From assembly GCF_029958905.1 (NCBI RefSeq), contig NZ_CP124614.1, forward strand, positions 62,001 to 126,000: a stretch of DNA of 64,000 bases, given 5' to 3'. The DNA is from Vibrio sp. YMD68 (GTDB taxonomy: Bacteria > Pseudomonadota > Gammaproteobacteria > Enterobacterales > Vibrionaceae). A model generated the notes under the pieces. The model was not told the DNA's origin and ran no database searches. It worked only from the letters and a program-made list of their open reading frames with translations. The translations under genes were made by a program, and so were the position numbers. The number at the start of each line of letters is the position of its first letter. The stretch's first letter is position 1. Positions 1 through 64,000 of the stretch are shown one piece after another.

Positions 1-1394
1 AGTTCAAACTCTAGTGGGTGAGTTGTCATGTTAATCAGCTCAACATCTTTAGACTTAAGTTCGATGTAAGAATCGATAAAGTCATCAGAGAATACACCAC
101 CAGCCGTCAGGAATTCACGATCGCTATCAAGCGCTTTTAGTGCGACTTCTAGAGATTCTGCAACCGTTGGGATTTCTGCTGCTTCTTCTGCTGGTAAGTC
201 GTACAAGTCTTTATCCATCGCTTCGCCAGGGTGGATCTTGTTCTTAATTCCGTCAAGACCTGCCATCAGCATTGCTGAGTAACATAGATAAGGGTTCGCT
301 GCTGGGTCACCAAAACGTAGCTCGATACGGCGTGCTTTCGGGCTTGGTACCACTGGGATACGGATAGAAGCAGAACGGTTACGTGCAGAGTATGCAAGCA
401 TTACAGGTGCTTCGAAGCCAGGTACAAGACGCTTGTACGAGTTAGTTGATGGGTTAGCAAATGCGTTGATTGCGCGAGCGTGTTTGATGATGCCGCCAAT
501 GTAGTAGATAGCCAGTTCAGATAGGCCGCCGTACTTATCACCAGCAAACAGGTTTACACCGTCTTTTGCTAGAGATTGGTGAACGTGCATACCAGAACCG
601 TTATCACCAACCAGTGGTTTAGGCATGAATGTCGCTGTTTTACCAAACGCGTGAGCAACGTTGTGTACTACGTACTTGTAGATTTGAGTCTCATCGGCTT
701 TTGCTGTTAGCGTGTTGAAGCGAGTTGCGATTTCGTTTTGACCCGCTGTTGCAACTTCATGGTGGTGCGCTTCAACAACAAGGCCCATCTCTTCCATGAT
801 TAGACACATAGCAGAACGGATGTCTTGAGATGAATCAACAGGAGCAACAGGGAAGTAACCCCCTTTCACGCCAGGACGGTGACCTTTGTTACCACCATCG
901 ATATCAGAACCAGAGTTCCAAGCCGCTTCGATGTCGTCAATCTTGAAGAAAGAACCTGACATGTCAGTGTTGAATTTCACATCATCAAATAAGAAGAATT
1001 CTGGCTCAGGACCGACAAGAACAGTGTCTGCGATACCTGTAGAACGCAAGTACTCTTCAGAGCGCTTAGCGATTGAACGTGGGTCACGATCGTAGCCTTG
1101 CATTGTTGCAGGCTCTAAAATATCACAACGAATATTCAGTGTTGAATCTTCTGTGAATGGGTCAAGAACAGCACTTGATGCGTCAGGCATCATGACCATG
1201 TCTGATTCGTTGATACCTTTCCAGCCAGCAACTGAAGAACCGTCGAACATCTTGCCTTCTTCAAAGAAGTCTGCGTCAACTTGGTGAGAAGGTAAGGAAA
1301 TATGCTGCTCTTTGCCTTTTGTATCGGTAAAGCGTAGGTCAACAAACTTAACTTCGTTTTCTTGGATCAGCGATAGGACATTTTCTACTGACAT
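1..1394 (-). CDS. glnA: Glutamine synthetase, type I (3' end outside the window)
   Basis: Makes glutamine from glutamate, ammonia and ATP in the cytoplasm; the central enzyme of nitrogen assimilation. The reverse strand reads [20 protein letters not shown] from an ATG at 1392-1394, preceded by a GGAGGTTA-type ribosome site. Family motifs follow: the FDGSSVAGW segment, the PEPEFFLFD metal site, the [12 protein letters not shown] segment, the [19 protein letters not shown]-binding region and the NRSASIRIP segment. About 464 codons are present and the family has about 469, so only the last few codons, including the tyrosine-adenylylation-independent C-terminal tail, are missing. Control is probably nitrogen-dependent (see the upstream sites). 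Very secure identification. Confidence 0.98.
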
Positions 1395-1535
1395 CTTGGA
1401 TAACCTCCAGTGTTATTAAAGCGGTATTAGCTCGATTCGTTGTTCTTTTATATAAGTAGAAACCGATATAAAAGTAAGAAACCCAGCATTGATTAATTTC
1501 ATTTCAATTGTATTAACCGATGCTATTTTCTATAA

Positions 1536-1551
1536 AGCGATAATCGTGCCA
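1536..1551 (-). promoter_or_regulatory. Sigma-54 (RpoN) -24/-12 promoter for glnA
   Basis: The reverse strand reads TGGCACGATTATCGCT, which matches the RpoN consensus TGGCACG-N4-TTGCW with the invariant GG and GC at the correct spacing and a single mismatch (TC for TT). Transcription would start near 1525, leaving a leader of about 130 nt before glnA. The location matches glnAp2 of enteric bacteria. Confidence 0.85.
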
Positions 1552-1613
1552 AAAAAATTAATCCATTAATTTCAATGCATTATGTGTTTTTTGTTGGTGG
1601 GCAATAAGAAAGT

Positions 1614-1680
1614 TGCACCAAAATGATCCGTACTGGCACTTATTTGGTGCAAAATAAAGTTAATGCACCAATATGAATCA
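1614..1680. promoter_or_regulatory. Cluster of NtrC-binding half sites upstream of glnA
   Basis: TGCACCA occurs at 1614-1620 and 1664-1670, and TTGGTGCA at 1644-1651 opposes a GGCACT at 1635-1640. These match the NtrC enhancer palindrome (GCACCA and its complement TGGTGC). They lie about 90-150 bp upstream of the predicted sigma-54 start, the distance used by NtrC enhancers at E. coli glnA. Confidence 0.75.
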
Positions 1681-1930
1681 AGCAACAGAGGTTATTCAGC
1701 CAATAATTGCCTGATATGTCAATGACAATAATGGATACCTGAGTTGAGTTTGTCTCAAATCAACTCGTCATCTAGTATTAAAGAAGAATAAATCGCTGAG
1801 ATAGATCACATATTTCTAGGATTTTCTCCAGAATCTGGTACATTACGGACGTTTTTTTAATCAAATAAAGCAATGCTCATTAAATACACGATTTAAGAGG
1901 GTTGCTTCTTTTATAAGTGAATCATATTCC

Positions 1931-3763
1931 ATGGCTACTCCACAGATTGATAAGTTAAGAAATATCGCGATCATCGCGCACGTTGACCACGGCAAAACAA
2001 CACTGGTTGATAAATTGCTACAGCAGTCAGGTACGCTAGAGTCTCGCGGTGAAGCTGAAGAGCGAGTCATGGACTCGAACGACATCGAAAAAGAGCGTGG
2101 CATTACCATTCTTGCTAAGAACACAGCAATTAACTGGAATGACTACCGCATCAACATCGTAGATACTCCTGGACACGCGGACTTCGGTGGCGAAGTTGAG
2201 CGTATTATGTCAATGGTAGATTCCGTTCTACTGATCGTTGACGCGGTTGATGGCCCAATGCCTCAAACTCGTTTCGTAACACAAAAAGCATTCGCACACG
2301 GCCTTAAGCCAATCGTTGTTATCAATAAGATTGACCGCCCTGGCGCTCGTCCTGATTGGGTTATGGATCAAATCTTTGACCTATTTGATAACCTAGGTGC
2401 AACCGATGAACAGCTAGACTTCACCACTGTGTACGCATCAGCACTTAATGGCTGGGCAACAATGGAAGAAGGTGTTGTTGGCGAAGATATGGAACCATTG
2501 TTCCAAGCGGTTGTAGACACAGTAGAAGCGCCTCAAGTTGATCTTGAAGGCCCACTACAAATGCAAGTATCTCAACTTGATTACAGCTCTTACGTCGGCG
2601 TTATCGGTGTTTGTCGTGTCACTCGCGGTAGCGTTAAGCCAAACCAGCAAGTCACCATCGTGAATGCAGAAGGCCAAAAACGTAACGGTAAAGTCGGTAC
2701 GGTTCTAGGTTATCTAGGTCTTGACCGTCACGAAGTAGAACAAGCAAATGCGGGCGATATCATTGCAATCACAGGTCTTGGCGAGCTTAAAATCTCAGAC
2801 ACAATTTGTGATGTGAACAATGTTGAAGCGATGGAAGCATTGTCTGTTGATGAACCAACAGTGACCATGACTTTCCAAGTAAACACTTCGCCATTCGCGG
2901 GTAAAGAAGGTAAGTATGTTACTTCACGTAATATCCTTGAGCGTCTTGAGAAAGAATTAGTTCATAACGTTGCACTTCGCGTTGAAGAAACAGACAGTCC
3001 AGACCGTTTCCGTGTATCAGGCCGTGGTGAGCTTCACCTATCTATCCTGATCGAAAACATGCGTCGTGAAGGTTTCGAGCTAGCCGTATCTCGTCCAGAA
3101 GTTATCATTCGTGAAGAAAATGGCCAGTTAATGGAACCGTTTGAAACAGTGACCATCGATGTTCTTGAAGAACACCAAGGCGCTATCATGGAAAGCATTG
3201 GTCTACGTAAAGGTGAGCTAACGGATATGGCTCCTGATGGCAAAGGCCGTGTACGTATGGACTTCATGATGCCTTCTCGTGGTCTTATCGGTTTCCAAAC
3301 TGAGTTCCTAACAATGACGTCTGGTTCTGGTCTTATTTACCACTCATACGATCACTACGGTCCACACAAAGGTGGTGTGATTGGTCAGCGTAACAACGGT
3401 GTTCTAGTATCGAACGCAACAGGTAAAGCTCTGACTTACGCTCTGTTCTTCCTTCAAGCTCGTGGTCGTTTATTTGCTGAGCACGCGGATGAAGTTTATG
3501 AAGGCCAAATCATCGGTATTCATAACCGTTCAAATGATTTAACCGTAAACTGTCTGAAAGGTAAGCAATTAACCAACGTTCGTGCATCTGGTACCGATGA
3601 AGCACAGGTTCTTTCACCACCTATCAAGCACACACTAGAGCAAGCGCTTGAGTTTATCGATGAAGATGAACTGGTAGAAGTAACGCCTGAAAACATTCGT
3701 ATCCGTAAGAAACTTCTTACTGAAAACGAGCGTAAACGTGCGGCACGTCCTGCAAAAGCGTAA
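1931..3763 (+). CDS. typA: Ribosome-associated translational GTPase TypA/BipA
   Basis: Translation-factor-like GTPase of 610 residues that binds the 70S ribosome and assists assembly of the large subunit, especially in the cold. G1 is H-V-D-H-G-K-T-T at residues 17-24, G3 is D-T-P-G-H at 78-82 and G4 is N-K-I-D at 132-135. EF-G-like domains follow and the family-specific C-terminal region ends in a basic tail. Length equals the usual ~609. It stands alone, divergent from glnA, and is closed by a strong terminator. Secure. Confidence 0.98.
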
Positions 3764-3788
3764 TCACTGAATTAGCGATATATCAAAA

Positions 3789-3818
3789 GGGTGGGAAGTT
3801 ATCTTCTCACCCTTTTTT
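3789..3818 (+). terminator. Intrinsic terminator of typA
   Basis: A 10-bp stem (GGGTGGGAAG with CTTCTCACCC, one G-T pair) with a 4-nt loop, followed by six T. It begins 26 bp after the typA stop. Confidence 0.92.
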
Positions 3819-3856
3819 GTATCTGTGAGAAGGGCAAAAATGGAATACAAAGATCG

Positions 3857-4411
3857 ATGAAGCCTTTTATTATTTCTGGAGGTCCAGGGGCGGGCAAGAC
3901 GAGTATCATTGAGTGTTTAGCGAGTATGGGCTACTACACAGCAACAGAAGCCTCACGGATGTTAATCGAGCAGCAGAGTCGCTTCGATAATGGTATTTTG
4001 CCGTGGACGAATCTTGGCGCTTTTGCTGAGCTGTGTTTGGCGTTGATGACCGAGCAAAAGCAAGCGGCGCAGAAAAGTCGACGTATCGCATTTATGGACC
4101 GAGCTGTTCCAGATATTTGCGCGTATTTGAAGCAAGGCAGGTTGCCCATCGAGAAGCGTTATATGAGGGAATGTGAAGGCTATCAGCCGATCGTCTTTCT
4201 TTGTCAACCTGAGCGGTCGATTTACGTACAAGACACCGTAAGGCCTCACCCTTTTGAAGAAGCGTTAGAGATACATGATCAGTTATTGAGCACCTATTTA
4301 GAGTTGGACTTTGATGTGATTCAGGTACCTTGGGGAGAGATTAGTGAAAGAGCTGAGTTTATTGAAAACCAAGTAAAAACAGCCCTAAAAACTCTTATTA
4401 CTGCGGGTTAA
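3857..4411 (+). CDS. AAA_28-like P-loop ATP/GTP-binding protein
   Basis: 184-residue protein starting MKPFIISGGPGAGKTS, with a Walker A motif at residues 8-15 right after the first strand, and later MDRAVPDICAYL. This is the pattern of small AAA_28/NadR-like nucleotide-binding proteins, which resemble nucleoside kinases. The open frame extends further upstream to 3791, but that start lies inside the typA terminator, so the ATG at 3857 is chosen; its ribosome site is weak. The 3' end overlaps the convergent lipoprotein gene by 14 bp. Substrate unknown; possible kinase activity is inference only. Confidence 0.8.
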   Translation: MKPFIISGGPGAGKTSIIECLASMGYYTATEASRMLIEQQSRFDNGILPWTNLGAFAELCLALMTEQKQAAQKSRRIAFMDRAVPDICAYLKQGRLPIEKRYMRECEGYQPIVFLCQPERSIYVQDTVRPHPFEEALEIHDQLLSTYLELDFDVIQVPWGEISERAEFIENQVKTALKTLITAG

Positions 4412-5039
4412 GTTGATTAAGAAATCGATCAGATTCTTCAATAGCGGCGTTCATCTGCTGAATAGCGTACCCAATATCTTTTTCTAAACTCATAAACTCA
4501 CCCTGAAGTGACCCGACCGCGCTTGCATTAAGGTTATGCTTTAGATACAGCGTATTGTCTCTGAGCGTATTGAGTACTGGCGTCATTTTTTTCTCAGCTT
4601 GCTTCATCGCAGACAGCATGCTGTTGTAAGATGTTTTCGTTTCTCGAAGCTTCTGTTGGCTCGAACGGCGAAGTTTATCGCTAGTATATAGGTCAAGCTC
4701 TTGCTGCCATTCATCAAATAGAGCATCAGAGACATCTTCTATTGCTGCAATGCGGTCAGAGACGTCCTGTGCAGCGTTCTCACTGTCTTGATACTTGTCA
4801 TTGATTTCGTTGTACACCTTTTCCAATTCGCCGCCGTCAAATTGGGTGAAAGCGGAAATAGCTTCAAGTGCGCTAGTGAACTCTTGTTGAGCTTCCTGCT
4901 GGGCTTCTTTTGCGTCTTCAACACGTTCAACCATAATGTCACGTTTGTGGTAGCCCACTTGCTCCATCGCAGAATAATAGGTGGATTGGCAACCACTTAA
5001 CGTGAAGAATGAAACCAATAGAATAATTAAATAAGGCAT
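4398..5039 (-). CDS. DUF2959-family lipoprotein
   Basis: 213-residue predicted lipoprotein. The N-terminus MPYLIILLVSFFTLSGCQS is a signal peptide with a lipobox L-S-G-C (Cys17). The rest is highly charged, glutamate- and glutamine-rich and probably long coiled-coil helices, as in DUF2959 proteins. The start is supported by an AAAGGA ribosome site 9 nt upstream; an in-frame extension to 5180 would bury the signal peptide. It converges on the AAA_28-like gene with overlapping 3' ends. Function unknown; envelope location is inferred from the lipobox. Confidence 0.85.
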   Translation of the reverse strand: MPYLIILLVSFFTLSGCQSTYYSAMEQVGYHKRDIMVERVEDAKEAQQEAQQEFTSALEAISAFTQFDGGELEKVYNEINDKYQDSENAAQDVSDRIAAIEDVSDALFDEWQQELDLYTSDKLRRSSQQKLRETKTSYNSMLSAMKQAEKKMTPVLNTLRDNTLYLKHNLNASAVGSLQGEFMSLEKDIGYAIQQMNAAIEESDRFLNQLNPQ

Positions 5040-5343
5040 CAAAATTTCCTTTTTAATGATAAGTCTAAGAGTTGTACCCCACTTAAGAAAATAAAGCCAG
5101 TCGTCTGATCTTGTCGAACTATGTGCAAGAATAAAGGTCATATTTTGAGATGAAAATCTATTTGTCGCTCGGTAATACAAAAGCCTGTAACATTAAGTAC
5201 TGTAAAAAAAATACAGTAAAGCCGTTGAAAGCTCAGGTACAAATTCGATGTGGATCCGATGTCTTTCAGTCGTAAAGAGCACGATGATCGCGATGACAAA
5301 TGGCCTAACTACTGTTTAACCCGGTGTACTAAGGACAGATGTC
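5040..5343. other. Divergent intergenic region, DUF2959 lipoprotein / rbn
   Basis: 304 bp without a gene. It must carry promoters for both flanking genes. The only striking structure is an A-rich inverted repeat, TACTGTA at 5198-5204 with TACAGTA at 5212-5218. It resembles an SOS box but the spacer is one base too long. Confidence 0.5.
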
Positions 5344-6258
5344 GTGGATATAAAAGCAATAGGACATAGCTCTCTGAATTTCTTTCGCTACCTGCTGGTG
5401 CGAATGAACCACGATAGAATCAACGTAAATGCCGGATACCTGACTTACATTACTCTCCTGTCTATTGTGCCAATGCTGACCGTATTGCTTTCCGTGTTAT
5501 CTTCTTTCTCACTGTTTTCAAGCTCGGGTGATGTAATACAAGATTTTGTGATTACTCATTTTGTCCCGGCTGCCGGTGATGCCGTTAAGGGAGCATTGGT
5601 TGAATTTATTGCCAACACCGGAAAGATGACTGCGGTTGGTGGTGCATTTTTGTTTGTCGCAGCGCTGATGCTGATTTCAAATATTGATAAAAACTTGAAT
5701 TTTATCTGGCGAGTAACAGAAAAGCGTCGTCCGGTGTTTTCATTTTCGATGTATTGGATGGTATTAACTCTCGGGCCCATTTTAGTGGGTACAAGTATTG
5801 CCGCGACCTCGTACATCACCTCCCTAAAGATCATTGATAGTGAAGCGATCAGCGGTATTTACAATCTGCTGTTGCGATGGCTGCCATTCTTACTGTCATT
5901 TTTTGCTTTTATCGTTTTGTATCTACTTGTGCCTAATAAAAAAGTACGTTTGACGGACGCCATGGTGGGTGCGATAGCTGCTGCTATACTGTTTGAGCTG
6001 AGCAAAAAGGGGTTTGCTGCTTACATCACTCATTTTCCTTCTTATCAATTGATTTATGGCGCATTAGCGGCGATTCCGATTCTCTTTGTTTGGGTGTATT
6101 TGTGTTGGTTGATTGTCTTGATTGGGGCTGAAATAACGGCAGCTTTGGGTGAACAAGCCCTGTGGTCTGGTGCCTCAGAAGTGCTACAATCAAGCGCTAA
6201 AGAAGAAAAGGGCGAAGAGGACAACAAGAGTGATTGCGCTGATTCAGAGAGTAAGTGA
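5344..6258 (+). CDS. YihY/BrkB-family inner-membrane protein
   Basis: 304-residue integral membrane protein of the YihY (UPF0761, BrkB) family, once mis-called ribonuclease BN. It has about six hydrophobic segments between residues 35 and 265, family sequence around [13 protein letters not shown], and a charged C-terminal tail rich in E, K and D. The start is GTG at 5344 with AAGGACAG just upstream. The 3' end overlaps dtd by 29 bp, and the order yihY-dtd-yiiD is the same as in E. coli. Function is not established for the family. Confidence 0.93.
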
Positions 6259-6664
6259 GGCGGCCGTCAAAGTTGACGGTGAAGTCGTTGGAGAAATCGA
6301 CCACGGCCTATTGGTGTTATTAGGCGTTGAGAAAGACGATGATGAAGCGAAGGCGAAACGCCTGGTGGAACGAGTCACGACCTATCGAGTCTTTGGTGAC
6401 GACGAAGGAAAAATGAACCTCAACGTTCAGCAGGTCGGTGGTAAAGTGCTGGTGGTTTCTCAGTTTACGTTGCCTGCCGATACCAAAAAAGGCACAAGGG
6501 CTGGCTTTTCTCGAGGCGCTCACCCAAGTGATGCTGAGCGTTTATACGACTATTTTTCAGATGCTTGCGCAACGGTATTGCCAACAGAACGTGGCCAATT
6601 TGCTGCCGACATGAAAGTGTCATTGGTGAATGATGGTCCGGTGACGTTTTGGTTACAGGTTTAG
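6230..6664 (+). CDS. dtd: D-aminoacyl-tRNA deacylase
   Basis: Hydrolyses D-aminoacyl-tRNAs (and glycyl-tRNA-Ala), recycling tRNA and keeping D-amino acids out of proteins. The 144-residue product has both family motifs: S-Q-F-T at 77-80 and N-D-G-P-V-T-F at 134-140. The start is GTG at 6230, giving the standard I-A-L-I-Q-R-V N-terminus, with a GAAGAGG ribosome site. A longer frame from 6149 only runs back into yihY. Translationally coupled to yihY by overlap. Confidence 0.96.
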
Positions 6665-6731
6665 TGGTTCATCACCGATACCGATACAAGGACGAACAAC
6701 AAGCACAAACAGACAGGCTAGGAAGCATTTA

Positions 6732-7649
6732 ATGTTCAAACTGATTACCCCCAAAACAGATAACCAGCTCAATAAGTATTATCACTTTCGCTGGCAGATG
6801 TTGCGTGAGCCGTGGCAAATGCCTCTAGGTTCTGAACGTGATGAATATGATTCCACTAGCCACCACCGTATGATTGTTGATGGTCGAGGGCGACCTATTG
6901 CGATTGGGCGTCTTCATATCACCCCTGATGACGAAGGCCAAGTGCGTTATATGGCGGTGAAAAGCAATCGTCGCAGCAAGGGCATGGGTTCGTTGTTGTT
7001 GGTGGCTCTGGAGTCGTTAGCGCGCCAGGAAGGGGTGAAGCGACTCGTGTGTAATGCGCGAGAAGACGCCATCGCATTTTATGAGAAGAACCATTTCGAA
7101 CGCCGTGGTGAGTTGAGCGATCAACGTGGCCCAATGCGTCATCAGCAGATGGTCAAACCGCTCGATCCTATGGCGAATGTTCTCAGAAAACCAGAGTGGT
7201 GCACCGAACTGCAAGACCGTTGGGAAAATCAGATCCCGATCAGCGACAAAATGGGCATCAAAATCAATCAATACACAGGGTATCAATTTGAGTGCAGTGC
7301 TCAGCTTAACCCGAACCTAAATCCACATAACACCATGTTCGCCGGTTCTGCCTTTACCTTGGCCACCTTAACGGGATGGGGTATGACGTGGTTACTACTC
7401 AAAGAGCGTGGATTACAAGGGGATATTGTTCTCGCAGACAGTCGAATTCGTTATCGCCATCCGGTTGAATTCAATCCAGTTGCGAGCACGTCTCTAGACG
7501 GCATCAGTGGCGACTTGGATAGGCTTGCCTCTGGGCGAAAAGCAAGAATTGTCATCAATGTGACGATTTATAGCGGCGAGAAAGCCGCGGTGGAATTCAT
7601 TGGCACCTACATGTTAATGCCGAATTATAAATCAGAATTGGCGGTGTAA
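6732..7649 (+). CDS. yiiD: GNAT acetyltransferase/thioesterase fusion, YiiD (FabY) type
   Basis: 305-residue two-domain protein. Residues ~1-145 form a GNAT N-acetyltransferase fold (V-R-Y-M-A-V followed by the acetyl-CoA loop R-R-S-K-G-M-G-S). Residues ~150-305 form a hot-dog thioesterase-like domain (PHNTMFAGSAFTLATL, DSRIRYRHPV). This arrangement is that of E. coli YiiD, which has been linked to initiation of fatty-acid synthesis; transfer of that role here is inference. It lies directly after dtd as in E. coli. Length normal. Confidence 0.92.
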   Translation: MFKLITPKTDNQLNKYYHFRWQMLREPWQMPLGSERDEYDSTSHHRMIVDGRGRPIAIGRLHITPDDEGQVRYMAVKSNRRSKGMGSLLLVALESLARQEGVKRLVCNAREDAIAFYEKNHFERRGELSDQRGPMRHQQMVKPLDPMANVLRKPEWCTELQDRWENQIPISDKMGIKINQYTGYQFECSAQLNPNLNPHNTMFAGSAFTLATLTGWGMTWLLLKERGLQGDIVLADSRIRYRHPVEFNPVASTSLDGISGDLDRLASGRKARIVINVTIYSGEKAAVEFIGTYMLMPNYKSELAV

Positions 7650-7665
7650 TACTGTATCGGTTTGA

Positions 7666-7707
7666 GGGCGCTGTTGGCTTAAGGACACTGTTGGCTTAAG
7701 GGCACTG
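7666..7707. repeat. 17-bp tandem repeat, about 2.5 copies
   Basis: Units 7666-7682 (GGGCGCTGTTGGCTTAA) and 7683-7699 differ at two bases, and a third partial unit follows. It covers the space after yiiD and the stop codon of the convergent AsmA-like gene. Confidence 0.85.
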
Positions 7708-9636
7708 GTGATGGGATGTCACGGTGCCGTTGAGCAGGTCAACATTCAGTTGTTGGCAATCTTGCTCCATCGAAAGCCCGATATTTCCCTGTGTCGGTTC
7801 CACTAAATCAATGTTGCCTTGTATCACCCCCGTCATATCCGTGCCTTTAATTTCCGTCTCCATAATCGAAACTCTCCCCCTATCCGCTTGAACCAAAAGA
7901 TTGCTCACGGTAAATGGTTGAATAAGGGTTTGATTTTGTGTGCTGTTATCACGGTTGGCTGGTGTAGACGTAGACATTAAGACGCCCTCACGAACATGGG
8001 TTTTAAGCGTGCCAGTTAACGAGTGTTCAAACATGTCACGGTTCCCCGACAGACCATGGCTATTCAGTTCGAGTTCAACTTGACCATCGAGGTCAATAGG
8101 TAAAGGGATGATGTTATTCAATAGCTTGAGTGGAAGCCCATCGCCATGCGCTATCAACTGCCAGGGCTGGCTGAGGTTGTTGAGTTCTCTAAACCCTGAT
8201 GCTTCGAAATAACCGCTTTCTAATGGAATGAATAAACGTTCCAATTGCCAAGAGCCGTTGTCAGCATTGCTATTTAACATAGCTTGAGTTGCGATGGTAT
8301 CATCATAACTTAGGCTATTAGCTGACATTTCCAACTCCCCACTCCATAACCCGACAGTGTTATTGCGTTTAAGCTCTAAGTTGCGGCCAGAAACATTGGC
8401 GCCTGATATCTGCCAAAAAGGTGCATGTTCTATTTGAATGATCTGGCTGCGTGCAATATCAAGTTGTTTAATGGTTACGGCTTCTTGCTGTAAAAAATAG
8501 GCAGAGAGTATCGATAAGCTATTTTCGGTACTTTCGGTCAATTTCAGCCCAGACGCTTTTAGCCAATCAAGCTTCGTTGTCGTTGGTGATAGGTGCCCAG
8601 ACAGTTGAAGCCGACCTTGAAGAAAGTCACTGTCAAATTCAGAAATCGTGAGTTTGTTCGGTTGAAACTGCAATTTTGCTATCGGCGAAATGAGCCATTG
8701 ATCTGAATAACTCATGCTTTCTGCATTAAACGAAAGGTAGGCATTTTCTTGTTGCCAAACGGGAGACGAATCTGAGCTCGATGTGAATAGCGAGACATTT
8801 TCGATGGACGCATCTAGGTTAACGGCTTGAAATGTGTCAAATTCAAAATGGCTGTTTAGGATATCAAGGCTATTGATATGACTGATTTTGTTAAAGATGG
8901 GGCTGAAATCGGTGTACAGCGATGGCAGTTTATCTTGTTCTGACAGACTCAATTTATTGATGGTAACGTTAACTAATGACCAGCCATGATTAAATTGCTC
9001 TGCTTGCCCAGACACTTCAGCATTCCGCCACTCAAATGAAGCCCCAAAAATCGTACTGTCCTTGGGCTTGTAGTCGAGGTCAATCAAAAGGTTATTGAAC
9101 GCTTCACCTTGATAGTAGAGTTGTTCGGTGCTGAATTGGATGACACCGAACGGTATCGTTTGATTGCTTTCTGCCCAGAGCGGATTTTTGATCTGAACAT
9201 TGACCCCACGAGCAATGATCTCTTGTGAGGAAACATCAAAATTATTCAAGGCAATTTGGTGTACCGTCAGGTGTTTTTGCCAATCAAATGAAGGTTGGAA
9301 TGCCTGTAGGCTTAATCCATCAATAAGAACGCTATCTACTACCCACTTTTTTTGTTGATAGGGTGTTCGATTAAACCAAATATCCACCTTAGGGATATAA
9401 ATGATGTTCTGCTGTTGATTCTGTTGCTGGTGTTGATAACTGACACCTTCCAAGGAGAAGTGAAATGGCGGGTTATAAGTGAATTTCTCAACGTGAATCC
9501 GATCCTCTAAAAACTGATGAGATAAATAATTCGTAGCGCTGGTGGCGTAATGTGTTTGAGAGAGGATGAACACAGATACAATACAAAAAATGACGAAAGA
9601 AATGAGGATTAGCGAGAGAACCAATAGCTTTTTCAT
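7696..9636 (-). CDS. AsmA-family envelope protein
   Basis: 646-residue protein with one N-terminal membrane segment (MKKLLVLSLILISFVIFCIV) and a long beta-rich, serine- and asparagine-rich periplasmic part. The C-terminal region (residues ~520-640: HGDGLPLKLL, LDGQVELELNSHGLSG, DMTGVIQGNIDL) is typical of AsmA-like proteins, which are thought to form lipid-transfer grooves between the two membranes. The ATG at 9634-9636 is preferred because it puts the membrane helix at the N-terminus. A monocistronic gene, downstream of pckA on the same strand but separated by a terminator. Which AsmA paralogue it is cannot be told. Confidence 0.82.
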   Translation of the reverse strand: MKKLLVLSLILISFVIFCIVSVFILSQTHYATSATNYLSHQFLEDRIHVEKFTYNPPFHFSLEGVSYQHQQQNQQQNIIYIPKVDIWFNRTPYQQKKWVVDSVLIDGLSLQAFQPSFDWQKHLTVHQIALNNFDVSSQEIIARGVNVQIKNPLWAESNQTIPFGVIQFSTEQLYYQGEAFNNLLIDLDYKPKDSTIFGASFEWRNAEVSGQAEQFNHGWSLVNVTINKLSLSEQDKLPSLYTDFSPIFNKISHINSLDILNSHFEFDTFQAVNLDASIENVSLFTSSSDSSPVWQQENAYLSFNAESMSYSDQWLISPIAKLQFQPNKLTISEFDSDFLQGRLQLSGHLSPTTTKLDWLKASGLKLTESTENSLSILSAYFLQQEAVTIKQLDIARSQIIQIEHAPFWQISGANVSGRNLELKRNNTVGLWSGELEMSANSLSYDDTIATQAMLNSNADNGSWQLERLFIPLESGYFEASGFRELNNLSQPWQLIAHGDGLPLKLLNNIIPLPIDLDGQVELELNSHGLSGNRDMFEHSLTGTLKTHVREGVLMSTSTPANRDNSTQNQTLIQPFTVSNLLVQADRGRVSIMETEIKGTDMTGVIQGNIDLVEPTQGNIGLSMEQDCQQLNVDLLNGTVTSHHQCP

Positions 9637-9716
9637 GAGAGGCCTAATCCGGTGTGAATGAGAAGTATCATTTAAAGTGTCTATAGATTGGTACAAAACG
9701 GTGTTAGCTTCAATAG

Positions 9717-9740
9717 AAAAGCCCCTAAATTTAGGGGCTT
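9717..9740 (-). terminator. Intrinsic terminator of pckA
   Basis: The reverse strand reads a 9-bp perfect stem AGCCCCTAA / TTAGGGGCT followed by TTTT. It sits about 110 bp beyond the pckA stop. Confidence 0.85.
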
Positions 9741-9848
9741 GTAGCTAAGTTTTAAAACAAAGATAAGTTTTTAAGATAAGTTATGCGATAAATTTCAAAA
9801 CACGTTATCGCTGATCTTATCTAATGCAGACCCGTAGGTTTTTTGCTT

Positions 9849-11477
9849 TTAGTCGAGCTGTGGGCCAGCAGCAACCAGAGCTTTACCTTCGGTATTGTCT
9901 GTGTACTTATCAAAGTTATTAATAAAGCGTTGTGCAAGATCATGCGCCTTGCTTTCCCATTGTAGTGGATCCACATAGGTGTTACGTGGGTCTAGAATGG
10001 TCGGGTCAACGCCCGGCAGAGAGGTCGGCACTTCTAAATTAAACACTGGGATTGAAGTCGTTTCTGCTTTCTCAATCGAACCATCAAGAATGGCATCGAT
10101 AATACCGCGTGTATCTTGAATTGAGATACGTTTTCCTGTGCCATTCCAACCGGTATTCACAAGGTAAGCTTCTGCACCAGCGGCTTCCATACGTTTAACC
10201 AGCACTTCCGCATACTTGGTTGGGTGCAGCGTTAAGAATGCCGCGCCAAAACAAGCAGAGAACGTTGGTGTTGGTTCCGTAATGCCGCGCTCTGTACCTG
10301 CAAGCTTCGCTGTAAAGCCGGATAGGAAGTGATATTTGGTTTGCTCTGGTGTCAATTTAGACACTGGAGGAAGAACACCAAACGCATCCGCAGATAGGAA
10401 AATCACTTTGTTCGCGTGACCGCCTTTTGAGACAGGTTTAACGATGTTATCAATGTGATGGATAGGGTATGAAACTCGCGTATTCTCTGTTTTTGAGTTG
10501 TCATCAAAATCAATAGAACCGTCATTTCGAACCGTGACGTTTTCTAGCAATGCATCGCGGCGGATAGCGTTGTAGATATCTGGCTCAGCTTCTTTCGATA
10601 GTTTGATGGTTTTCGCGTAGCAGCCACCTTCGAAGTTAAACACGCCGTCATCATCCCAACCGTGCTCATCATCACCAATCAGTGCACGTTTTGGATCTGT
10701 TGATAGCGTGGTTTTACCGGTACCAGACAAGCCAAAGAATACCGCAACATCGCCATCTTCACCCATGTTCGCACTGCAGTGCATTGATGCGATGTCTTTA
10801 AGAGGAAGGAAGTAGTTCATCATTGCGAACATCCCTTTCTTCATCTCGCCACCGTACCAAGTACCACCAATCAACTGCATGCGTTCAGTCAGGTTAAAGA
10901 CGGTGAAGTTTTCAGAGTTCAGACCATGCTCTTCCCACTTTTGGTTGGTGCATTTCGCGCCATTCATGACCACGAAATCAGGTTCAAATGTCACGAGCTC
11001 TTCTTCGGTTGGGCGGATGAACATGTTCTTAACGAAATGCGCTTGCCATGCCACTTCTGTAATAATTCGAATACTGAGGCGAGTATCAGGGTTTGCACCA
11101 CAGTAGCCATCTATCACAAACAAACGTTTACCGGACAACTGGTTCGTTACCAGCGCTTTCAGGTCATTCCATACCGCTTGGTCGATGGCTTTGTTGTCAT
11201 TTTTAACCGCGTCAGATGTCCACCACATATGCTCTTCTGTCGTGGCATCTTTTACAATGTATTTGTCTTTTGGCGAGCGACCAGTAAAGATCCCAGTATC
11301 AACAGCAACAGCACCAAGTTCAGTCACTACGCCTTTTTCGTAGCCTTCTAAACTTGAACGGGTTTCTTCTTCGAATAATTGTTCGTAACTAGGATTGCGA
11401 AGAATCTCAGTTGCGCCAGTAATTCCGTGCTTAGTTAGATCGATTTGTGCAGCCTTTGTATGTTCCATAACAGTCAT
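9849..11477 (-). CDS. pckA: Phosphoenolpyruvate carboxykinase (ATP)
   Basis: Converts oxaloacetate and ATP to phosphoenolpyruvate, CO2 and ADP: the entry step of gluconeogenesis. The 542 residues match the family length. Visible are the substrate region [14 protein letters not shown], the kinase-1a P-loop [11 protein letters not shown] near residue 250, the metal site [10 protein letters not shown], and [13 protein letters not shown]. The start is ATG at 11477 with an AAGGAGC ribosome site 6 nt upstream. Located next to hslO/hslR as in E. coli. Confidence 0.98.
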
Positions 11478-11811
11478 AGGTGCTCCTTGTAAGGATATTT
11501 TGTAGGGATTTGTAATATTATTATTTTTTGTTTGCTCATCATGCTATCAACGGAATTACCAGAAAACAGGGATATGGCTCAAATAATGACCATATATCTA
11601 GTGTGGTTTTATGTGTGTCATCACATAATGGCTGTACTTATAATATCCTGTAAGCAAACCTTTGCGCTAGAGCAAAAGAATTATTAATACTAAGAAATTA
11701 AGTGTGATTTTTTGGGGTGGAAGCCCTTGTTTTATCTGGGTTTGATCACAAAAAAAGCCAGCGAAGAGCTGGCTTGATAACGGATTTTACGTGCTTGTTG
11801 TTTTAAGCAAA
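11478..11811. other. Intergenic region upstream of pckA
   Basis: 334 bp, AT-rich. It carries the hslO terminator at its right end and must contain the pckA promoter. An inverted repeat TATGTG-N6-CACATA at 11610-11627 looks like a regulator site; it resembles a CRP site but the half sites are two bases too close. No open frame seen. Confidence 0.5.
11749..11774 (-). terminator. Intrinsic terminator of the hslR-hslO pair
   Basis: The reverse strand reads AGCCAGC-TCTTC-GCTGGCT followed by seven T, a 7-bp perfect stem. Confidence 0.93.
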
Positions 11812-12687
11812 TTAATGCAGCGTTCCTGTGTTTAAATTGGCCTCAATGAACAGCTCTTTGACTTGTTCTTCATCGAATGAATAATTGGTGCCACAATAGT
11901 CACAATGAAGAGAAACAGAACCTTCTGTTGCGATAATGTCGGCCACTTCTTCTTGACCAACGGTCATAATCGCCGCACCACTGCGTTCACGAGAACAACC
12001 ACAGTGGAAGGTCACCGGTTGTGGTGTAAAGAGCTGAACTTGTTCCTGATTATATAAGCGATACAGAAGATCATTCGCTTCTAATGAAAACAGTTCTTCA
12101 TTTTTAACCGTGTTAGTCAATTGCTCAAGATGTTCGAAATCATTCTCAGTGCCGGTACCATCAGGCATCACTTGAATCAGCATGCCCGCTGCGCAAGGCT
12201 TACCATTGTATTCGCCAGTACGAATCCATAGTCGAGTCTTGAGTTGTTCAGAGCGCTCGAAGTAACCTTCAAGTACTTCCGCTAAGTTGTTACCTTCTAG
12301 CCCTACAACACCCTGATAGCGCTCACCCTGCTTAGGTTCGATCGTGATCACTAAATGGCCTTTACCAATTAGGTCATGCAGCCCCGCTTGTTCATCTATG
12401 TCACCGTCGTAACGCGCAACGCCGCGTACTTTTTGCTCGTGATCGCCATTGATAACAACCAGTGATACCGGGCCATCACCTTGGAGTTGCATGGTGATCG
12501 AACCTTCAAATTTAAGTGTTGCGGTGAGAAGAGTTGTGGACACGAGTAGCTCACCCAGCAGTTTTTGCACTGCGGCAGGGTATTCCTTGCTAGAAACTAT
12601 TTGTTGGTATGCTTCATCCACTTGTACCAACTCACCGCGTACAGAAAGGTCTTTAAAAAGGTAGCGGTTTAATACATTACTTGCCAT
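11812..12687 (-). CDS. hslO: Redox-activated chaperone Hsp33
   Basis: Cytoplasmic holdase chaperone switched on by oxidative unfolding. 291 residues, normal length. The C-terminal zinc switch is intact: C229-x-C231 (HCGCSRER) and C262-x2-C265 (CDYCGTN). The start ATG at 12687 has a GGAGCT ribosome site. It follows hslR with 15 bp between them, so the pair is co-transcribed and ends at the terminator at 11749-11774. Confidence 0.97.
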
Positions 12688-12702
12688 CTAGGGAGCTCCA
12701 GC

Positions 12703-13104
12703 TTATTGATTTTTAAATTTAATAATATTTCGACGCTGCTTCTTATCAGGTCGCCGTTCAGGGCTTGGGTTGTGCGCGTGCAATCTACGTTGTTCAGCAT
12801 TATCTGCACGCTTTTTGATGCTTTCCGTTGTCTCTATATAGAGTGTTTGCGCTTCTGGTGCCCCACGCCGTTGATCTGAAAGCTTCTCGATAGTGACTGT
12901 TTTTTCTTCATGCCCTTGCTTTAGTGTAATAAGTGCACCAATTTCTACAAGTTTACTCGGTTTGCTGCGCTGACCATTATATTGCACCTTTCCACCGTCA
13001 ACCATATTGCGTGCGATGGAACGAGTTTTATAAAAGCGGGCAGCCCAAAGCCACTTATCGAGTCTGATTGATGTGGATTTGGAGTCTGAAGAGTTAGAGC
13101 CCAT
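12703..13104 (-). CDS. hslR: Ribosome-associated heat shock protein Hsp15
   Basis: 133-residue basic RNA-binding protein with one S4 domain (residues ~13-75: IRLDKWLWAARFYKTRSIAR, VDGGKVQYNGQRSKPSK) and a lysine/arginine-rich tail. Hsp15 binds free 50S subunits carrying nascent chains after heat shock and helps recycle them. First gene of hslR-hslO. Confidence 0.95.
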   Translation of the reverse strand: MGSNSSDSKSTSIRLDKWLWAARFYKTRSIARNMVDGGKVQYNGQRSKPSKLVEIGALITLKQGHEEKTVTIEKLSDQRRGAPEAQTLYIETTESIKKRADNAEQRRLHAHNPSPERRPDKKQRRNIIKFKNQ

Positions 13105-13345
13105 AGTGAAAAATACCTCTAATAGCGTTTCGCGCAGTCACTGGGTGTTGGCAACAGTCACTAAATGTGGATAAACAATGGTGTTGTGAAGCCATTTTTT
13201 CAAGGCAAGCACCAAATATTCGGGTGAATTTACGATAGCATCATAACGCTATGTTATATTTAACGGTCATAACTGTATGATCGATAATGCTAATCGTAAT
13301 GGGCTAATCGCGATTTTTAATTGATATTTATTAAGGGTTTTTGGA
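13105..13345. other. Divergent region hslR / gspC
   Basis: 241 bp that must carry the promoters of the hsl pair and of the type II secretion operon. AT-rich near 13240-13330. No clear heat-shock promoter could be placed with confidence and no ORF is supported. Confidence 0.5.
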
Positions 13346-14284
13346 GTGAAGCAGAACTTTTTTACTAACAACATTGCTTCAAATGTTTGGCTGCAAAAGT
13401 TGACAGCGCATTCGGTCGTGATCCAACAGCGTGCCAGTCTTTTACTCTGTGTGCTGCTTCTGGTTCTCTCTGCTTGGATGCTCGGAAAGATATTTTGGCT
13501 TATTCAAAGTCCGGTGGATTCAGTGACTCCTTGGGTGGCGCAGCCGATCAGCAAGCAAAATAAGGCTCAATCGACAATAGACACCTCTTCTTTAACAAAT
13601 AGCCACTTATTTGGTGAATATAAACAAGAAAGTAAACCGATTGAAAAACCAGTGGTTCAGGATGCCCCTAAAACGCGCCTGAATCTGACGTTGGTTGGGG
13701 TGGTTGCTAGTAGCGATGCTGGTAAGAGTCTGGCCGTTATTGCTAATCGTGGAAGCCAGGCTACTTATGGTTTGAATGAACAAATCGAAGGAACGCGCGT
13801 TCAACTAAAAGCTGTGTTTAATGATCGCGTTATTATTGATAACTCGGGTCGAGATGAAACCTTGATGTTAGCAGGGATTGATTACAGCAAGCTTTCTCAA
13901 AATACAGATCAAAACACCGCCACGGTAAGACCTAGCGTCAATCGTCAGGGTAACAACCCTGTTAAGAGTGATAATGTTTCGGATTTGGAGACGGTTCGCG
14001 CGCAAATCTCAGAGGACCCACAGAAAATATTCCAGTATGTTCGCATGTCGCAAGTGAAACGCGATGGCAGCGTAATCGGTTATCGAGTCACACCAGGAAA
14101 AGAGCCGGAACTATTTCGTTCCGTTGGCCTCGAAAGTGGTGATATCGCAACGCAGCTCAATGGACATGATCTGACTGACCCAGCATCTATGAGCAAGGTA
14201 TTTAGTGCTATGTCCGATTTAAGTGAACTGAGTTTAACGGTCGAGAGAGATGGTCAAACCCATGATATTAATATTGAATTTTAA
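13346..14284 (+). CDS. gspC: Type II secretion protein GspC (EpsC)
   Basis: 312-residue inner-membrane component linking the platform to the secretin. One membrane segment at ~30-50 (LLLCVLLLVLSAWMLGKIFW). The HR domain at ~80-165 (HLFGEYK, LNLTLVGVVAS) binds GspD. A PDZ-like domain occupies ~215-312 (YRVTPGKEPELFRSVGLESG). Starts at GTG 13346. First gene of an unbroken gspC-N order as in Vibrio eps clusters. Confidence 0.95.
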   Translation: MKQNFFTNNIASNVWLQKLTAHSVVIQQRASLLLCVLLLVLSAWMLGKIFWLIQSPVDSVTPWVAQPISKQNKAQSTIDTSSLTNSHLFGEYKQESKPIEKPVVQDAPKTRLNLTLVGVVASSDAGKSLAVIANRGSQATYGLNEQIEGTRVQLKAVFNDRVIIDNSGRDETLMLAGIDYSKLSQNTDQNTATVRPSVNRQGNNPVKSDNVSDLETVRAQISEDPQKIFQYVRMSQVKRDGSVIGYRVTPGKEPELFRSVGLESGDIATQLNGHDLTDPASMSKVFSAMSDLSELSLTVERDGQTHDINIEF

Positions 14285-14322
14285 TGCTGACGCAATAATG
14301 CGCCAGCGTGAGGAGTAAAAAA

Positions 14323-16347
14323 GTGAAGCATTGGTTAAACAAAAGTGCTTGGTTATTAGTCGCAAGCTTATTAGCAGCCCCAATGGCCACAGCGAACGAT
14401 TTCAGTGCCAGCTTTAAAGGCACTGATATTCAAGAGTTTATTAATATTGTGGGTCGAAACTTAGAAAAAACCATCATTGTCGATCCTTCTGTGCGTGGCA
14501 AAGTTGATGTGCGCAGTTATGACATGTTGACCTCAGAGCAGTATTACAGCTTTTTTCTAAACGTTCTTGAAGTGTATGGTTTTGCTGCCGTTGAAATGGA
14601 CAATGGTGTACTTAAAGTCATCAAATCGAAAGATGCTAAAACCTCCGCAATCCCTGTTGTAAGCGACGACAGTGCGCAAGGCGATAGTGTGGTAACGCGT
14701 GTCGTTGCCGTGAAAAATGTGTCGGTCAGAGAGTTATCACCACTATTGCGTCAGCTTAATGACAATGCGGGGGCGGGTAATGTGGTGCACTATGACCCAG
14801 CCAACATTATTTTGATTACAGGTCGCGCTGCGGTGGTTAACCGCCTTGCGGAAATCATTAAACGTGTCGATCAGGCGGGTAACAAAGATATTGAAGTCGT
14901 TGATCTCAATAACGCTTCTGCCGCTGAAATGGTTCGTATCGTTGATGCTTTAAACAAAAGTACGGATGCTAAAAATACCCCTGAACTCATGCAGCCTAAA
15001 TTGGTTGCGGATGACCGTACTAATTCTATCTTAATTTCGGGTGACCCTAAGGTACGTGCAAGATTGAAAAAGCTCATCAAGCAGCTTGATATTGAAATGG
15101 CGTCTAAAGGGAACAACCGCGTTATTTATCTTAAATACGCGAAAGCGGATGAACTGGTTGATGTGCTTAAAGGCGTGTCAGATAACCTACAGGCAGCAAA
15201 ACAAACCTCGAAGCAAGGAGGCAGTAGCAGTCGAGATCAAGTGGTTATTTCCGCTCATACCGGTACCAATGCATTAGTCGTCACTGCTCCGCCAGATATT
15301 ATGAATGCTGTTGAAGATGTGGTTGCTCAATTGGATATCCGTCGTGCTCAAGTGTTGATTGAAGCATTGATCGTCGAAATGGCGGAAGGCGACGGTATGA
15401 ACCTTGGTGTTCAATGGGGCAACTTGGATACTGGTGCTGTTGTTCAATATGGCAATACGGGTGCTTCAATTGGTAATGTCATGATTGGGCGTGAACAAGC
15501 CAAAGATTCAACCAAGACAGAAAGCTACTGGAACTCTAGTGAGAATAAGTGGGAGTCGCGCGAAACAACAGAAGAAGGTGACTACACAGCATTGGCTGGC
15601 GCGTTAGCGGGTGTCAATGGTGCGGCGGTGAGTATTGCAATGGGAGACTGGACTGCGCTGATCAGTGCGGTGTCAACCGATTCAAACTCCAACATTCTCT
15701 CCTCACCAAGCATCACGGTGATGGACAATGGTGAAGCCTCGTTTATTGTTGGTGAAGAAGTGCCAGTACTGACTGGGTCAACCTCTGGATCTAATAACGA
15801 AAATCCGTTCCAGACTGTTGAACGTAAAGAAGTGGGTATCAAGCTTAAAGTGGTGCCACAAATCAATGAAGGTAATTCGGTACAGCTTGATATTGAGCAA
15901 GAAGTGTCCAACGTGTTGGGTGCTCAAGGCGCTGTTGATGTGCGTTTTGCCAAGCGTCAGCTCAATACCAGCGTCATGGTTGAAGATGGTCAGATGATCG
16001 TGTTAGGCGGTTTGATTGATGAGCGAGCACTAGAAAGTGAGTCTAAAGTTCCACTATTGGGTGATATTCCGTTCTTAGGTTATTTATTTAAGTCTACCAG
16101 CACTCAAGTTGAGAAAAAGAACCTAATGGTATTCATTAAACCGACCATTATTCGTGACGGTATGACGGCAGATGGTATTACGCAGCGCAAATACAACTTT
16201 ATCCGTGCGGAGCAGCTCTACAAAGCTGACCAAGGCTTAAAGCTAATGGAAGACAGCAACATACCTGTGTTGCCAGCCTATGGTAAAGACATCAGTCATC
16301 CAGCAGAAATTCAAGCCTTTTTTGATCAGATGGACGCTGGAAAATGA
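14323..16347 (+). CDS. gspD: Type II secretion secretin GspD (EpsD)
   Basis: Outer-membrane secretin channel. 674 residues, starting at GTG 14323 with AGGAG seven bases upstream; an in-frame GTG at 14308 precedes the ribosome site and is rejected. Signal peptide [20 protein letters not shown] cleaved near ATA-N. N0-N3 domains span ~30-325 and the secretin core ~340-600, with VPVLTGS and the closing [16 protein letters not shown] motif. Stop overlaps the gspE start (ATGA). Confidence 0.98.
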
Positions 16348-17837
16348 GTGAACAACTAGACAATAGCGTTGTCCCGCGCTTGCCCTTTAGTTTCGCCAAT
16401 CGGTTCAAACTGGTGCTTGAGCAGAGTGACCAAGGCTGCACATTATTCTATGTCGCCCCACTTGCCATTGAAGCGCTCGTCGAAGTAAAGCGTGTTGCTA
16501 AAGTGATGTTCACGCCGGTTGAACAGAGCGTTGAAGAGTTTGACCGAAAGCTTACTGAAGTGTATCAGCGAGATTCCTCGGAAGCTCGTCAGTTAATGGA
16601 AGACATCGGCGCAGACAACGATGATTTCTTTTCCTTAGCGGAAGAGTTACCACAGGATGAAGATCTGCTTGAAACGGAAGATGATGCGCCGATCATCAAA
16701 TTGATTAATGCGATGTTGGGGGAAGCCATCAAAGAAGGCGCTTCTGATATCCACATTGAAACGTTTGAGAAATCGTTGTCTATTCGTTTCCGAGTGGATG
16801 GGGTGCTGCGTGACGTTCTAGCCCCAAGTCGTAAGCTGGCACCTTTGCTCGTGTCGCGTGTGAAAGTCATGGCTAAGCTCGATATTGCGGAAAAACGCGT
16901 TCCTCAAGATGGTCGTATTTCACTGCGCATTGGTGGCCGAGCGGTTGATGTTCGTGTCTCGACCATGCCGTCATCTCATGGTGAACGTGTGGTTATGCGT
17001 CTGTTGGACAAAAATGCAACCCGATTGGATTTGCACAGTTTGGGAATGACCAAACCTAACCACGACAGTTTCAGCAAGTTAATCGAGCGCCCACATGGCA
17101 TTATTCTGGTCACAGGGCCGACAGGTTCGGGTAAGTCGACTACCTTGTATGCGGGCTTGCAAGAGCTAAACAGTAACGAAAGAAACATCTTAACAGTGGA
17201 AGACCCGATTGAATTTGATATCGATGGTATCGGCCAAACGCAGGTTAACCCGAAGGTGGATATGACCTTTGCTCGAGGGCTTCGCGCTATTTTGCGTCAA
17301 GATCCCGATGTGGTTATGGTCGGTGAAATTCGTGATTTAGAAACCGCGCAAATTGGTGTTCAAGCTTCACTAACTGGTCACCTGGTGATGTCGACCTTGC
17401 ATACCAATACGGCTGTCGGTGCGATCACCCGTCTTCGCGATATGGGAATCGAACCGTTTCTGATTTCATCTTCACTGCTTGGTGTGTTAGCGCAGAGATT
17501 GGTGCGTACCCTGTGCCGTGAATGTAAACAACCTTATCAAGCCTCGTCTGAGCAAAAAGCCCTGTTTGATGTGGTTCCTGGTGACGAATTGACGCTGTAT
17601 AAACCGTGCGGTTGTGAAGCGTGTAATTACAAAGGCTACCGAGGTCGTACCGGGATTCATGAACTCTTAATCGTGGATGAAAATGTTCAGGCACTGATTC
17701 ATAGCGAAGCCGGTGAACAAGCCATCGAGAAGTCGGTGCGTCAACAAACACCAAGCATTCGAAGTGATGGATTATTGAAAGTTCGTCAAGGTGTCACCTC
17801 TATTGAAGAAGTTATGCGAGTCACTAAGGAAACCTAA
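16344..17837 (+). CDS. gspE: Type II secretion ATPase GspE (EpsE)
   Basis: Cytoplasmic hexameric ATPase that powers pseudopilus assembly, held at the membrane by GspL. 497 residues. Walker A G-P-T-G-S-G-K-S at ~257-264, the Asp box and Walker B region [14 protein letters not shown] at ~320-333, and a zinc-binding tetracysteine module (C-R-E-C near 390, C-E-A-C near 424), all typical of GspE. Overlaps gspD and gspF by a few bases, so coupled translation is likely. Confidence 0.98.
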
Positions 17838-19057
17838 TGGCTTCATTTGAATATAAAGCGCTCAATGATAAAGGCCGACAAAAAAAAGGCGTTATCGATG
17901 GAGACAGTGCTCGTCAGGTACGCTCTCGTTTAAAAGAACAAGGTCTTGTGCCGATTGAGGTCACAGAGACGCGTGCGAAAAATAACGCGCAGTCTGATCA
18001 AGGTGGCTTAAGCTTCAAGCGAGGTTTAAGTACGCCGGATCTGGCCTTGATTACTCGACAGCTATCTACCCTTGTGCAGTCAGGTATGCCGCTTGAAGAA
18101 TGCCTAAAAGCCGTTTCAGAGCAATCAGAAAAGCCGCGTATTCGTAACATGCTTGCTGCAATACGCGCTAAGGTGACCGAAGGTTACACGCTGTCTGATA
18201 GCCTGGCGGATTACTCTCACGTATTTGACGATCTATTTCGTTCCATGGTGGCGGCAGGGGAAAAATCCGGTCATCTAGATTCGGTGCTAGAGCGTTTAGC
18301 CGACTATGCGGAAAATCGTGAAAAGATGCGCTCTAAACTACTGCAAGCGATGATCTATCCGATCGTGTTGGTGGTCTTTGCAGTCAGTATTGTCGCATTT
18401 TTGCTTGCCGCGGTGGTGCCTAAAATCATCGATCAGTTTGTACAGATGGCGCAAGAGTTACCTCAGTCAACTCGGATATTACTCGCGTCCAGTGATTTTG
18501 TTCAGCAGTGGGGGATCGTGCTACTCATTGCCGTCATTAGTCTCATTGTCTTGGTAAAGTGGTTACTGACCAAGCCTGATATTCGATTGGCTTGGGACAA
18601 AACTCTGCTGTCCTTCCCCTTGGTTGGCAAGATCATTAAAGGGCTGAATACGGCGCGATTTGCTCGAACTCTCTCGATTTGTACATCGAGCGCCATTCCT
18701 ATTTTGGATGGGATGAAAGTGGCCGTGGATGTGATGTCGAATCAGTACATCAAGCAGCAAGTCATCGCAGCGTCCGAGAATGTTCGAGAAGGAACCAGCT
18801 TAAGAAAGGCCCTGGACCAAACCAAACTTTTTCCGCCGATGATGCTGCATATGATTGCCAGTGGTGAACAAAGTGGTGAGCTTGAAAGCATGCTGACTCG
18901 CGCTGCTGATAACCAGGACACTCAGTTTGAAGCAACCGTAAATATTGCTCTTGGCATTTTTACCCCAATGCTTATCGCTTTAATGGCGGGTTTAGTGTTG
19001 TTTATCGTGATGGCAACCTTAATGCCAATTTTAGAAATGAATAATTTGATGAGTTAA
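17837..19057 (+). CDS. gspF: Type II secretion inner-membrane platform protein GspF (EpsF)
   Basis: 406-residue polytopic membrane protein with two T2SSF domains (residues ~70-195 and ~275-395), each ending in hydrophobic segments (IVLVVFAVSIVAFLLAAVVP; IALMAGLVLFIVMATLMPI). The conserved G-E-K-S-G-H-L and G-E-Q-S-G-E-L motifs are present. The start overlaps the gspE stop as TAATG. Confidence 0.98.
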   Translation: MASFEYKALNDKGRQKKGVIDGDSARQVRSRLKEQGLVPIEVTETRAKNNAQSDQGGLSFKRGLSTPDLALITRQLSTLVQSGMPLEECLKAVSEQSEKPRIRNMLAAIRAKVTEGYTLSDSLADYSHVFDDLFRSMVAAGEKSGHLDSVLERLADYAENREKMRSKLLQAMIYPIVLVVFAVSIVAFLLAAVVPKIIDQFVQMAQELPQSTRILLASSDFVQQWGIVLLIAVISLIVLVKWLLTKPDIRLAWDKTLLSFPLVGKIIKGLNTARFARTLSICTSSAIPILDGMKVAVDVMSNQYIKQQVIAASENVREGTSLRKALDQTKLFPPMMLHMIASGEQSGELESMLTRAADNQDTQFEATVNIALGIFTPMLIALMAGLVLFIVMATLMPILEMNNLMS

Positions 19058-19253
19058 TGAGTACCAATCGTAGTCAATAATGGGTCATCCTAGTTTGTTA
19101 GAATACTCGATAATCGCGTTAGAATTTTTGATTGCAAAACAACTGCTTATTGAAAGGTTCTGCCTTGTTATCAAGCATTTTCCTACGCTATTTTTAACCA
19201 CTTATATTTGATGGGTATAACAACTCTCTTTTGCGTCAATTTTTGGAGAAAAC
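19058..19253 (+). other. 196-bp gap inside the gsp operon before gspG
   Basis: All other neighbouring gsp genes overlap or lie within about 110 bp, but 196 non-coding bases separate gspF from gspG. No terminator hairpin is visible. AT-rich sequence near 19190-19235 could be an internal promoter for gspG, but no convincing -35/-10 pair was found. Confidence 0.5.
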
Positions 19254-19697
19254 ATGAAACATAAAATGAACAAACAGTCAGGCTTTACGCTTTTAGAAGT
19301 CATGGTCGTGGTCGTGATTTTAGGCTTGCTCGCCAGCTTTGTTGTACCGAACCTTATCGGAAGTAAAGACCAAGCTGATCAGAAAAAAGCCGTGATTGAT
19401 ATCGCGTCATTGGAAAGTGAACTGATGAAGTACCGATTGAACCATCATTCCTTTCCAACCACCGATCAAGGGTTAGAAGCACTGGTGACGAAACCTAGTA
19501 ACCCTGAGCCACGCAACTACCCAGAAAATGGCTATGTGACTCGTTTACCGGTTGACCCTTGGGGTAATCCTTATCAGTACCTAAATCCAGGTGAGCATGG
19601 TGTGATGGATATTTTCACTCTGGGAGCTGATGGGCAAGAAGGTGGCGAAGGCGTCAACGCGGATATTGGTAACTGGAACCTCCAAGATTTCCAATAA
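19254..19697 (+). CDS. gspG: Major pseudopilin GspG (EpsG)
   Basis: Main subunit of the type II secretion pseudopilus. 147 residues. Short basic leader of 10 residues ending in Gly, then F-T-L-L-E-V with Glu+5, the prepilin peptidase site. The C-terminal half has the conserved calcium-loop region (LPVDPWGNPYQYLNPGEHG, FTLGADGQEGGEGVNADIGNW). Ribosome site GGAGAAAAC. Peptidase (PilD) is not in the window. Confidence 0.98.
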   Translation: MKHKMNKQSGFTLLEVMVVVVILGLLASFVVPNLIGSKDQADQKKAVIDIASLESELMKYRLNHHSFPTTDQGLEALVTKPSNPEPRNYPENGYVTRLPVDPWGNPYQYLNPGEHGVMDIFTLGADGQEGGEGVNADIGNWNLQDFQ

Positions 19698-19800
19698 AGC
19701 CTAATGAGCATGACGAGATAGCACCGCAAAAAATAGTCGCTATCTCTGCTCTACCAAAACGACCACCCATACTGTACACCGCGAAAAGAGTTGCCACTGC

Positions 19801-20391
19801 ATGATGAAATACAAACAACAAGGTTTTACCTTGCTAGAAATATTATTGGTTCTGGTGGTGATTTCAATGGGTGTGGTGACAACACTTTCAGCCTTACCTG
19901 ACAATAGCCAAGATAATGCGAAGCAGCAGGCTCAAGCCTTATTTCAACGCCTTCAATTAATCAATGATGAGGCGATACTGAGTGGCAAAGATTTTGGCCT
20001 TCGTGTCGATGAGACGCGTTCTCGCTATATTTGGATGGGCATTGAAAATGGGCAATGGAAGCCTGTTGCGCTCGATACTATCCCGGAAGAGACTGAACTT
20101 ACGGAAGAAGGCGTGTCGATTGAAATGACGTTGGGGGGCGATGCTTGGAATGACAAAGATCGTCTATTTCAACCCGGCTCATTGTTTGATGAAGAAATGT
20201 TTGCTGATTTGGAAACGGATAACAAACCACTTCCACCTCAGATATTTCTATTTTCAAGTGGGGAAGTGACTCCGGTATCCATTGCTCTATACCCTCAAAA
20301 TAAAGACGCTAAACAGGATGGTTGGCAAGTGGTCATTAAAGAGAATGGCCAAATCCTATTACTGTCTCCGGGAGAGCAGGATGAACAGTAG
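19801..20391 (+). CDS. gspH: Minor pseudopilin GspH (EpsH)
   Basis: 196 residues with an 8-residue leader (MMKYKQQG) before F-T-L-L-E-I, followed by a hydrophobic N-terminal helix and a variable beta-rich domain. Two adjacent ATG codons at 19801 and 19804 are both possible starts. GspH helps form the pseudopilus tip with GspI, J and K. The last 11 bases overlap gspI. Confidence 0.93.
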   Translation: MMKYKQQGFTLLEILLVLVVISMGVVTTLSALPDNSQDNAKQQAQALFQRLQLINDEAILSGKDFGLRVDETRSRYIWMGIENGQWKPVALDTIPEETELTEEGVSIEMTLGGDAWNDKDRLFQPGSLFDEEMFADLETDNKPLPPQIFLFSSGEVTPVSIALYPQNKDAKQDGWQVVIKENGQILLLSPGEQDEQ

Positions 20392-20863
20392 CACTATGAG
20401 TAAGAGTCGTGTGAGCAAGAATATTGTTAGTCATAACATAGTGAGAAATAACATCGCAGCTCGGCAACGGCCGACCAGAGCTCGCCGTTCTTTTGGAGCT
20501 CATACAGGGCCACATTCGGTGCGCGGTATGACGTTACTCGAAGTGTTAATTGCATTGGCTATTTTTGCCACGGCGGCTATTTCTGTGATTCGTTCGGTGG
20601 GTCAGCACATGAATACGATTGCCCATTTGGAAGAAAAAACGTTTGCTGCGATGGTCGTGGATAATCAAATGGCGATGGTGATGCTGGATCCATCAGGATT
20701 GAAAGCTAAGCAAGGAACGGCAGAAATGGCCGGACAAACCTGGTATTGGACCGTCACCCCTATCAAGACTGCTGGGGATTTACTAAAAGCGTTTGATGTG
20801 AGCGCCTCTTTGTCCAAACAGGGCGATGCGATTATAACGGTAAGAAGCTATGTTTCTCAGTAA
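20381..20863 (+). CDS. gspI: Minor pseudopilin GspI (EpsI), with an unusually long predicted leader
   Basis: From ATG 20381 (GGGAGAGCAGG upstream, overlapping gspH) the product is 160 residues. The prepilin site R-G/M-T-L-L-E-V falls at residue 49/50, so the leader would be 49 residues and very basic. Type IV pilin-like leaders are normally about 5-25 residues. Later starts are possible: ATG 20396 or a GTG at 20519 that would leave only three leader residues. Mature part ([13 protein letters not shown] to the end) is normal GspI. Forms the tip complex with J and K. Confidence 0.9.
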   Translation: MNSSTMSKSRVSKNIVSHNIVRNNIAARQRPTRARRSFGAHTGPHSVRGMTLLEVLIALAIFATAAISVIRSVGQHMNTIAHLEEKTFAAMVVDNQMAMVMLDPSGLKAKQGTAEMAGQTWYWTVTPIKTAGDLLKAFDVSASLSKQGDAIITVRSYVSQ

Positions 20864-20881
20864 AGCTATGTTTCGCAGTAA
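20846..20881 (+). repeat. 18-bp tandem duplication at the gspI/gspJ junction
   Basis: AGCTATGTTTCTCAGTAA at 20846-20863 is repeated at 20864-20881 with one difference (CGC for CTC at the middle). The first copy carries the gspI stop and the gspJ ATG; the second gives a second in-frame ATG for gspJ. Confidence 0.95.
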
Positions 20882-21611
20882 ACGGATAGCTCGCAAGGCT
20901 CAGCAAGGGTTTACCTTGTTAGAGGTACTGATTGCTATGGCTATTTTTGCCGCGTTAAGCGTGAGTGCTTACCAAGTGGTGGATCAGGTCCGTATGAGCA
21001 ATGCGATATCGCTGGAACGCGGTGATCGCTTGAAAGAATTGCAACGCAGCCTTGTGGTTATGGACAGTGATTTTAGACAAATGGCCACGCGACAATTTCG
21101 TACCAATGGCGAGGCGGGTGGTGAGCTGAATGAGGCTCAACTACTGCAATGGAAAGACTATCTTTTAGAATCAGACGGAAAAGGTGTGCTATTCACTCGA
21201 CTCGGTTGGCATAACCCACAACAACAGTTTCCACGCGGCGAAATTCTTAAAGTTGGCTATCGAATCAAAGAGACAACGTTAGAGCGAGTATGGTGGCGCT
21301 ACCCTGATACACCAGCAGGTCAGCAACCCATCATTACCCCTATTCTGACGGATGTCGAATCGTTCTCTATGCGATTCTACTCAAAAGGCACTTGGAGCGA
21401 TAAGTGGGAAGCGGCTCAAACACTGCCAGAAGCCGTGGCGCTAGAGCTGGAGTTGGCTGATTACGCAAAAATAGAGCGCGTTTACCTCATTGCTAGCGGA
21501 TCGATAGTGCTCACTGAGAGCAAACAAGAAGATCGAGACTCCTTTAATAACGATTCTTCTGATGATGACGATCCTAACGGTGAGGAGGACAGCGATGAAC
21601 CAAGCGAGTAA
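20850..21611 (+). CDS. gspJ: Minor pseudopilin GspJ (EpsJ)
   Basis: 253 residues from ATG 20850, or 247 from ATG 20868; the two starts come from a tandem duplication. The prepilin cleavage site Q-G/F-T-L-L-E-V follows a 20-residue (or 14-residue) basic leader. C-terminus ends in an acidic tract of D, S and E. Its start overlaps the end of gspI by 14 bp and its end overlaps gspK by 17 bp. Confidence 0.95.
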
Positions 21612-22614
21612 TAAACAGCGAGGTGTTGCACTGATCATCGTTCTCATGCTGCTGGCTGTGATGGTGTCGCTCGCAGCCACTATGTCGAGCCGTTTATTCA
21701 CACAATATAAACGAGGAAGCAACCAGGTCAGTTACCAGCAAGCTTATTGGTATGGCATTGGCGTAGAAAGTTTAGCAAAAGCTGCGATTGAACAGAGTTT
21801 CCAAGACAGCGATACGGTCAATTTGTCTCAGCCTTGGGCATTAGAAGAGCAAACCTACCCGTTAGATTATGGGACATTGAGTGGCCGAATGGTGGATAAA
21901 CAAGCCTGCTTTAATCTCAATGTTTTCTCTCGGGTAACGCTTTCGTCTTCTCAGATAGAAAAACCGTATTTAATCCGGTTTTGGCAAACCTTGCTGGAAG
22001 AAGTGGAGGTGGACAATTACCAAGCGGAAGTGATTGCGGATTCTACATGGGAGTTTATCAATCAAGAGTCCTCGGTACAGTCATCGCAGGGTGTGGGTGA
22101 CAGCTATTATGAATCACTGTCACCTGCGTATATGGCGGCTAACGGTTTTATTGCTGATACCAGTGAACTGAGATCAATACAGCAGGTTTCTGGGGATGTC
22201 ATGCAAAAGGTTGCGCCCTATATTTGCGCTTTGCCAAGTGATGATTGGCGTTTAAATGTCAACACAATCAATGCCGATCAATCGGCGTTATTGGTGGCGA
22301 TGTTTCAGCCTCATTTGAATCAACAAGATGCGATTTCATTGATTGAGTCTAGGCCTTTTGATGGTTGGGCATCGGTTGAGGATTTTATGGCAGAAAGTAG
22401 CATTAGTGTTATTGAAGAAAGTGTTCGCAAGGAAGCTCAAGCCTATCTGAGTGTGGATAGTGCCTATTTTGAATCGGATGCAGAAGTATTAGTGAATGAC
22501 TCTCGAGTACGCATTCGAAGTCTATTATTTAGTGATAATCGAGAAACAGCAACGGTCATTCGCCGTCGCTTTGGAGGGTTCAGTGAGCGAGTTTCTGACA
22601 GTTCGACTGAGTAG
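21595..22614 (+). CDS. gspK: Minor pseudopilin GspK (EpsK)
   Basis: 339 residues, the largest pseudopilin, placed at the pseudopilus tip. Start ATG 21595 with a strong GAGGAG ribosome site. Leader [10 protein letters not shown] then [10 protein letters not shown]. GspK lacks Glu+5, as is usual for this subunit. Contains the expected helical insert (residues ~110-280). Confidence 0.96.
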
Positions 22615-23791
22615 TGATAAAAACGCACAGATTCAGTGGTTAGTTTGGTCAACAACACAAAGTGAGATCATTGCCAGCGGTGAACTCAATGGATGGGAAG
22701 AGCTGGGCGAGCTGTCTGGATATGCAGAGCAAAGACAAGGAATCGTGTTGCTATCGAGCGATGATATCGTTCTAGCTGAAGTCGACATGCCAGCAGGATC
22801 ATCGCGTCAATTGGAATCAATGCTTCCTTACTTATTGGAAGATGACATTGCCCAAGATGTTGATGAGCTTCATTTTACCGTATTAAGCAAGCAAGCGAAG
22901 AAAGCCTGTATCGCTGCCGTCGATAAACGTTGGTTAAAAGCGTGTTTGGACGAGCTTAAACTCGCTGGGATAAATGTCAGTAAAGTGCTGCCAGATGTAC
23001 TCGCATTACCGAGACTTGGTGAGCTTACTGCGGCGAATATTGATCAACATTGGTTAGTTCGAAAAGGCGACAGTTTAGGGCTGAGTTTACCTGCACCTTG
23101 GCTTGAAACCTTAACGACATCTGACTGGGTAAAAGAGGGGCAAGAGTACTTACCCTTAACCTCTTACAGTCCTTTGCCGCCACTAGAGTTGGATAGTGAG
23201 CAATCGTGGCAAAGTGTCGATGGGCCACTGATTATGCAGCTGCTTACCGAAGGCGCACTTGGCTCGAAAGTCACGTTATTGAGCGGGGAGTTTAAGCCTA
23301 ATTCATCCCTGTTAAAGTACTGGTCTATTTGGAAAAAAACCGCCGTTGCCGCAGCGGTTATTGGCGCAGTGTTTGTCGGTCAGTACGGTTTGCAAATTTC
23401 TCAGGATGAAGCCAAAGCCGAAGCTTATCGAGCCGAAAGCGAACGTATATTCCGTGAGGCGTTACCCGGAAAAACCCGAATCCCGACGGTGAGCTATTTA
23501 AAACGCCAGATGAACGATGAAGCGACCCGTTTATCCGGTGGCGGTGGTGGCTCTCCAATACTGGATTGGCTGAATCAAATTCCAGATTCATTGAAAGCCA
23601 ATAGCTCGATGACGTTGCTGAGTATTCGTTACGATGGCAATCGAAATGAAGTTAGAATTCAAGCGAAAAGTAAAGATTTTCAAAGCTTTGAACAAGTTAG
23701 AATTAAGTTTGCTGAGCATTTTGAAGTAGAACAAGGTCAGTTAAGCCGCTCGGGTGAGTGGGTTAATGGCAGCTTTGTGTTGAAGAGATAG
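22583..23791 (+). CDS. gspL: Type II secretion protein GspL (EpsL)
   Basis: 402 residues from GTG 22583 (GGAGGG upstream, overlapping gspK). An actin-like cytoplasmic domain (residues ~1-240) binds the ATPase GspE; one membrane segment lies at ~257-275 ([17 protein letters not shown]); the C-terminal periplasmic ferredoxin-like domain binds GspM. A frame open from 22496 is an artefact of the gspK overlap. Confidence 0.96.
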
Positions 23792-24297
23792 TGAGATTGA
23801 TGATGAGTAAACTGGTCACGTCTTTTAGGCTTTGGTGGCAAGGCATCAGTATTCGAGAGCAACGTCTAGTGATGATCTGTACGGGATTGTTAGTCGTTGG
23901 GGTTGGGTACTGGGGGATTCTAGAGCCAATACAGCAACGAAGCTTACAAGCGCAAAATAAGGTTAACAGTGAACAGCAACTGCTTAACTGGGTGAAAAAT
24001 AAAGCGGATGAAATTACTCAATTACGAGCACAAAGTGGGTTAGTGACGACATCCGAGCCCCTTAATCAGGTAATTTCTTCTTCGGCGAGTCGGTTTAAAG
24101 TGGAGCTTATTCGTATCCAGCCGAGAGATGACATGTTTCAAGTTTGGGTACAACCGATAGAGTTTAATCAGTTGATTGGTTGGATTACCTACCTGAAAGA
24201 GCAACAAGGTGTTGATGTTGAACATTTGGATGTAGCACGCACCGATCAGGATGGCATGGTCGATGTCAAGCGTTTGCAGTTTAAGCGAGGTGGATAA
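23791..24297 (+). CDS. gspM: Type II secretion protein GspM (EpsM)
   Basis: 168 residues from GTG 23791; ATG 23800 or 23803 are alternative starts a few codons later. Short cytoplasmic N-terminus with R-E-Q-R-L, a membrane helix (~27-45), and a periplasmic ferredoxin-like domain ending in VKRLQFKRGG. Partners GspL. Overlaps gspL by one base and gspN by one base. Confidence 0.95.
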   Translation: MRLMMSKLVTSFRLWWQGISIREQRLVMICTGLLVVGVGYWGILEPIQQRSLQAQNKVNSEQQLLNWVKNKADEITQLRAQSGLVTTSEPLNQVISSSASRFKVELIRIQPRDDMFQVWVQPIEFNQLIGWITYLKEQQGVDVEHLDVARTDQDGMVDVKRLQFKRGG

Positions 24298-25067
24298 TGA
24301 AGCGCATCATTCTGATTTCATTGCTTTTGATTGTCACGCTTATCGTGAGCCTGATTGTCCACATGCCAGCTCAATATGTTTTGCAAGCGGTGTCTTTGCC
24401 ACAAGGTTTAGTGGTGCAGGGGACGCAAGGCTCAATATGGAAAGGCAGCGCGGAGCGTGTCAGTTGGCAGGGGACTTCTCTGGGCCAAGTTAACTGGACA
24501 GTCAATGCCGCCCAACTGCTGATGGGTAAAGTTCAAGTGACCACTCGTTTTGGGCAAGGAAGCGAGATAGGGCTGAGAGGGCGAGGTGTAGTTGGTTATG
24601 GCTTTTCTGGCGCCTATGCCAAAGACGTGATTGCTTCTGTTCCGGCTCAGTTTGCTATTGATCAGCTGTCTTTGCCACTGCCGGTGGATCTTGAAGGCCA
24701 ACTCGAGGTTTCCATTATCGAACTTGAGCATGCGATGCCGTATTGTCAGAGCGGCACAGGAACCGTGGTTTGGAGTGGTAACAACGCGACAACCCCGTTA
24801 GCTGAACTGGCGCTTGGCTCTGTTGTGGCGAACATTGATTGCCAAGATAACGTCGTCTCGATTAATGCGAAGCAGGAAAGTGAGCAAGTCAGCGCGGAGT
24901 TTGAAGGGCAATTAGACGCAGCGACCAATGGTCAGCTGACATACAGTGCCAAGGGTTGGTTTAAACCAGAAGCTAATTTTCCGACGAGTTTATCGAGCCA
25001 GTTGCAATGGCTGGGTAACCCAGATAGCAAAGGGCATTATTCATTGGATTTCAATGGCCGTTTATAG
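24297..25067 (+). CDS. gspN: Type II secretion protein GspN (EpsN)
   Basis: 256 residues, inner-membrane anchored by an N-terminal helix (IILISLLLIVTLIVSLIV) with a periplasmic beta-rich domain related to AsmA-type proteins. Last gene of the operon; start overlaps the gspM stop (TAATG). Followed by a bidirectional terminator. GspN is absent from many type II systems but usual in Vibrio. Confidence 0.94.
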   Translation: MKRIILISLLLIVTLIVSLIVHMPAQYVLQAVSLPQGLVVQGTQGSIWKGSAERVSWQGTSLGQVNWTVNAAQLLMGKVQVTTRFGQGSEIGLRGRGVVGYGFSGAYAKDVIASVPAQFAIDQLSLPLPVDLEGQLEVSIIELEHAMPYCQSGTGTVVWSGNNATTPLAELALGSVVANIDCQDNVVSINAKQESEQVSAEFEGQLDAATNGQLTYSAKGWFKPEANFPTSLSSQLQWLGNPDSKGHYSLDFNGRL

Positions 25068-25129
25068 CGTTTATTTATAACGTTCAGTCATAGCGATTAA
25101 TCGTCGAACGAAACAGAAAACAGAAAATG

Positions 25130-25162
25130 AAAAAAGCGAGCTTAACTAGGCTCGCTTTTTTA
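25130..25162. terminator. Bidirectional terminator between gspN and cysQ
   Basis: AAAAAAGCGAGC pairs with GCTCGCTTTTTT around an 8-nt loop. The A and T runs make it work for both converging genes. Confidence 0.93.
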
Positions 25163-25168
25163 TGATGC

Positions 25169-25999
25169 TCAGTCTTTTACTTTCAAGATTTCATCCCAAG
25201 GTAGGGACTCATCCCCAAGCACCAAGAAATTCGGGTTTTCAAGGGTCTCTCTTTGGTTGTATGAGAGAGGGGCTAACTGGGTGCTTAAAATGCGCCCGCC
25301 CGCTTCTTCGACGATACATTGAGTGGCCGCTGTATCCCATTCGCCCGTTGGACCGATTCTTAAATAACAATCGACAGCTCCTTCGGCCACCAAACAAGCT
25401 TTCAGTGCGGCAGAGCCCAGTGGCACAAGATCGTAGTTCCATGCGCTGCTCAAACGAGCGGTGATGCTATTAATGTCCTGACGTCGGCTGATCGCCATGC
25501 CGATGGATTGCTTCTGGCCTTGTTCATGCTTGTGGCTCTCAATCTCGACTTTTTCACACAGATCGGGAATCTTCCAAGCCCCTTTCCCTTTATAAGCGTA
25601 ATAAGTCACACCAGAAACAGGCGCGTAAACCACTCCCATGATCGGCTGATTATTGTCGATCAATGCGATGATGGTTGCGAAGTCTCCACTGCGAGCAATG
25701 AACTCTTGCGTGCCGTCGAGTGGGTCTACTAACCAATAGCGGCTCCACTTCTCACGCTTCTCTAAGCTAATGTCCGCGGCTTCTTCAGAGAGAACAGGGA
25801 TATCAGGCGTAAGTGCCGATAGTTGATTGACGATGAGCTTATGCGCAGCAATGTCCGCGCTTGTGACCGGCGTTTCATCACTTTTGACATAGGCTTCGTA
25901 TTGTTTTGTTTCATAGATGTCGAGGATAAGTTGCCCAGCAGAACGAGCCACTTCAACCACGGAAGGTATCAGGTGAGATAAGTCTTTATCAGTAGACAT
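25169..25999 (-). CDS. cysQ: 3'(2'),5'-bisphosphate nucleotidase
   Basis: Hydrolyses 3'-phosphoadenosine 5'-phosphate (PAP), a by-product of sulfate assimilation, to AMP. 276 residues of the inositol monophosphatase fold: metal site D-P-L-D-G-T-Q-E-F near residue 92 and second motif W-D-T-A-A near residue 215, with the SEEAAD segment between. Start ATG 25999 with a TTAGGAA ribosome site. Followed by nudE in the same direction upstream (19-bp gap). Confidence 0.95.
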   Translation of the reverse strand: MSTDKDLSHLIPSVVEVARSAGQLILDIYETKQYEAYVKSDETPVTSADIAAHKLIVNQLSALTPDIPVLSEEAADISLEKREKWSRYWLVDPLDGTQEFIARSGDFATIIALIDNNQPIMGVVYAPVSGVTYYAYKGKGAWKIPDLCEKVEIESHKHEQGQKQSIGMAISRRQDINSITARLSSAWNYDLVPLGSAALKACLVAEGAVDCYLRIGPTGEWDTAATQCIVEEAGGRILSTQLAPLSYNQRETLENPNFLVLGDESLPWDEILKVKD

Positions 26000-26018
26000 A
26001 ATAATTCCTAAGACTTTG

Positions 26019-26573
26019 TTATTGTTGTTTTTCTAAATGCTTTAGAGCAAGTAATAGGGCTGTGATACTGCGGGCTTCACAAAAATCCAAGTGAGTGACC
26101 AGCTCTTCAGCTTGAGCTAATGGCCAGCGCACCACTTCTAACGGCTCTGGCTCATCACCTTCTAGTTTCTCTGAGTATAGATCCTGTGCAACAAATAGGG
26201 TCATTTGACTAGAAAAATAAGAAGGAGCCAGGACGACCTGTTTCAGCGGAGTTAGCTTGTTTGCACCAAAGCCGATTTCTTCTTTTAACTCTCGGTTCGC
26301 AGCATCAGTTGCCGACTCACCCAGGTCAATCAATCCTTTTGGAAAGCCAAGTTCATATCGCTCTGTCCCCGCTGCGTATTCGCGCACTAACAGTAAGTCA
26401 CCTTGTTCGGTCACGGGCACCATCATTACGGCATGACGACCACTGGGCTTCATTCGCTCATAGGTGCGTAAAACACCATTGCTAAAGCGTAAGTCAAGTG
26501 ACTCGATGGTGAATAGCTTAGATTGAGCAATCGAGCGAATAGAGAGAATGGTAGGCGGGCTCAATTTTGTCAT
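26019..26573 (-). CDS. nudE: ADP-compounds hydrolase NudE
   Basis: Nudix hydrolase of 184 residues that cleaves ADP-ribose, NADH and diadenosine polyphosphates. The Nudix box G-x5-E-x7-R-E-x2-E-E-x-G is complete (GLIDLGESATDAANRELKEE, then IG). Directly upstream of cysQ on the same strand, 19 bp apart, so co-transcribed. Confidence 0.95.
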   Translation of the reverse strand: MTKLSPPTILSIRSIAQSKLFTIESLDLRFSNGVLRTYERMKPSGRHAVMMVPVTEQGDLLLVREYAAGTERYELGFPKGLIDLGESATDAANRELKEEIGFGANKLTPLKQVVLAPSYFSSQMTLFVAQDLYSEKLEGDEPEPLEVVRWPLAQAEELVTHLDFCEARSITALLLALKHLEKQQ

Positions 26574-26691
26574 AATGCTTATTCCGTTTGTTAGGTATAA
26601 AGCGCATACGTGCTGGGTTGGCGTTACTATATAAAATGACTCGCCAAGTTCAAAATCTATTCGTTAGAGGCCGATCAAATTATTGAAATTA

Positions 26692-26719
26692 AGAAAAAGC
26701 CGACGTCGTGACATCGGCT
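26692..26719 (-). terminator. Intrinsic terminator of nfuA
   Basis: The reverse strand reads AGCCGATGTC-AC-GACGTCGGCT (one mismatch/wobble) followed by TTTTTC. Confidence 0.85.
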
Positions 26720-26738
26720 TACTGATAGTATTTAAGGC

Positions 26739-27326
26739 TTAGTAGTAAGAGTGCTCACCACGGTCATGCTCGGTGGCATCACGCACGGCCGTTAGCTCGC
26801 CTTCAAATTGCTGAAGAAGTTCTTTCTCGATGCCTTCTTTTAGCGTGACATCAACCATAGAACAACCATTACAACCGCCGCCAAAGGCAACAATAGCGGC
26901 GCCGTCTTCGGTAATTTCAACCAAACTTACGTGACCACCATGCCCAGCAAGCTGAGGGTTAACCTGGGTTTGAATCGCGTATTCAACACGTTCAATCAAT
27001 GAGGCGTCATCGGCAACCTTACGCATTTTGGCGTTTGGTGCTTTGAGTGTTAACTGGGAACCCATCTTATCGGTAACGAAATCCACTTCTGCATCTTCTA
27101 AAAATGGCAGGCTAAGCTCGTCAATATAAGCTGAGAATTGTTCAAATTTTAGTTCGGTGTCTGTTGCTTCAACCGCTTCTGGCGGGCAGTAAGAGACGCC
27201 ACACTCTGCATTTTGAGTACCAGGGTTAACAACAAATACGCGAATGTTCGTCCCTTCAGGTTGTTGGCTAAGTAAGCCACCGAAGTGAGTTTGCGCTGTT
27301 TCTGTGATAGTAATAGTGTTTGACAC
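26739..27326 (-). CDS. nfuA: Fe-S biogenesis protein NfuA
   Basis: Carries [4Fe-4S] clusters to target enzymes, important under iron limitation and oxidative stress. 195 residues: an N-terminal degenerate A-type carrier domain (~1-95) and a C-terminal Nfu domain with the cluster cysteines C152-x2-C155 (GGGCNGCSM). Located beside comF and bioH, as in E. coli (gntX, bioH). Confidence 0.97.
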
Positions 27327-27418
27327 GACGAATACCTGAGTAATTTTGTAGGCTATTATAACGCCATTCTACTCCTGATAAATCTAATTTCTAGACCTAA
27401 AAACAAAATCTCATCGCT

Positions 27419-28216
27419 TTATATTGAGTTATCTGTTTCAGGAGTGCGGCAGATACAATAAATATCAATGGTTTCGACCCCAGCATCAAGCAATAATTGA
27501 CATAAATGATGGATTGTACTGCCTGTCGTGACCACATCGTCAAAAATCGCAATGTGTTTCTGTTGTGGAGAGCGATTCAGACGAAAAGCATTCCTCAGGT
27601 TTTGTTGTCGCTGTTTTTTATTGAGACCTTTCTGCTGAGGCGTGCTTTTCACTCGAGAAAAGAGGTTCGGTGCAATCTCTATATCGAGTCGTTTGCCTAG
27701 CTGTTTGGCAAGCAGTTCACTTTGATTAAACCCTCGCATTAACTGCCGCTGCCAATGGAGTGGAACGCTCGCTATCAGGTCTGGCGTTGCATCAATACGT
27801 TCGCTTAATAGCGCGGCTAATGGTTTTGCATGCCAAAACTGTTGCTGATATTTGAAGCGGTGAACATAACTTGATAAGGGGAGCTTGTAGTCACCCACGC
27901 AGTAAAGCTTTGACCAAAGAGGAGGATGCGCCAAGCACTGGCCGCATTGTTCTGTTGGGGTGAGCGTCGTAAGCCCACACCGTGAACAGCGTGTGGTTGG
28001 CGCAAAGTGTTCCTTGCAGCTATCGCACCAGATACTTTCCCACTCGATATCATTGCTTCCGATCCTTTGCCGCGTTGTCTCTTTTCTTTTGGCGTGCTCT
28101 TTATCCGGTGTTTTTAGAAGCAATGGAGTATGGATGGGGAGTTGGCACAGGTCACAGTAACAGCCGAGATGCATGCGCATGGTTTTTTGTAGCCAATCGG
28201 ATAACATAAGCGCCAA
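27419..28216 (-). CDS. comF: ComF-family phosphoribosyltransferase-like protein
   Basis: About 262-265 residues; E. coli homologue is GntX. The N-terminal half has four C-x2-C pairs (CDLC, CDSC, CSRC, CGQC) that probably bind zinc. The C-terminal half has the PRPP-binding signature I-A-I-F-D-D-V-V-T-T-G-S-T. ComF proteins are needed for DNA uptake in competent bacteria, including Vibrio. Start uncertain: TTG at 28216 or ATG at 28207; neither has a clear ribosome site. Divergent from bioH with very little space. Confidence 0.92.
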   Translation of the reverse strand: MALMLSDWLQKTMRMHLGCYCDLCQLPIHTPLLLKTPDKEHAKRKETTRQRIGSNDIEWESIWCDSCKEHFAPTTRCSRCGLTTLTPTEQCGQCLAHPPLWSKLYCVGDYKLPLSSYVHRFKYQQQFWHAKPLAALLSERIDATPDLIASVPLHWQRQLMRGFNQSELLAKQLGKRLDIEIAPNLFSRVKSTPQQKGLNKKQRQQNLRNAFRLNRSPQQKHIAIFDDVVTTGSTIHHLCQLLLDAGVETIDIYCICRTPETDNSI

Positions 28217-28294
28217 ATTTTGATAAAACCTGCCTTCATCATGAGTGTAACCGAGCGAGTGGTGAGGCTGTTTTTAGTAGGAGAAAATGCGATC

Positions 28295-29080
28295 ATGGAT
28301 AAAGCTTTGCACTGGCAAGTGAGCGGTAACGGTGAGGATTTGGTCTTAGTCCACGGTTGGGGGATGAATGGGGCCGTTTGGGATCAAACCGTCCAGGTAC
28401 TCAGCCAGCACTACCGAGTGCACGTCGTGGATCTCCCTGGTTATGGACACAGTGCGCACTTGCACGCCGCCACCTTAGAAGAAATTGCACAATCTTTACT
28501 GCCACAGGCTCCGAAACACGCTATTTGGCTTGGTTGGTCTTTAGGGGGCTTAGTTGCTACGCATATGGCTCTGGCTCATAGTGATCGCGTCACCAAGCTC
28601 ATCACCGTCGCCAGTTCGCCCAAGTTTGCTGCAGAGAAAAAGTTTGCTGCAGAAAGACCTTGGCGCGGAATTCAACCTCAGGTTCTTGATGCCTTCACGG
28701 ATCAATTAGTGGATGACTTTCAAACCACGATTGAGCGCTTTATGGCGCTGCAAGCGATGGGCAGCCCTTCAGCAAGATTGGATGTAAAGCAGCTCAAAAA
28801 AGCGGTGTTATCTCGGCCATCCCCGAACCCTGAATCGTTATTGGCGGGTTTGAAGATGTTGGCGAATGAAGATTTTCGACAAGATTTAGCGGCGGTTTCG
28901 GTGCCGATGTTGAGAATGTACGGTCGCCTCGACGGATTAGTGCCTATCAAAGTCGCCGCAGATGTACAGGCAAAGGCTCCACATTCGGAACAATACATTT
29001 TTAGTCAGTCATCGCATGCCCCATTTATGACCGAGCTGGAATCCTTCTGTCATCAAATTGTCGCTTTTGGCGAAAAATAA
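28295..29080 (+). CDS. bioH: Pimeloyl-ACP methyl ester carboxylesterase
   Basis: Alpha/beta hydrolase that removes the methyl group from pimeloyl-ACP methyl ester in biotin synthesis. 261 residues from ATG 28295 (AGTAGGAG upstream). Oxyanion-loop HGWGMN, nucleophile S82 in G-W-S-L-G, then D213 and H241 complete the triad. In E. coli the triad is S82, D207, H235, so there is a six-residue insertion between Ser and Asp, which corresponds exactly to an 18-bp tandem duplication at 28622-28657. Frame and catalytic residues are intact. Confidence 0.95.
   Translation: MDKALHWQVSGNGEDLVLVHGWGMNGAVWDQTVQVLSQHYRVHVVDLPGYGHSAHLHAATLEEIAQSLLPQAPKHAIWLGWSLGGLVATHMALAHSDRVTKLITVASSPKFAAEKKFAAERPWRGIQPQVLDAFTDQLVDDFQTTIERFMALQAMGSPSARLDVKQLKKAVLSRPSPNPESLLAGLKMLANEDFRQDLAAVSVPMLRMYGRLDGLVPIKVAADVQAKAPHSEQYIFSQSSHAPFMTELESFCHQIVAFGEK
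28622..28657 (+). repeat. 18-bp tandem duplication inside bioH
   Basis: AAGTTTGCTGCAGAGAAA (28622-28639) is followed directly by AAGTTTGCTGCAGAAAGA. It encodes K-F-A-A-E-K then K-F-A-A-E-R. Confidence 0.95.
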
Positions 29081-29212
29081 TCGTCGGTTAGATAAAAAAT
29101 TGACATTAATTGCTAAATTTTTAACCAGTTTAGCCGATAAGTTTATTAACCCAATATAGCTAACAATACGAACAGCATTATCGGGTTGGGCGATGCCAAG
29201 GAGGTTTCGGCT

Positions 29213-29683
29213 ATGATTGTGTCACCGACTAACGTTAGTGTGCCGCTTATCGCCCCATCGGTTAATGTGCAAACGGAACAAGCAGCGAGAGATAATAGAA
29301 TTCGTGAGCCTGTTGTACCAACCGCAGAGCTAGTCAAGTCAAACGCAGAGCGTAAGCTAAAGGCTGACGATAAACGGCGAAGGCGATCCTCATGGGATCC
29401 GTCAGAGCATCCAGATTACGAGATGGACGCTGATGGCGAAATTGCTGAGCCGCAGACCGAAGAGCCCAAAAGTGTGTTAGAGCATCTTTTTAGGCTATTG
29501 GCTTTAGACACTTACAGCAAAAAGCAAGGCAAGGGCTATGCAATGCGGTTTCGGTTGCCTAAGCGCATTATTGATGCAGCGATAACTGAGGGACGAATGG
29601 AAAAACGGCGAACGGTAATAAAATATCATTACGGTCACGCAGTGGCTCCTAACGTACCGTCTGAGGTTATAGCGGTGTTGTAA
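29213..29683 (+). CDS. Hypothetical protein, unknown function
   Basis: 156 residues from ATG 29213, which has a perfect AAGGAGG ribosome site 8 nt upstream; a longer frame from 29186 starts before that site. I do not recognise a domain. Residues ~1-45 look disordered, ~45-65 are very basic (KLKADDKRRRRSS), ~70-95 are acidic (DYEMDADGEIAEPQTEEPK), and ~95-156 look folded (VLEHLFRLLALDTYS, YAMRFRLPKRIIDAA, KYHYGHAV). It lies alone between bioH and tex and ends before a strong bidirectional terminator. The basic patch suggests a nucleic-acid or membrane partner, but that is a guess. Confidence 0.8.
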   Translation: MIVSPTNVSVPLIAPSVNVQTEQAARDNRIREPVVPTAELVKSNAERKLKADDKRRRRSSWDPSEHPDYEMDADGEIAEPQTEEPKSVLEHLFRLLALDTYSKKQGKGYAMRFRLPKRIIDAAITEGRMEKRRTVIKYHYGHAVAPNVPSEVIAVL

Positions 29684-29715
29684 ACATCGGCACTAAGGTG
29701 TTTATCGCTATGAAT

Positions 29716-29747
29716 AAAAATACCCACAATCATGTGGGTATTTTTTT
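29716..29747. terminator. Bidirectional terminator after the hypothetical gene
   Basis: AAAAATACCCACA / TGTGGGTATTTTT with a 4-nt loop, seven T on the right and five A on the left. Confidence 0.92.
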
Positions 29748-29845
29748 ATCTTTCGTGTGTTGACTATTCGCTGTTGGCAATTCGCTGTTCGCTTTTTCTG
29801 ATGAAGCTACTGTTATTGACTTACCGTCAGTTCAGAACCGTCATT

Positions 29846-32191
29846 TTATTTTTTCGCTTTGGCGAAGGCTGCTGCGAATGCGCCTCCCATTGCGCCAGAC
29901 GATGTGTCATTCCCCTGGTGAGAACGTTGGCTGTTGCGGTCATTACTCTTTCGATCACCATTACTGCGAGCGTTTTGTTTTTGCCCTGGTGTTCTCTGTG
30001 GACGGTTATCTTGCCCCGGCTCATCACTTAAACGCATGGACAGAGCGATACGTTTGCGCTGCTCATCCACTTCCATCACTTTTACTTTAACGATATCACC
30101 GGCTTTTACTACGTCTCTAGGGTCGGCAATAAAGCGGTCAGTCAGCGCTGAGATATGCACCAAACCATCTTGATGCACGCCAATATCGACAAACGCACCA
30201 AAATTCGCCACGTTAGAAACCACACCTTCAAGCACCATGCCGATTTCTAGGTCAGAGACTTTGGTTACGCCGTCTGCAAAGCTGGCGGTTTTAAACTCAG
30301 GGCGAGGGTCTCGACCCGGCTTATCCAGCTCTTTGATAATGTCAGTAATGGTCGGCACACCAAAGCTGTCACTGGTGTAATCCGCCGCTCGCAACTGGCC
30401 TAAAAAGTCGCTATTCCCAATCAAGGCTTTAATTGCGGTGTTATTTTTATCTGAGATCGCTTTCACCACGGGGTAGGCTTCTGGGTGAACCGCTGAGGCA
30501 TCAAGAGGGTTTTTGCCGTCCATGATTCGCAAGAATCCGGCACACTGCTCAAAGGCTTTTGGCCCAAGACGAGCCACTTTTTTTAATGTGGTTCGCGCAT
30601 CAAATCGACCATTGGTATCGCGATAATCAACAATGTTTTGTGCCATGGTCGTACTTAGCCCGGCAACGCGAGTCAGCAGCGCAGCTGAAGCCGTATTCAC
30701 ATCAACGCCAACCGCATTCACACAGTCTTCGACAACCGCATCAAGGCGCTTCGCCAGCATCGACTGGCTGACATCGTGTTGGTACTGGCCGACACCAATC
30801 GATTTTGGATCGATTTTGACCAGCTCGGCGAGTGGATCTTGTAAGCGGCGTGCGATGGAAACCGCGCCACGGAGCGACACATCCATATTCGGAAATTCAT
30901 TGGCAGCGAGCTCAGAGGCAGAATAAACCGAGGCTCCCGCTTCGCTGACCGTGATTTTTTGCACTTTCAAGTTGCCGCGTTTAATGACATCGGCCACGAA
31001 GGAATCCGTTTCACGAGAAGCCGTGCCGTTACCAATGGCTATCAAGTCCACGTGGTACTTTTTAACCAGTTGTTCGACGGTATGAGCGGATTGGTCATAT
31101 TGCTTTTGTGGTGGGTGCGGGTAGATGGTGTCAGTGGCGAGTACTTTACCGGTGGCATCCACAATCGCAATTTTCGAGCCGGTACGCAGGCCTGGGTCTA
31201 AGCCTAAGGTTGCTTTTGGCCCTGCGGGTGCGGCCATCAATAAATCTTTTAAGTTGGTGGCAAACACTTCAATCGCTTCAACTTCTGAGCGTTCTTTTAG
31301 CGCACCCATCAGTTCGGTTTCCATGTGCATGGATACTTTAATACGCCACGCCCAGCTGATAACTTGTTTACGCCATGCATCGGCAGGTGCACAGCTCAGG
31401 CTGATGCCATAGTGATCACTAATGATGCTTTCACAGTAAGACTGTCGGACACCTTCCTCTTGATTAGGATCGGCATTCATAGCCAGAGATAAAAACCCTT
31501 CATTACGACCACGAAGCATAGCCAGAGCACGGTGGGAAGGCACTTTGCTGAGTCGCTCATTGTGTTCAAAATAGTCTTTAAACTTCTCGCCCAGTTGCTC
31601 TTTACCCTCAACAACCCGTGACACCAGTTCGGCATTGCGGGTCAGGTATTGGCGAATCTTTTCGAGGAGATTGGCGTCTTCGGCAATGCGCTCCATGATA
31701 ATAGCGCGAGCACCATCCAATGCCGCTTTGGTGTCGTTGATGCCATTATCGGGCTGGATGTATTTGGCTGCTTCGGTTTCTGGTTCCGTTTGCGGAGTTG
31801 TCCATAAGGTATCGGCAAGAGGCTCCAATCCGGCTTCAATGGCAATTTGTCCTTTGGTGCGACGCTTAGGTTTGTATGGCAAATAGAGATCTTCTAATCG
31901 GGTTTTACTCTCAGCTTGGTTGATCTCTTTTTCTAATTCAGGGGAAAGTTTTCCTTGGTCACTGATCGATTTTAGGATGGTGTCACGTCGATCATTGAGC
32001 TCTCTTAAATAGGACAATCGGCTGTCTAAATTTCGCAATTGAGTATCATCCAGCCCCCCTGTCACCTCTTTTCGATAACGCGCAATAAAAGGAACCGTAT
32101 TCCCGTCATCAATTAGGGTTACAGCGGCAATAACTTGTTCTGGGCGAACGTTCAATTCGCGGGCAATAGCATGGCAGATAGCTTGGCTCAT
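29846..32191 (-). CDS. tex: RNA-binding transcription accessory protein Tex (YhgF)
   Basis: 781 residues. Domains in order: N-terminal helical region, YqgF/RNase H-like domain ([21 protein letters not shown] near residue 330), helix-hairpin-helix repeats (~500-560), and a C-terminal S1 RNA-binding domain (~650-720: [20 protein letters not shown]). The tail is a basic, low-complexity N/R/Q/G stretch. Tex binds nucleic acid and affects transcription termination and toxin expression in other bacteria. Near greB and ompR, as in E. coli. Confidence 0.97.
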
Positions 32192-32473
32192 CTGAGAGTT
32201 CTCTTCTGGTCTAATTTTGATTAATGCACATGCATGGCTTGATACGCATGTCTCAGCACCGCTCGATAGTATTTCAATATTGGGGTATCTAAAGGATTTT
32301 CCAATAATTTTGCAATTAAGCTGTCAAAAAATCACAGTAATGAAGGTTTTTTGGTCTATTTTGGTTAAGGTTATGTCATAAAGATAAAGCAACTCGAACT
32401 TATCCACTTTCACGAGTTCAAAATTACCCAAGCATAAAACAACGGGTTTTTCTCAGAATTACGGAAATCAACA
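32192..32473. other. Divergent region tex / retropepsin-like gene
   Basis: 282 bp, AT-rich in the middle. It must hold promoters for both genes. No clear operator or ORF was seen. Confidence 0.5.
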
Positions 32474-34381
32474 ATGAAAAAAATGTCTTCAGTCTTAGTA
32501 ATACTCAGCACTTTCTTATTTTCACTGCCGTCTTTGGCTGTTGATATTCCGTTCACGACTCAAAGCCCTGCGTATGATTTAGAAGGTAAAGTCGTCTTAG
32601 GTCGCACCGAAAATGTGTACCTGAATGATTCAGAAACCCTGGCTGGTGTGCCTTTTGTGGGGAAAATCGATACGGGTGCTGATACAACGTCCATGCACGC
32701 CGAGAATATTCATGTCTCCAGTGAGCATCCCGATTACCAAGATCTTAAAGATGATGTCTTGATGGAAACCTTAGTGAAAGAAGTCGAGAAAGATAAAATG
32801 CTCAACTATTTTGACTGGGACGGCAGTACGTTTTCACCGTTCAAAGTGACGGTTACGTTTACCGTGCACCATCCTTACACTGGTGAAGCGGTCGTTATTA
32901 GAGAGCCTTTAGAGCGCGTCAGTGTGATCCGAAGTCGCACCAGCAGCACACCGTTACTGCGCCCAACCGTCAACATCCCCATGACTATTGCCGGACATGA
33001 AGTGAAAACCGATGTGAACCTAACCGACCGAAGTAATTTCACGGCTCCTGTTTTGATCGGAAAAACATTTTTGGTTAACCATGCTTGGGTATTTGCGGGT
33101 TACGATTATCTGCAAGAGCAGCCGAATGCGAAAGTTGTGGGCAAAAAAGAGCAAGTGGCTATTAAAGGTGTTCCTTTGAATGTCAGTTTTTCGCTCGAAA
33201 ATAGCCACACTATTTTGCATGCAAAAAATATCGATATCGATAAAAAACGAGATCAAGTGACGTTCGATATCTTGGGCAGCAATGGTGAACAACAAGAGAT
33301 GATGTTACCACTGGTACGTATGCTCAAGATAAGTGGTCATCAGCGCCCAGTGGTTTATGTACCCGTCCAATTGGACAGCAAAACGACACAATATTGGCAG
33401 GTGTATTTGAAAGACCGCTCAGGCAGTTCTTCTCAACTTCGGGTGGGCACGAGCACCATTAGCGAATCCTTTATGATTGATACCAGTGCTGAGAACCTGC
33501 TTGGCAAAGGAGCAACAAGCTTTTTAGATATCGCAAAATCCAAACAGCCTATGGTGGTGTCTCCGCAAGAGCAGATTGTGCTCGATGGCTTTAAGCTGGA
33601 TGCTGAACCTTCATTTTCTGTCAAAACACCGTTGTTGAAGGTGGTCAGTTTTGAAGTGACAGAGGAAGGCAAAGACGATTATGTGGAGTATTTCCTCACC
33701 AATGCTGATGGCGAGCAGCAAAAAGTGAAGAAGAAGATTGAAAAGAATTTACGAGTGGGAGAAACCGTCAGACCCACTGTTCTTGGGCAATTGTCTATCT
33801 CAGGTGAAGTGCGAGAGCAAGAGTATGCGATTGATGTGCTCGATAGTGATGAAAAGCAACCTTATTTTATCTTAGGGCAAAAAATGGCGAAGGATGGTGT
33901 GTTTGTTAACACCCGTGCCGATCACTTATTGCAAGCAGAGCCTCTTTTCAAAGCTGGTCATATCGAGATGGTCCAAGTCGAAGGAATGGCGTTTCCTGCG
34001 AAGCTGGACACGGGGGCCGATGTTAGCTCGATGAACGCCATAAACATCAAACAGTTCAAAAAAGATGGCCATGATATGGTGACGTTTACTTACCAAAATA
34101 GCCAAGGTGATGAGCAAGAGTTCACTAAACCTGTGATTGATGTGATGCGAATTAAAGCCAAAAAAGGTGAAAAGCCAAATATTCGCCCTGTGGTTGAAAT
34201 GAACGTTAAATTAGGCAAGCTTGAGAAAACAGTCAACGTGAACCTGCAAGACCGCTCTCGGTTTGAATACAGCATGATTTTGGGTAAGAATTTTCTGAAG
34301 CATGGTGCGGTTGTGAGCAGCGATGAAAATTATTTATTAGGGAAAAGCGCTGGCGATAAAGACTCAGGTGATAAAAAGTAG
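32474..34381 (+). CDS. Secreted protein with four retropepsin-like (DUF785/Zn_protease) repeats
   Basis: 635 residues with a signal peptide (MKKMSSVLVILSTFLFSLPS, cut after SLA). The rest divides into four units with the same motif order: ~40-215, ~219-350, ~360-490 and ~495-625. Units 1 and 4 have the aspartic-protease-like motif D-T-G-A-D (D66 and D512) followed by S-M-x-A, then R-P-x-V/x-I-P or N-V-N-L-x-D-R-S and I-L/I-G-K-x-F-L. Units 2 and 3 keep the surrounding strands (NVSFSLENSHTILHAKNI; PSFSVKTPLLKVVSFEV) but have lost D-T-G. PF05618-type domains usually occur singly, often near RimK-like ligases; none is here. Likely periplasmic; proteolysis is not proven. Confidence 0.85.
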   Translation: MKKMSSVLVILSTFLFSLPSLAVDIPFTTQSPAYDLEGKVVLGRTENVYLNDSETLAGVPFVGKIDTGADTTSMHAENIHVSSEHPDYQDLKDDVLMETLVKEVEKDKMLNYFDWDGSTFSPFKVTVTFTVHHPYTGEAVVIREPLERVSVIRSRTSSTPLLRPTVNIPMTIAGHEVKTDVNLTDRSNFTAPVLIGKTFLVNHAWVFAGYDYLQEQPNAKVVGKKEQVAIKGVPLNVSFSLENSHTILHAKNIDIDKKRDQVTFDILGSNGEQQEMMLPLVRMLKISGHQRPVVYVPVQLDSKTTQYWQVYLKDRSGSSSQLRVGTSTISESFMIDTSAENLLGKGATSFLDIAKSKQPMVVSPQEQIVLDGFKLDAEPSFSVKTPLLKVVSFEVTEEGKDDYVEYFLTNADGEQQKVKKKIEKNLRVGETVRPTVLGQLSISGEVREQEYAIDVLDSDEKQPYFILGQKMAKDGVFVNTRADHLLQAEPLFKAGHIEMVQVEGMAFPAKLDTGADVSSMNAINIKQFKKDGHDMVTFTYQNSQGDEQEFTKPVIDVMRIKAKKGEKPNIRPVVEMNVKLGKLEKTVNVNLQDRSRFEYSMILGKNFLKHGAVVSSDENYLLGKSAGDKDSGDKK

Positions 34382-34644
34382 TCCTCAGTGGTGCTCGCTC
34401 AGTACTCGTTTGCCTAGACGATTCGTTTCTTAGATCTGCGGTATTCTTTGAGCGATTGTTATCTTGGAGCCGTTGCTTTCTTGGAGCCGTTGCTTTCTTG
34501 GAGCCGTTGCTTTCTTGGAGCAGTTGCTTTCCAAGAGTATTTGCTTTCCAAGAGTATTTGCTTTCTTAAAGCGTCTTTTCTTGTAGTACTGACTGACTTA
34601 ACCGATAGGAAAACTCCCTGCCTGAATGACCAAGCAGGGATTTT
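34382..34644. other. Intergenic region with minisatellite and terminator
   Basis: 263 bp between the retropepsin-like gene and greB, consisting mainly of a 17-bp tandem array and a terminator. A 66-codon open frame across the array is a product of the repeat and has no ribosome site. Confidence 0.7.
34463..34564 (+). repeat. 17-bp tandem repeat, six copies plus a partial one
   Basis: Units start at 34463, 34480, 34497, 34514, 34531 and 34548. The first three are identical (CTTGGAGCCGTTGCTTT), the fourth has one change, and the last two read CCAAGAGTATTTGCTTT. The 5' CTTGG of units 1-4 is replaced by its complement CCAAG in units 5-6, so CTTGGA at 34514 can pair with TCCAAG at 34530-34535. 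Confidence 0.97.
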
Positions 34645-34646
34645 TT
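34615..34646. terminator. Terminator between the retropepsin-like gene and greB
   Basis: TCCCTGC at 34615-34621 pairs with GCAGGGA at 34634-34640 around a 12-nt loop, followed by TTTTTT; an AAAACT run on the left makes it usable from greB too. The T run overlaps the greB stop codon. Confidence 0.85.
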
Positions 34647-35124
34647 AGGCTTGATGATAACGAATAGAATTAATGAACCACTCTTTTTCACCGTCTGGTG
34701 TCATCACGTTAAATTCATCGTCGACTTCCTTTTTCAATAAGGCTCGCGCCATGGGTGAGTCGATAGAGACATAGTTTTTGACACCGCCATAGATTTCATC
34801 AGGCCCAACGATGCGAAAAGATTTGATTTCACCCGCATCATTTTCAATCTCAACCCAGGCGCCAAAGAAAACTTTGCCTTCTTGTTGAGCCGAGTAATCG
34901 ACCACTTTTACCTGCTCTAGACGCTTTCTTAAATAGCGAACTCGGCGGTCAATTTCACGTAAACGCTTCTTGTTGTACTGATAGTCAGCGTTCTCTGAGC
35001 GGTCTCCGAGACTCGCTGCCCAGGTTACTTTTTTGGTGACTTCCGGTCTGTCTTCACGCCAAAGGAAGTCGAGCTCTTTACGCAATCGGTCATAGCCTTC
35101 ACGGGTAATTAGGTTTGTTTTCAT
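34645..35124 (-). CDS. greB: Transcription elongation factor GreB
   Basis: Rescues backtracked RNA polymerase by stimulating transcript cleavage. 159 residues: N-terminal coiled coil (~1-75) with acidic tip residues, then the FKBP-like C-terminal domain (YIYGGVKN-like segment, DSPMARALLKKEVDDEFNV). GreB rather than GreA by the basic patch KKRLREIDRRVRYLRKRL. Divergent from ompR. Confidence 0.97.
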   Translation of the reverse strand: MKTNLITREGYDRLRKELDFLWREDRPEVTKKVTWAASLGDRSENADYQYNKKRLREIDRRVRYLRKRLEQVKVVDYSAQQEGKVFFGAWVEIENDAGEIKSFRIVGPDEIYGGVKNYVSIDSPMARALLKKEVDDEFNVMTPDGEKEWFINSIRYHQA

Positions 35125-35278
35125 ATTTTTGACGTATGATTATTGAAGATGCTTAATACATTAGCTAAAAAAGTAATAAACGTTAACAATTCTTTGCGCC
35201 ACATTGCACGCAACAGTGTTACATTTCTAACTGCGACTCCTTTTTGAGTGCAAGCTTATTGATAGGTGGAATTATTAC

Positions 35279-35998
35279 ATGCAAGAAAATTTCAAAATAT
35301 TAGTGGTCGATGACGATGCTCGTTTACGTGCATTACTTGAGCGATATTTATCGGAGCAAGGTTTTCAAGTCCGCAGTGTTGCCAATAGTGAGCAGATGGA
35401 CCGCCTATTAACACGCGAAAATTTTCACCTTATGGTGCTGGATTTAATGCTACCTGGGGAAGACGGCCTGTCGATCTGTCGTCGTCTACGAAACGCAAAC
35501 AACTCGCTACCCATCCTAATGCTGACGGCAAAGGGTGATGAAGTCGATCGTATTGTCGGTTTGGAAGTGGGTGCCGACGATTATTTACCAAAACCGTTTA
35601 ACCCGCGTGAGTTACTGGCTCGCATTAAGGCGGTTCTTCGTCGTCAAACGATTGAAGCGCCGGGCGCACCAAGTTCAGAAGAATCTTTGGTTGAGTTTGG
35701 TGAATTCCGCTTAAATCTAGGAACGCGTGAAATGTTCCGCGGTGAAGAGCCGATGCCGTTAACTTCGGGTGAATTTGCGGTCCTTAAAGCGTTGGTCACT
35801 AATGCACGTGAGCCAATGTCCCGTGATAAACTCATGAACATGGCGCGTGGCCGTGAGTATTCCGCCATGGAACGTTCGATTGATGTGCAAATATCTCGCC
35901 TTCGTCGTATGTTAGAAATCGATCCAAGTAAGCCGCGTTATATTCAAACGGTATGGGGCCTTGGCTACGTTTTTGTTCCAGATGGAAAAGAAGCTTAA
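35279..35998 (+). CDS. ompR: Osmolarity response regulator OmpR
   Basis: 239-residue response regulator. Receiver domain with acidic pocket D11-D13, phosphoacceptor D55 (V-L-D-L-M-L-P) and K105 region (LPKPFNPREL). The C-terminal winged helix (~135-235) ends with QTVWGLGYVFVPDG. Controls porin and envelope genes with EnvZ. Start ATG 35279 with an AGGTGGA ribosome site. Confidence 0.98.
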   Translation: MQENFKILVVDDDARLRALLERYLSEQGFQVRSVANSEQMDRLLTRENFHLMVLDLMLPGEDGLSICRRLRNANNSLPILMLTAKGDEVDRIVGLEVGADDYLPKPFNPRELLARIKAVLRRQTIEAPGAPSSEESLVEFGEFRLNLGTREMFRGEEPMPLTSGEFAVLKALVTNAREPMSRDKLMNMARGREYSAMERSIDVQISRLRRMLEIDPSKPRYIQTVWGLGYVFVPDGKEA

Positions 35999-36035
35999 CC
36001 CTCGTTACTCAAATCGCATTTCCTATACTCGCATT

Positions 36036-36083
36036 CCCTAGCTTTTAGTGCCTACCGAGGCGCGATTCTTCTAGAAGCTAGGG
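36036..36083 (+). repeat. Inverted repeat between ompR and envZ
   Basis: CCCTAGCTT at 36036-36044 is a perfect 9-bp complement of AAGCTAGGG at 36075-36083, 30 bp apart, in the 117-bp ompR-envZ spacer. No T run follows, so it is not a simple terminator. Confidence 0.85.
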
Positions 36084-36115
36084 TGCATTGCTAGGGATCA
36101 GTAAAGGCTCTCATT

Positions 36116-37426
36116 ATGCGCATTCGCAGCTCGTTCACTCAAACCATCGTATTATTTCTTACCTTGCTCATTGCTAGCCAAGTCTATTCTTACTACGCCG
36201 TGTTCAACTACGCCTTAATGCCGAGTTTGCAACAGTTCAATAAAATCATTGGTTTTGAAATTCGCTTGATGCTCGATGAGACGAACAGCGAACTGGCAAA
36301 ATTAGAGATGGATGCCCCTTTGCGTCGCCGAGTTTTAGAGCAGCTTGGAGTGACGATTCACTCTTCTGATAGCCCCATTTCTGATGAATTTGAACGGGCC
36401 ATGAGTATCGATTTAATGAGTGAAGATATGACTCAAGAATTGGATACTGAGACAGAAGTTCGAATGTTATTGGTCAATGACAGCTATGTTCTGTGGATGC
36501 AAATTGATGCTCTTCCCAATTCATTGATACGAATCCCTCTTTCAGAGTTACAAGAAGATGACTTTAAGCCTCTTTTTTATAACAGCTTGATGGTGGCATT
36601 TTTGGTCATAGCGGGGGGCTGGTTGTTCATCCGACTGCAAAACCGCCCTTTGATTGCGTTGGAAAAAGCCGCAAAAGGGGTTGGACTAGGCGATATTCCG
36701 CCACCCTTACCAGAAAAAGGTCCTTCTGAAATTCGCTCGGTAACGCGTGCTTTTAATCAGATGTCCAAAGGTATTCAAGCGCTTGAAGAGGACCGTGCCT
36801 TATTAATGGCGGGGATAAGCCATGATCTGCGCACGCCACTGACTCGGATTCGATTAGCCACCGAAATGATGCCGCCACAAGAGAGTTACCTTGCTGAAGG
36901 GATCATCAGTGACACGGAAGAGTGTAATGAAATCATTAGCCAGTTTATGGATTATTTGAAGCCCGTTGATCGACAGACTTTTAGTGCCGTTTATCTGAAT
37001 GAAATAGCCAATGAGATCGCCTTGGCAGAAACCCATACCGAGATGAACGTTGAGATTGAAACCATACTGGCCGATGACGTTAAGCCCGCTATTGGCAACG
37101 CCATCGCCATTAAACGTGCGATCACCAATTTAGTGGTCAATGCGGTGCGTTATGGGAATGGTTGGGTCCGCATCAGTACCGGTGTGACGGCAGATAATAA
37201 ATTGGCCTGGGTGTGCGTAGAAGATAACGGACCTGGGATTAACCCCGACCAAGTGACGAAGTTGTTTGAACCGTTTACGCGTGGGGACACCGCGAGAGGC
37301 AGTGAAGGAACGGGGCTTGGGTTGGCGATCGTGAAACGTATCATTAGCCAGCACAACGGCACAGTGGTAGTGAATAATCGCAGTGAGGGTGGGTTAAAAG
37401 CTCAGCTTAGCTTCCCAACGAAATAA
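36116..37426 (+). CDS. envZ: Osmosensor histidine kinase EnvZ
   Basis: 436-residue sensor kinase. First membrane helix ~10-30, periplasmic sensor ~35-155, second helix ~157-175, HAMP ~178-230, HisKA with H236 in I-S-H-D-L-R-T-P, and HATPase motifs N (LVVNAVRYG), G1 (DNGPGI) and G2 (GTGLGLAI). Phosphorylates OmpR. Separated from ompR by 117 bp, unlike the overlap seen in enterics. Confidence 0.97.
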
Positions 37427-37463
37427 GTTGGAACCAGTAGTAACCTGAAGAATAGAGCTTAGA

Positions 37464-37494
37464 AAGGCTGACGAGTTAATGGTCAGCCTTTTTT
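37464..37494 (+). terminator. Intrinsic terminator of ompR-envZ
   Basis: AAGGCTGAC pairs with GTCAGCCTT (9 bp, 9-nt loop), followed by a T run. Confidence 0.92.
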
Positions 37495-37500
37495 CTTTTT

Positions 37501-37766
37501 AGGGCGTGTTGACCTTTCGAGCTGATTTTTGCAGCAACTTGATGGGTATTTAGACAAGGCAGAGGCTTAGATATGTAGTTATTTTACTTGAGAAGCCTCT
37601 AACGCAGTATCAATACCCAACAAGTGCTGCCCGAAGGGTTCGGCTAAACTCGTTTTATGCTTTGTTGAGAAGTCTTTGCTTAGAATAACTAGGCATCATA
37701 CTTCTCGCCGCGCCTAAAACGATTTTATCTCGAACAAAATTTAACCGCGAAAGATCAACACGCCCT
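37501..37766. mobile_element. MITE-like non-coding palindromic element
   Basis: 266 bp bounded by 19-bp terminal inverted repeats: AGGGCGTGTTGACCTTTCG at 37501-37519 and its complement at 37748-37766, with one mismatch. TA occurs at each outer junction (37500-37501 and 37766-37767), as expected of a TA target duplication. Inside are two large foldbacks: GCAGCAACTTGATGGGTATT (37531-37550) opposite AATACCC...GCTGC, with AGAGGCTT/AAGCCTCT further in, and TGAGAAGT / ACTTCTC near 37667-37705. There is no ORF. I believe similar sequences are widespread between Vibrio genes, but could not search. Confidence 0.8.
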
Positions 37767-37831
37767 AGGGTAAGGTGAAATATCGGGCGGTAAAAAGTGT
37801 CGTCAGGGCGTCGTTATGCTTATTCTTTGGT

Positions 37832-39910
37832 TTATGCTTTGGCGTAAATGTCTCGTTCACCCAACCAGCGTTCTATGATGGCCGCGGCATTTTGTGGGTA
37901 ACGGTCATGAATATGACGTGCCATGCGTTGAACCTCTGGAATTAGGCGTTGATCTCGCACTAAATCTGCAATTTTAAAGTCAGCTACTCCGGTTTGCTTC
38001 GTACCTAACAGTTCACCAGGCCCACGAATCTCTAAATCCCGCTGGGCAATCACGAAGCCATCGTTACTTTCTCGAAGTACCCCTAAACGCTTTTGCGCTG
38101 TTTTCGATAGCGGGGCGTGGTACAGCAGCACGCAGTGGCTGGCGATTTCACCTCGACCCACTCGACCTCTAAGCTGATGCAGTTGAGCCAATCCAAGGCG
38201 CTCTGGGTTTTCAATGATCATTAAACTCGCATTAGGGACATCGACACCCACTTCAATCACCGTGGTCGCGACCAGAAGGTGCAGTTTATTGTCTTTAAAA
38301 TCCTGCATTACCGCTTGTTTTTCCGCGGGTTTCATTCGGCCATGGACGAGACCGATTTTGACATCGGGCAGTGTGCGTTGAAGCTCTTCAGCAGTATCGG
38401 CGGCGGCTTGCGCTTCTAACACTTCGGACTCATCAATGAGCGTACACACCCAATAAGCCTGTTTGCCTTCAGTGAGGCAGGCGTTTCGAACGCGCTCTAC
38501 AATGTCGTCTCGTTTGGTGTCTGGGATGGCCACGGTCTGAATTGGGGTTCTGCCAGGGGGGAGTTCATCAATGATCGATGTCTCTAAATCGGCATAAGCG
38601 GTCATCGCCAGAGTTCTAGGGATAGGTGTGGCCGTCATGATTAACTGATGCGGATACGCACCTTGCTTGGCCCCTTTTTCACGAAGCTCTAAGCGCTGGT
38701 GAACCCCAAATCGGTGCTGCTCATCAATAATCACCAGAGTCAGGTTGTGAAATTCAACATGTTCTTGAAAAAGGGCGTGTGTACCGACCACCATCTTTGC
38801 TTCACCAGAGGCAATGCGGGCAAGCTCGGTCTGTTTGGCCTTTCCGGTGAGTTTTCCGGCTAGCCACCCCACCGGAATGCCCATTTTCTCAAACCATTGG
38901 GTAAAGTTAATTGCATGCTGCTCGGCCAGTAGCTCGGTGGGGGCCATTAATGCCACCTGATACCCGTGTTCTATGGCTCGAACCGCTGCCAGCGCCGCCA
39001 CTAGGGTTTTACCGGAACCCACATCCCCTTGCACTAAACGCATCATAGGGTGGTTTAAGGTCAGGTCATGTTCAATCTCGTTGACCACTCTTGATTGTGC
39101 ATTGGTTGGGGTAAAGGGAAGCTGTTCGAGGAGCTGTTTCTTGAGCGTATCAACGGGAGGTAGCGCGATAGCATGGTCTTGTTGACCTTTACTTCGGACT
39201 GCGAGCATGGATAAATTTTGCGCCAATAATTCTTCGATGATCAGCCGAACCTGAGCTGGGTGCTTGCCTTCATCAAATTGCTCTAGATTGATACTCGGTG
39301 GCGGTCGATGAATCGTATGAAGCGCCTGAGCCAGCGTTTGTTGGTGGTCGTACAGCCCTGCTGGTAACAGTTCTTGTACGGCCGCTTTGTCGAGCAGCGC
39401 CAACGATTGATCGGTGATGTTCCTAAGTGTTAATTGTCTTAACCCATCGGTGGTGGGGTACACTGGTGTTAAGGTTTGCTCACTATCTGGGCTCTGTTCT
39501 GGCGATGAAAATTTAAAATCAGGGTGAATGATCTCAAGGCCCATTCCTCCCCGTTTTATTTCACCGTAAGCGTGAACCCATTTCCCTTCAGAAAAATTGT
39601 TTTTAATACCCGCGGTAAAGTTAAAAAAACGCAGAGTGATGGTGCCATTACCATCACTGATTTTAACGGCGAGCATTTTCCGTTTACCAAAAATGGTATC
39701 GACAGACATTACCTTGCCCTGTACCGCAGCCCATAACCCAGCATGAAGCTTTGCAATCGGGTAAACACGTGTACGGTCTTCGTAGCGATAGGGAAGGTGA
39801 AACAGCAAATCTTGAACCGTATTTAAGCCAACTTTCCCCAGCTTTTCTGAGACTTTAGCGCCAACACCAGACAGTGAAGTGAGAGGGATAGCGGAAAGAA
39901 GTTGGGACAT
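37832..39910 (-). CDS. recG: ATP-dependent DNA helicase RecG
   Basis: Branch-migrates stalled forks and Holliday junctions. 692 residues: N-terminal wedge (OB fold, ~50-150), helicase domain with Walker A G-D-V-G-S-G-K-T near 295 and the box I-I-D-E-Q-H-R-F near 397, and the QLRGRVGRG motif near 595. The C-terminal region has the TRG motif. In the same neighbourhood as spoT and trmH as in E. coli. Confidence 0.98.
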   Translation of the reverse strand: MSQLLSAIPLTSLSGVGAKVSEKLGKVGLNTVQDLLFHLPYRYEDRTRVYPIAKLHAGLWAAVQGKVMSVDTIFGKRKMLAVKISDGNGTITLRFFNFTAGIKNNFSEGKWVHAYGEIKRGGMGLEIIHPDFKFSSPEQSPDSEQTLTPVYPTTDGLRQLTLRNITDQSLALLDKAAVQELLPAGLYDHQQTLAQALHTIHRPPPSINLEQFDEGKHPAQVRLIIEELLAQNLSMLAVRSKGQQDHAIALPPVDTLKKQLLEQLPFTPTNAQSRVVNEIEHDLTLNHPMMRLVQGDVGSGKTLVAALAAVRAIEHGYQVALMAPTELLAEQHAINFTQWFEKMGIPVGWLAGKLTGKAKQTELARIASGEAKMVVGTHALFQEHVEFHNLTLVIIDEQHRFGVHQRLELREKGAKQGAYPHQLIMTATPIPRTLAMTAYADLETSIIDELPPGRTPIQTVAIPDTKRDDIVERVRNACLTEGKQAYWVCTLIDESEVLEAQAAADTAEELQRTLPDVKIGLVHGRMKPAEKQAVMQDFKDNKLHLLVATTVIEVGVDVPNASLMIIENPERLGLAQLHQLRGRVGRGEIASHCVLLYHAPLSKTAQKRLGVLRESNDGFVIAQRDLEIRGPGELLGTKQTGVADFKIADLVRDQRLIPEVQRMARHIHDRYPQNAAAIIERWLGERDIYAKA

Positions 39911-40106
39911 AAAATTCGCTCATAAGGCAGCCGTCGGTGGATAAACCTAGTTAACCATTGGGCTGTGTTTTTGTACAGTCAAAAATGGAAGCAAGATGGA
40001 AAGAGAAGGCAGGAAATAGGTAATAAAGAAGCTAGGTAATAGGGTGGAAAAGAGGCCCATCTTCGGTTTCTACCCTATATTGAACTTATTTCTGTCCTAT
40101 TTTAGG

Positions 40107-40146
40107 CTTCTTATCTGCTTCTTATCTGCTTCTTATCTGCTTCTTT
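40107..40146. repeat. 11-bp tandem repeat, about 3.6 copies
   Basis: CTTCTTATCTG repeats at 40107, 40118 and 40129, with a partial unit from 40140. It lies between the recG start and the trmH stop, in a stretch rich in pyrimidines on this strand. Confidence 0.95.
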
Positions 40147-40158
40147 TCGACTCAGCTT

Positions 40159-40845
40159 TTATGCTTTTTGCATCTCTTTCCACCAGGCTTCATCGGCCAC
40201 GATTTGTCCTTCGTGATCCAGAGGTGGGTAAGGCAATTTTTTACGTTTCGCGACTTTCGCAAGTACCGGGTGGCCACGTTCAAATAACGTACGGTGAATC
40301 GATTCTTCGGGAATAGAGCTTTCTTCTTTATCGTACATGCCGGCCTGTTGGCGCTGGCGCTGCGCTTCGTATAAGACGATCGCGCTCGCCACAGACACAT
40401 TGAGTGACTGCACCATGCCCATCATTGGAATGATGATGTCTTGATCGGCCAGCTCCAGAGCTTTTCTGGAAGCGCCCACTTTTTCATTACCAAGAATGAT
40501 GGCTGTTGGTTTAGTGTAATCAATCTCGCGAAAATCAACCGCGGTATCGGATAGGTTCGTGACCAGAATCTGCATACCCTGTGCTTTGAATTCGGCGACT
40601 GCATCAACAATGTCATTGTGTGTGTCGACTTCTACCCAGTTTCGTGCACCCGCTGAGGTGTGGCTGAGTGTGCGCATCTGAGCACTTGGCCAAATCGCAT
40701 GGATTTTGTGAATACCCGTCGCATCAGCAGTACGGATAATAGCCGAAACGTTATTGGGCTTATGGACTTCTTCCAAGCACAAAGTTAGGTCGGTTTGGCG
40801 TGCTTTAAGCACTTCTTGAATGCGCTGGTAACGTTCTAAATTCAT
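40159..40845 (-). CDS. trmH: tRNA (guanosine(18)-2'-O)-methyltransferase
   Basis: SPOUT-family methyltransferase of 228 residues that methylates the ribose of G18 in tRNA. Motifs: NVSAIIRTADA (motif 1), ILGNEKVGAS (motif 2), IPMMGMVQSLNVSVASAI (motif 3, the knot). The start ATG at 40845 gives the standard M-N-L-E-R-Y N-terminus; the frame is open to 40914 but that part has no family match. It follows spoT on the same strand, as in E. coli. Confidence 0.96.
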   Translation of the reverse strand: MNLERYQRIQEVLKARQTDLTLCLEEVHKPNNVSAIIRTADATGIHKIHAIWPSAQMRTLSHTSAGARNWVEVDTHNDIVDAVAEFKAQGMQILVTNLSDTAVDFREIDYTKPTAIILGNEKVGASRKALELADQDIIIPMMGMVQSLNVSVASAIVLYEAQRQRQQAGMYDKEESSIPEESIHRTLFERGHPVLAKVAKRKKLPYPPLDHEGQIVADEAWWKEMQKA

Positions 40846-40935
40846 CGTTTTTAGATTCTTATGATCAGAGTTTACGGTCTGAATAATATAAAAATGCGCC
40901 CATTGAGAGCGCATAGTTGTTGGGTACCTAATCGG

Positions 40936-43056
40936 CTAGTTTCTCTTGCGTCGCACTCGCAGCGCTTGAGGCATCACTCGAATTTTTTTCATGATACCAG
41001 CAAGATGAACCCGATCTTTTGTCGTTAGTAGCATGGTGATGGTGTATAAACGCCCATCCCGCTCTTCCGTTGAAATACCGTGAATATTCGAGCCTGTTTT
41101 TGAGATAACGTTGGTCAATTGTGCTAAAGCACCTTGGCTATTTTGCATATCAATCGTTAACTCGGTAATGAACTCTTGCTCGTAATCTTCTGTCCATTCA
41201 ACGCCCATGTACTTATCCGGTTCTTTCTGATAACCACGGACATTCGGACACGTTTCACGGTGAACTACTAAGCCACGACCCGGAGAGACGTGCGCAATGA
41301 TGTGATCATCTGGAATAGGGTGACAGCAATTAGCAAACGTCAGCAGGATTCCTTCAGCACCACGAATTGGCAGTTTCTTCTTAGGTTTTCCATCTTTGGT
41401 CACCACCTCGGTCAATTCATCGCTATCGCCTAGCAAGCGTCGAGCGATGACGATACTCATGAGTTCACCAAGACCAATAGCGGCCAGTAAATCTTCCAGT
41501 GTAGGGATTTTGAGGTCACTCAGCACTTGTTGAATATTGTCTTCACTGACATCGGAAATCGACTGATCACCGAGCGCATGATTCAGCAGACGACGACCCA
41601 ATGTGACCGATTCTTCTCGGCGCATGGTTTTCAGTACTTGACGAATCTTAGTGCGGGCTCGAGAGGTCACCACATAGTTCAGCCAGGCTGCATTTGGGCG
41701 CGCGCCAGGTGCACTGATGATTTCGATGGTTTGCCCGTTCTTAAGCGATTTGCTCAGTGGGTATGGGTTTCTATCGACACGAGCACCGACACACATATTG
41801 CCTACATCGGTATGCACCGCGTAAGCAAAGTCGACAGCGGTTGCCCCTGCGGGCAGTTCAACGATTCGCCCTTTTGGTGTGAAGACGTAAATTTCATCTG
41901 GAAACAGATCCGATTTCACGTTTTCAATGAACTCAAAAGAGTTACCAGCACTTTGCTGAAGTTCGAGTAGGCTTTGCATCCAGCGTTGAGCTTTCACTTG
42001 CGCGGTGGTGCCTGTGCGGTCGCCATCGGTTTTATAGGACCAGTGGGCTGCGACACCTTTGTCGGCCATTTGATCCATATCGTCGGTACGAATTTGGACT
42101 TCCACCGGAACCCCGTGAGGACCGATCATAGAGGTGTGCAACGATTGATAGCCATTCGCTTTAGGCACCGCAATATAATCTTTCATGCGCCCTGGGCGAG
42201 GCTTATACAAGCTATGAACCTGACCAAGCACGCGATAACAAGTGTCAACACTGTCAATGACCACTCGGAACGCGTAAATATCCATAATGGTATGGAATCG
42301 CTGATCTTTGGTTTTCATCTTGTTGTAGATTGAATAAAGGTTCTTTTCTCGTCCGAGCACTCGAGCGTTAATCCCGACGTCTTCTAGGCGGCCTTCAATC
42401 TCACTGTGAATGCGCTGAATCATCTCTTTTCGGTTGCCACGCGCCGCCTTGACCACTTCTCGAAGGACTCGATAGCGATTAGGGTAGAGCGCTTCAAAAC
42501 CCAGCTCTTCTAGCTCTGTTTTGATGTTGTGGATACCGAGGCGATGCGCCAAAGGAGAGTATATTTCAAGAGTCTCACGAGCGATGCGACGTTTTTTATC
42601 GGGGCGCAATGCACCTAATGTACGCATGTTGTGAGTACGGTCAGCAAGCTTGATTAAAATAACGCGGATGTCTTGCACCATCGCAAGGACCATCTTACGG
42701 AAGTTTTCAGCTTGAGCTTCTTTGCGATCTCGAAATTTAAGCTTATCCAGCTTAGACACACCATCAACGAGTTCTGCAACTGTATTGCCAAACTGCGCTT
42801 CTAAGTCTTCTTTTGTGACATCACAATCTTCAATGACATCGTGAAGGAGAGCAGCTTGTAGGGTTTCAATATCCAGGCGCATTTCGGCCAAGATACGAGA
42901 CACAGCAACAGGGTGGATGATGTATGGTTCACCGCTTGAGCGGGTTTGCCCTTCATGGGCGTCTCTTGCTACCACATAAGATTGACGCAGAGCCTCAATT
43001 TGAGGCTCTGTTAGGTATTCTTGGGCAACGTCTTTGAGGCTATCAAATAGATACAA
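40936..43056 (-). CDS. spoT: Bifunctional (p)ppGpp synthetase/hydrolase SpoT
   Basis: Makes and breaks the stringent-response alarmone. 706 residues: HD hydrolase domain with L-L-H-D-V-I-E-D near 70, synthetase domain (~200-360, FRVVIDSVDTCYRVLGQVHS), TGS (~385-445), and ACT domain at the C-terminus (~630-705). The start is TTG at 43056, giving M-Y-L-F-D-S-L, the same start codon and N-terminus as E. coli spoT. Order rpoZ-spoT-trmH. Confidence 0.98.
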   Translation of the reverse strand: MYLFDSLKDVAQEYLTEPQIEALRQSYVVARDAHEGQTRSSGEPYIIHPVAVSRILAEMRLDIETLQAALLHDVIEDCDVTKEDLEAQFGNTVAELVDGVSKLDKLKFRDRKEAQAENFRKMVLAMVQDIRVILIKLADRTHNMRTLGALRPDKKRRIARETLEIYSPLAHRLGIHNIKTELEELGFEALYPNRYRVLREVVKAARGNRKEMIQRIHSEIEGRLEDVGINARVLGREKNLYSIYNKMKTKDQRFHTIMDIYAFRVVIDSVDTCYRVLGQVHSLYKPRPGRMKDYIAVPKANGYQSLHTSMIGPHGVPVEVQIRTDDMDQMADKGVAAHWSYKTDGDRTGTTAQVKAQRWMQSLLELQQSAGNSFEFIENVKSDLFPDEIYVFTPKGRIVELPAGATAVDFAYAVHTDVGNMCVGARVDRNPYPLSKSLKNGQTIEIISAPGARPNAAWLNYVVTSRARTKIRQVLKTMRREESVTLGRRLLNHALGDQSISDVSEDNIQQVLSDLKIPTLEDLLAAIGLGELMSIVIARRLLGDSDELTEVVTKDGKPKKKLPIRGAEGILLTFANCCHPIPDDHIIAHVSPGRGLVVHRETCPNVRGYQKEPDKYMGVEWTEDYEQEFITELTIDMQNSQGALAQLTNVISKTGSNIHGISTEERDGRLYTITMLLTTKDRVHLAGIMKKIRVMPQALRVRRKRN

Positions 43057-43113
43057 ATTTATAGGCCCGGCAGGTTGTTTAATTGTATAAGCAACTTACT
43101 TTGCAAAGAAATT

Positions 43114-43173
43114 ACTTGCGAACCAGTTCTTCGCGAACCAGTTCTTTACGGACAAGTTCTTTGCGGACAAGCT
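43114..43173. repeat. 15-bp tandem repeat, four copies, between rpoZ and spoT
   Basis: Units at 43114-43128, 43129-43143, 43144-43158 and 43159-43173, of the form CTTYGCGRACMAGTT. The first two share GCGAACCAGTT and the last two share CGGACAAG. The array fills most of the space before the rpoZ stop. Confidence 0.92.
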
Positions 43174-43444
43174 AGCGAGTGTGAGCGATGCTACTTACTG
43201 CTGCGAGTTCTGCTGCTTCTTGCTCTTGTTGCTCTTGGCGCTCACGTGCGTCTAGAACATCTTTAGTAATAAGCCCTTCTTCGATTTCGCGTAGAGCGAT
43301 AACCGTTGGCTTATCATTCTCTTCTGGCACTAATGAATCTTTACCGCCAGTCTGCATTTGACGAGCGCGGCGTGCCGAAATAAGAACTAGGTCGAAACGA
43401 TTACCTACTTTTTCAACAGCATCTTGAACAGTTACGCGTGCCAT
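43172..43444 (-). CDS. rpoZ: RNA polymerase omega subunit
   Basis: 90-residue subunit that stabilises beta-prime and takes part in ppGpp binding. Starts [11 protein letters not shown] and contains [20 protein letters not shown] and [14 protein letters not shown]. First gene before spoT, its classical partner. Confidence 0.98.
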
Positions 43445-43626
43445 GAGGACTCCAATTAGTTAACGTAAATTTTTAATGACGAGAAAGTATACAAGCTTAT
43501 ATCAATACTTTCTAGCGATTAAATAGATTTGATCCTAAAGGATCTTGTGTAATAAAGGCGCTAAGAGTGAGTGTTAATTCTCAGAGCCGTTATATTCATT
43601 TCGCGTATTTTGGCTAGTCAGGTTGA

Positions 43627-44334
<708 letters not shown>

Positions 44335-44519
44335 CTAGGGGTAAATCGTTTGTCGATTTATCGAGGGAATTGGTGATTTTTTAGGCCAGAAAAATGGAGG
44401 CGAAGAGTAGCATGTTTTACCTATTCTGGACAAGAGAATGGTCGGGACAATTACATCGCTCTTGATGAGTGGGTATCAGTGAGAGATTCGGATTCGTAAA
44501 GAGCAAAGAAGGAAGAACA

Positions 44520-44576
44520 ATGAGTGTTTCTGGCAATCGTTTGCCTATTTGTCAAATGTTTGATTTTTTAGCGTAA
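44520..44576 (+). CDS. Candidate 18-residue small ORF
   Basis: ATG 44520 preceded by AAGAAGGAAG at ideal distance; product MSVSGNRLPICQMFDFLA. It lies just before the riboswitch promoter, so it would be on a different transcript. No hallmark of an attenuation leader (no run of one regulatory amino acid). May be chance. Confidence 0.25.
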   Translation: MSVSGNRLPICQMFDFLA

Positions 44577-44605
44577 TTTTTATGCTGCATTCATGTCGAA
44601 AATCA

Positions 44606-44633
44606 TTGAATTATTCACCGGAGCGATTAAAAT
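44606..44633 (+). promoter_or_regulatory. Sigma-70 promoter of the riboswitch and permease
   Basis: TTGAAT (44606-44611), a 16-bp spacer, then TAAAAT (44628-44633). Start near 44640, about 11 nt before the aptamer, with a GC-rich discriminator (CGCGCC). Confidence 0.65.
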
Positions 44634-44650
44634 TCGCGCCAAAGTTTTAT

Positions 44651-44721
44651 CGCACTGTATATGTTTAGTGATTTGGTCTAAACGTTTCTACTACTGAGCC
44701 TAACTCGGTTGCTACAGTCAT
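44651..44721 (+). ncRNA. Purine riboswitch aptamer (guanine-type specificity base)
   Basis: Three-way junction matching the purine riboswitch. P1 ACTGTA (44654-44659) with TACAGT (44713-44718). P2 GTTTAG with CTAAAC (44663-44668, 44678-44683) and a loop TGATTTGG close to the consensus TGATATGG. J2/3 is GTTTCTAC (44684-44691), identical to the consensus. P3 ACTGAG with CTCGGT and loop CCTAA. J3/1 TGC places C at position 74 (44712), which specifies guanine or hypoxanthine, not adenine. It precedes a purine permease. One atypical base is G for A at position 73. Confidence 0.85.
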
Positions 44722-44741
44722 TTTTGGTTGTGTCGTTGTAA

Positions 44742-44807
44742 AACGGAACCCCATATTCAGCGTGATAATCCCACCGAATTTTTAAATTAACTGAATAAGG
44801 TTCCGTT
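44742..44807 (+). promoter_or_regulatory. Riboswitch expression platform hiding the permease start
   Basis: AACGGAACC (44742-44750) is a perfect 9-bp complement of GGTTCCGTT (44799-44807), whose left end is part of the AAGG ribosome site and whose right end touches the GTG start at 44808. There is no T run after it, so control is likely at translation, as in the V. vulnificus add riboswitch. Confidence 0.7.
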
Positions 44808-46178
44808 GTGAGCATCGATACTAGCATCAAGAATAGTGCGTCTGATTCTTTTCTTGAATCAACCTTCAAGATTACCGAAAGAAAATCCACCATTGGCACC
44901 GAGCTGTATGCCGGCTTTATTACTTTCTTGGCCATGAGTTACATCCTCGCGGTTAACCCAGCGATTCTAGGTGATATCCCTGGTATGGATCGCGGTGCCA
45001 TCTTTACCGCGACCGCATTGGCGGCTGCGCTTGCAACGCTGATTATGGGCGTGTTTGGTAATTACCCTGTGATGCTGGCACCAGGGATGAGCATGAACGG
45101 CTTTTTTAAAGGGCTATTGTTCAGTGGCTCTGTCGCTTTGGTATGGCATGAAGCGCTGTTTGGTATTTTCTTATCGGGTGTGCTTTATCTTATTCTTTCG
45201 ATGACCAGCTTGCGTAAAGCGATGATTGAGTCGATTCCTGAAGATCTTAAGCTGGCGATTACCGTTTCTCTTGGTCTATTCATCGCTTTTCTTGGCTTAA
45301 AGAACGCAGGCATCATTGTGTCGAATCCGTTTGTTCTTGTCGGTATGGGTGATATTACCAACCCGCAAGTGCTGATCGCCTTCATCAGTATCTTCATTGC
45401 ACTAGGCTGTATGGTTCGTGATATTAAACTTGCGACGTTCATTTCGTTTGTTTCAGCGATCGCTTTAACCATTCTTGCTGATATTTTCTTGGGCACCAAT
45501 CACGCGCCGATTCCAGATCAGTTTGTCACTATGCCACCAAGCATGGAAGGCAGTTTTGGTGCGATCTTTAACTTCTCAGGATTTACCGCAGAGAAGATGT
45601 TTGATCTGCTTTTCATCGTTATTATTTTCTTGATTGTCGATTTCTTTGATGGGCTAAGCACGATTGTGGGTGTTGGCCGTGATGCGGGTATTATCGATAA
45701 AGATGGCAAAGTACCGAATGCACGTTCAGCATTGGTTGCTGATGCCGGCGGCACCGTGATTGGTTCAGTATTAGGTACGACGTCTATTACCGCATTCTCT
45801 GAATCGGGTATTGCTTCTTCACAAGGCGCGAAAACAGGTTTGGCCGCGGTGATGGTTGCCGGCTTGTTCTTAATATCGCTATTTCTATACCCACTGTTCT
45901 CCATTTTCTCAGCCGCAATGGTGGCACCAGCGATGGTGGTGGTTGGTATCTACATGATTGGTCGCCTTGGCCAAATTAACTGGGAAAAGAAAGAGGCACG
46001 TATCGCTGCCTTCTTTACCATCATGTTTACGGTATTAAGCTTCTCACCAGCCAATGGTATGGCAATGGGCTTTATCAGCTACGCATTCACTATGGTGGTT
46101 GCCGGTAAAGGCAAGCAAGTCCACCCAGTTATCTATGCGCTGTGTGTATTGTTCATGACTTACTTGGTTCTATTATAA
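44808..46178 (+). CDS. NCS2-family purine permease (AzgA/PbuG type)
   Basis: 456-residue polytopic membrane protein of the AzgA-like nucleobase:cation symporters that import hypoxanthine, guanine or adenine. Start GTG 44808 behind a riboswitch. Family motif APGMSMNGFF near residue 87 (usual form GMGxNAxF), plus DFFDGLSTIVGVG and the second half-site FSESGIASSQGAKTG. About 12-14 membrane segments. The substrate (guanine or hypoxanthine) is inferred from the riboswitch base. Confidence 0.95.
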   Translation: MSIDTSIKNSASDSFLESTFKITERKSTIGTELYAGFITFLAMSYILAVNPAILGDIPGMDRGAIFTATALAAALATLIMGVFGNYPVMLAPGMSMNGFFKGLLFSGSVALVWHEALFGIFLSGVLYLILSMTSLRKAMIESIPEDLKLAITVSLGLFIAFLGLKNAGIIVSNPFVLVGMGDITNPQVLIAFISIFIALGCMVRDIKLATFISFVSAIALTILADIFLGTNHAPIPDQFVTMPPSMEGSFGAIFNFSGFTAEKMFDLLFIVIIFLIVDFFDGLSTIVGVGRDAGIIDKDGKVPNARSALVADAGGTVIGSVLGTTSITAFSESGIASSQGAKTGLAAVMVAGLFLISLFLYPLFSIFSAAMVAPAMVVVGIYMIGRLGQINWEKKEARIAAFFTIMFTVLSFSPANGMAMGFISYAFTMVVAGKGKQVHPVIYALCVLFMTYLVLL

Positions 46179-46211
46179 ATTAAGCGATTAACTGCCCAGT
46201 AAGAATTAAAA

Positions 46212-46242
46212 AACCAGAGCAAAAAATGGCTCTGGTTTTTTT
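46212..46242. terminator. Bidirectional terminator between the permease and yicC
   Basis: AACCAGAGC pairs with GCTCTGGTT across an 8-nt A-rich loop, with T on the right and A on the left. Confidence 0.92.
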
Positions 46243-46261
46243 GATCTCAAAATAATTAATT

Positions 46262-47128
46262 CTATTCGATATTCTGGATCTGCTCACGCATCTGTTCGAT
46301 GAGCACTTTTAGCTCTACGCCTGACGCGGTAATGTCTGTGCTGATAGACTTAGACGCTAGCGTGTTGGATTCACGGTTGAATTCTTGCATCATGAAGTCA
46401 AGTTTACGGCCGCAAGCGCCGCCTTTCTTCATCACCGCATTGGCTTCTTTTACGTGCGAATCTAAGCGATCCAGCTCTTCGGCCACATCGGATTTCTGAG
46501 CTAACAGAATAAGCTCCTGTTCAACGCGAGAGCCATCAAGCTCAATGTTCGCTTCTTCAAACTTTTTCAATAGACGCTCACGTTGCCATTCTAGAATCTC
46601 AGGCATACGAGCGCGTACTTTCACCACTTCTTCCGTAATCGCAGCCAAGCGTTGGTCGATCAGTGCCTTCATGTTGGCGCCTTCGCTTGCACGCGCTTCG
46701 ATGAACTCTTTAATGGCTTCGTCAAATCCAACCAAAAGGTCTTTGTTGATGCTGTTCATGTCTTGCTCTGGCGTTTCCATCACACCGGGCCAGTTCATGA
46801 TTTGAAACGGGTTCAAGCGGCTTTCTTCGCCAGTCAGTGACATCACCTGATTTGCAGCGCTGATGACTTGTTTGGCTAAATCTTGGTTGATGGAGAGATC
46901 GCCCTTAGCGGCAGGGTTTGCTTCAAAACGCAGATTACACTCTACTTTTCCGCGTGCTAAACGCTTACGAAAACGCTCGCGAAGTACGGGTTCTAGACCG
47001 CGAAACTGTTCTGGCATGCGGAAGTAAGTTTCTAAGTAACGCTGGTTTACTGAGCGGATTTCCCAAACAGCGGTGCCCCATTCGCCTTTCACTTCTTTAC
47101 GTGCGTAAGCTGTCATACTATAAATCAT
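46262..47128 (-). CDS. yicC: YicC-family endoribonuclease
   Basis: 288 residues, starting M-I-Y-S-M-T-A-Y-A-R-K-E at ATG 47128 with AGGAAA upstream; a TTG 18 bases earlier is not needed. Contains the conserved N-Q-R-Y-L-E and G-G-A-C-G-R-K-L-D-F-M-M-Q-E-F-N-R-E segments. YicC of E. coli is an endoribonuclease that affects small RNA stability. Divergent from rph as in E. coli. Confidence 0.95.
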   Translation of the reverse strand: MIYSMTAYARKEVKGEWGTAVWEIRSVNQRYLETYFRMPEQFRGLEPVLRERFRKRLARGKVECNLRFEANPAAKGDLSINQDLAKQVISAANQVMSLTGEESRLNPFQIMNWPGVMETPEQDMNSINKDLLVGFDEAIKEFIEARASEGANMKALIDQRLAAITEEVVKVRARMPEILEWQRERLLKKFEEANIELDGSRVEQELILLAQKSDVAEELDRLDSHVKEANAVMKKGGACGRKLDFMMQEFNRESNTLASKSISTDITASGVELKVLIEQMREQIQNIE

Positions 47129-47199
47129 CGAATTTTCCTGTCTCAATATTAGGTGAAAATTAACCGCGTAATAGTAGCAGGTTTTTCTATTTAATTTGT

Positions 47200-47297
47200 T
47201 CCCCCTACCGACTTTTCTTCGATCCTCTTGCCTTCCTCTTATCTCCCTCTTTCACCTCCTCTTACTACCCTTTCTTTTCCTTCTTTCATATTTCCTA
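47200..47297. repeat. Pyrimidine-rich tract upstream of rph
   Basis: A run of C/T about 95 bases long on the + strand (few purines), made of CTCTT, CTTCC, CCTCTT words without a strict period. It ends at a TATAAT (47298-47303) that is the probable -10 of rph. Confidence 0.7.
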
Positions 47298-47349
47298 TAT
47301 AATCTTGCCCCAATTCACTCCGTCTCATCCAAATAAAGGTATATGCCCT

Positions 47350-48078
47350 ATGCGTCCAAACGATCGCGCAGCGGACCAAGTTCGCCCAATTAAAATTACT
47401 CGTAATTTCACCGCATATGCAGAAGGTTCTGTATTGGTTGAGTTCGGTAATACGAAAGTTTTGTGTAACGCAACGATCGAAGAAAACGTTCCTCGTTGGC
47501 TAAAAGGTCAAGGTAAAGGTTGGGTAACGGCGGAATACGGTATGTTGCCACGCGCGACTCACACTCGTACACGTCGTGAAGCGGCAAGTGGTAAGCAAGG
47601 TGGTCGTACGATGGAAATCCAACGTTTGATCGCTCGTAGCCTACGTGCTGTCGTGGATTTAAAAGCGATGGGCGAAATCATGATCACGGTCGATTGTGAT
47701 GTTATTCAAGCGGATGGCGGAACACGCACTGCGGCTATCTCTGGCGCGAGCGTCGCGATGGCGGATGCATTCCAATCTCTCATTGAGAGCGGCAAACTGA
47801 AAAAGAACCCAATGAAAGGGCACGTTTCAGCGGTTTCGGTAGGCATTCTGGGCAAAGACATTTTATGCGACCTTGAATATGTCGAAGATTCAAAAGCGGA
47901 CACCGACATGAATGTGGTGATGACCGAAGATGGCAAGATGATCGAAGTTCAAGGCACGGCTGAGGGCGAACCGTTCAGCCATGAAGAGCTAATGGCGCTA
48001 CTGGAGTCGGCGAGCAAAGGCATTCGAGAAATTGTCGCCGCACAGAAAGCCGCTTTAGCCGATACGCAGGCGGACTAG
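47350..48078 (+). CDS. rph: Ribonuclease PH
   Basis: Phosphorolytic 3' exoribonuclease in tRNA maturation. 242 residues with the hexameric RNase PH core: [36 protein letters not shown] (phosphate-binding arginine), [19 protein letters not shown]. Start ATG 47350 (AAAGG 11 nt upstream); an in-frame start at 47305 lies by the -10 and is rejected. Unlike E. coli K-12 rph-1, the frame is intact. Co-transcribed with pyrE. Confidence 0.97.
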
Positions 48079-48085
48079 TTATTTA

Positions 48086-48117
48086 AATAGCTTCTATTTT
48101 ATAGAGGCTATTTTTTT
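48086..48117 (+). terminator. pyrE attenuator directly after the rph stop
   Basis: Perfect 12-bp stem (one G-T): AATAGCTTCTAT / ATAGAGGCTATT with a 3-nt loop, then seven T. It begins 7 nt after the rph stop codon (48076-48078). This is the position of the E. coli pyrE attenuator, where a ribosome finishing rph masks the hairpin when UTP is low. Confidence 0.88.
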
Positions 48118-48211
48118 GCCTTTTCATAAGAGCAGTTGAATATTCATTGCAATGAAAGAGGCGGTAAGAGAGACATTGTTTAAACCGTTATTTGAAAGAT
48201 GAGAGAGAAAC

Positions 48212-48853
48212 ATGAAAGCATATCAACGTGAATTTATTGAGTTTGCCCTAGAGAAAGAAGTATTAAAATTTGGTGAGTTTACTTTAAAGTCAGGCCGCAC
48301 AAGCCCTTACTTCTTCAATGCTGGATTGTTTAATACTGGCCGCGATTTAGCGCGTCTTGGTCGCTTCTATGCCGCGGCACTGGCCGATTCTGGTATTGAA
48401 TTTGATGTACTATTTGGCCCTGCTTACAAAGGCATTCCAATTGCAACCACAACGGCGGTTGCGTTAGCGGATCATCATGATATCGATACGCCATACTGCT
48501 TTAACCGTAAAGAAGCGAAAAACCATGGTGAAGGTGGCAACCTGGTTGGCAGTGATCTAGCGGGTCGTATTATGTTGGTGGATGATGTGATCACAGCCGG
48601 CACGGCGATTCGTGAATCGATGGAGATCATTCAAGCGAATGGCGCAGACTTAGCGGGTGTGTTGGTGGCGATAGACCGTCAAGAAAAAGGCAAGGGTGAG
48701 TTGTCTGCAATTCAAGAAGTTGAACGCGACTTTGGCTGTGCGATTATTTCCATCGTTAGCCTAACGGATCTAGTCACTTTCCTTGAAGAAAAAGGGACAG
48801 ATGCCGCGAATCTAGAAGCGGTAAAAGCGTATCGCGCGCAGTACGGCATTTAA
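48212..48853 (+). CDS. pyrE: Orotate phosphoribosyltransferase
   Basis: Makes orotidine 5'-monophosphate from orotate and PRPP. 213 residues with the PRPP loop [13 protein letters not shown] near 120-132 and [16 protein letters not shown]. Start ATG 48212 behind GAGAGAAA. Controlled by the upstream attenuator; followed by a long terminator. Confidence 0.98.
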
Positions 48854-48863
48854 AAGTTAGACT

Positions 48864-48904
48864 AAAAAAGAGGCGAGAACAAAGAATGTTCTCGCCTCTT
48901 TTTT
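48864..48904. terminator. Terminator of rph-pyrE
   Basis: 18-bp stem AAAAAAGAGGCGAGAACA / TGTTCTCGCCTCTTTTTT with a 5-nt loop; bidirectional. Confidence 0.95.
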
Positions 48905-48959
48905 GCGTACCGAGACCTGAATGTCAGCTTGTCTTCAAACCGTGTCTACCGTCTACCGT

Positions 48960-49910
48960 CTATTTGTATCGAATCCCTTTCTCTACGCTTTCATCTTCCA
49001 TGGTTTTATAGCGTTTATGCAGCCACATCCATTGCTCTGGCGCTCGTAAGATGATCTCTTCAACGTATTTGTTCATATAAGCAGCCGCTGATTTTTCATC
49101 TTTTTGTGGGTAATGTTCTTCAACCGACTTATTTGCCAATATCTCGTATTGTCCATCTTCACTTCTAAATCCAGATCCGACGACAATGGCACATTTACTG
49201 GTATACGCGAAAAGGCTGGTTCCAGTGGTTGTACAAGCATCTTGAACCGCAAAGAAAGGGACAAACGCAGATTTGTTGCGCCCGTAATCATGGTCAGGTA
49301 GGTAGAACAATCGCTCACCATTGCGCAGCACGCGAATCATACTTTTGACGTCTTTACGGTCTATCGCCCGATTGCCATTTTGGGTTCTGCCTCGATACTG
49401 AATAAAATTGTAGGCTGGGTTATTGTGTGGGCGATACGCCCCAGAGCCTGGAAGACCGATCACCGCGAAGGCTCGACAAGTGATCTCAAGATTGAGTGCA
49501 TGAACACAGCAAAGCAGTACGCCTTTCCCATCTTTTTCATGTTGTTTTAGCGCTTCTGTGTCTTTATCGGTAATGAGTGTTTTAAAGCGCCATGTGGGCC
49601 AAAACCAGGCAATACCCGTTTCAATCAGCGCTAAACCGGTATTCTTAAAGTTTTCTTTGACCAGCGATTGGATTTCTTGCGGTGATTTGTCTGGGAAAGC
49701 GAGCTCGAGGTTTCGTGTGGCAACATGAACCCGCTTTTTGCCAAACCGCAACGCAACAAGCCCCATTGAGTGGCCAAAACGAAGCAACAGTCGGTAAGGC
49801 AACAGGTGGACAATCAAGGCCAATAATCCAAACCCTAGCCATACGCCCCAATACTTAGGATGCAACAGCGCCATTGAAAAAGTGGGTTTGTCGTAGGTTC
49901 TTTTATTCAT
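48960..49910 (-). CDS. lpxL: Lipid A secondary acyltransferase, LpxL/HtrB family
   Basis: Inner-membrane enzyme that adds a secondary acyl chain to the lipid A precursor. 316 residues; hydrophobic segment ~22-42, then the active motif H-A-L-N-L-E (HX4E; H139 region), and the PDHDYG and VPFFAV segments. Its place next to slmA and coaBC resembles V. cholerae VC0213, an LpxL. Which acyl chain it uses cannot be read from sequence. Confidence 0.88.
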   Translation of the reverse strand: MNKRTYDKPTFSMALLHPKYWGVWLGFGLLALIVHLLPYRLLLRFGHSMGLVALRFGKKRVHVATRNLELAFPDKSPQEIQSLVKENFKNTGLALIETGIAWFWPTWRFKTLITDKDTEALKQHEKDGKGVLLCCVHALNLEITCRAFAVIGLPGSGAYRPHNNPAYNFIQYRGRTQNGNRAIDRKDVKSMIRVLRNGERLFYLPDHDYGRNKSAFVPFFAVQDACTTTGTSLFAYTSKCAIVVGSGFRSEDGQYEILANKSVEEHYPQKDEKSAAAYMNKYVEEIILRAPEQWMWLHKRYKTMEDESVEKGIRYK

Positions 49911-49931
49911 AGTGATGACTTCATCAGGTGG

Positions 49932-50522
49932 TTATTGAATTTGTGCACTTAATAATGCCCAATATTCTTCAAAATTCGCGGTGGGTTGGTATTTAAAATC
50001 AGAACGAACGAAACGGTTGAGGCTACCTTCAACTTGCCCTAGGAGTTGTGCCGCCAGTATCGCTTCATCAACAGGGAAAGATTTCCCTTCGCGTAGCTTG
50101 CGTTCACGCAGGATTTGACGCAGAGACAACTCAATGCGTTCGTACAGCTGATTGATTCTATCGCGTAGACGTTCGTTCTCAAACATGAGGGCATGACCCG
50201 ACAGGATACGGGTTAAACCAGGGTTTCGTTCTGAAAAGGCCAAAATGAGTTGGATCACTAATCGAATCCGGTTCAGGGTGTCTTTTTCTTCATCTAAGAT
50301 TCGGTTGATGCGCGACATCAGTGATTCTTCAATAAACTCAATCAATCCTTCAAACATTCGGGCTTTACTTGGGAAGTGACGATAAAGCGCCGCTTCTGAC
50401 ACTCCGACTTGCTTAGCAAGCTTAGCGGTCGTGATTCGAGATGCTCCGTCTGTAGACTCAAGCATTTGTGCTAATGCTTGCAGTATTTCTTCACGACGAT
50501 TGGATTTTCTTGTGCCGGCCAT
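49932..50522 (-). CDS. slmA: Nucleoid occlusion factor SlmA
   Basis: 196-residue TetR-type DNA-binding protein that blocks FtsZ rings over the chromosome. Helix-turn-helix at ~25-60 ([20 protein letters not shown]). Followed by the dimerisation domain. Start ATG 50522 with AAAGGG. In the same orientation as coaBC and the acyltransferase. Confidence 0.97.
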
Positions 50523-50663
50523 GACCCTTTCCTTTTGATGACAACTTGAGAAATAGAACGTAACGATAATTCACTGCTGGTAGATTGCTTAGTGTAACCA
50601 ACAGTGAATGGAGTTCGTAGTGTTTCAATAAAAACGCAGTGGTTAAAAGTAAAAAAAGTGATA

Positions 50664-51869
50664 TTAGAGGCTTTTCTCGATCAGCATCATAATCGATTCA
50701 GCGAGCTGTTTCTTAGATGCCAATGGAAGTGAATGCTCACCTTGCTTGTCAAAAACGGTAATGGCATTGTCGTTACTATTGAAGCCTTGGCCTGAAATTG
50801 ACACATCGTTGGCACAGATCATATCCAGATTTTTGTTCACGAGTTTTCCGCGAGCGTATTTTTCGACTTCTTGAGTTTCAGCCGCAAAGCCAACGGTAAA
50901 TGGTCGGTTTTGAGTGAGGGCTGCGACAGAGGCAACGATATCGGGATTTTTCACCATCGAGATGGTCATTTTATCGCTGTCTGTGGTTTTCTTGATTTTT
51001 TGATCGGCAATGATCTCAGGGCGATAATCCGCCACGGCTGCGCAGCTAATAAACACATCGTGAGTGGGCGCGTTTTTCATCACCGAATCGTACATTTGCT
51101 GTGCGCTTTCTACCTGAACAACAGAAGCCGATGCTGGCGCTGCGAGCGAAACGGGCCCGCTGACCAAAGTCACATTTGCGCCTAAATTTATTGCCGCTTG
51201 TGCAAGTGCATAGCCCATTTTTCCAGAGCTATGGTTGGAAATATAACGAACAGGATCAATCGCTTCACGAGTAGGTCCAGCCGAGATGAGTACCGATTTC
51301 CCAGCCAGTGGTTGAGATAGAGGCTGAAAGAATTGTTCACAGCGTTCAACGAGCTGTATCGGCTCTAACATTCTGCCAAGGCCAACATCGCCACACGCTT
51401 GTTCACCAGAGCCGGGGCCCCAAATATTGAGGCCGCGCTGTGTTAAGGTCGCAATGTTCTCTTGTGTCGCGATATTTTGGTACATCTGCTGGTTCATGGC
51501 AGGAGATACGGCAATCGGTGAATCCGTAGCAAGTACTAACGTACTGAGAAGATCATTTCCCATGCCCGCCGCTATTCGAGCGATCAGATCGGCGGTAGCA
51601 GGTGCAAGTAAGATAAGGTCAGCCCATTTCGCCTGTTCGATATGGCCCATAGAGGCTTCAGCCGCAGGATCAAATAAGCTTTCTGATACGGTGTTACCCG
51701 AGACGGCTTGCATAGTTAAAGGTGTGATGAACTCTTTGGCTGCACTGGTCATCACCACGCGAACTTGTGCTCCGCGCTCAACAAGGCGGCGAGTGAGTTC
51801 TGCGCATTTATACGCGGCAATACCGCCACTGATGCCCAATAGAATCTTTTTTCCTGCTAGGGTTTGCAT
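50664..51869 (-). CDS. coaBC: Phosphopantothenoylcysteine decarboxylase/synthetase
   Basis: Two consecutive steps of coenzyme A synthesis in one protein of 401 residues: CoaC flavoprotein decarboxylase (~1-190; [19 protein letters not shown]) and CoaB synthetase (~191-401; [29 protein letters not shown]). Divergent from radC. Confidence 0.98.
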
Positions 51870-52086
51870 GATGTTTTCCTTCGAAAATTCTGCCGCTAAG
51901 ATAACATGGAGCTCTATTTTGTGACTAGTCCTGTTCTTGCGTAATAATGAACATCACAGTTGCATGGTTGTCATCGTTCACTCTCAACGATCATCGCTAG
52001 ACAAGATAAATAGTGGCGCGGCTTTTATTGTATCGACATCCGTTATTTCAGTTTCAATTTCAATATAAATAGAAGTGAATGTCGTT

Positions 52087-52761
52087 ATGAGTATTAAAGC
52101 ATTACCCGCAGAGTCGATGCCAAGAGAAAAGCTATTAGCCAACGGTCCGAGCTCACTCACTGATGCTGAGTTGTTGGCTATCTTTCTCAGAACGGGAACC
52201 AAAGGCATGAATGTTCTCGAACTTTCTGACGTATTACTCAAAGACATGGGATCGCTGCGAGGGCTGTTTTCAGCGACTAAAGATCAGTTTTGTCATCACA
52301 AAGGGTTGGGGGAAGCCAAATTCGTTCAACTTCAAGCGGTGTTAGAGATGACACAACGCTACTTAGCCGAAACGTTAAAACGTGGCGATGCACTGAGTAG
52401 CCCTCAGCAAACCAAGCTTTATTTGTCGAGTATATTGAGAGATCGACAGCGAGAAGCCTTTCATGTGCTCTTTTTAGATAATCAAAACAGAGTAATAAAA
52501 GACGAAATCTTGTTTGAGGGGACCATTGATGCGGCGTCGGTTTACCCAAGAGAGGTCGTAAAGCGAGCATTAGAGCACAATTCCGCTGCATTAATCCTTG
52601 CCCATAATCACCCTTCAGGCGTTGCTGAGCCTAGCCAGGCGGACAGGCGGATCACGAGAAAACTGACTGATGCGCTGTCTTTAGTCGACATCAGAGTCCT
52701 TGACCATTTTGTGGTTGGTGACGGCGAAGTGGTCTCCTTTGCCGAACGTGGTTGGATTTGA
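52087..52761 (+). CDS. radC: RadC-family JAB1/MPN metalloprotein (UPF0758)
   Basis: 224 residues. N-terminal helix-hairpin-helix part ([21 protein letters not shown]) and a C-terminal JAB domain with the metal triad H173, H175 and D186 in H-N-H-P-S-G-x7-D. Despite the name, a role in DNA repair is doubtful. Start ATG 52087 favoured (GAAGTGA upstream); GTG 52075 is possible. Confidence 0.95.
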
Positions 52762-52903
52762 ATCACATTTTGGCTTGTTAGTTGATAAAAATCTGCTATC
52801 ATTCCCGCCACATTTTAGAACCTTAAATCAGCCTCGATTACTCAATAAGCTGCGATGTTCAAAAAAAGATCACGAAATCCGGTAAAAAGGATCTGTTCGG
52901 GTC

Positions 52904-52932
52904 TTGAGCAATGCACGTCAAGTTAGTATAAT
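52904..52932 (+). promoter_or_regulatory. Sigma-70 promoter of rpmB-rpmG
   Basis: TTGAGC (52904-52909), 17-bp spacer, TATAAT (52927-52932). GC-rich discriminator GCGCGACC just after it, typical of growth-rate and ppGpp-controlled genes. Confidence 0.88.
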
Positions 52933-52938
52933 GCGCGA

Positions 52939-53054
52939 CCTTTGATAGCCTTGAATGGATTTTCCATTTTGGTTTTTACCTCTAATTTCATCTTTGATGG
53001 AGAGGTTCGGCCACCAAGGTTGATATCGAGCTGAAACGATTTGGAGAGACATTC
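52939..53054 (+). promoter_or_regulatory. Structured 5' leader of rpmB
   Basis: About 115 nt before the rpmB ATG. AATGGA (52954-52959) pairs with TCCATT (52963-52968). ACCTCT (52978-52983) pairs with AGAGGT (53001-53006), with CATC/GATG nested inside. Could be an autoregulatory leader; not a recognised class. Confidence 0.45.
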
Positions 53055-53291
53055 ATGTCCCGAGTATGTCAAGTAACTGGTAAGCGTCCAGTAGCGGGTA
53101 ACAACCGTTCACACGCACGCAATGCTACCAAGCGTCGTTTTCTGCCGAACCTACAAACTCACCGTTTTTGGGTAGAGAGCGAAAAACGTTTTGTTAAACT
53201 ACGTCTAACTGCTAAAGGCATGCGTATTATCGATAAGAAAGGCATTGATGCTGTACTTGTTGATGTCCGTGCACGTGGCGAAAACGTTTAA
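53055..53291 (+). CDS. rpmB: 50S ribosomal protein L28
   Basis: 78 residues: [12 protein letters not shown], then [19 protein letters not shown] and the basic body. First gene of rpmB-rpmG; ribosome site GGAGAG. Confidence 0.99.
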
Positions 53292-53304
53292 GAGGAATTG
53301 AACA

Positions 53305-53472
53305 ATGGCTAAAGGCATTCGTGAGAAAATCCGTCTAGTATCATCTGCTGGAACAGGTCACTTCTACACAACTGACAAGAACAAACGTAACATGCCAGGC
53401 AAATTTGAGATCAAAAAGTTTGATCCAGTAGTTCGCCAACACGTTATGTACAAAGAAGCTAAAATCAAGTAA
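53305..53472 (+). CDS. rpmG: 50S ribosomal protein L33
   Basis: 55-residue protein starting [14 protein letters not shown] and ending [19 protein letters not shown]. It lacks the zinc cysteines of the other L33 type. 13 bp after rpmB with GAGGAATT. Followed by a terminator. Confidence 0.99.
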
Positions 53473-53516
53473 TTGATCTTAACGCTTTAAAGCTTCTTGT
53501 TTAGAGAAGATTGCAT

Positions 53517-53543
53517 AAAACCCAGCTTTCGAGCTGGGTTTTT
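53517..53543 (+). terminator. Terminator of rpmB-rpmG
   Basis: AAAACCCAGCT-TTCG-AGCTGGGTTTTT, a UUCG tetraloop hairpin with T run. Confidence 0.95.
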
Positions 53544-53596
53544 AGTATCTACAACCATTCATTTAGTACCCACCATTACCATTAACGTCTAGCTTT

Positions 53597-53730
53597 CCTT
53601 CTTTTTCTCCTCTTTTAACCCTGTTTTCCGTCCTCTTTCCATCTTCTTTACTCCTCTTTTGAACCTGTCTTCCGTCCTCTTTCCACCTTCTTTTTCCCCT
53701 CTTTTAACCTTGCCTTCCATCCTTTTTTCC
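53597..53730. repeat. 44-bp pyrimidine-rich tandem repeat, about 3 copies
   Basis: Units begin at 53597, 53641 and 53685 and share CTTCTTT...CCTCTTTT.AACC.TG..TTCC.TCC with a few changes. The region from 53473 to 53791 (319 bp) otherwise holds only the rpmG terminator and the promoter region of the next gene. Confidence 0.9.
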
Positions 53731-53791
53731 TATTTCCACCTTCGATCCCTTATACTTGTTAGATAAACGAATGTATTTATAGGGAATGAAC

Positions 53792-54271
53792 ATGCGAGTT
53801 TCACCAGCCCGTCGCAAGCGTTGGAACAATCTATTGATGCTGGCCATTGTGTGTTTTATCGGAGTGCTATACCTTCCGACGATCATCAAAACGTACTTAA
53901 TTGAGCCGCCACACAGCCCCTATCCTTATTTATTAAACCCAGATGCAGAGCTTCAGTCTCTTCACTTTAGCCAGTGGTCTTTAGAAAAAAACCAAGGCCG
54001 GTGGAGAATTAGCGTGCCCAGTGCCATTGCGCCTGAAGAGTTAGCGGATCGATGGCGAGCGCTTGTTGGAACGGAAGTCGATGACAAAACACGCCAAGCG
54101 TTGAATCCGACTCTGATTAACCCACAGACCATAGAAGTGTGGTATGCGGATCAAGAAGAGCCACAAAGGATCACCTATTATCAGACGCCCCAGTTCTGGT
54201 TATTAAAAAATTGGGAAGAAAAGTGGATAGCGCTTTCTGTTGAAGTGAATTACCTCGTTCCTGGCTCTTAA
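53792..54271 (+). CDS. Hypothetical single-pass membrane protein
   Basis: 159 residues from ATG 53792 (AGGGAA upstream); ATG 53786 is an alternative. Basic N-terminus (MRVSPARRKRW), one membrane segment ~13-32 (LLMLAIVCFIGVLYLPTII), then a soluble domain probably in the periplasm, with many tryptophans. No domain recognised. It sits between rpmBG and mutM, a position where Vibrio genomes usually have a small unknown protein. Confidence 0.85.
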   Translation: MRVSPARRKRWNNLLMLAIVCFIGVLYLPTIIKTYLIEPPHSPYPYLLNPDAELQSLHFSQWSLEKNQGRWRISVPSAIAPEELADRWRALVGTEVDDKTRQALNPTLINPQTIEVWYADQEEPQRITYYQTPQFWLLKNWEEKWIALSVEVNYLVPGS

Positions 54272-54308
54272 GTCATCATTATCATCTGTTTTCAAGGAGT
54301 TGTAACTC

Positions 54309-55118
54309 ATGCCTGAGTTGCCTGAAGTTGAAGTGAGCCGAATGGGGATCAGCCCCCACCTTATCGGCCAAACCATCCACTCATTGACTTTTCGAACACC
54401 GAAACTGCGTTGGGATATCCCACAAGAGTTAAAAAAAATGGAAGGGGAAGTGATTCGAGCCATATCTCGAAGAGCAAAATACCTGATCATTGAAACCGAC
54501 ATTGGTAGCGCTATTGTTCATTTGGGTATGTCAGGATCATTAAGAGTATTAGATGCCGACTTCGAAGCGGCAAAGCATGACCATGTTGATCTCAAACTCA
54601 CCAATGGAAAAGTTTTACGCTATAACGATCCGCGACGCTTCGGGTGTTGGTTATGGATTGAAAAAGGTGAGTCTCATTCGGTATTAGTGAACATTGGCCC
54701 TGAGCCGTTAACCGATGAATTCAATGCGGCCTACATGTTTGATAAAGCAAAAGGCAAGCGTGTGACCGTTAAGCAATTCATCATGGATAACAAAAATGTG
54801 GTTGGGGTCGGAAATATCTATGCCTGTGAGTCTCTGTTTTCTTCCAAATTACATCCGACTCGGCAAGCGGGTAAAATTCTAAAAAGAGAGTGGGGCGTGT
54901 TGGTGCCCGAAATCAAACAGGTATTATCCAAAGCCATCGAACAAGGTGGGACAACGTTAAAAGACTTTGCCCAAGCCGATGGTAAGCCGGGGTATTTTGC
55001 TCAAGAACTGCAAGTGTATGGTAGGGCAGGAAAGAAATGCCCAATTTGCAGCACTTTGGTTGAAGAGCAAAAAATTGGGCAACGTAATACGTTTTTTTGT
55101 GGTGTGTGCCAGTGCTAA
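54309..55118 (+). CDS. mutM: Formamidopyrimidine-DNA glycosylase
   Basis: Removes 8-oxoguanine and cuts the strand. 269 residues: catalytic P2 and E3 (M-P-E-L-P-E-V), helix-two-turn-helix [12 protein letters not shown], and a C-terminal zinc finger C-P-I-C...C-G-V-C. Start ATG 54309 with AAGGAG. Confidence 0.98.
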
Positions 55119-55140
55119 AGCAAGGCTATTGTTTTAGCGT

Positions 55141-55908
55141 TTAGCCTTTCCACCATTTGGTGGGTTTGTACTCGTTTCCTAAAACGGCTAAGTGATAAAA
55201 GTTTGTCATGAGGTTAAGAGTCATATTTTTAACCTTATTGATAATTTTCATGACTGCAACGAAGTAGTTCTTCTTACCGGATCGTTTCCGGTTGCCGATG
55301 ATAGAAGGTTTGTTTTCTCCCCAAAGGCCCGATTGACAAACACCAAAGATAGGTTGTTTATGAATCCAAGCATTACGTAAGAACACATCGACAGGGTAAT
55401 CAAAAGTTTGGCTGTGTTCTATGAAGGCTTTCGCGCATTTAGGCGAGATAGCGTAGGCCGTCATGCACTGTGGGATTTTAAGGTATTTCACTAATCGCTG
55501 TTCACCATAAGTGCGAACTTGATAGAACATGTCGTGGTTATCGGCATTTTCAATTCGAATATAGCCGCATTTGTCGATATGTTCTTTAGCGATGTCCAAT
55601 GTGCTTTGAAACATCTCAGGGTTAATATCAAAATCATCCTCAAAAATGATGATGGGTTCGTTAAGCTCTACACACTTCTGCCACATAAGGTAGTGGCTGG
55701 CGTAGCATCCAAATTCTCCAATGGCTGCTGGGCGCCCCATGTTATATAGAAATTCTTTATCTCTGTTGCGGTTTAGCAAAGGGTGAGTGTCTACTCGTGC
55801 ATCAACACCGATAAAGAATTCAACCTCGAGCTGTGCTTTCGTGAGGACTTTTTTTGTGGTGGCTTGGCGATCTTCGCAGCCGTTTAGGGTTATGCAGTAT
55901 GACTTCAT
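55141..55908 (-). CDS. Glycosyltransferase family 25, LPS biosynthesis
   Basis: 255 residues from ATG 55908 (M-K-S-Y-C-I-T-L-N-G-C-E-D-R), with GGA upstream; the frame extends to 56037 without family similarity. GT25 features: N-terminal nucleotide-sugar region, G-E-F-G-C-Y-A-S-H segment and an acidic I-F-E-D-D-F-D motif. Probably adds a sugar to the LPS core. Only gene of the first part of the cluster on this strand, convergent with mutM. Confidence 0.88.
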   Translation of the reverse strand: MKSYCITLNGCEDRQATTKKVLTKAQLEVEFFIGVDARVDTHPLLNRNRDKEFLYNMGRPAAIGEFGCYASHYLMWQKCVELNEPIIIFEDDFDINPEMFQSTLDIAKEHIDKCGYIRIENADNHDMFYQVRTYGEQRLVKYLKIPQCMTAYAISPKCAKAFIEHSQTFDYPVDVFLRNAWIHKQPIFGVCQSGLWGENKPSIIGNRKRSGKKNYFVAVMKIINKVKNMTLNLMTNFYHLAVLGNEYKPTKWWKG

Positions 55909-56175
55909 AAAAAATCCAGTGTTAAATATAGGTAGATTAATTACATGAAATATTGCTTTGTTACAAATCGAAAGTGAGAGTTTGTAAGCTAAGCGACAAC
56001 TTTTTTTCAAGGAGTTTTTAGAGAGTGCAGGGTGCATTTTTTGTCATAGATGTCAGAAGCAAAGTCAGGGCTCTCGTTTTCTTATACTGTATGAGTAAGA
56101 TTGCGTGAAACATATGCTGACTCAAGATATAATCTGTTCTTTTTTCGCCCCGTATTGTAGTAGGAGAGGCCTTAA
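55909..56175. other. Divergent region between two GT25 genes
   Basis: 267 bp, AT-rich, marking the left border of the LPS operon. It must hold promoters both ways. No JUMPstart-like motif was seen. Confidence 0.5.
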
Positions 56176-56934
56176 ATGGTGCAACCCATTGAGCATGTGT
56201 TTGTCATTCATGTAAGTGAAGGATATGAAGATAGAAGGAAGCATATCGACAAGCATTTACCAGAGTCAGGTCTGGATAGTTTTGAGTATGTGCTTGATGG
56301 TGATATTAAAGACTTAACAAGGGATGTTTTAGATAGCTTATTCCTAGGTAGTCCTCAAACCCCGGCAGAGAAATCATGTTTCTATAAGCACTATTTAACT
56401 TACAAAGCTATTGTGGAAAGAGAGATTCCTTTTGCTCTGGTGTTAGAAGATGATGCCTATTTGACAAAAAACTTTTCAAGTAAATTAGAAAAAGTTATTG
56501 ATGAGCTGAAGGATAAGTCTAACTATCTTATTAATATAGAAAGTGCTTATTTGAGCGTGCCATTTAAATTTCGTAAGTGTGATCAGCACATTTATTTAGC
56601 CAACTACACCAAAATGACGGGTGGTTATATTATTGACTATAAAGCGGCTAAAAAGCTGTACGACTATCTTAACTCTCATCCTATTCACCTTCCTATAGAT
56701 GTTTATCAAAGTGAAATGAGAGATGTTATTGGATTTAATATTTATTGGGCTCAACCGGATCTAGTTCAGCAAGGCAGCAAAAATGGTACTTTTGCTAGTG
56801 CCATTAATGCTGAAGGCACAGGGGTAGCTGATAAATTTCGCTATATGATTAAGAACTACCATAAGAAGTATATTTGGAGTCATGTCAACAAACGAGTTTT
56901 AAGAGTCTTTGAAAATGTCAAATCACATAAGTAG
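56176..56934 (+). CDS. Glycosyltransferase family 25 (paralogue A)
   Basis: 252 residues: FVIHVSEGYEDRRKHIDKHL, EKSCFYKHYLTYKAI, VLEDDAYL (acidic metal site), QGSKNGTFAS. Clearly a close paralogue of the protein at 61485-62222. GT25 enzymes add galactose or other sugars to the lipooligosaccharide core. First gene of the + strand LPS operon; GTAGGAGAGG ribosome site. Confidence 0.9.
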   Translation: MVQPIEHVFVIHVSEGYEDRRKHIDKHLPESGLDSFEYVLDGDIKDLTRDVLDSLFLGSPQTPAEKSCFYKHYLTYKAIVEREIPFALVLEDDAYLTKNFSSKLEKVIDELKDKSNYLINIESAYLSVPFKFRKCDQHIYLANYTKMTGGYIIDYKAAKKLYDYLNSHPIHLPIDVYQSEMRDVIGFNIYWAQPDLVQQGSKNGTFASAINAEGTGVADKFRYMIKNYHKKYIWSHVNKRVLRVFENVKSHK

Positions 56935-58126
56935 TAATAAAAATAATAATAAATTTATTCAGCTTCTATTCATTCTTCCTGTTCTTTGGATGACGACAGG
57001 AATGCTATGGGACGGTGATGGGGATATGCGTCTCGTTCCCATTGTTCTAGTTTTAGCTTTGGTCTCAATATTCTTTTTTCGCTTCGAGATCATAAAAGAC
57101 AATTTCAAGAATAGCTTTTGGATTAAGCTGTTGCTTGTCAGTGGACTGTTTGGTGCCATCGCATATAAAATATATGGCTTTGATTCACGTGAACTAAGAG
57201 CTACTTTGGCTATTCTTGTCTTATTGTTAGTAACTCCAAGAGACTTTTACACTAAAAACGTTATGCAGTGGATGTTGCTGGTCGCCGCGTGTTCTTGCGC
57301 TTTATATGGGTATTACTATCAGGTTCATGTTTATATGGACCGTGGATCTTGGCCTATCAACGCTATTCCATTTGCAACCATTTGTGGATTAGTTGGTATC
57401 TTTTCTCTGGGACTTATTGTTGCCCATTTCAAAGAAAAGAGTGTAGTAATTTTATTTGCTTCATTTTCTTTTTCTGTGGTTGGTTTATTACTTAGTCAAT
57501 CGCGTGGGCCTTTGATCTCTATGTTGGTGATAGTTTTCCTTCTCTTATTATACGTCTCATCTAGAAGAAGCAAAAAATTGAGTGTATACGTACTAGTGTG
57601 TTTAAGTGCAATTACCTTGGGAATATCTCAGTTATCATTCGTTCAACAGAGAGTCGAATATACTGTTCAAGAATATCGGTTGATCCAAAAGGGTGAATAC
57701 GGGTCTTCTGTTGGGGTTCGCTTGAGAATGCTCAATATGGGGGTTGAGTTGTGGCAAAAAAAACCAATTTTGGGTTATGGTAAAGATATCAAGCAAGAGT
57801 TTGATCGATTAGAATCAGAAAAAAGAATATCTCCGATATTTAATAGATACATTTCAATGACTTTTCACAATGGCTATATCGATAAATTTGTTATGTATGG
57901 AGTAGTTGGTGGCGTTATTTTTATTTCTTTTTTGCTTTATCCCATTATATTGTCTAGGCGATTTTCTATAGAAAATGGCTCCGCTCTTTTATGGCCTCCT
58001 GCATTATTTATAGCAGTTTGTAATTTTTCAGATGCGCCATTTATTAATGCTCAAGCGGCAATTTATTATATGTACTTGATTGGTTTTGTTAGCTTTATGC
58101 TGATGAATCAAAAAGAGGAAGCATGA
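56915..58126 (+). CDS. waaL: O-antigen ligase/polymerase-like membrane protein (WaaL type)
   Basis: 403 residues, 10-12 membrane segments, with the Wzy_C family features: large periplasmic loop near 285-320 (GVRLRMLNMGVELWQKKPILGYG...HNGYIDKFVMYG) and S-R-G-P. Joins O-antigen to the lipid A core on the periplasmic side. Starts at ATG 56915 inside the end of the GT25 gene (20-bp overlap). AT-rich compared with the flanking conserved genes, as is usual for LPS genes. Ligase versus polymerase is not decided by sequence. Confidence 0.82.
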   Translation: MSNHISSNKNNNKFIQLLFILPVLWMTTGMLWDGDGDMRLVPIVLVLALVSIFFFRFEIIKDNFKNSFWIKLLLVSGLFGAIAYKIYGFDSRELRATLAILVLLLVTPRDFYTKNVMQWMLLVAACSCALYGYYYQVHVYMDRGSWPINAIPFATICGLVGIFSLGLIVAHFKEKSVVILFASFSFSVVGLLLSQSRGPLISMLVIVFLLLLYVSSRRSKKLSVYVLVCLSAITLGISQLSFVQQRVEYTVQEYRLIQKGEYGSSVGVRLRMLNMGVELWQKKPILGYGKDIKQEFDRLESEKRISPIFNRYISMTFHNGYIDKFVMYGVVGGVIFISFLLYPIILSRRFSIENGSALLWPPALFIAVCNFSDAPFINAQAAIYYMYLIGFVSFMLMNQKEEA

Positions 58127-59067
58127 AGCTATTTTATTACCTAAAGCATACGGCTTTGGAGTTGCTACCAAGAACTCTGTTTCGAAGGCATTATAGTGTT
58201 TTAAATGGTGCTTATCAGGGGCAAGAAGGTTACATTAAAGGGCGCGTTAAGTATTATTTTAAAGTTAAAGGCTCATTTGCACTTTCAAACAACGGTGTTG
58301 AAATCAACAACTATAAGAGAAAAGGTTACACCTCATACTATTTTGATCTCAAAGAGTTTCTTCATTATTTCCCAAAGCACTTTCGATTTTATTATTATTT
58401 CGGTGATGAAACGCACATAGAGCCAGTGCCTACCTTGTTCAAAGCTCGCCCAATAGAAGGGGACAATCGAAACTCCGTCCTTTTCAAGCTCGATAAAAGA
58501 CGTCACTTTCGCTTCGTTAATGACAAGCTAAAATATTCAGATAAAAAGGATATGGCCGTCTTTCGAGGCGCGGTCACGCAACCTCATCGTATTCGCTTTA
58601 TGCAAGAGATGTTCGAACATCCATTAGTGGATGCTGGGCAATCTAATTCATGTGATGAACACCCAGAATGGCAGAAGCCGTTTATGTCGGTTGATGAACA
58701 ACTTCAATATAAGTTTCTGATTTGTTTAGAAGGCAATGATGTTGCGTCAAATTTAAAATGGGCGATGTCTTCGAACTCTGTGGTTATTACACCTAAAATG
58801 AAGTACGAAACTTGGTTTATGGAAGGCACATTAAAAGCGGGTGTTCACTATATTGAAGTGAAAGATGACTGGTCAGATTTTGACGAAAAAATGCAATATT
58901 ACCTAGCTCATCCAGAAGAAGCTGAGAAGATCATTAAAAACGCACATGACTATGTCGCGCCATTTAAAGATGAAAAATTAGAGCAACTTATTTGCATTAA
59001 AACACTAGAACGTTACTTCGAATTATCCGGTCAATACGTTAATGAACACCATAATGATAATAGCTAG
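58123..59067 (+). CDS. Glycosyltransferase family 90 (CAP10-like)
   Basis: 314 residues with the GT90 core: VFRGAVTQPHRIRFMQ, YKFLICLEGNDVASNLKWAM, SNSVVITPKMKYETWF, AGVHYIEVKDDWSDF. Related bacterial enzymes act on LPS or capsule glycans. Coupled to the WaaL-like gene by ATGA overlap. Sugar unknown. Confidence 0.88.
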   Translation: MKLFYYLKHTALELLPRTLFRRHYSVLNGAYQGQEGYIKGRVKYYFKVKGSFALSNNGVEINNYKRKGYTSYYFDLKEFLHYFPKHFRFYYYFGDETHIEPVPTLFKARPIEGDNRNSVLFKLDKRRHFRFVNDKLKYSDKKDMAVFRGAVTQPHRIRFMQEMFEHPLVDAGQSNSCDEHPEWQKPFMSVDEQLQYKFLICLEGNDVASNLKWAMSSNSVVITPKMKYETWFMEGTLKAGVHYIEVKDDWSDFDEKMQYYLAHPEEAEKIIKNAHDYVAPFKDEKLEQLICIKTLERYFELSGQYVNEHHNDNS

Positions 59068-59110
59068 AACCGTTAGAATTAGAACCGTTAGAACCAGAAC
59101 GATAAGAAAT
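59066..59110 (+). repeat. 15-bp tandem repeat, about 3 copies, GT90/waaF spacer
   Basis: AGAACCGTTAGAATT (59066-59080), AGAACCGTTAGAACC (59081-59095), then a weaker AGAACGATAAGAAAT (59096-59110), filling the gap after the GT90 stop. Confidence 0.88.
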
Positions 59111-59118
59111 AGAAGACT

Positions 59119-60174
59119 ATGAAAATACTGGTAATCGGCCCGTCATGGGTAGGGGACATGGTGATGTCCCAAGGTTTGTACATTGAACTAAAAAAACAAT
59201 ATCCTGATGCCCTTATTGACGTCTTGGCTCCGGCCTGGTGTAAGCCAATCCTTGAGCGAATGGCCGAGGTGAATCAAGCCCTTGAAATGCCATTGGGGCA
59301 TGGACAGTTTGATCTGAAAACTCGATATTCGTTAGGCAAGTCTCTGAAAAATGAACAATATGACAGGGCCTATACACTACCAAACTCAGCGAAATCCGCG
59401 CTCATTCCTTGGTTTGCTCAAATACCCAAGCGAGTGGGCTGGAAAGGTGAAATGCGTTATGGACTTCTCAACGACATCCGCACCAACAAAAAATCCTTCC
59501 AATACATGCTTGAGAGATATGTAGCATTAGCGTATGCCAAAGAAAAAATGACGGGCAGTGGTTGTTTGGGTGAGCTATCAGGCTTGCCGTTTCCAAAGCT
59601 AGAAGTCATAGAGCAAACACAATCGGCAGCGATGGAAGAATTCGGTTTAAATTTGGAGCGCCCCGTTCTTGGTTTATGCCCTGGCGCTGAATTCGGCCCA
59701 GCCAAACGTTGGCCCGATAATCACTTTGCTGCAGTTGCCTCTAGGATGATTGAACTCGGCTATCAAGTGTGGCTATTTGGTTCGGCCAAAGATCGAGAAG
59801 TGACAACCAAAATTATTGATCAAGTACAATCTGATGGGCAGCAGTATTGTTTTAATCTCGCTGGCAGCACAAGCCTGATTCAGGCCGTCGATCTGATTGG
59901 CGCCTGTCGTACCGTTGCCAGTAATGACTCTGGTTTGATGCATGTTGCCGCTGCGGTGGGCTGTAACGTAGTTGCTGTTTACGGGTCTAGTTCTCCGAAA
60001 TACACACCACCGCTAACCGAGAAGTTGTCGATTCTGAATACTGACATTGACTGTCGCCCTTGCTTTGAACGAGTTTGTCCTAAACAGCATCTAAAGTGCT
60101 TAACGGAGCTTATGCCTGAGAAAGTTATTACTGCGATTCAGCAGTTTGACATCATTAAACAAGAGCATATTTAA
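59119..60174 (+). CDS. waaF: ADP-heptose--LPS heptosyltransferase II
   Basis: GT9 enzyme adding the second heptose of the inner core. 351 residues: N-terminal K-I-L-V-I-G-P-S-W-V-G-D-M-V-M-S-Q, C-terminal LCPGAEFGPAKRWP, SNDSGLMHVAAAVG and PKYTPPL. Lies before waaA. Confidence 0.96.
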   Translation: MKILVIGPSWVGDMVMSQGLYIELKKQYPDALIDVLAPAWCKPILERMAEVNQALEMPLGHGQFDLKTRYSLGKSLKNEQYDRAYTLPNSAKSALIPWFAQIPKRVGWKGEMRYGLLNDIRTNKKSFQYMLERYVALAYAKEKMTGSGCLGELSGLPFPKLEVIEQTQSAAMEEFGLNLERPVLGLCPGAEFGPAKRWPDNHFAAVASRMIELGYQVWLFGSAKDREVTTKIIDQVQSDGQQYCFNLAGSTSLIQAVDLIGACRTVASNDSGLMHVAAAVGCNVVAVYGSSSPKYTPPLTEKLSILNTDIDCRPCFERVCPKQHLKCLTELMPEKVITAIQQFDIIKQEHI

Positions 60175-60186
60175 AAGGCGAGAAGA

Positions 60187-61488
60187 ATGACAACGATGGT
60201 TCGTTGGTGTTACACCATACTGCTCAGTCTCATTAGCCCCATTTTACTGTGGGGTTTGTATCGTCCGAAAACCAACAAACCACCCTTTGGTCGACGCTGG
60301 AAAGAGCATTTCGGTTTCACACCAAAAATTGACCACAGAAAATCAGGTGTTATCTGGATTCATGCTGTGTCAGTCGGTGAAGTTCTGGCCAGTAAGAAGT
60401 TAGTGGAGAAGTTGGCAGAGCAAAACCCAGACAAACGAATACTGGTGACAACAACAACCAGTACTGGCGCTGAGCAAGTTGAAAGGATGGGTAATGGCAT
60501 CATACACCGTTATATGCCGATAGATTTTAGCTGGTGTGTTCGAGGTTTTATTCATACTGTCCAACCCGAAAAAATGCTCATTATTGAAACAGAGTTATGG
60601 CCGAATACGATTCATACCGTTGCTAATAATCACATCCCAATTACGTTAATCAATGGTCGCCTTTCGGAAAAATCTGTTGGTAATTATCGTAAATTAAATG
60701 CTTTGATTTATCCTGCGGTCTCCCAGTTACATTTAATACTCACGGTTCATGCTGCTGATAAAGCTCGATTTGAATCCCTTGGGGTGTCAAGTGAAAAGGT
60801 TATTGTTACAGGCTCTATTAAGTATGACGTTACACTCAATCAAGATATCGAAGTTCAAGGACATGCACTAAAAAACGCCCTTGGAACCAACAGAAAAATA
60901 GTAGTAGCAGCTAGCACTCATCAAGGAGAGGATGAACAAATACTTGAGGCTTATCAACAAGCCAAAATGGAGGTGCCAGAGCTATTGCTCGTGATTGTCC
61001 CTCGTCATCCTGAGCGGTTTGATCGAGTGGCGGATTTAGTCTTAAGCCAAGGCTTAACTTTGGTTCGTCGCAGTGATTCGATAGAGAGTGTTGGTCGTCA
61101 TGTCGATGTCTATTTGGGCGATACGATGGGCGAACTCATGGTTATGTTATCGGCAAGCGATCTTGTTTTCATGGGTGGAAGCCTAATCGGAAAAAAAGTT
61201 GGCGGGCATAATTTCATAGAGCCAGCACTGCTTAAAAAATACTGTTTAACAGGCCCTAGTTATTTTAATTTTTCTGATCTTGCTCATCAGCTTATAGAGT
61301 CGAATGCGCTTTCCGTAGTATCGGATGCAAACGATCTTGCGATGCAGATAGTCAGCGCCCTGGCTAAACCGGAAGAGTTAACTGAAAAAGGGCAGTGGGG
61401 CTATGGTATAGTTAAGCGCAATCAAGGCGCTTTACATAAAACACTCGAGTTAGTAAGTACTTCACCAAATATTGAGACACCATCATGA
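60187..61488 (+). CDS. waaA: 3-deoxy-D-manno-octulosonic acid transferase
   Basis: Adds Kdo to lipid IVA; essential. 433 residues: N-terminal membrane anchor (~8-25), HAVSVGEVLAS, ETELWPN, and the C-terminal VGGHNFIEPA. With KdkA in the same cluster it probably makes one Kdo that is then phosphorylated, as in Vibrio and Haemophilus. Overlaps the next gene as ATGA. Confidence 0.97.
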   Translation: MTTMVRWCYTILLSLISPILLWGLYRPKTNKPPFGRRWKEHFGFTPKIDHRKSGVIWIHAVSVGEVLASKKLVEKLAEQNPDKRILVTTTTSTGAEQVERMGNGIIHRYMPIDFSWCVRGFIHTVQPEKMLIIETELWPNTIHTVANNHIPITLINGRLSEKSVGNYRKLNALIYPAVSQLHLILTVHAADKARFESLGVSSEKVIVTGSIKYDVTLNQDIEVQGHALKNALGTNRKIVVAASTHQGEDEQILEAYQQAKMEVPELLLVIVPRHPERFDRVADLVLSQGLTLVRRSDSIESVGRHVDVYLGDTMGELMVMLSASDLVFMGGSLIGKKVGGHNFIEPALLKKYCLTGPSYFNFSDLAHQLIESNALSVVSDANDLAMQIVSALAKPEELTEKGQWGYGIVKRNQGALHKTLELVSTSPNIETPS

Positions 61489-62222
61489 TCAAAACTTTTG
61501 TCATTCATGTCAGTAAAGGCTATGAAGAGCGCAGACAGCACATCGATAAACACCTGCCTGAGCGTGGTATTACGGATTATGAGTACATGCTGCGCGGTGA
61601 TATTGATGATTTGAATGATGAAATTCGTAATGAGTTTTTTGATGATTCGCTAAGGTTGCCTGAAAAATCCTGTTTCTATAAGCACTACTTGGTGATGAAG
61701 AAGGTCGTTGAAGAGCAGATACCTCATGTTTTAGTGCTTGAAGATGATGCCATCTTGGTAAGAAACTTCTTGGATAAGCTACTTGAAGCTTTAGGTGAAG
61801 TGAGTGAAGAGTCTAATTATTTTGTCAACATTGAAGATGCAGCTACATCCGTACCATTCAGCTTAAGAGTTTCAGGGCAGCAACTTTACCGTAGTAAAAC
61901 AAATAAGCTGTGTGGAGGCTATGTCTACGATTTATCTTTCGCGACGAGAATGGTGACTTATATTGAGACGAACACAATTGATGCGCCTATCGATGGGTTA
62001 ATTGGGAATGTTCGTTCTGAGCTGGGTTACAATATATTTTGGTGCCAGCCGCCTCTTGTTTCGCAAGGAAGCAAAAATGGAATGTTTGCCAGCGAACTGA
62101 ACGGCGCAAAATCTGGGCTCTACATACGATTAAGAAGTGCGATTAAAGACTGTTATAGACGTGATATTCGAAGTCATCTCAGTAAAAAACACAAAGCGCT
62201 CTTTCAGAACATGAACAAGTAG
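61485..62222 (+). CDS. Glycosyltransferase family 25 (paralogue B)
   Basis: 245 residues, sharing most conserved segments with the GT25 protein at 56176: FVIHVSKGYEERRQHIDKHL, EKSCFYKHYL, VLEDDAIL, QGSKNGMFAS. Acts on the LPS core, sugar unknown. Start overlaps the waaA stop, so it is translated with it. Confidence 0.9.
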   Translation: MIKTFVIHVSKGYEERRQHIDKHLPERGITDYEYMLRGDIDDLNDEIRNEFFDDSLRLPEKSCFYKHYLVMKKVVEEQIPHVLVLEDDAILVRNFLDKLLEALGEVSEESNYFVNIEDAATSVPFSLRVSGQQLYRSKTNKLCGGYVYDLSFATRMVTYIETNTIDAPIDGLIGNVRSELGYNIFWCQPPLVSQGSKNGMFASELNGAKSGLYIRLRSAIKDCYRRDIRSHLSKKHKALFQNMNK

Positions 62223-62229
62223 TAAGACT

Positions 62230-63123
62230 ATGACATCAAACTTAGCTCGGACACACTTAACCTTCGTAGTTTATGGAAACGATAAAACTTACTATCAAGG
62301 CGCAAGGTTTTGCATTTTGTCTTTTTTAGCCAATTGGGTTGAGGCAAATGGAACTAGGCCTGAAATCTCTGTTCTAGCGGAAGAGACTGAGCACTTCGCT
62401 AGTATGCCAATTAAAGTGTTTCCTATATCGCCTTCTCAAAAGGCAGAATGGAGCCTAGACAATACTTATCACTTCAGAATTAAAAATCGTGGTTTAAAAT
62501 ATCTTTGTGATAATTTAGAGTTGAACCCTGAAGATAAACTTCTTTTTTTAGATACCGACACATACTTTACCCTAGCCACCAATGTGTACTTCGATTCAAT
62601 CTCCAATGATAGTGCACTGTTGTTTTGCTCGGAAGTGAACATTAATACCCTTCCAAAGAATAATGAATATGCCGCTATAAGAGATAGGGATATTAAACTC
62701 GCTGATGGCAGCGTCTATCGCACAGACTCCGACTCGGTCATGTGGGCATCTGCAGTGATTGGAATGACTGGATCTCGCATATCAGCTTTCGATCATGCTG
62801 ATATGTTGATTCAAGGCTTACGCAAGGAAGGGTGTTTCGCTCATACTCTAGAGCAATTTGCGTTATCTGAAGTTCTTTCTAGGCAAGTTTCGATTACGCC
62901 AGCAAAAGAGTGGGTGAACCACTACTCAACGAGTGGAAGAAAAGACTGGGCCAGAATCGTTTTAGAGCGATTTTTTGAAGAGCATGGCAACAAGCCTTTT
63001 GAAGAGCAAGTACGCCTAGCAAAAGGTGTCAGCTTTAAGCGCCCCCTTGCTGAGGTGATTCGAGGGCATATCTACAAGAAGAAAAAGAAACTTCGCAAAT
63101 TGTTTGGCCTGAAAGAAGAGTAG
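62230..63123 (+). CDS. Putative glycosyltransferase
   Basis: 297 residues. An L-D-T-D-T-Y-F motif near residue 107 looks like the DxD metal site of a GT-A fold enzyme, and WASAVIGMTG and VNHYSTSGRKDWAR follow. No family recognised with certainty. Highly basic C-terminal tail (KKKKKLRKLF), suited to membrane association. Located right after the second GT25 gene, so an LPS role is likely. Confidence 0.7.
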   Translation: MTSNLARTHLTFVVYGNDKTYYQGARFCILSFLANWVEANGTRPEISVLAEETEHFASMPIKVFPISPSQKAEWSLDNTYHFRIKNRGLKYLCDNLELNPEDKLLFLDTDTYFTLATNVYFDSISNDSALLFCSEVNINTLPKNNEYAAIRDRDIKLADGSVYRTDSDSVMWASAVIGMTGSRISAFDHADMLIQGLRKEGCFAHTLEQFALSEVLSRQVSITPAKEWVNHYSTSGRKDWARIVLERFFEEHGNKPFEEQVRLAKGVSFKRPLAEVIRGHIYKKKKKLRKLFGLKEE

Positions 63124-63161
63124 GATTTGCCTGCATTAGTTTCAGTATTCTTTCTGGGTAA

Positions 63162-63884
63162 TCAAGAGTAATCGAGGGTACTTTCACAGTATCCTTTTTT
63201 TATCTCTGAAAAGTCAAAATTAGCGGCACTAATGCGCCCTAGTCGGACTTCCTTTTCGAATGAGCGTTCAAGGCGCTCTATATTGCTCTCTTTCCAGTTA
63301 TCGCCACTTTGTGTTCGGCACTTATCAAAATCAATAATCCAAACTTTTTTGTCTTTATCGAGTAGGATATTGTGAATGTTAAGGTCAGTATGATTAACGT
63401 TCACATCGTGCATTTTTCGAATTTGACGACCTATATTTCTCAAGTCAGTGTTTGATAGCTTCTCACTCGAGAGTATCTTTACCAAATCTTCAGCATGAGG
63501 GAGTTTTTGAACTAAGATATCAGCCTTGTAGGTTAGTCCGTTCTTTGAGACTTTTGCTGCGACTGGAGCCGGAACGTTGACATTATTTTCAGTCAGTAGT
63601 TTGAGTAGTAGCAGCTCTTGAAAAGCTCTCGACGTCTTTAACCCTGTAAACCAGTAGCGATCACGGACCAGTTTTCCAAACAAACCACCGCGAATATAGT
63701 GCCTAAGGGCAAAGTTATCTTTATTACCTTTTACAAACCATGTCGTCCCTCTACCTTGGGCACTGCCTAGTATCGCTTGATTCTCTTTCCAGTAATCAAT
63801 AGAAAAAGCAGATTCAACATCTTCTGTGAGCACTAAAGGATCATACCAGTACGTTGCATTGTTGATTTGTTTTGTTGTGAACAT
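63162..63884 (-). CDS. kdkA: Kdo kinase
   Basis: Phosphorylates the single Kdo residue of the LPS inner core. 240 residues of a kinase fold: GRGTTWFVKGN, A-L-R-H-Y-I-R-G-G-L, catalytic H-T-D-L-N-I-H-N-I-L-L-D near 160 and I-I-D-F-D-K-C-R near 180. Start ATG 63884, weak ribosome site. Convergent with the glycosyltransferase genes. Confidence 0.95.
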   Translation of the reverse strand: MFTTKQINNATYWYDPLVLTEDVESAFSIDYWKENQAILGSAQGRGTTWFVKGNKDNFALRHYIRGGLFGKLVRDRYWFTGLKTSRAFQELLLLKLLTENNVNVPAPVAAKVSKNGLTYKADILVQKLPHAEDLVKILSSEKLSNTDLRNIGRQIRKMHDVNVNHTDLNIHNILLDKDKKVWIIDFDKCRTQSGDNWKESNIERLERSFEKEVRLGRISAANFDFSEIKKGYCESTLDYS

Positions 63885-64000
63885 GAATCACTGTCTCGTA
63901 TTGGTGGGTTTATGGCATACTAGGTAAAACAGTATATCAAACGCCTAATAGATTGATGAACGATTCATATAGTTACCAGAAAATATTAGTTATTGCTACT
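63885..64000. other. Edge of the window
   Basis: 116 AT-rich bases upstream of kdkA; probably its promoter region. Nothing further can be supported. Confidence 0.5.

Follow-up and report, generated by a model that had tools for sequence, protein, structure and literature searches.

The closest described relatives of the element analyzed here are the guanine riboswitches (RF00167, C74) such as xpt and yxjA of B. subtilis, with which it shares the fold, the letters of J2/3, C74, the link to a purine transport gene and the expected OFF logic. Those two systems are terminator-based, whereas the present switch is apparently translational, and its clade also differs from them by a 5-nt L3, G73 and U72. 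The add riboswitch of Vibrio vulnificus carries U74, responds to adenine as an ON switch and controls a different gene. It shares the genus and the aptamer family with our element, and it is likewise translational according to the passages of PMC5847336 on its mechanism. Regulation by yxjA likewise depends on a helix in competition with P1, and there the P1 3′ strand is the one used (relevant sections of PMC9756952), whereas the 5′ strand of P1 appears to be exchanged in the switch of the window and of Vibrio. Re-pairing of the 3′ strand is also how P1-regulated riboswitches are defined in the cited part of a review (PMC11477058).

In Shewanella, a purine riboswitch has been reported to control an adenosine deaminase and a purine transporter (sections of PMC3223726 on purine metabolism). 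The transporter riboswitch is probably the same element as that found below in 11 Shewanella loci, so the basic element is already in print, and those sections describe no expression platform for it. Rare variants of the same fold (xanthine-II, guanine-II and the guanosine/2′-deoxyguanosine type) have changes in the joining regions, as in the clade of the window; they were reported, in the part of PMC9295807 cited here, to be narrowly distributed across Firmicutes, and the word Vibrio is absent from its main text. The U51G change and the J2/3 and J3/1 insertions given there for xanthine-II and guanine-II are absent in the window. In the open-licence literature, which is a narrow basis, no description of 5′-strand exchange in a purine riboswitch was found. 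The same literature gave no Vibrio guanine riboswitch before an NCS2 permease, and a supplement of PMC3766115 may list such sites. The aptamer is a new member of a known family, and the expression platform is the part that differs.

The window, namely the whole stretch of DNA that was analyzed, comprised 64,000 nt of Vibrio sp. YMD68 (contig NZ_CP124614.1, positions 62,001-126,000 of the forward strand). Based on the reading of its frames, the genes which we take to be spoT, rpoZ and gmk are read to the left and the permease gene (44808-46178) is read to the right, with the intergenic region between them. Elsewhere in the window, the frames at 13346-25067 presumably belong to a type II secretion operon and those at 55141-63884 presumably to lipopolysaccharide or glycosyltransferase genes. 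The features of the locus were as follows.

44531-44546, no strand assigned: box TGGCAATCGTTTGCCT, taken by us as a PurR-type operator, agreeing at 10 of 11 fixed positions with the consensus we assume; protein binding is putative
44606-44633, + strand: candidate sigma-70-type promoter TTGAAT-16-TAAAAT, weak alone, at a like position in relatives
44647-44657, + strand: switching strand UUAUCGCACUG, made up of the 5′ flank of P1 and a portion of its 5′ strand (44654-44657)
44654-44718, + strand: purine aptamer core
44654-44659 and 44713-44718, + strand: P1
44663-44669 and 44677-44683, + strand: P2, with L2 at 44670-44676
44684-44691, + strand: J2/3 with GUUUCUAC, in a complete P1-P2-P3 three-way junction
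44692-44698 and 44704-44710, + strand: P3, with L3 at 44699-44703 (5 nt)
44710, 44711 and 44712, + strand: U72, G73 and C74
44719-44752, + strand: linker, not conserved in sequence, holding the 5′ arm of the 9-bp hairpin
44742-44750 and 44799-44807, + strand: 9-bp base stem AACGGAACC/GGUUCCGUU, which encloses the ribosome site as far as the GTG
44755-44760 and 44791-44796, + strand: sequestor stem AUUCAG/CUGAAU, adjoining the Shine-Dalgarno AAGG (44797-44800)
44758-44768, + strand: decoy CAGCGUGAUAA, complementary to the switching strand and sharing CAG with the sequestor stem
44808-46178, + strand: NCS2 permease, probably of the AzgA type, with a GTG start and 456 aa

The first-pass annotation had assigned the leader to the purine riboswitch family, and the covariance-model scan agreed: RF00167 matched 44635-44734 on the + strand, where its 47.1 bits exceeded the gathering score of 37 (E 8.6e-7 for the 601 nt searched). 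This was the sole Rfam match over threshold in the 64-kb window, and the search of the genome (150 of 349 first-look candidates scored) gave one purine match at E<=1, that of the window itself. P1, P2, P3, the J2/3 letters, C74, G73 and the 5-nt P3 loop were all present as annotated. Position 74 was C (C44712), which bears out the guanine class, whereas position 73, a highly conserved A of the consensus that lies beside the pocket and makes no contact with the ligand, was G (G44711); the element is therefore filed under RF00167, with its ligand class likely rather than proven. The ligand-contacting letters U22, U47, U51 and C74 were unaltered, and the letters that would make the loop-loop contact were in place (GG at 44675-44676 in L2, CC at 44699-44700 in L3). 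In a MAFFT alignment of 36 of the 46 distinct Vibrio leaders, from which ten near-identical ones were excluded, 13 of 21 predicted aptamer pairs showed a pair-preserving double change. Taken together, the Rfam score and the presence of the aptamer upstream of the related permease in 69 of 80 loci confirmed that the purine riboswitch aptamer is real and did not arise by chance.

The permease matched Pfam PF00860 with 72.5 bits, and its sole PDB matches at E<=0.01 were three entries named adenine/guanine permease AZG1 or AZG2, which indicated the AzgA branch of NCS2 and upheld the NCS2 assignment made earlier; the NCBIfam search assigned no family. The closest named relative by permease was Vibrio genomosp. 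F10 (L032, 98% identical). A search with the permease found 96 loci, and the 80 from named genomes were retained (57 Vibrio, 3 Photobacterium, 11 Shewanella, 4 Ferrimonas, 2 Aliagarivorans, 2 Psychromonas and 1 Marinobacter). The 69 aptamers among them each carried C74, as the regular expression used to find them required, and the remaining 11 loci were read by eye. The aptamer was absent from eight of these, all Vibrio (L037, L046, L109, L065, L067, L068, L069 and L072), which had the same permease, a similar promoter and a PurR-type box. In the other three (L038, L041 and L049, of the V. splendidus group), an insert with inverted ends, about 260 bp long and situated some 125-390 nt ahead of the permease start, took the place of L2, and P2, P3 and C74 were retained around it. 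The end of this element was searched for in the genome of the window and was not found there. The insert constitutes a natural test of the need for the loop-loop contact.

The 5-nt P3 loop had been called unusual, but L3 had this length in 67 of the 69 aptamer loci, with 7 nt in the two Psychromonas loci only, so the short loop is a lineage trait. Across the genus, under stricter filters, 138 of 196 genomes had a purine match at E<=0.01; this count included a second, higher-scoring type (L002-L031), of which 12 of 30 loci were read by the regular expression, all with A73 and T74.

The promoter proposed just upstream was no better than chance when its pattern was taken by itself (1 found vs 1.5 expected). 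In 63 of the 69 related loci, 21-26 nt separated the end of the best −35/−10 pair from the TATA of the aptamer, and a similar pair stood upstream of all 8 aptamer-less loci, both counts being without a shuffled control; by this recurring position the promoter of the window is believable.

The box at 44531-44546 was the only PurR-type site of score >=10 in the window. Sites scoring >=9 were present in the 500 nt ahead of the permease in 60/60 Vibrio and Photobacterium loci and in 0/20 others. The 11 Shewanella loci, with no such site, agreed with the statement in the cited sections of PMC3223726 that PurR is missing in Shewanella. A stricter pattern gave 8 matches in the genome of the window and 7 when read backwards, so the number of matches is uninformative. 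Six of the eight lay 38-170 nt before purine or one-carbon genes, namely the putative fhs, purE, purL, folD and purT genes and a second NCS2 permease gene; purL was cut by the end of its locus and was below its cut-off. Of the other two, one preceded an unassigned frame and one had no frame after it. The second permease (L144) was 39% identical to that of the window; its PurR-type box began 38 nt before the start, and it had no purine riboswitch, the aptamer of the window being the only one that the genome search gave. In many Vibrio loci (e.g. L050, L057 and L073), two PurR-type boxes flanked the promoter at a spacing of about 62 or 71-74 bp, values that differ by roughly one helical turn, and the second box overlapped the P1 5′ flank that pairs with the decoy. 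The PurR-type box upstream of the permease suggests dual control by a riboswitch and a PurR-type repressor.

Downstream of the aptamer, the segment 44722-44830 folded better than all of its shuffles (0/200 as good, z −3.95). The sequestor stem was identical in letters in the window, L032, L033 and L034. Within the window, the 9-bp stem is predicted to do most of the closing of the ribosome site. This hairpin, on which the earlier interpretation had relied, was indeed perfect in the window but was not conserved: its 5′ arm lies in the variable linker, the perfect form occurred in the window only among the four leaders of the G73 clade, and the other strain of the same species (L032) was without it. 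No intrinsic terminator-like site was found between the aptamer and the gene, which supported translational control over termination. Overall, the first-pass annotation held for the family, the class, the gene, the promoter and translation, but not for the rarity of the loop or the conservation of the hairpin. It gave no link between the aptamer and the hairpin, and the decoy helix is the best supported link.

In the window, the switching strand and the decoy can pair at 10 of 11 positions, the exception being an A-C mismatch, and this helix taken singly was not significant (p about 0.07). For 41 of 47 Vibrio leaders, the distance from the first base of the decoy segment to the start codon was 42-50 nt. 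Across the 36 aligned leaders, 86.6% of the cells of the decoy helix were paired compared with 77.3 in shuffles, 25 cells were changed on both sides compared with 7.5, and covariation reached 0.293 compared with 0.140 (0/500 as high), while slid versions of the helix gave 0.026-0.098. Two of the five measures stayed at shuffle level, namely the pairs with a double change (5 vs 4.1, 183/500) and the further pair types (15 vs 13.6, 147/500). P1 itself hardly varied across the leaders. Four leaders (L070, L071, L075 and L079) were aligned elsewhere and mostly counted against the helix, and each had its own complementary segment; in L061, L070, L071 and L075 pairing was maintained despite a complete change of letters.

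Complementarity was also evaluated in 20 representatives, one leader per distinct 5′ flank, the start codon of the ten non-Vibrio ones being set by hand. The summed complementarity of the P1 5′ strand was 397 compared with 307 in shuffles (z 7.9), whereas that of the 3′ strand was 271 compared with 269 (z 0.3), with no partner above shuffles among these representatives. Exchange of the P1 3′ strand, the alternative pairing that defines P1-regulated riboswitches in the cited part of PMC11477058, was accordingly rejected. The 5′ flank read backwards as a control gave z 3.3 (0/300 shuffles), so part of the z of 7.9 is composition. Single representatives reached p<0.05 in 7/10 of Vibrio and in 2/10 of other genera (L086 and L088); support for the switch is accordingly good within Vibrio, and outside the genus the switch is only suggested.

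The balance between the two folds was computed by constrained folding, in which either P1 or the decoy helix was forced and the energies were compared, for 47 leaders (the window and 46 Vibrio loci). At full length the difference, decoy minus P1, averaged +0.8 kcal/mol and was at or below +5 in 44/47 leaders; in 21 representatives the real mean was 0.5, compared with 3.8 for shuffled linkers. The decoy fold was preferred in 47/47 leaders when the decoy had just emerged, in 45 just before the ribosome site and in 20 at full length, and at the first of these stages the 21 representatives averaged −6.0 kcal/mol compared with +0.7 for shuffled linkers. Compared with the P1 fold, the decoy fold left more bases of the ribosome-site stretch unpaired in 34/47 leaders and fewer in 1. 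Unconstrained folding of the window gave the decoy fold at RNA end 44770, a closed ribosome site without P1 at 44812 and a closed site with P1 at 44830.

Decoys fitted their own ribosome sites better than permuted ones among 41 distinct pairs (−10.3 vs −9.2, 0/5000, relatedness not removed), and on reading of the leaders this gain came mainly from the splendidus-type and ACGUG-type ones. When the decoy was blocked in silico in the 47 leaders, the Shine-Dalgarno opened in 13 of them and closed in 8; for the start codon the corresponding numbers were 16 and 3. Pairing of the decoy with the ribosome site was hardly predicted in L066, L070, L075 and L079. Since blocking the decoy gave such mixed openings and closings, the predicted link from the decoy to the ribosome site is only moderately supported.

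The computations thus show the aptamer, its link to the gene, the covarying decoy helix and the balance of the folds within the genus. Based on these results, we propose, with a probability of roughly 0.7, that a guanine-class riboswitch responds to abundant guanine (or hypoxanthine) by turning translation of the AzgA-type permease OFF. When the leader is transcribed, the aptamer would form first. With no ligand, the decoy would invade P1 and take its 5′ strand and flank, and, being thus kept from the stem at the ribosome site, would allow the permease to be made. With the ligand, P1 would be locked and the AUUCAG/CUGAAU stem would close over the Shine-Dalgarno, joined in the window strain by the 9-bp stem. 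Switching would presumably take place during transcription, the window strain would behave like its relatives, and a PurR-type repressor would probably control this gene as well, by acting on the DNA. A broader proposal, for which we hold the odds to be somewhat short of even, is that Vibrio and perhaps a wider range of gamma-proteobacteria use an undescribed platform in which the P1 5′ strand is exchanged with a downstream decoy resembling the P1 3′ strand, and that in many Vibrio the flank lies inside a PurR-type operator.

Several results for the leader of the window speak against this model. Its OFF fold at full length was better than the decoy fold by 12.6 kcal/mol, so that an equilibrium would keep it OFF whether or not the ligand were present, and 29/30 shuffled linkers favoured the decoy fold at least equally. 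The same leaning was found in L033 (+11.0, 28/30 shuffled linkers) and L032 (+6.7). In the window, the decoy fold freed only one more of the 16 bases around the ribosome site, 7/40 shuffles did equally well at the decoy stage, and the decoy scored −6.4 with its own ribosome site against a swapped mean of −8.0, with 26/39 as good or better. Such a bias would mean either that the switch could work only during transcription or that the clade is biased towards OFF. A failing riboswitch, with a weak aptamer, a mismatched decoy and an over-stable hairpin that leave the gene mostly OFF, would account for this bias and poor fit and also for G73, the non-canonical 54-72 position and the A-C mismatch. 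We consider it improbable: the aptamer with its 5′ flank (66/72 and 69/72 identical to L033 and L034) and the decoy block 44753-44778 (25/26 to each) were kept while the linker diverged (13/33 and 13/34), which makes decay unlikely on the pattern of conservation; L034, of the same clade, was balanced (−1.4), and the P3 changes in L033 preserved pairing. G73 may instead have altered the pocket so that the same switch responds to another purine (hypoxanthine, xanthine, guanosine or 2′-deoxyguanosine). The substitution was unusual, as had been noted: position 73 was A in 66/69 related loci and G in 3 (L032, L033 and L034, the three nearest to the window), and a pattern search of 227 genus genomes gave 26 matches, of which 22 were judged to be chance because the P3 letters were missing, leaving real G73 aptamers in 4 (G000, G025, G198 and G219). 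U72 accompanied G73 in all four, so either the 54-72 pair is lost or G73 substitutes for U72, which is then bulged. For the add aptamer, passages of PMC9588036 describe how A73 and the 54-72 pair hold A24 between them, which makes a local effect near the pocket plausible; the comparison is a loose one, since U occupies position 24 both in the window and in most relatives. In favor of an altered pocket, the rest of the aptamer is conserved and same-fold variants with changed joining letters have other ligands, but guanine-II variants still bind guanine despite many changes (both statements on variants from the cited part of PMC9295807). With the contact letters unaltered and the same permease gene downstream as in the A73 relatives, the sequences give no sign of an altered ligand, and this explanation seems unlikely.

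Two further explanations concern the step after ligand binding. The switch might act on transcription, e.g. through access of Rho to the untranslated leader, instead of on the ribosome site; the leader is long, and an action on Rho sites has been attributed to other strand-exchange riboswitches (relevant passages of PMC10907184). The lack of an intrinsic terminator-like site and the reach of the pairing into the ribosome site in most predicted folds speak against such action, which is about as doubtful as a failing switch. It is very improbable that the decoy helix is an accident of composition, that the hairpin merely lowers expression and that the aptamer acts otherwise, e.g. as an ON switch. 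The excess of the reversed flank over shuffles would fit such an accident, but the covariation of the decoy helix above both shuffles and slides, the survival of pairing through complete letter changes and the specificity for the P1 5′ strand do not.

Translational OFF control through exchange of the P1 5′ strand thus remains our preferred explanation, and specialists would gain from it a collection of guanine-type switches, apparently translational and varied by nature, whose switching helix is legible from covariation and whose P1 strand in use is opposite to that of the textbook case. The G73 clade, with an altered letter adjoining the binding pocket, is suited to a comparison of binding, and the Vibrio groups with a PurR-type box and without the RNA switch may allow the contribution of each control layer to be separated. 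If the broader proposal is true, one short stretch would serve both as DNA operator and as RNA switching strand in many Vibrio.
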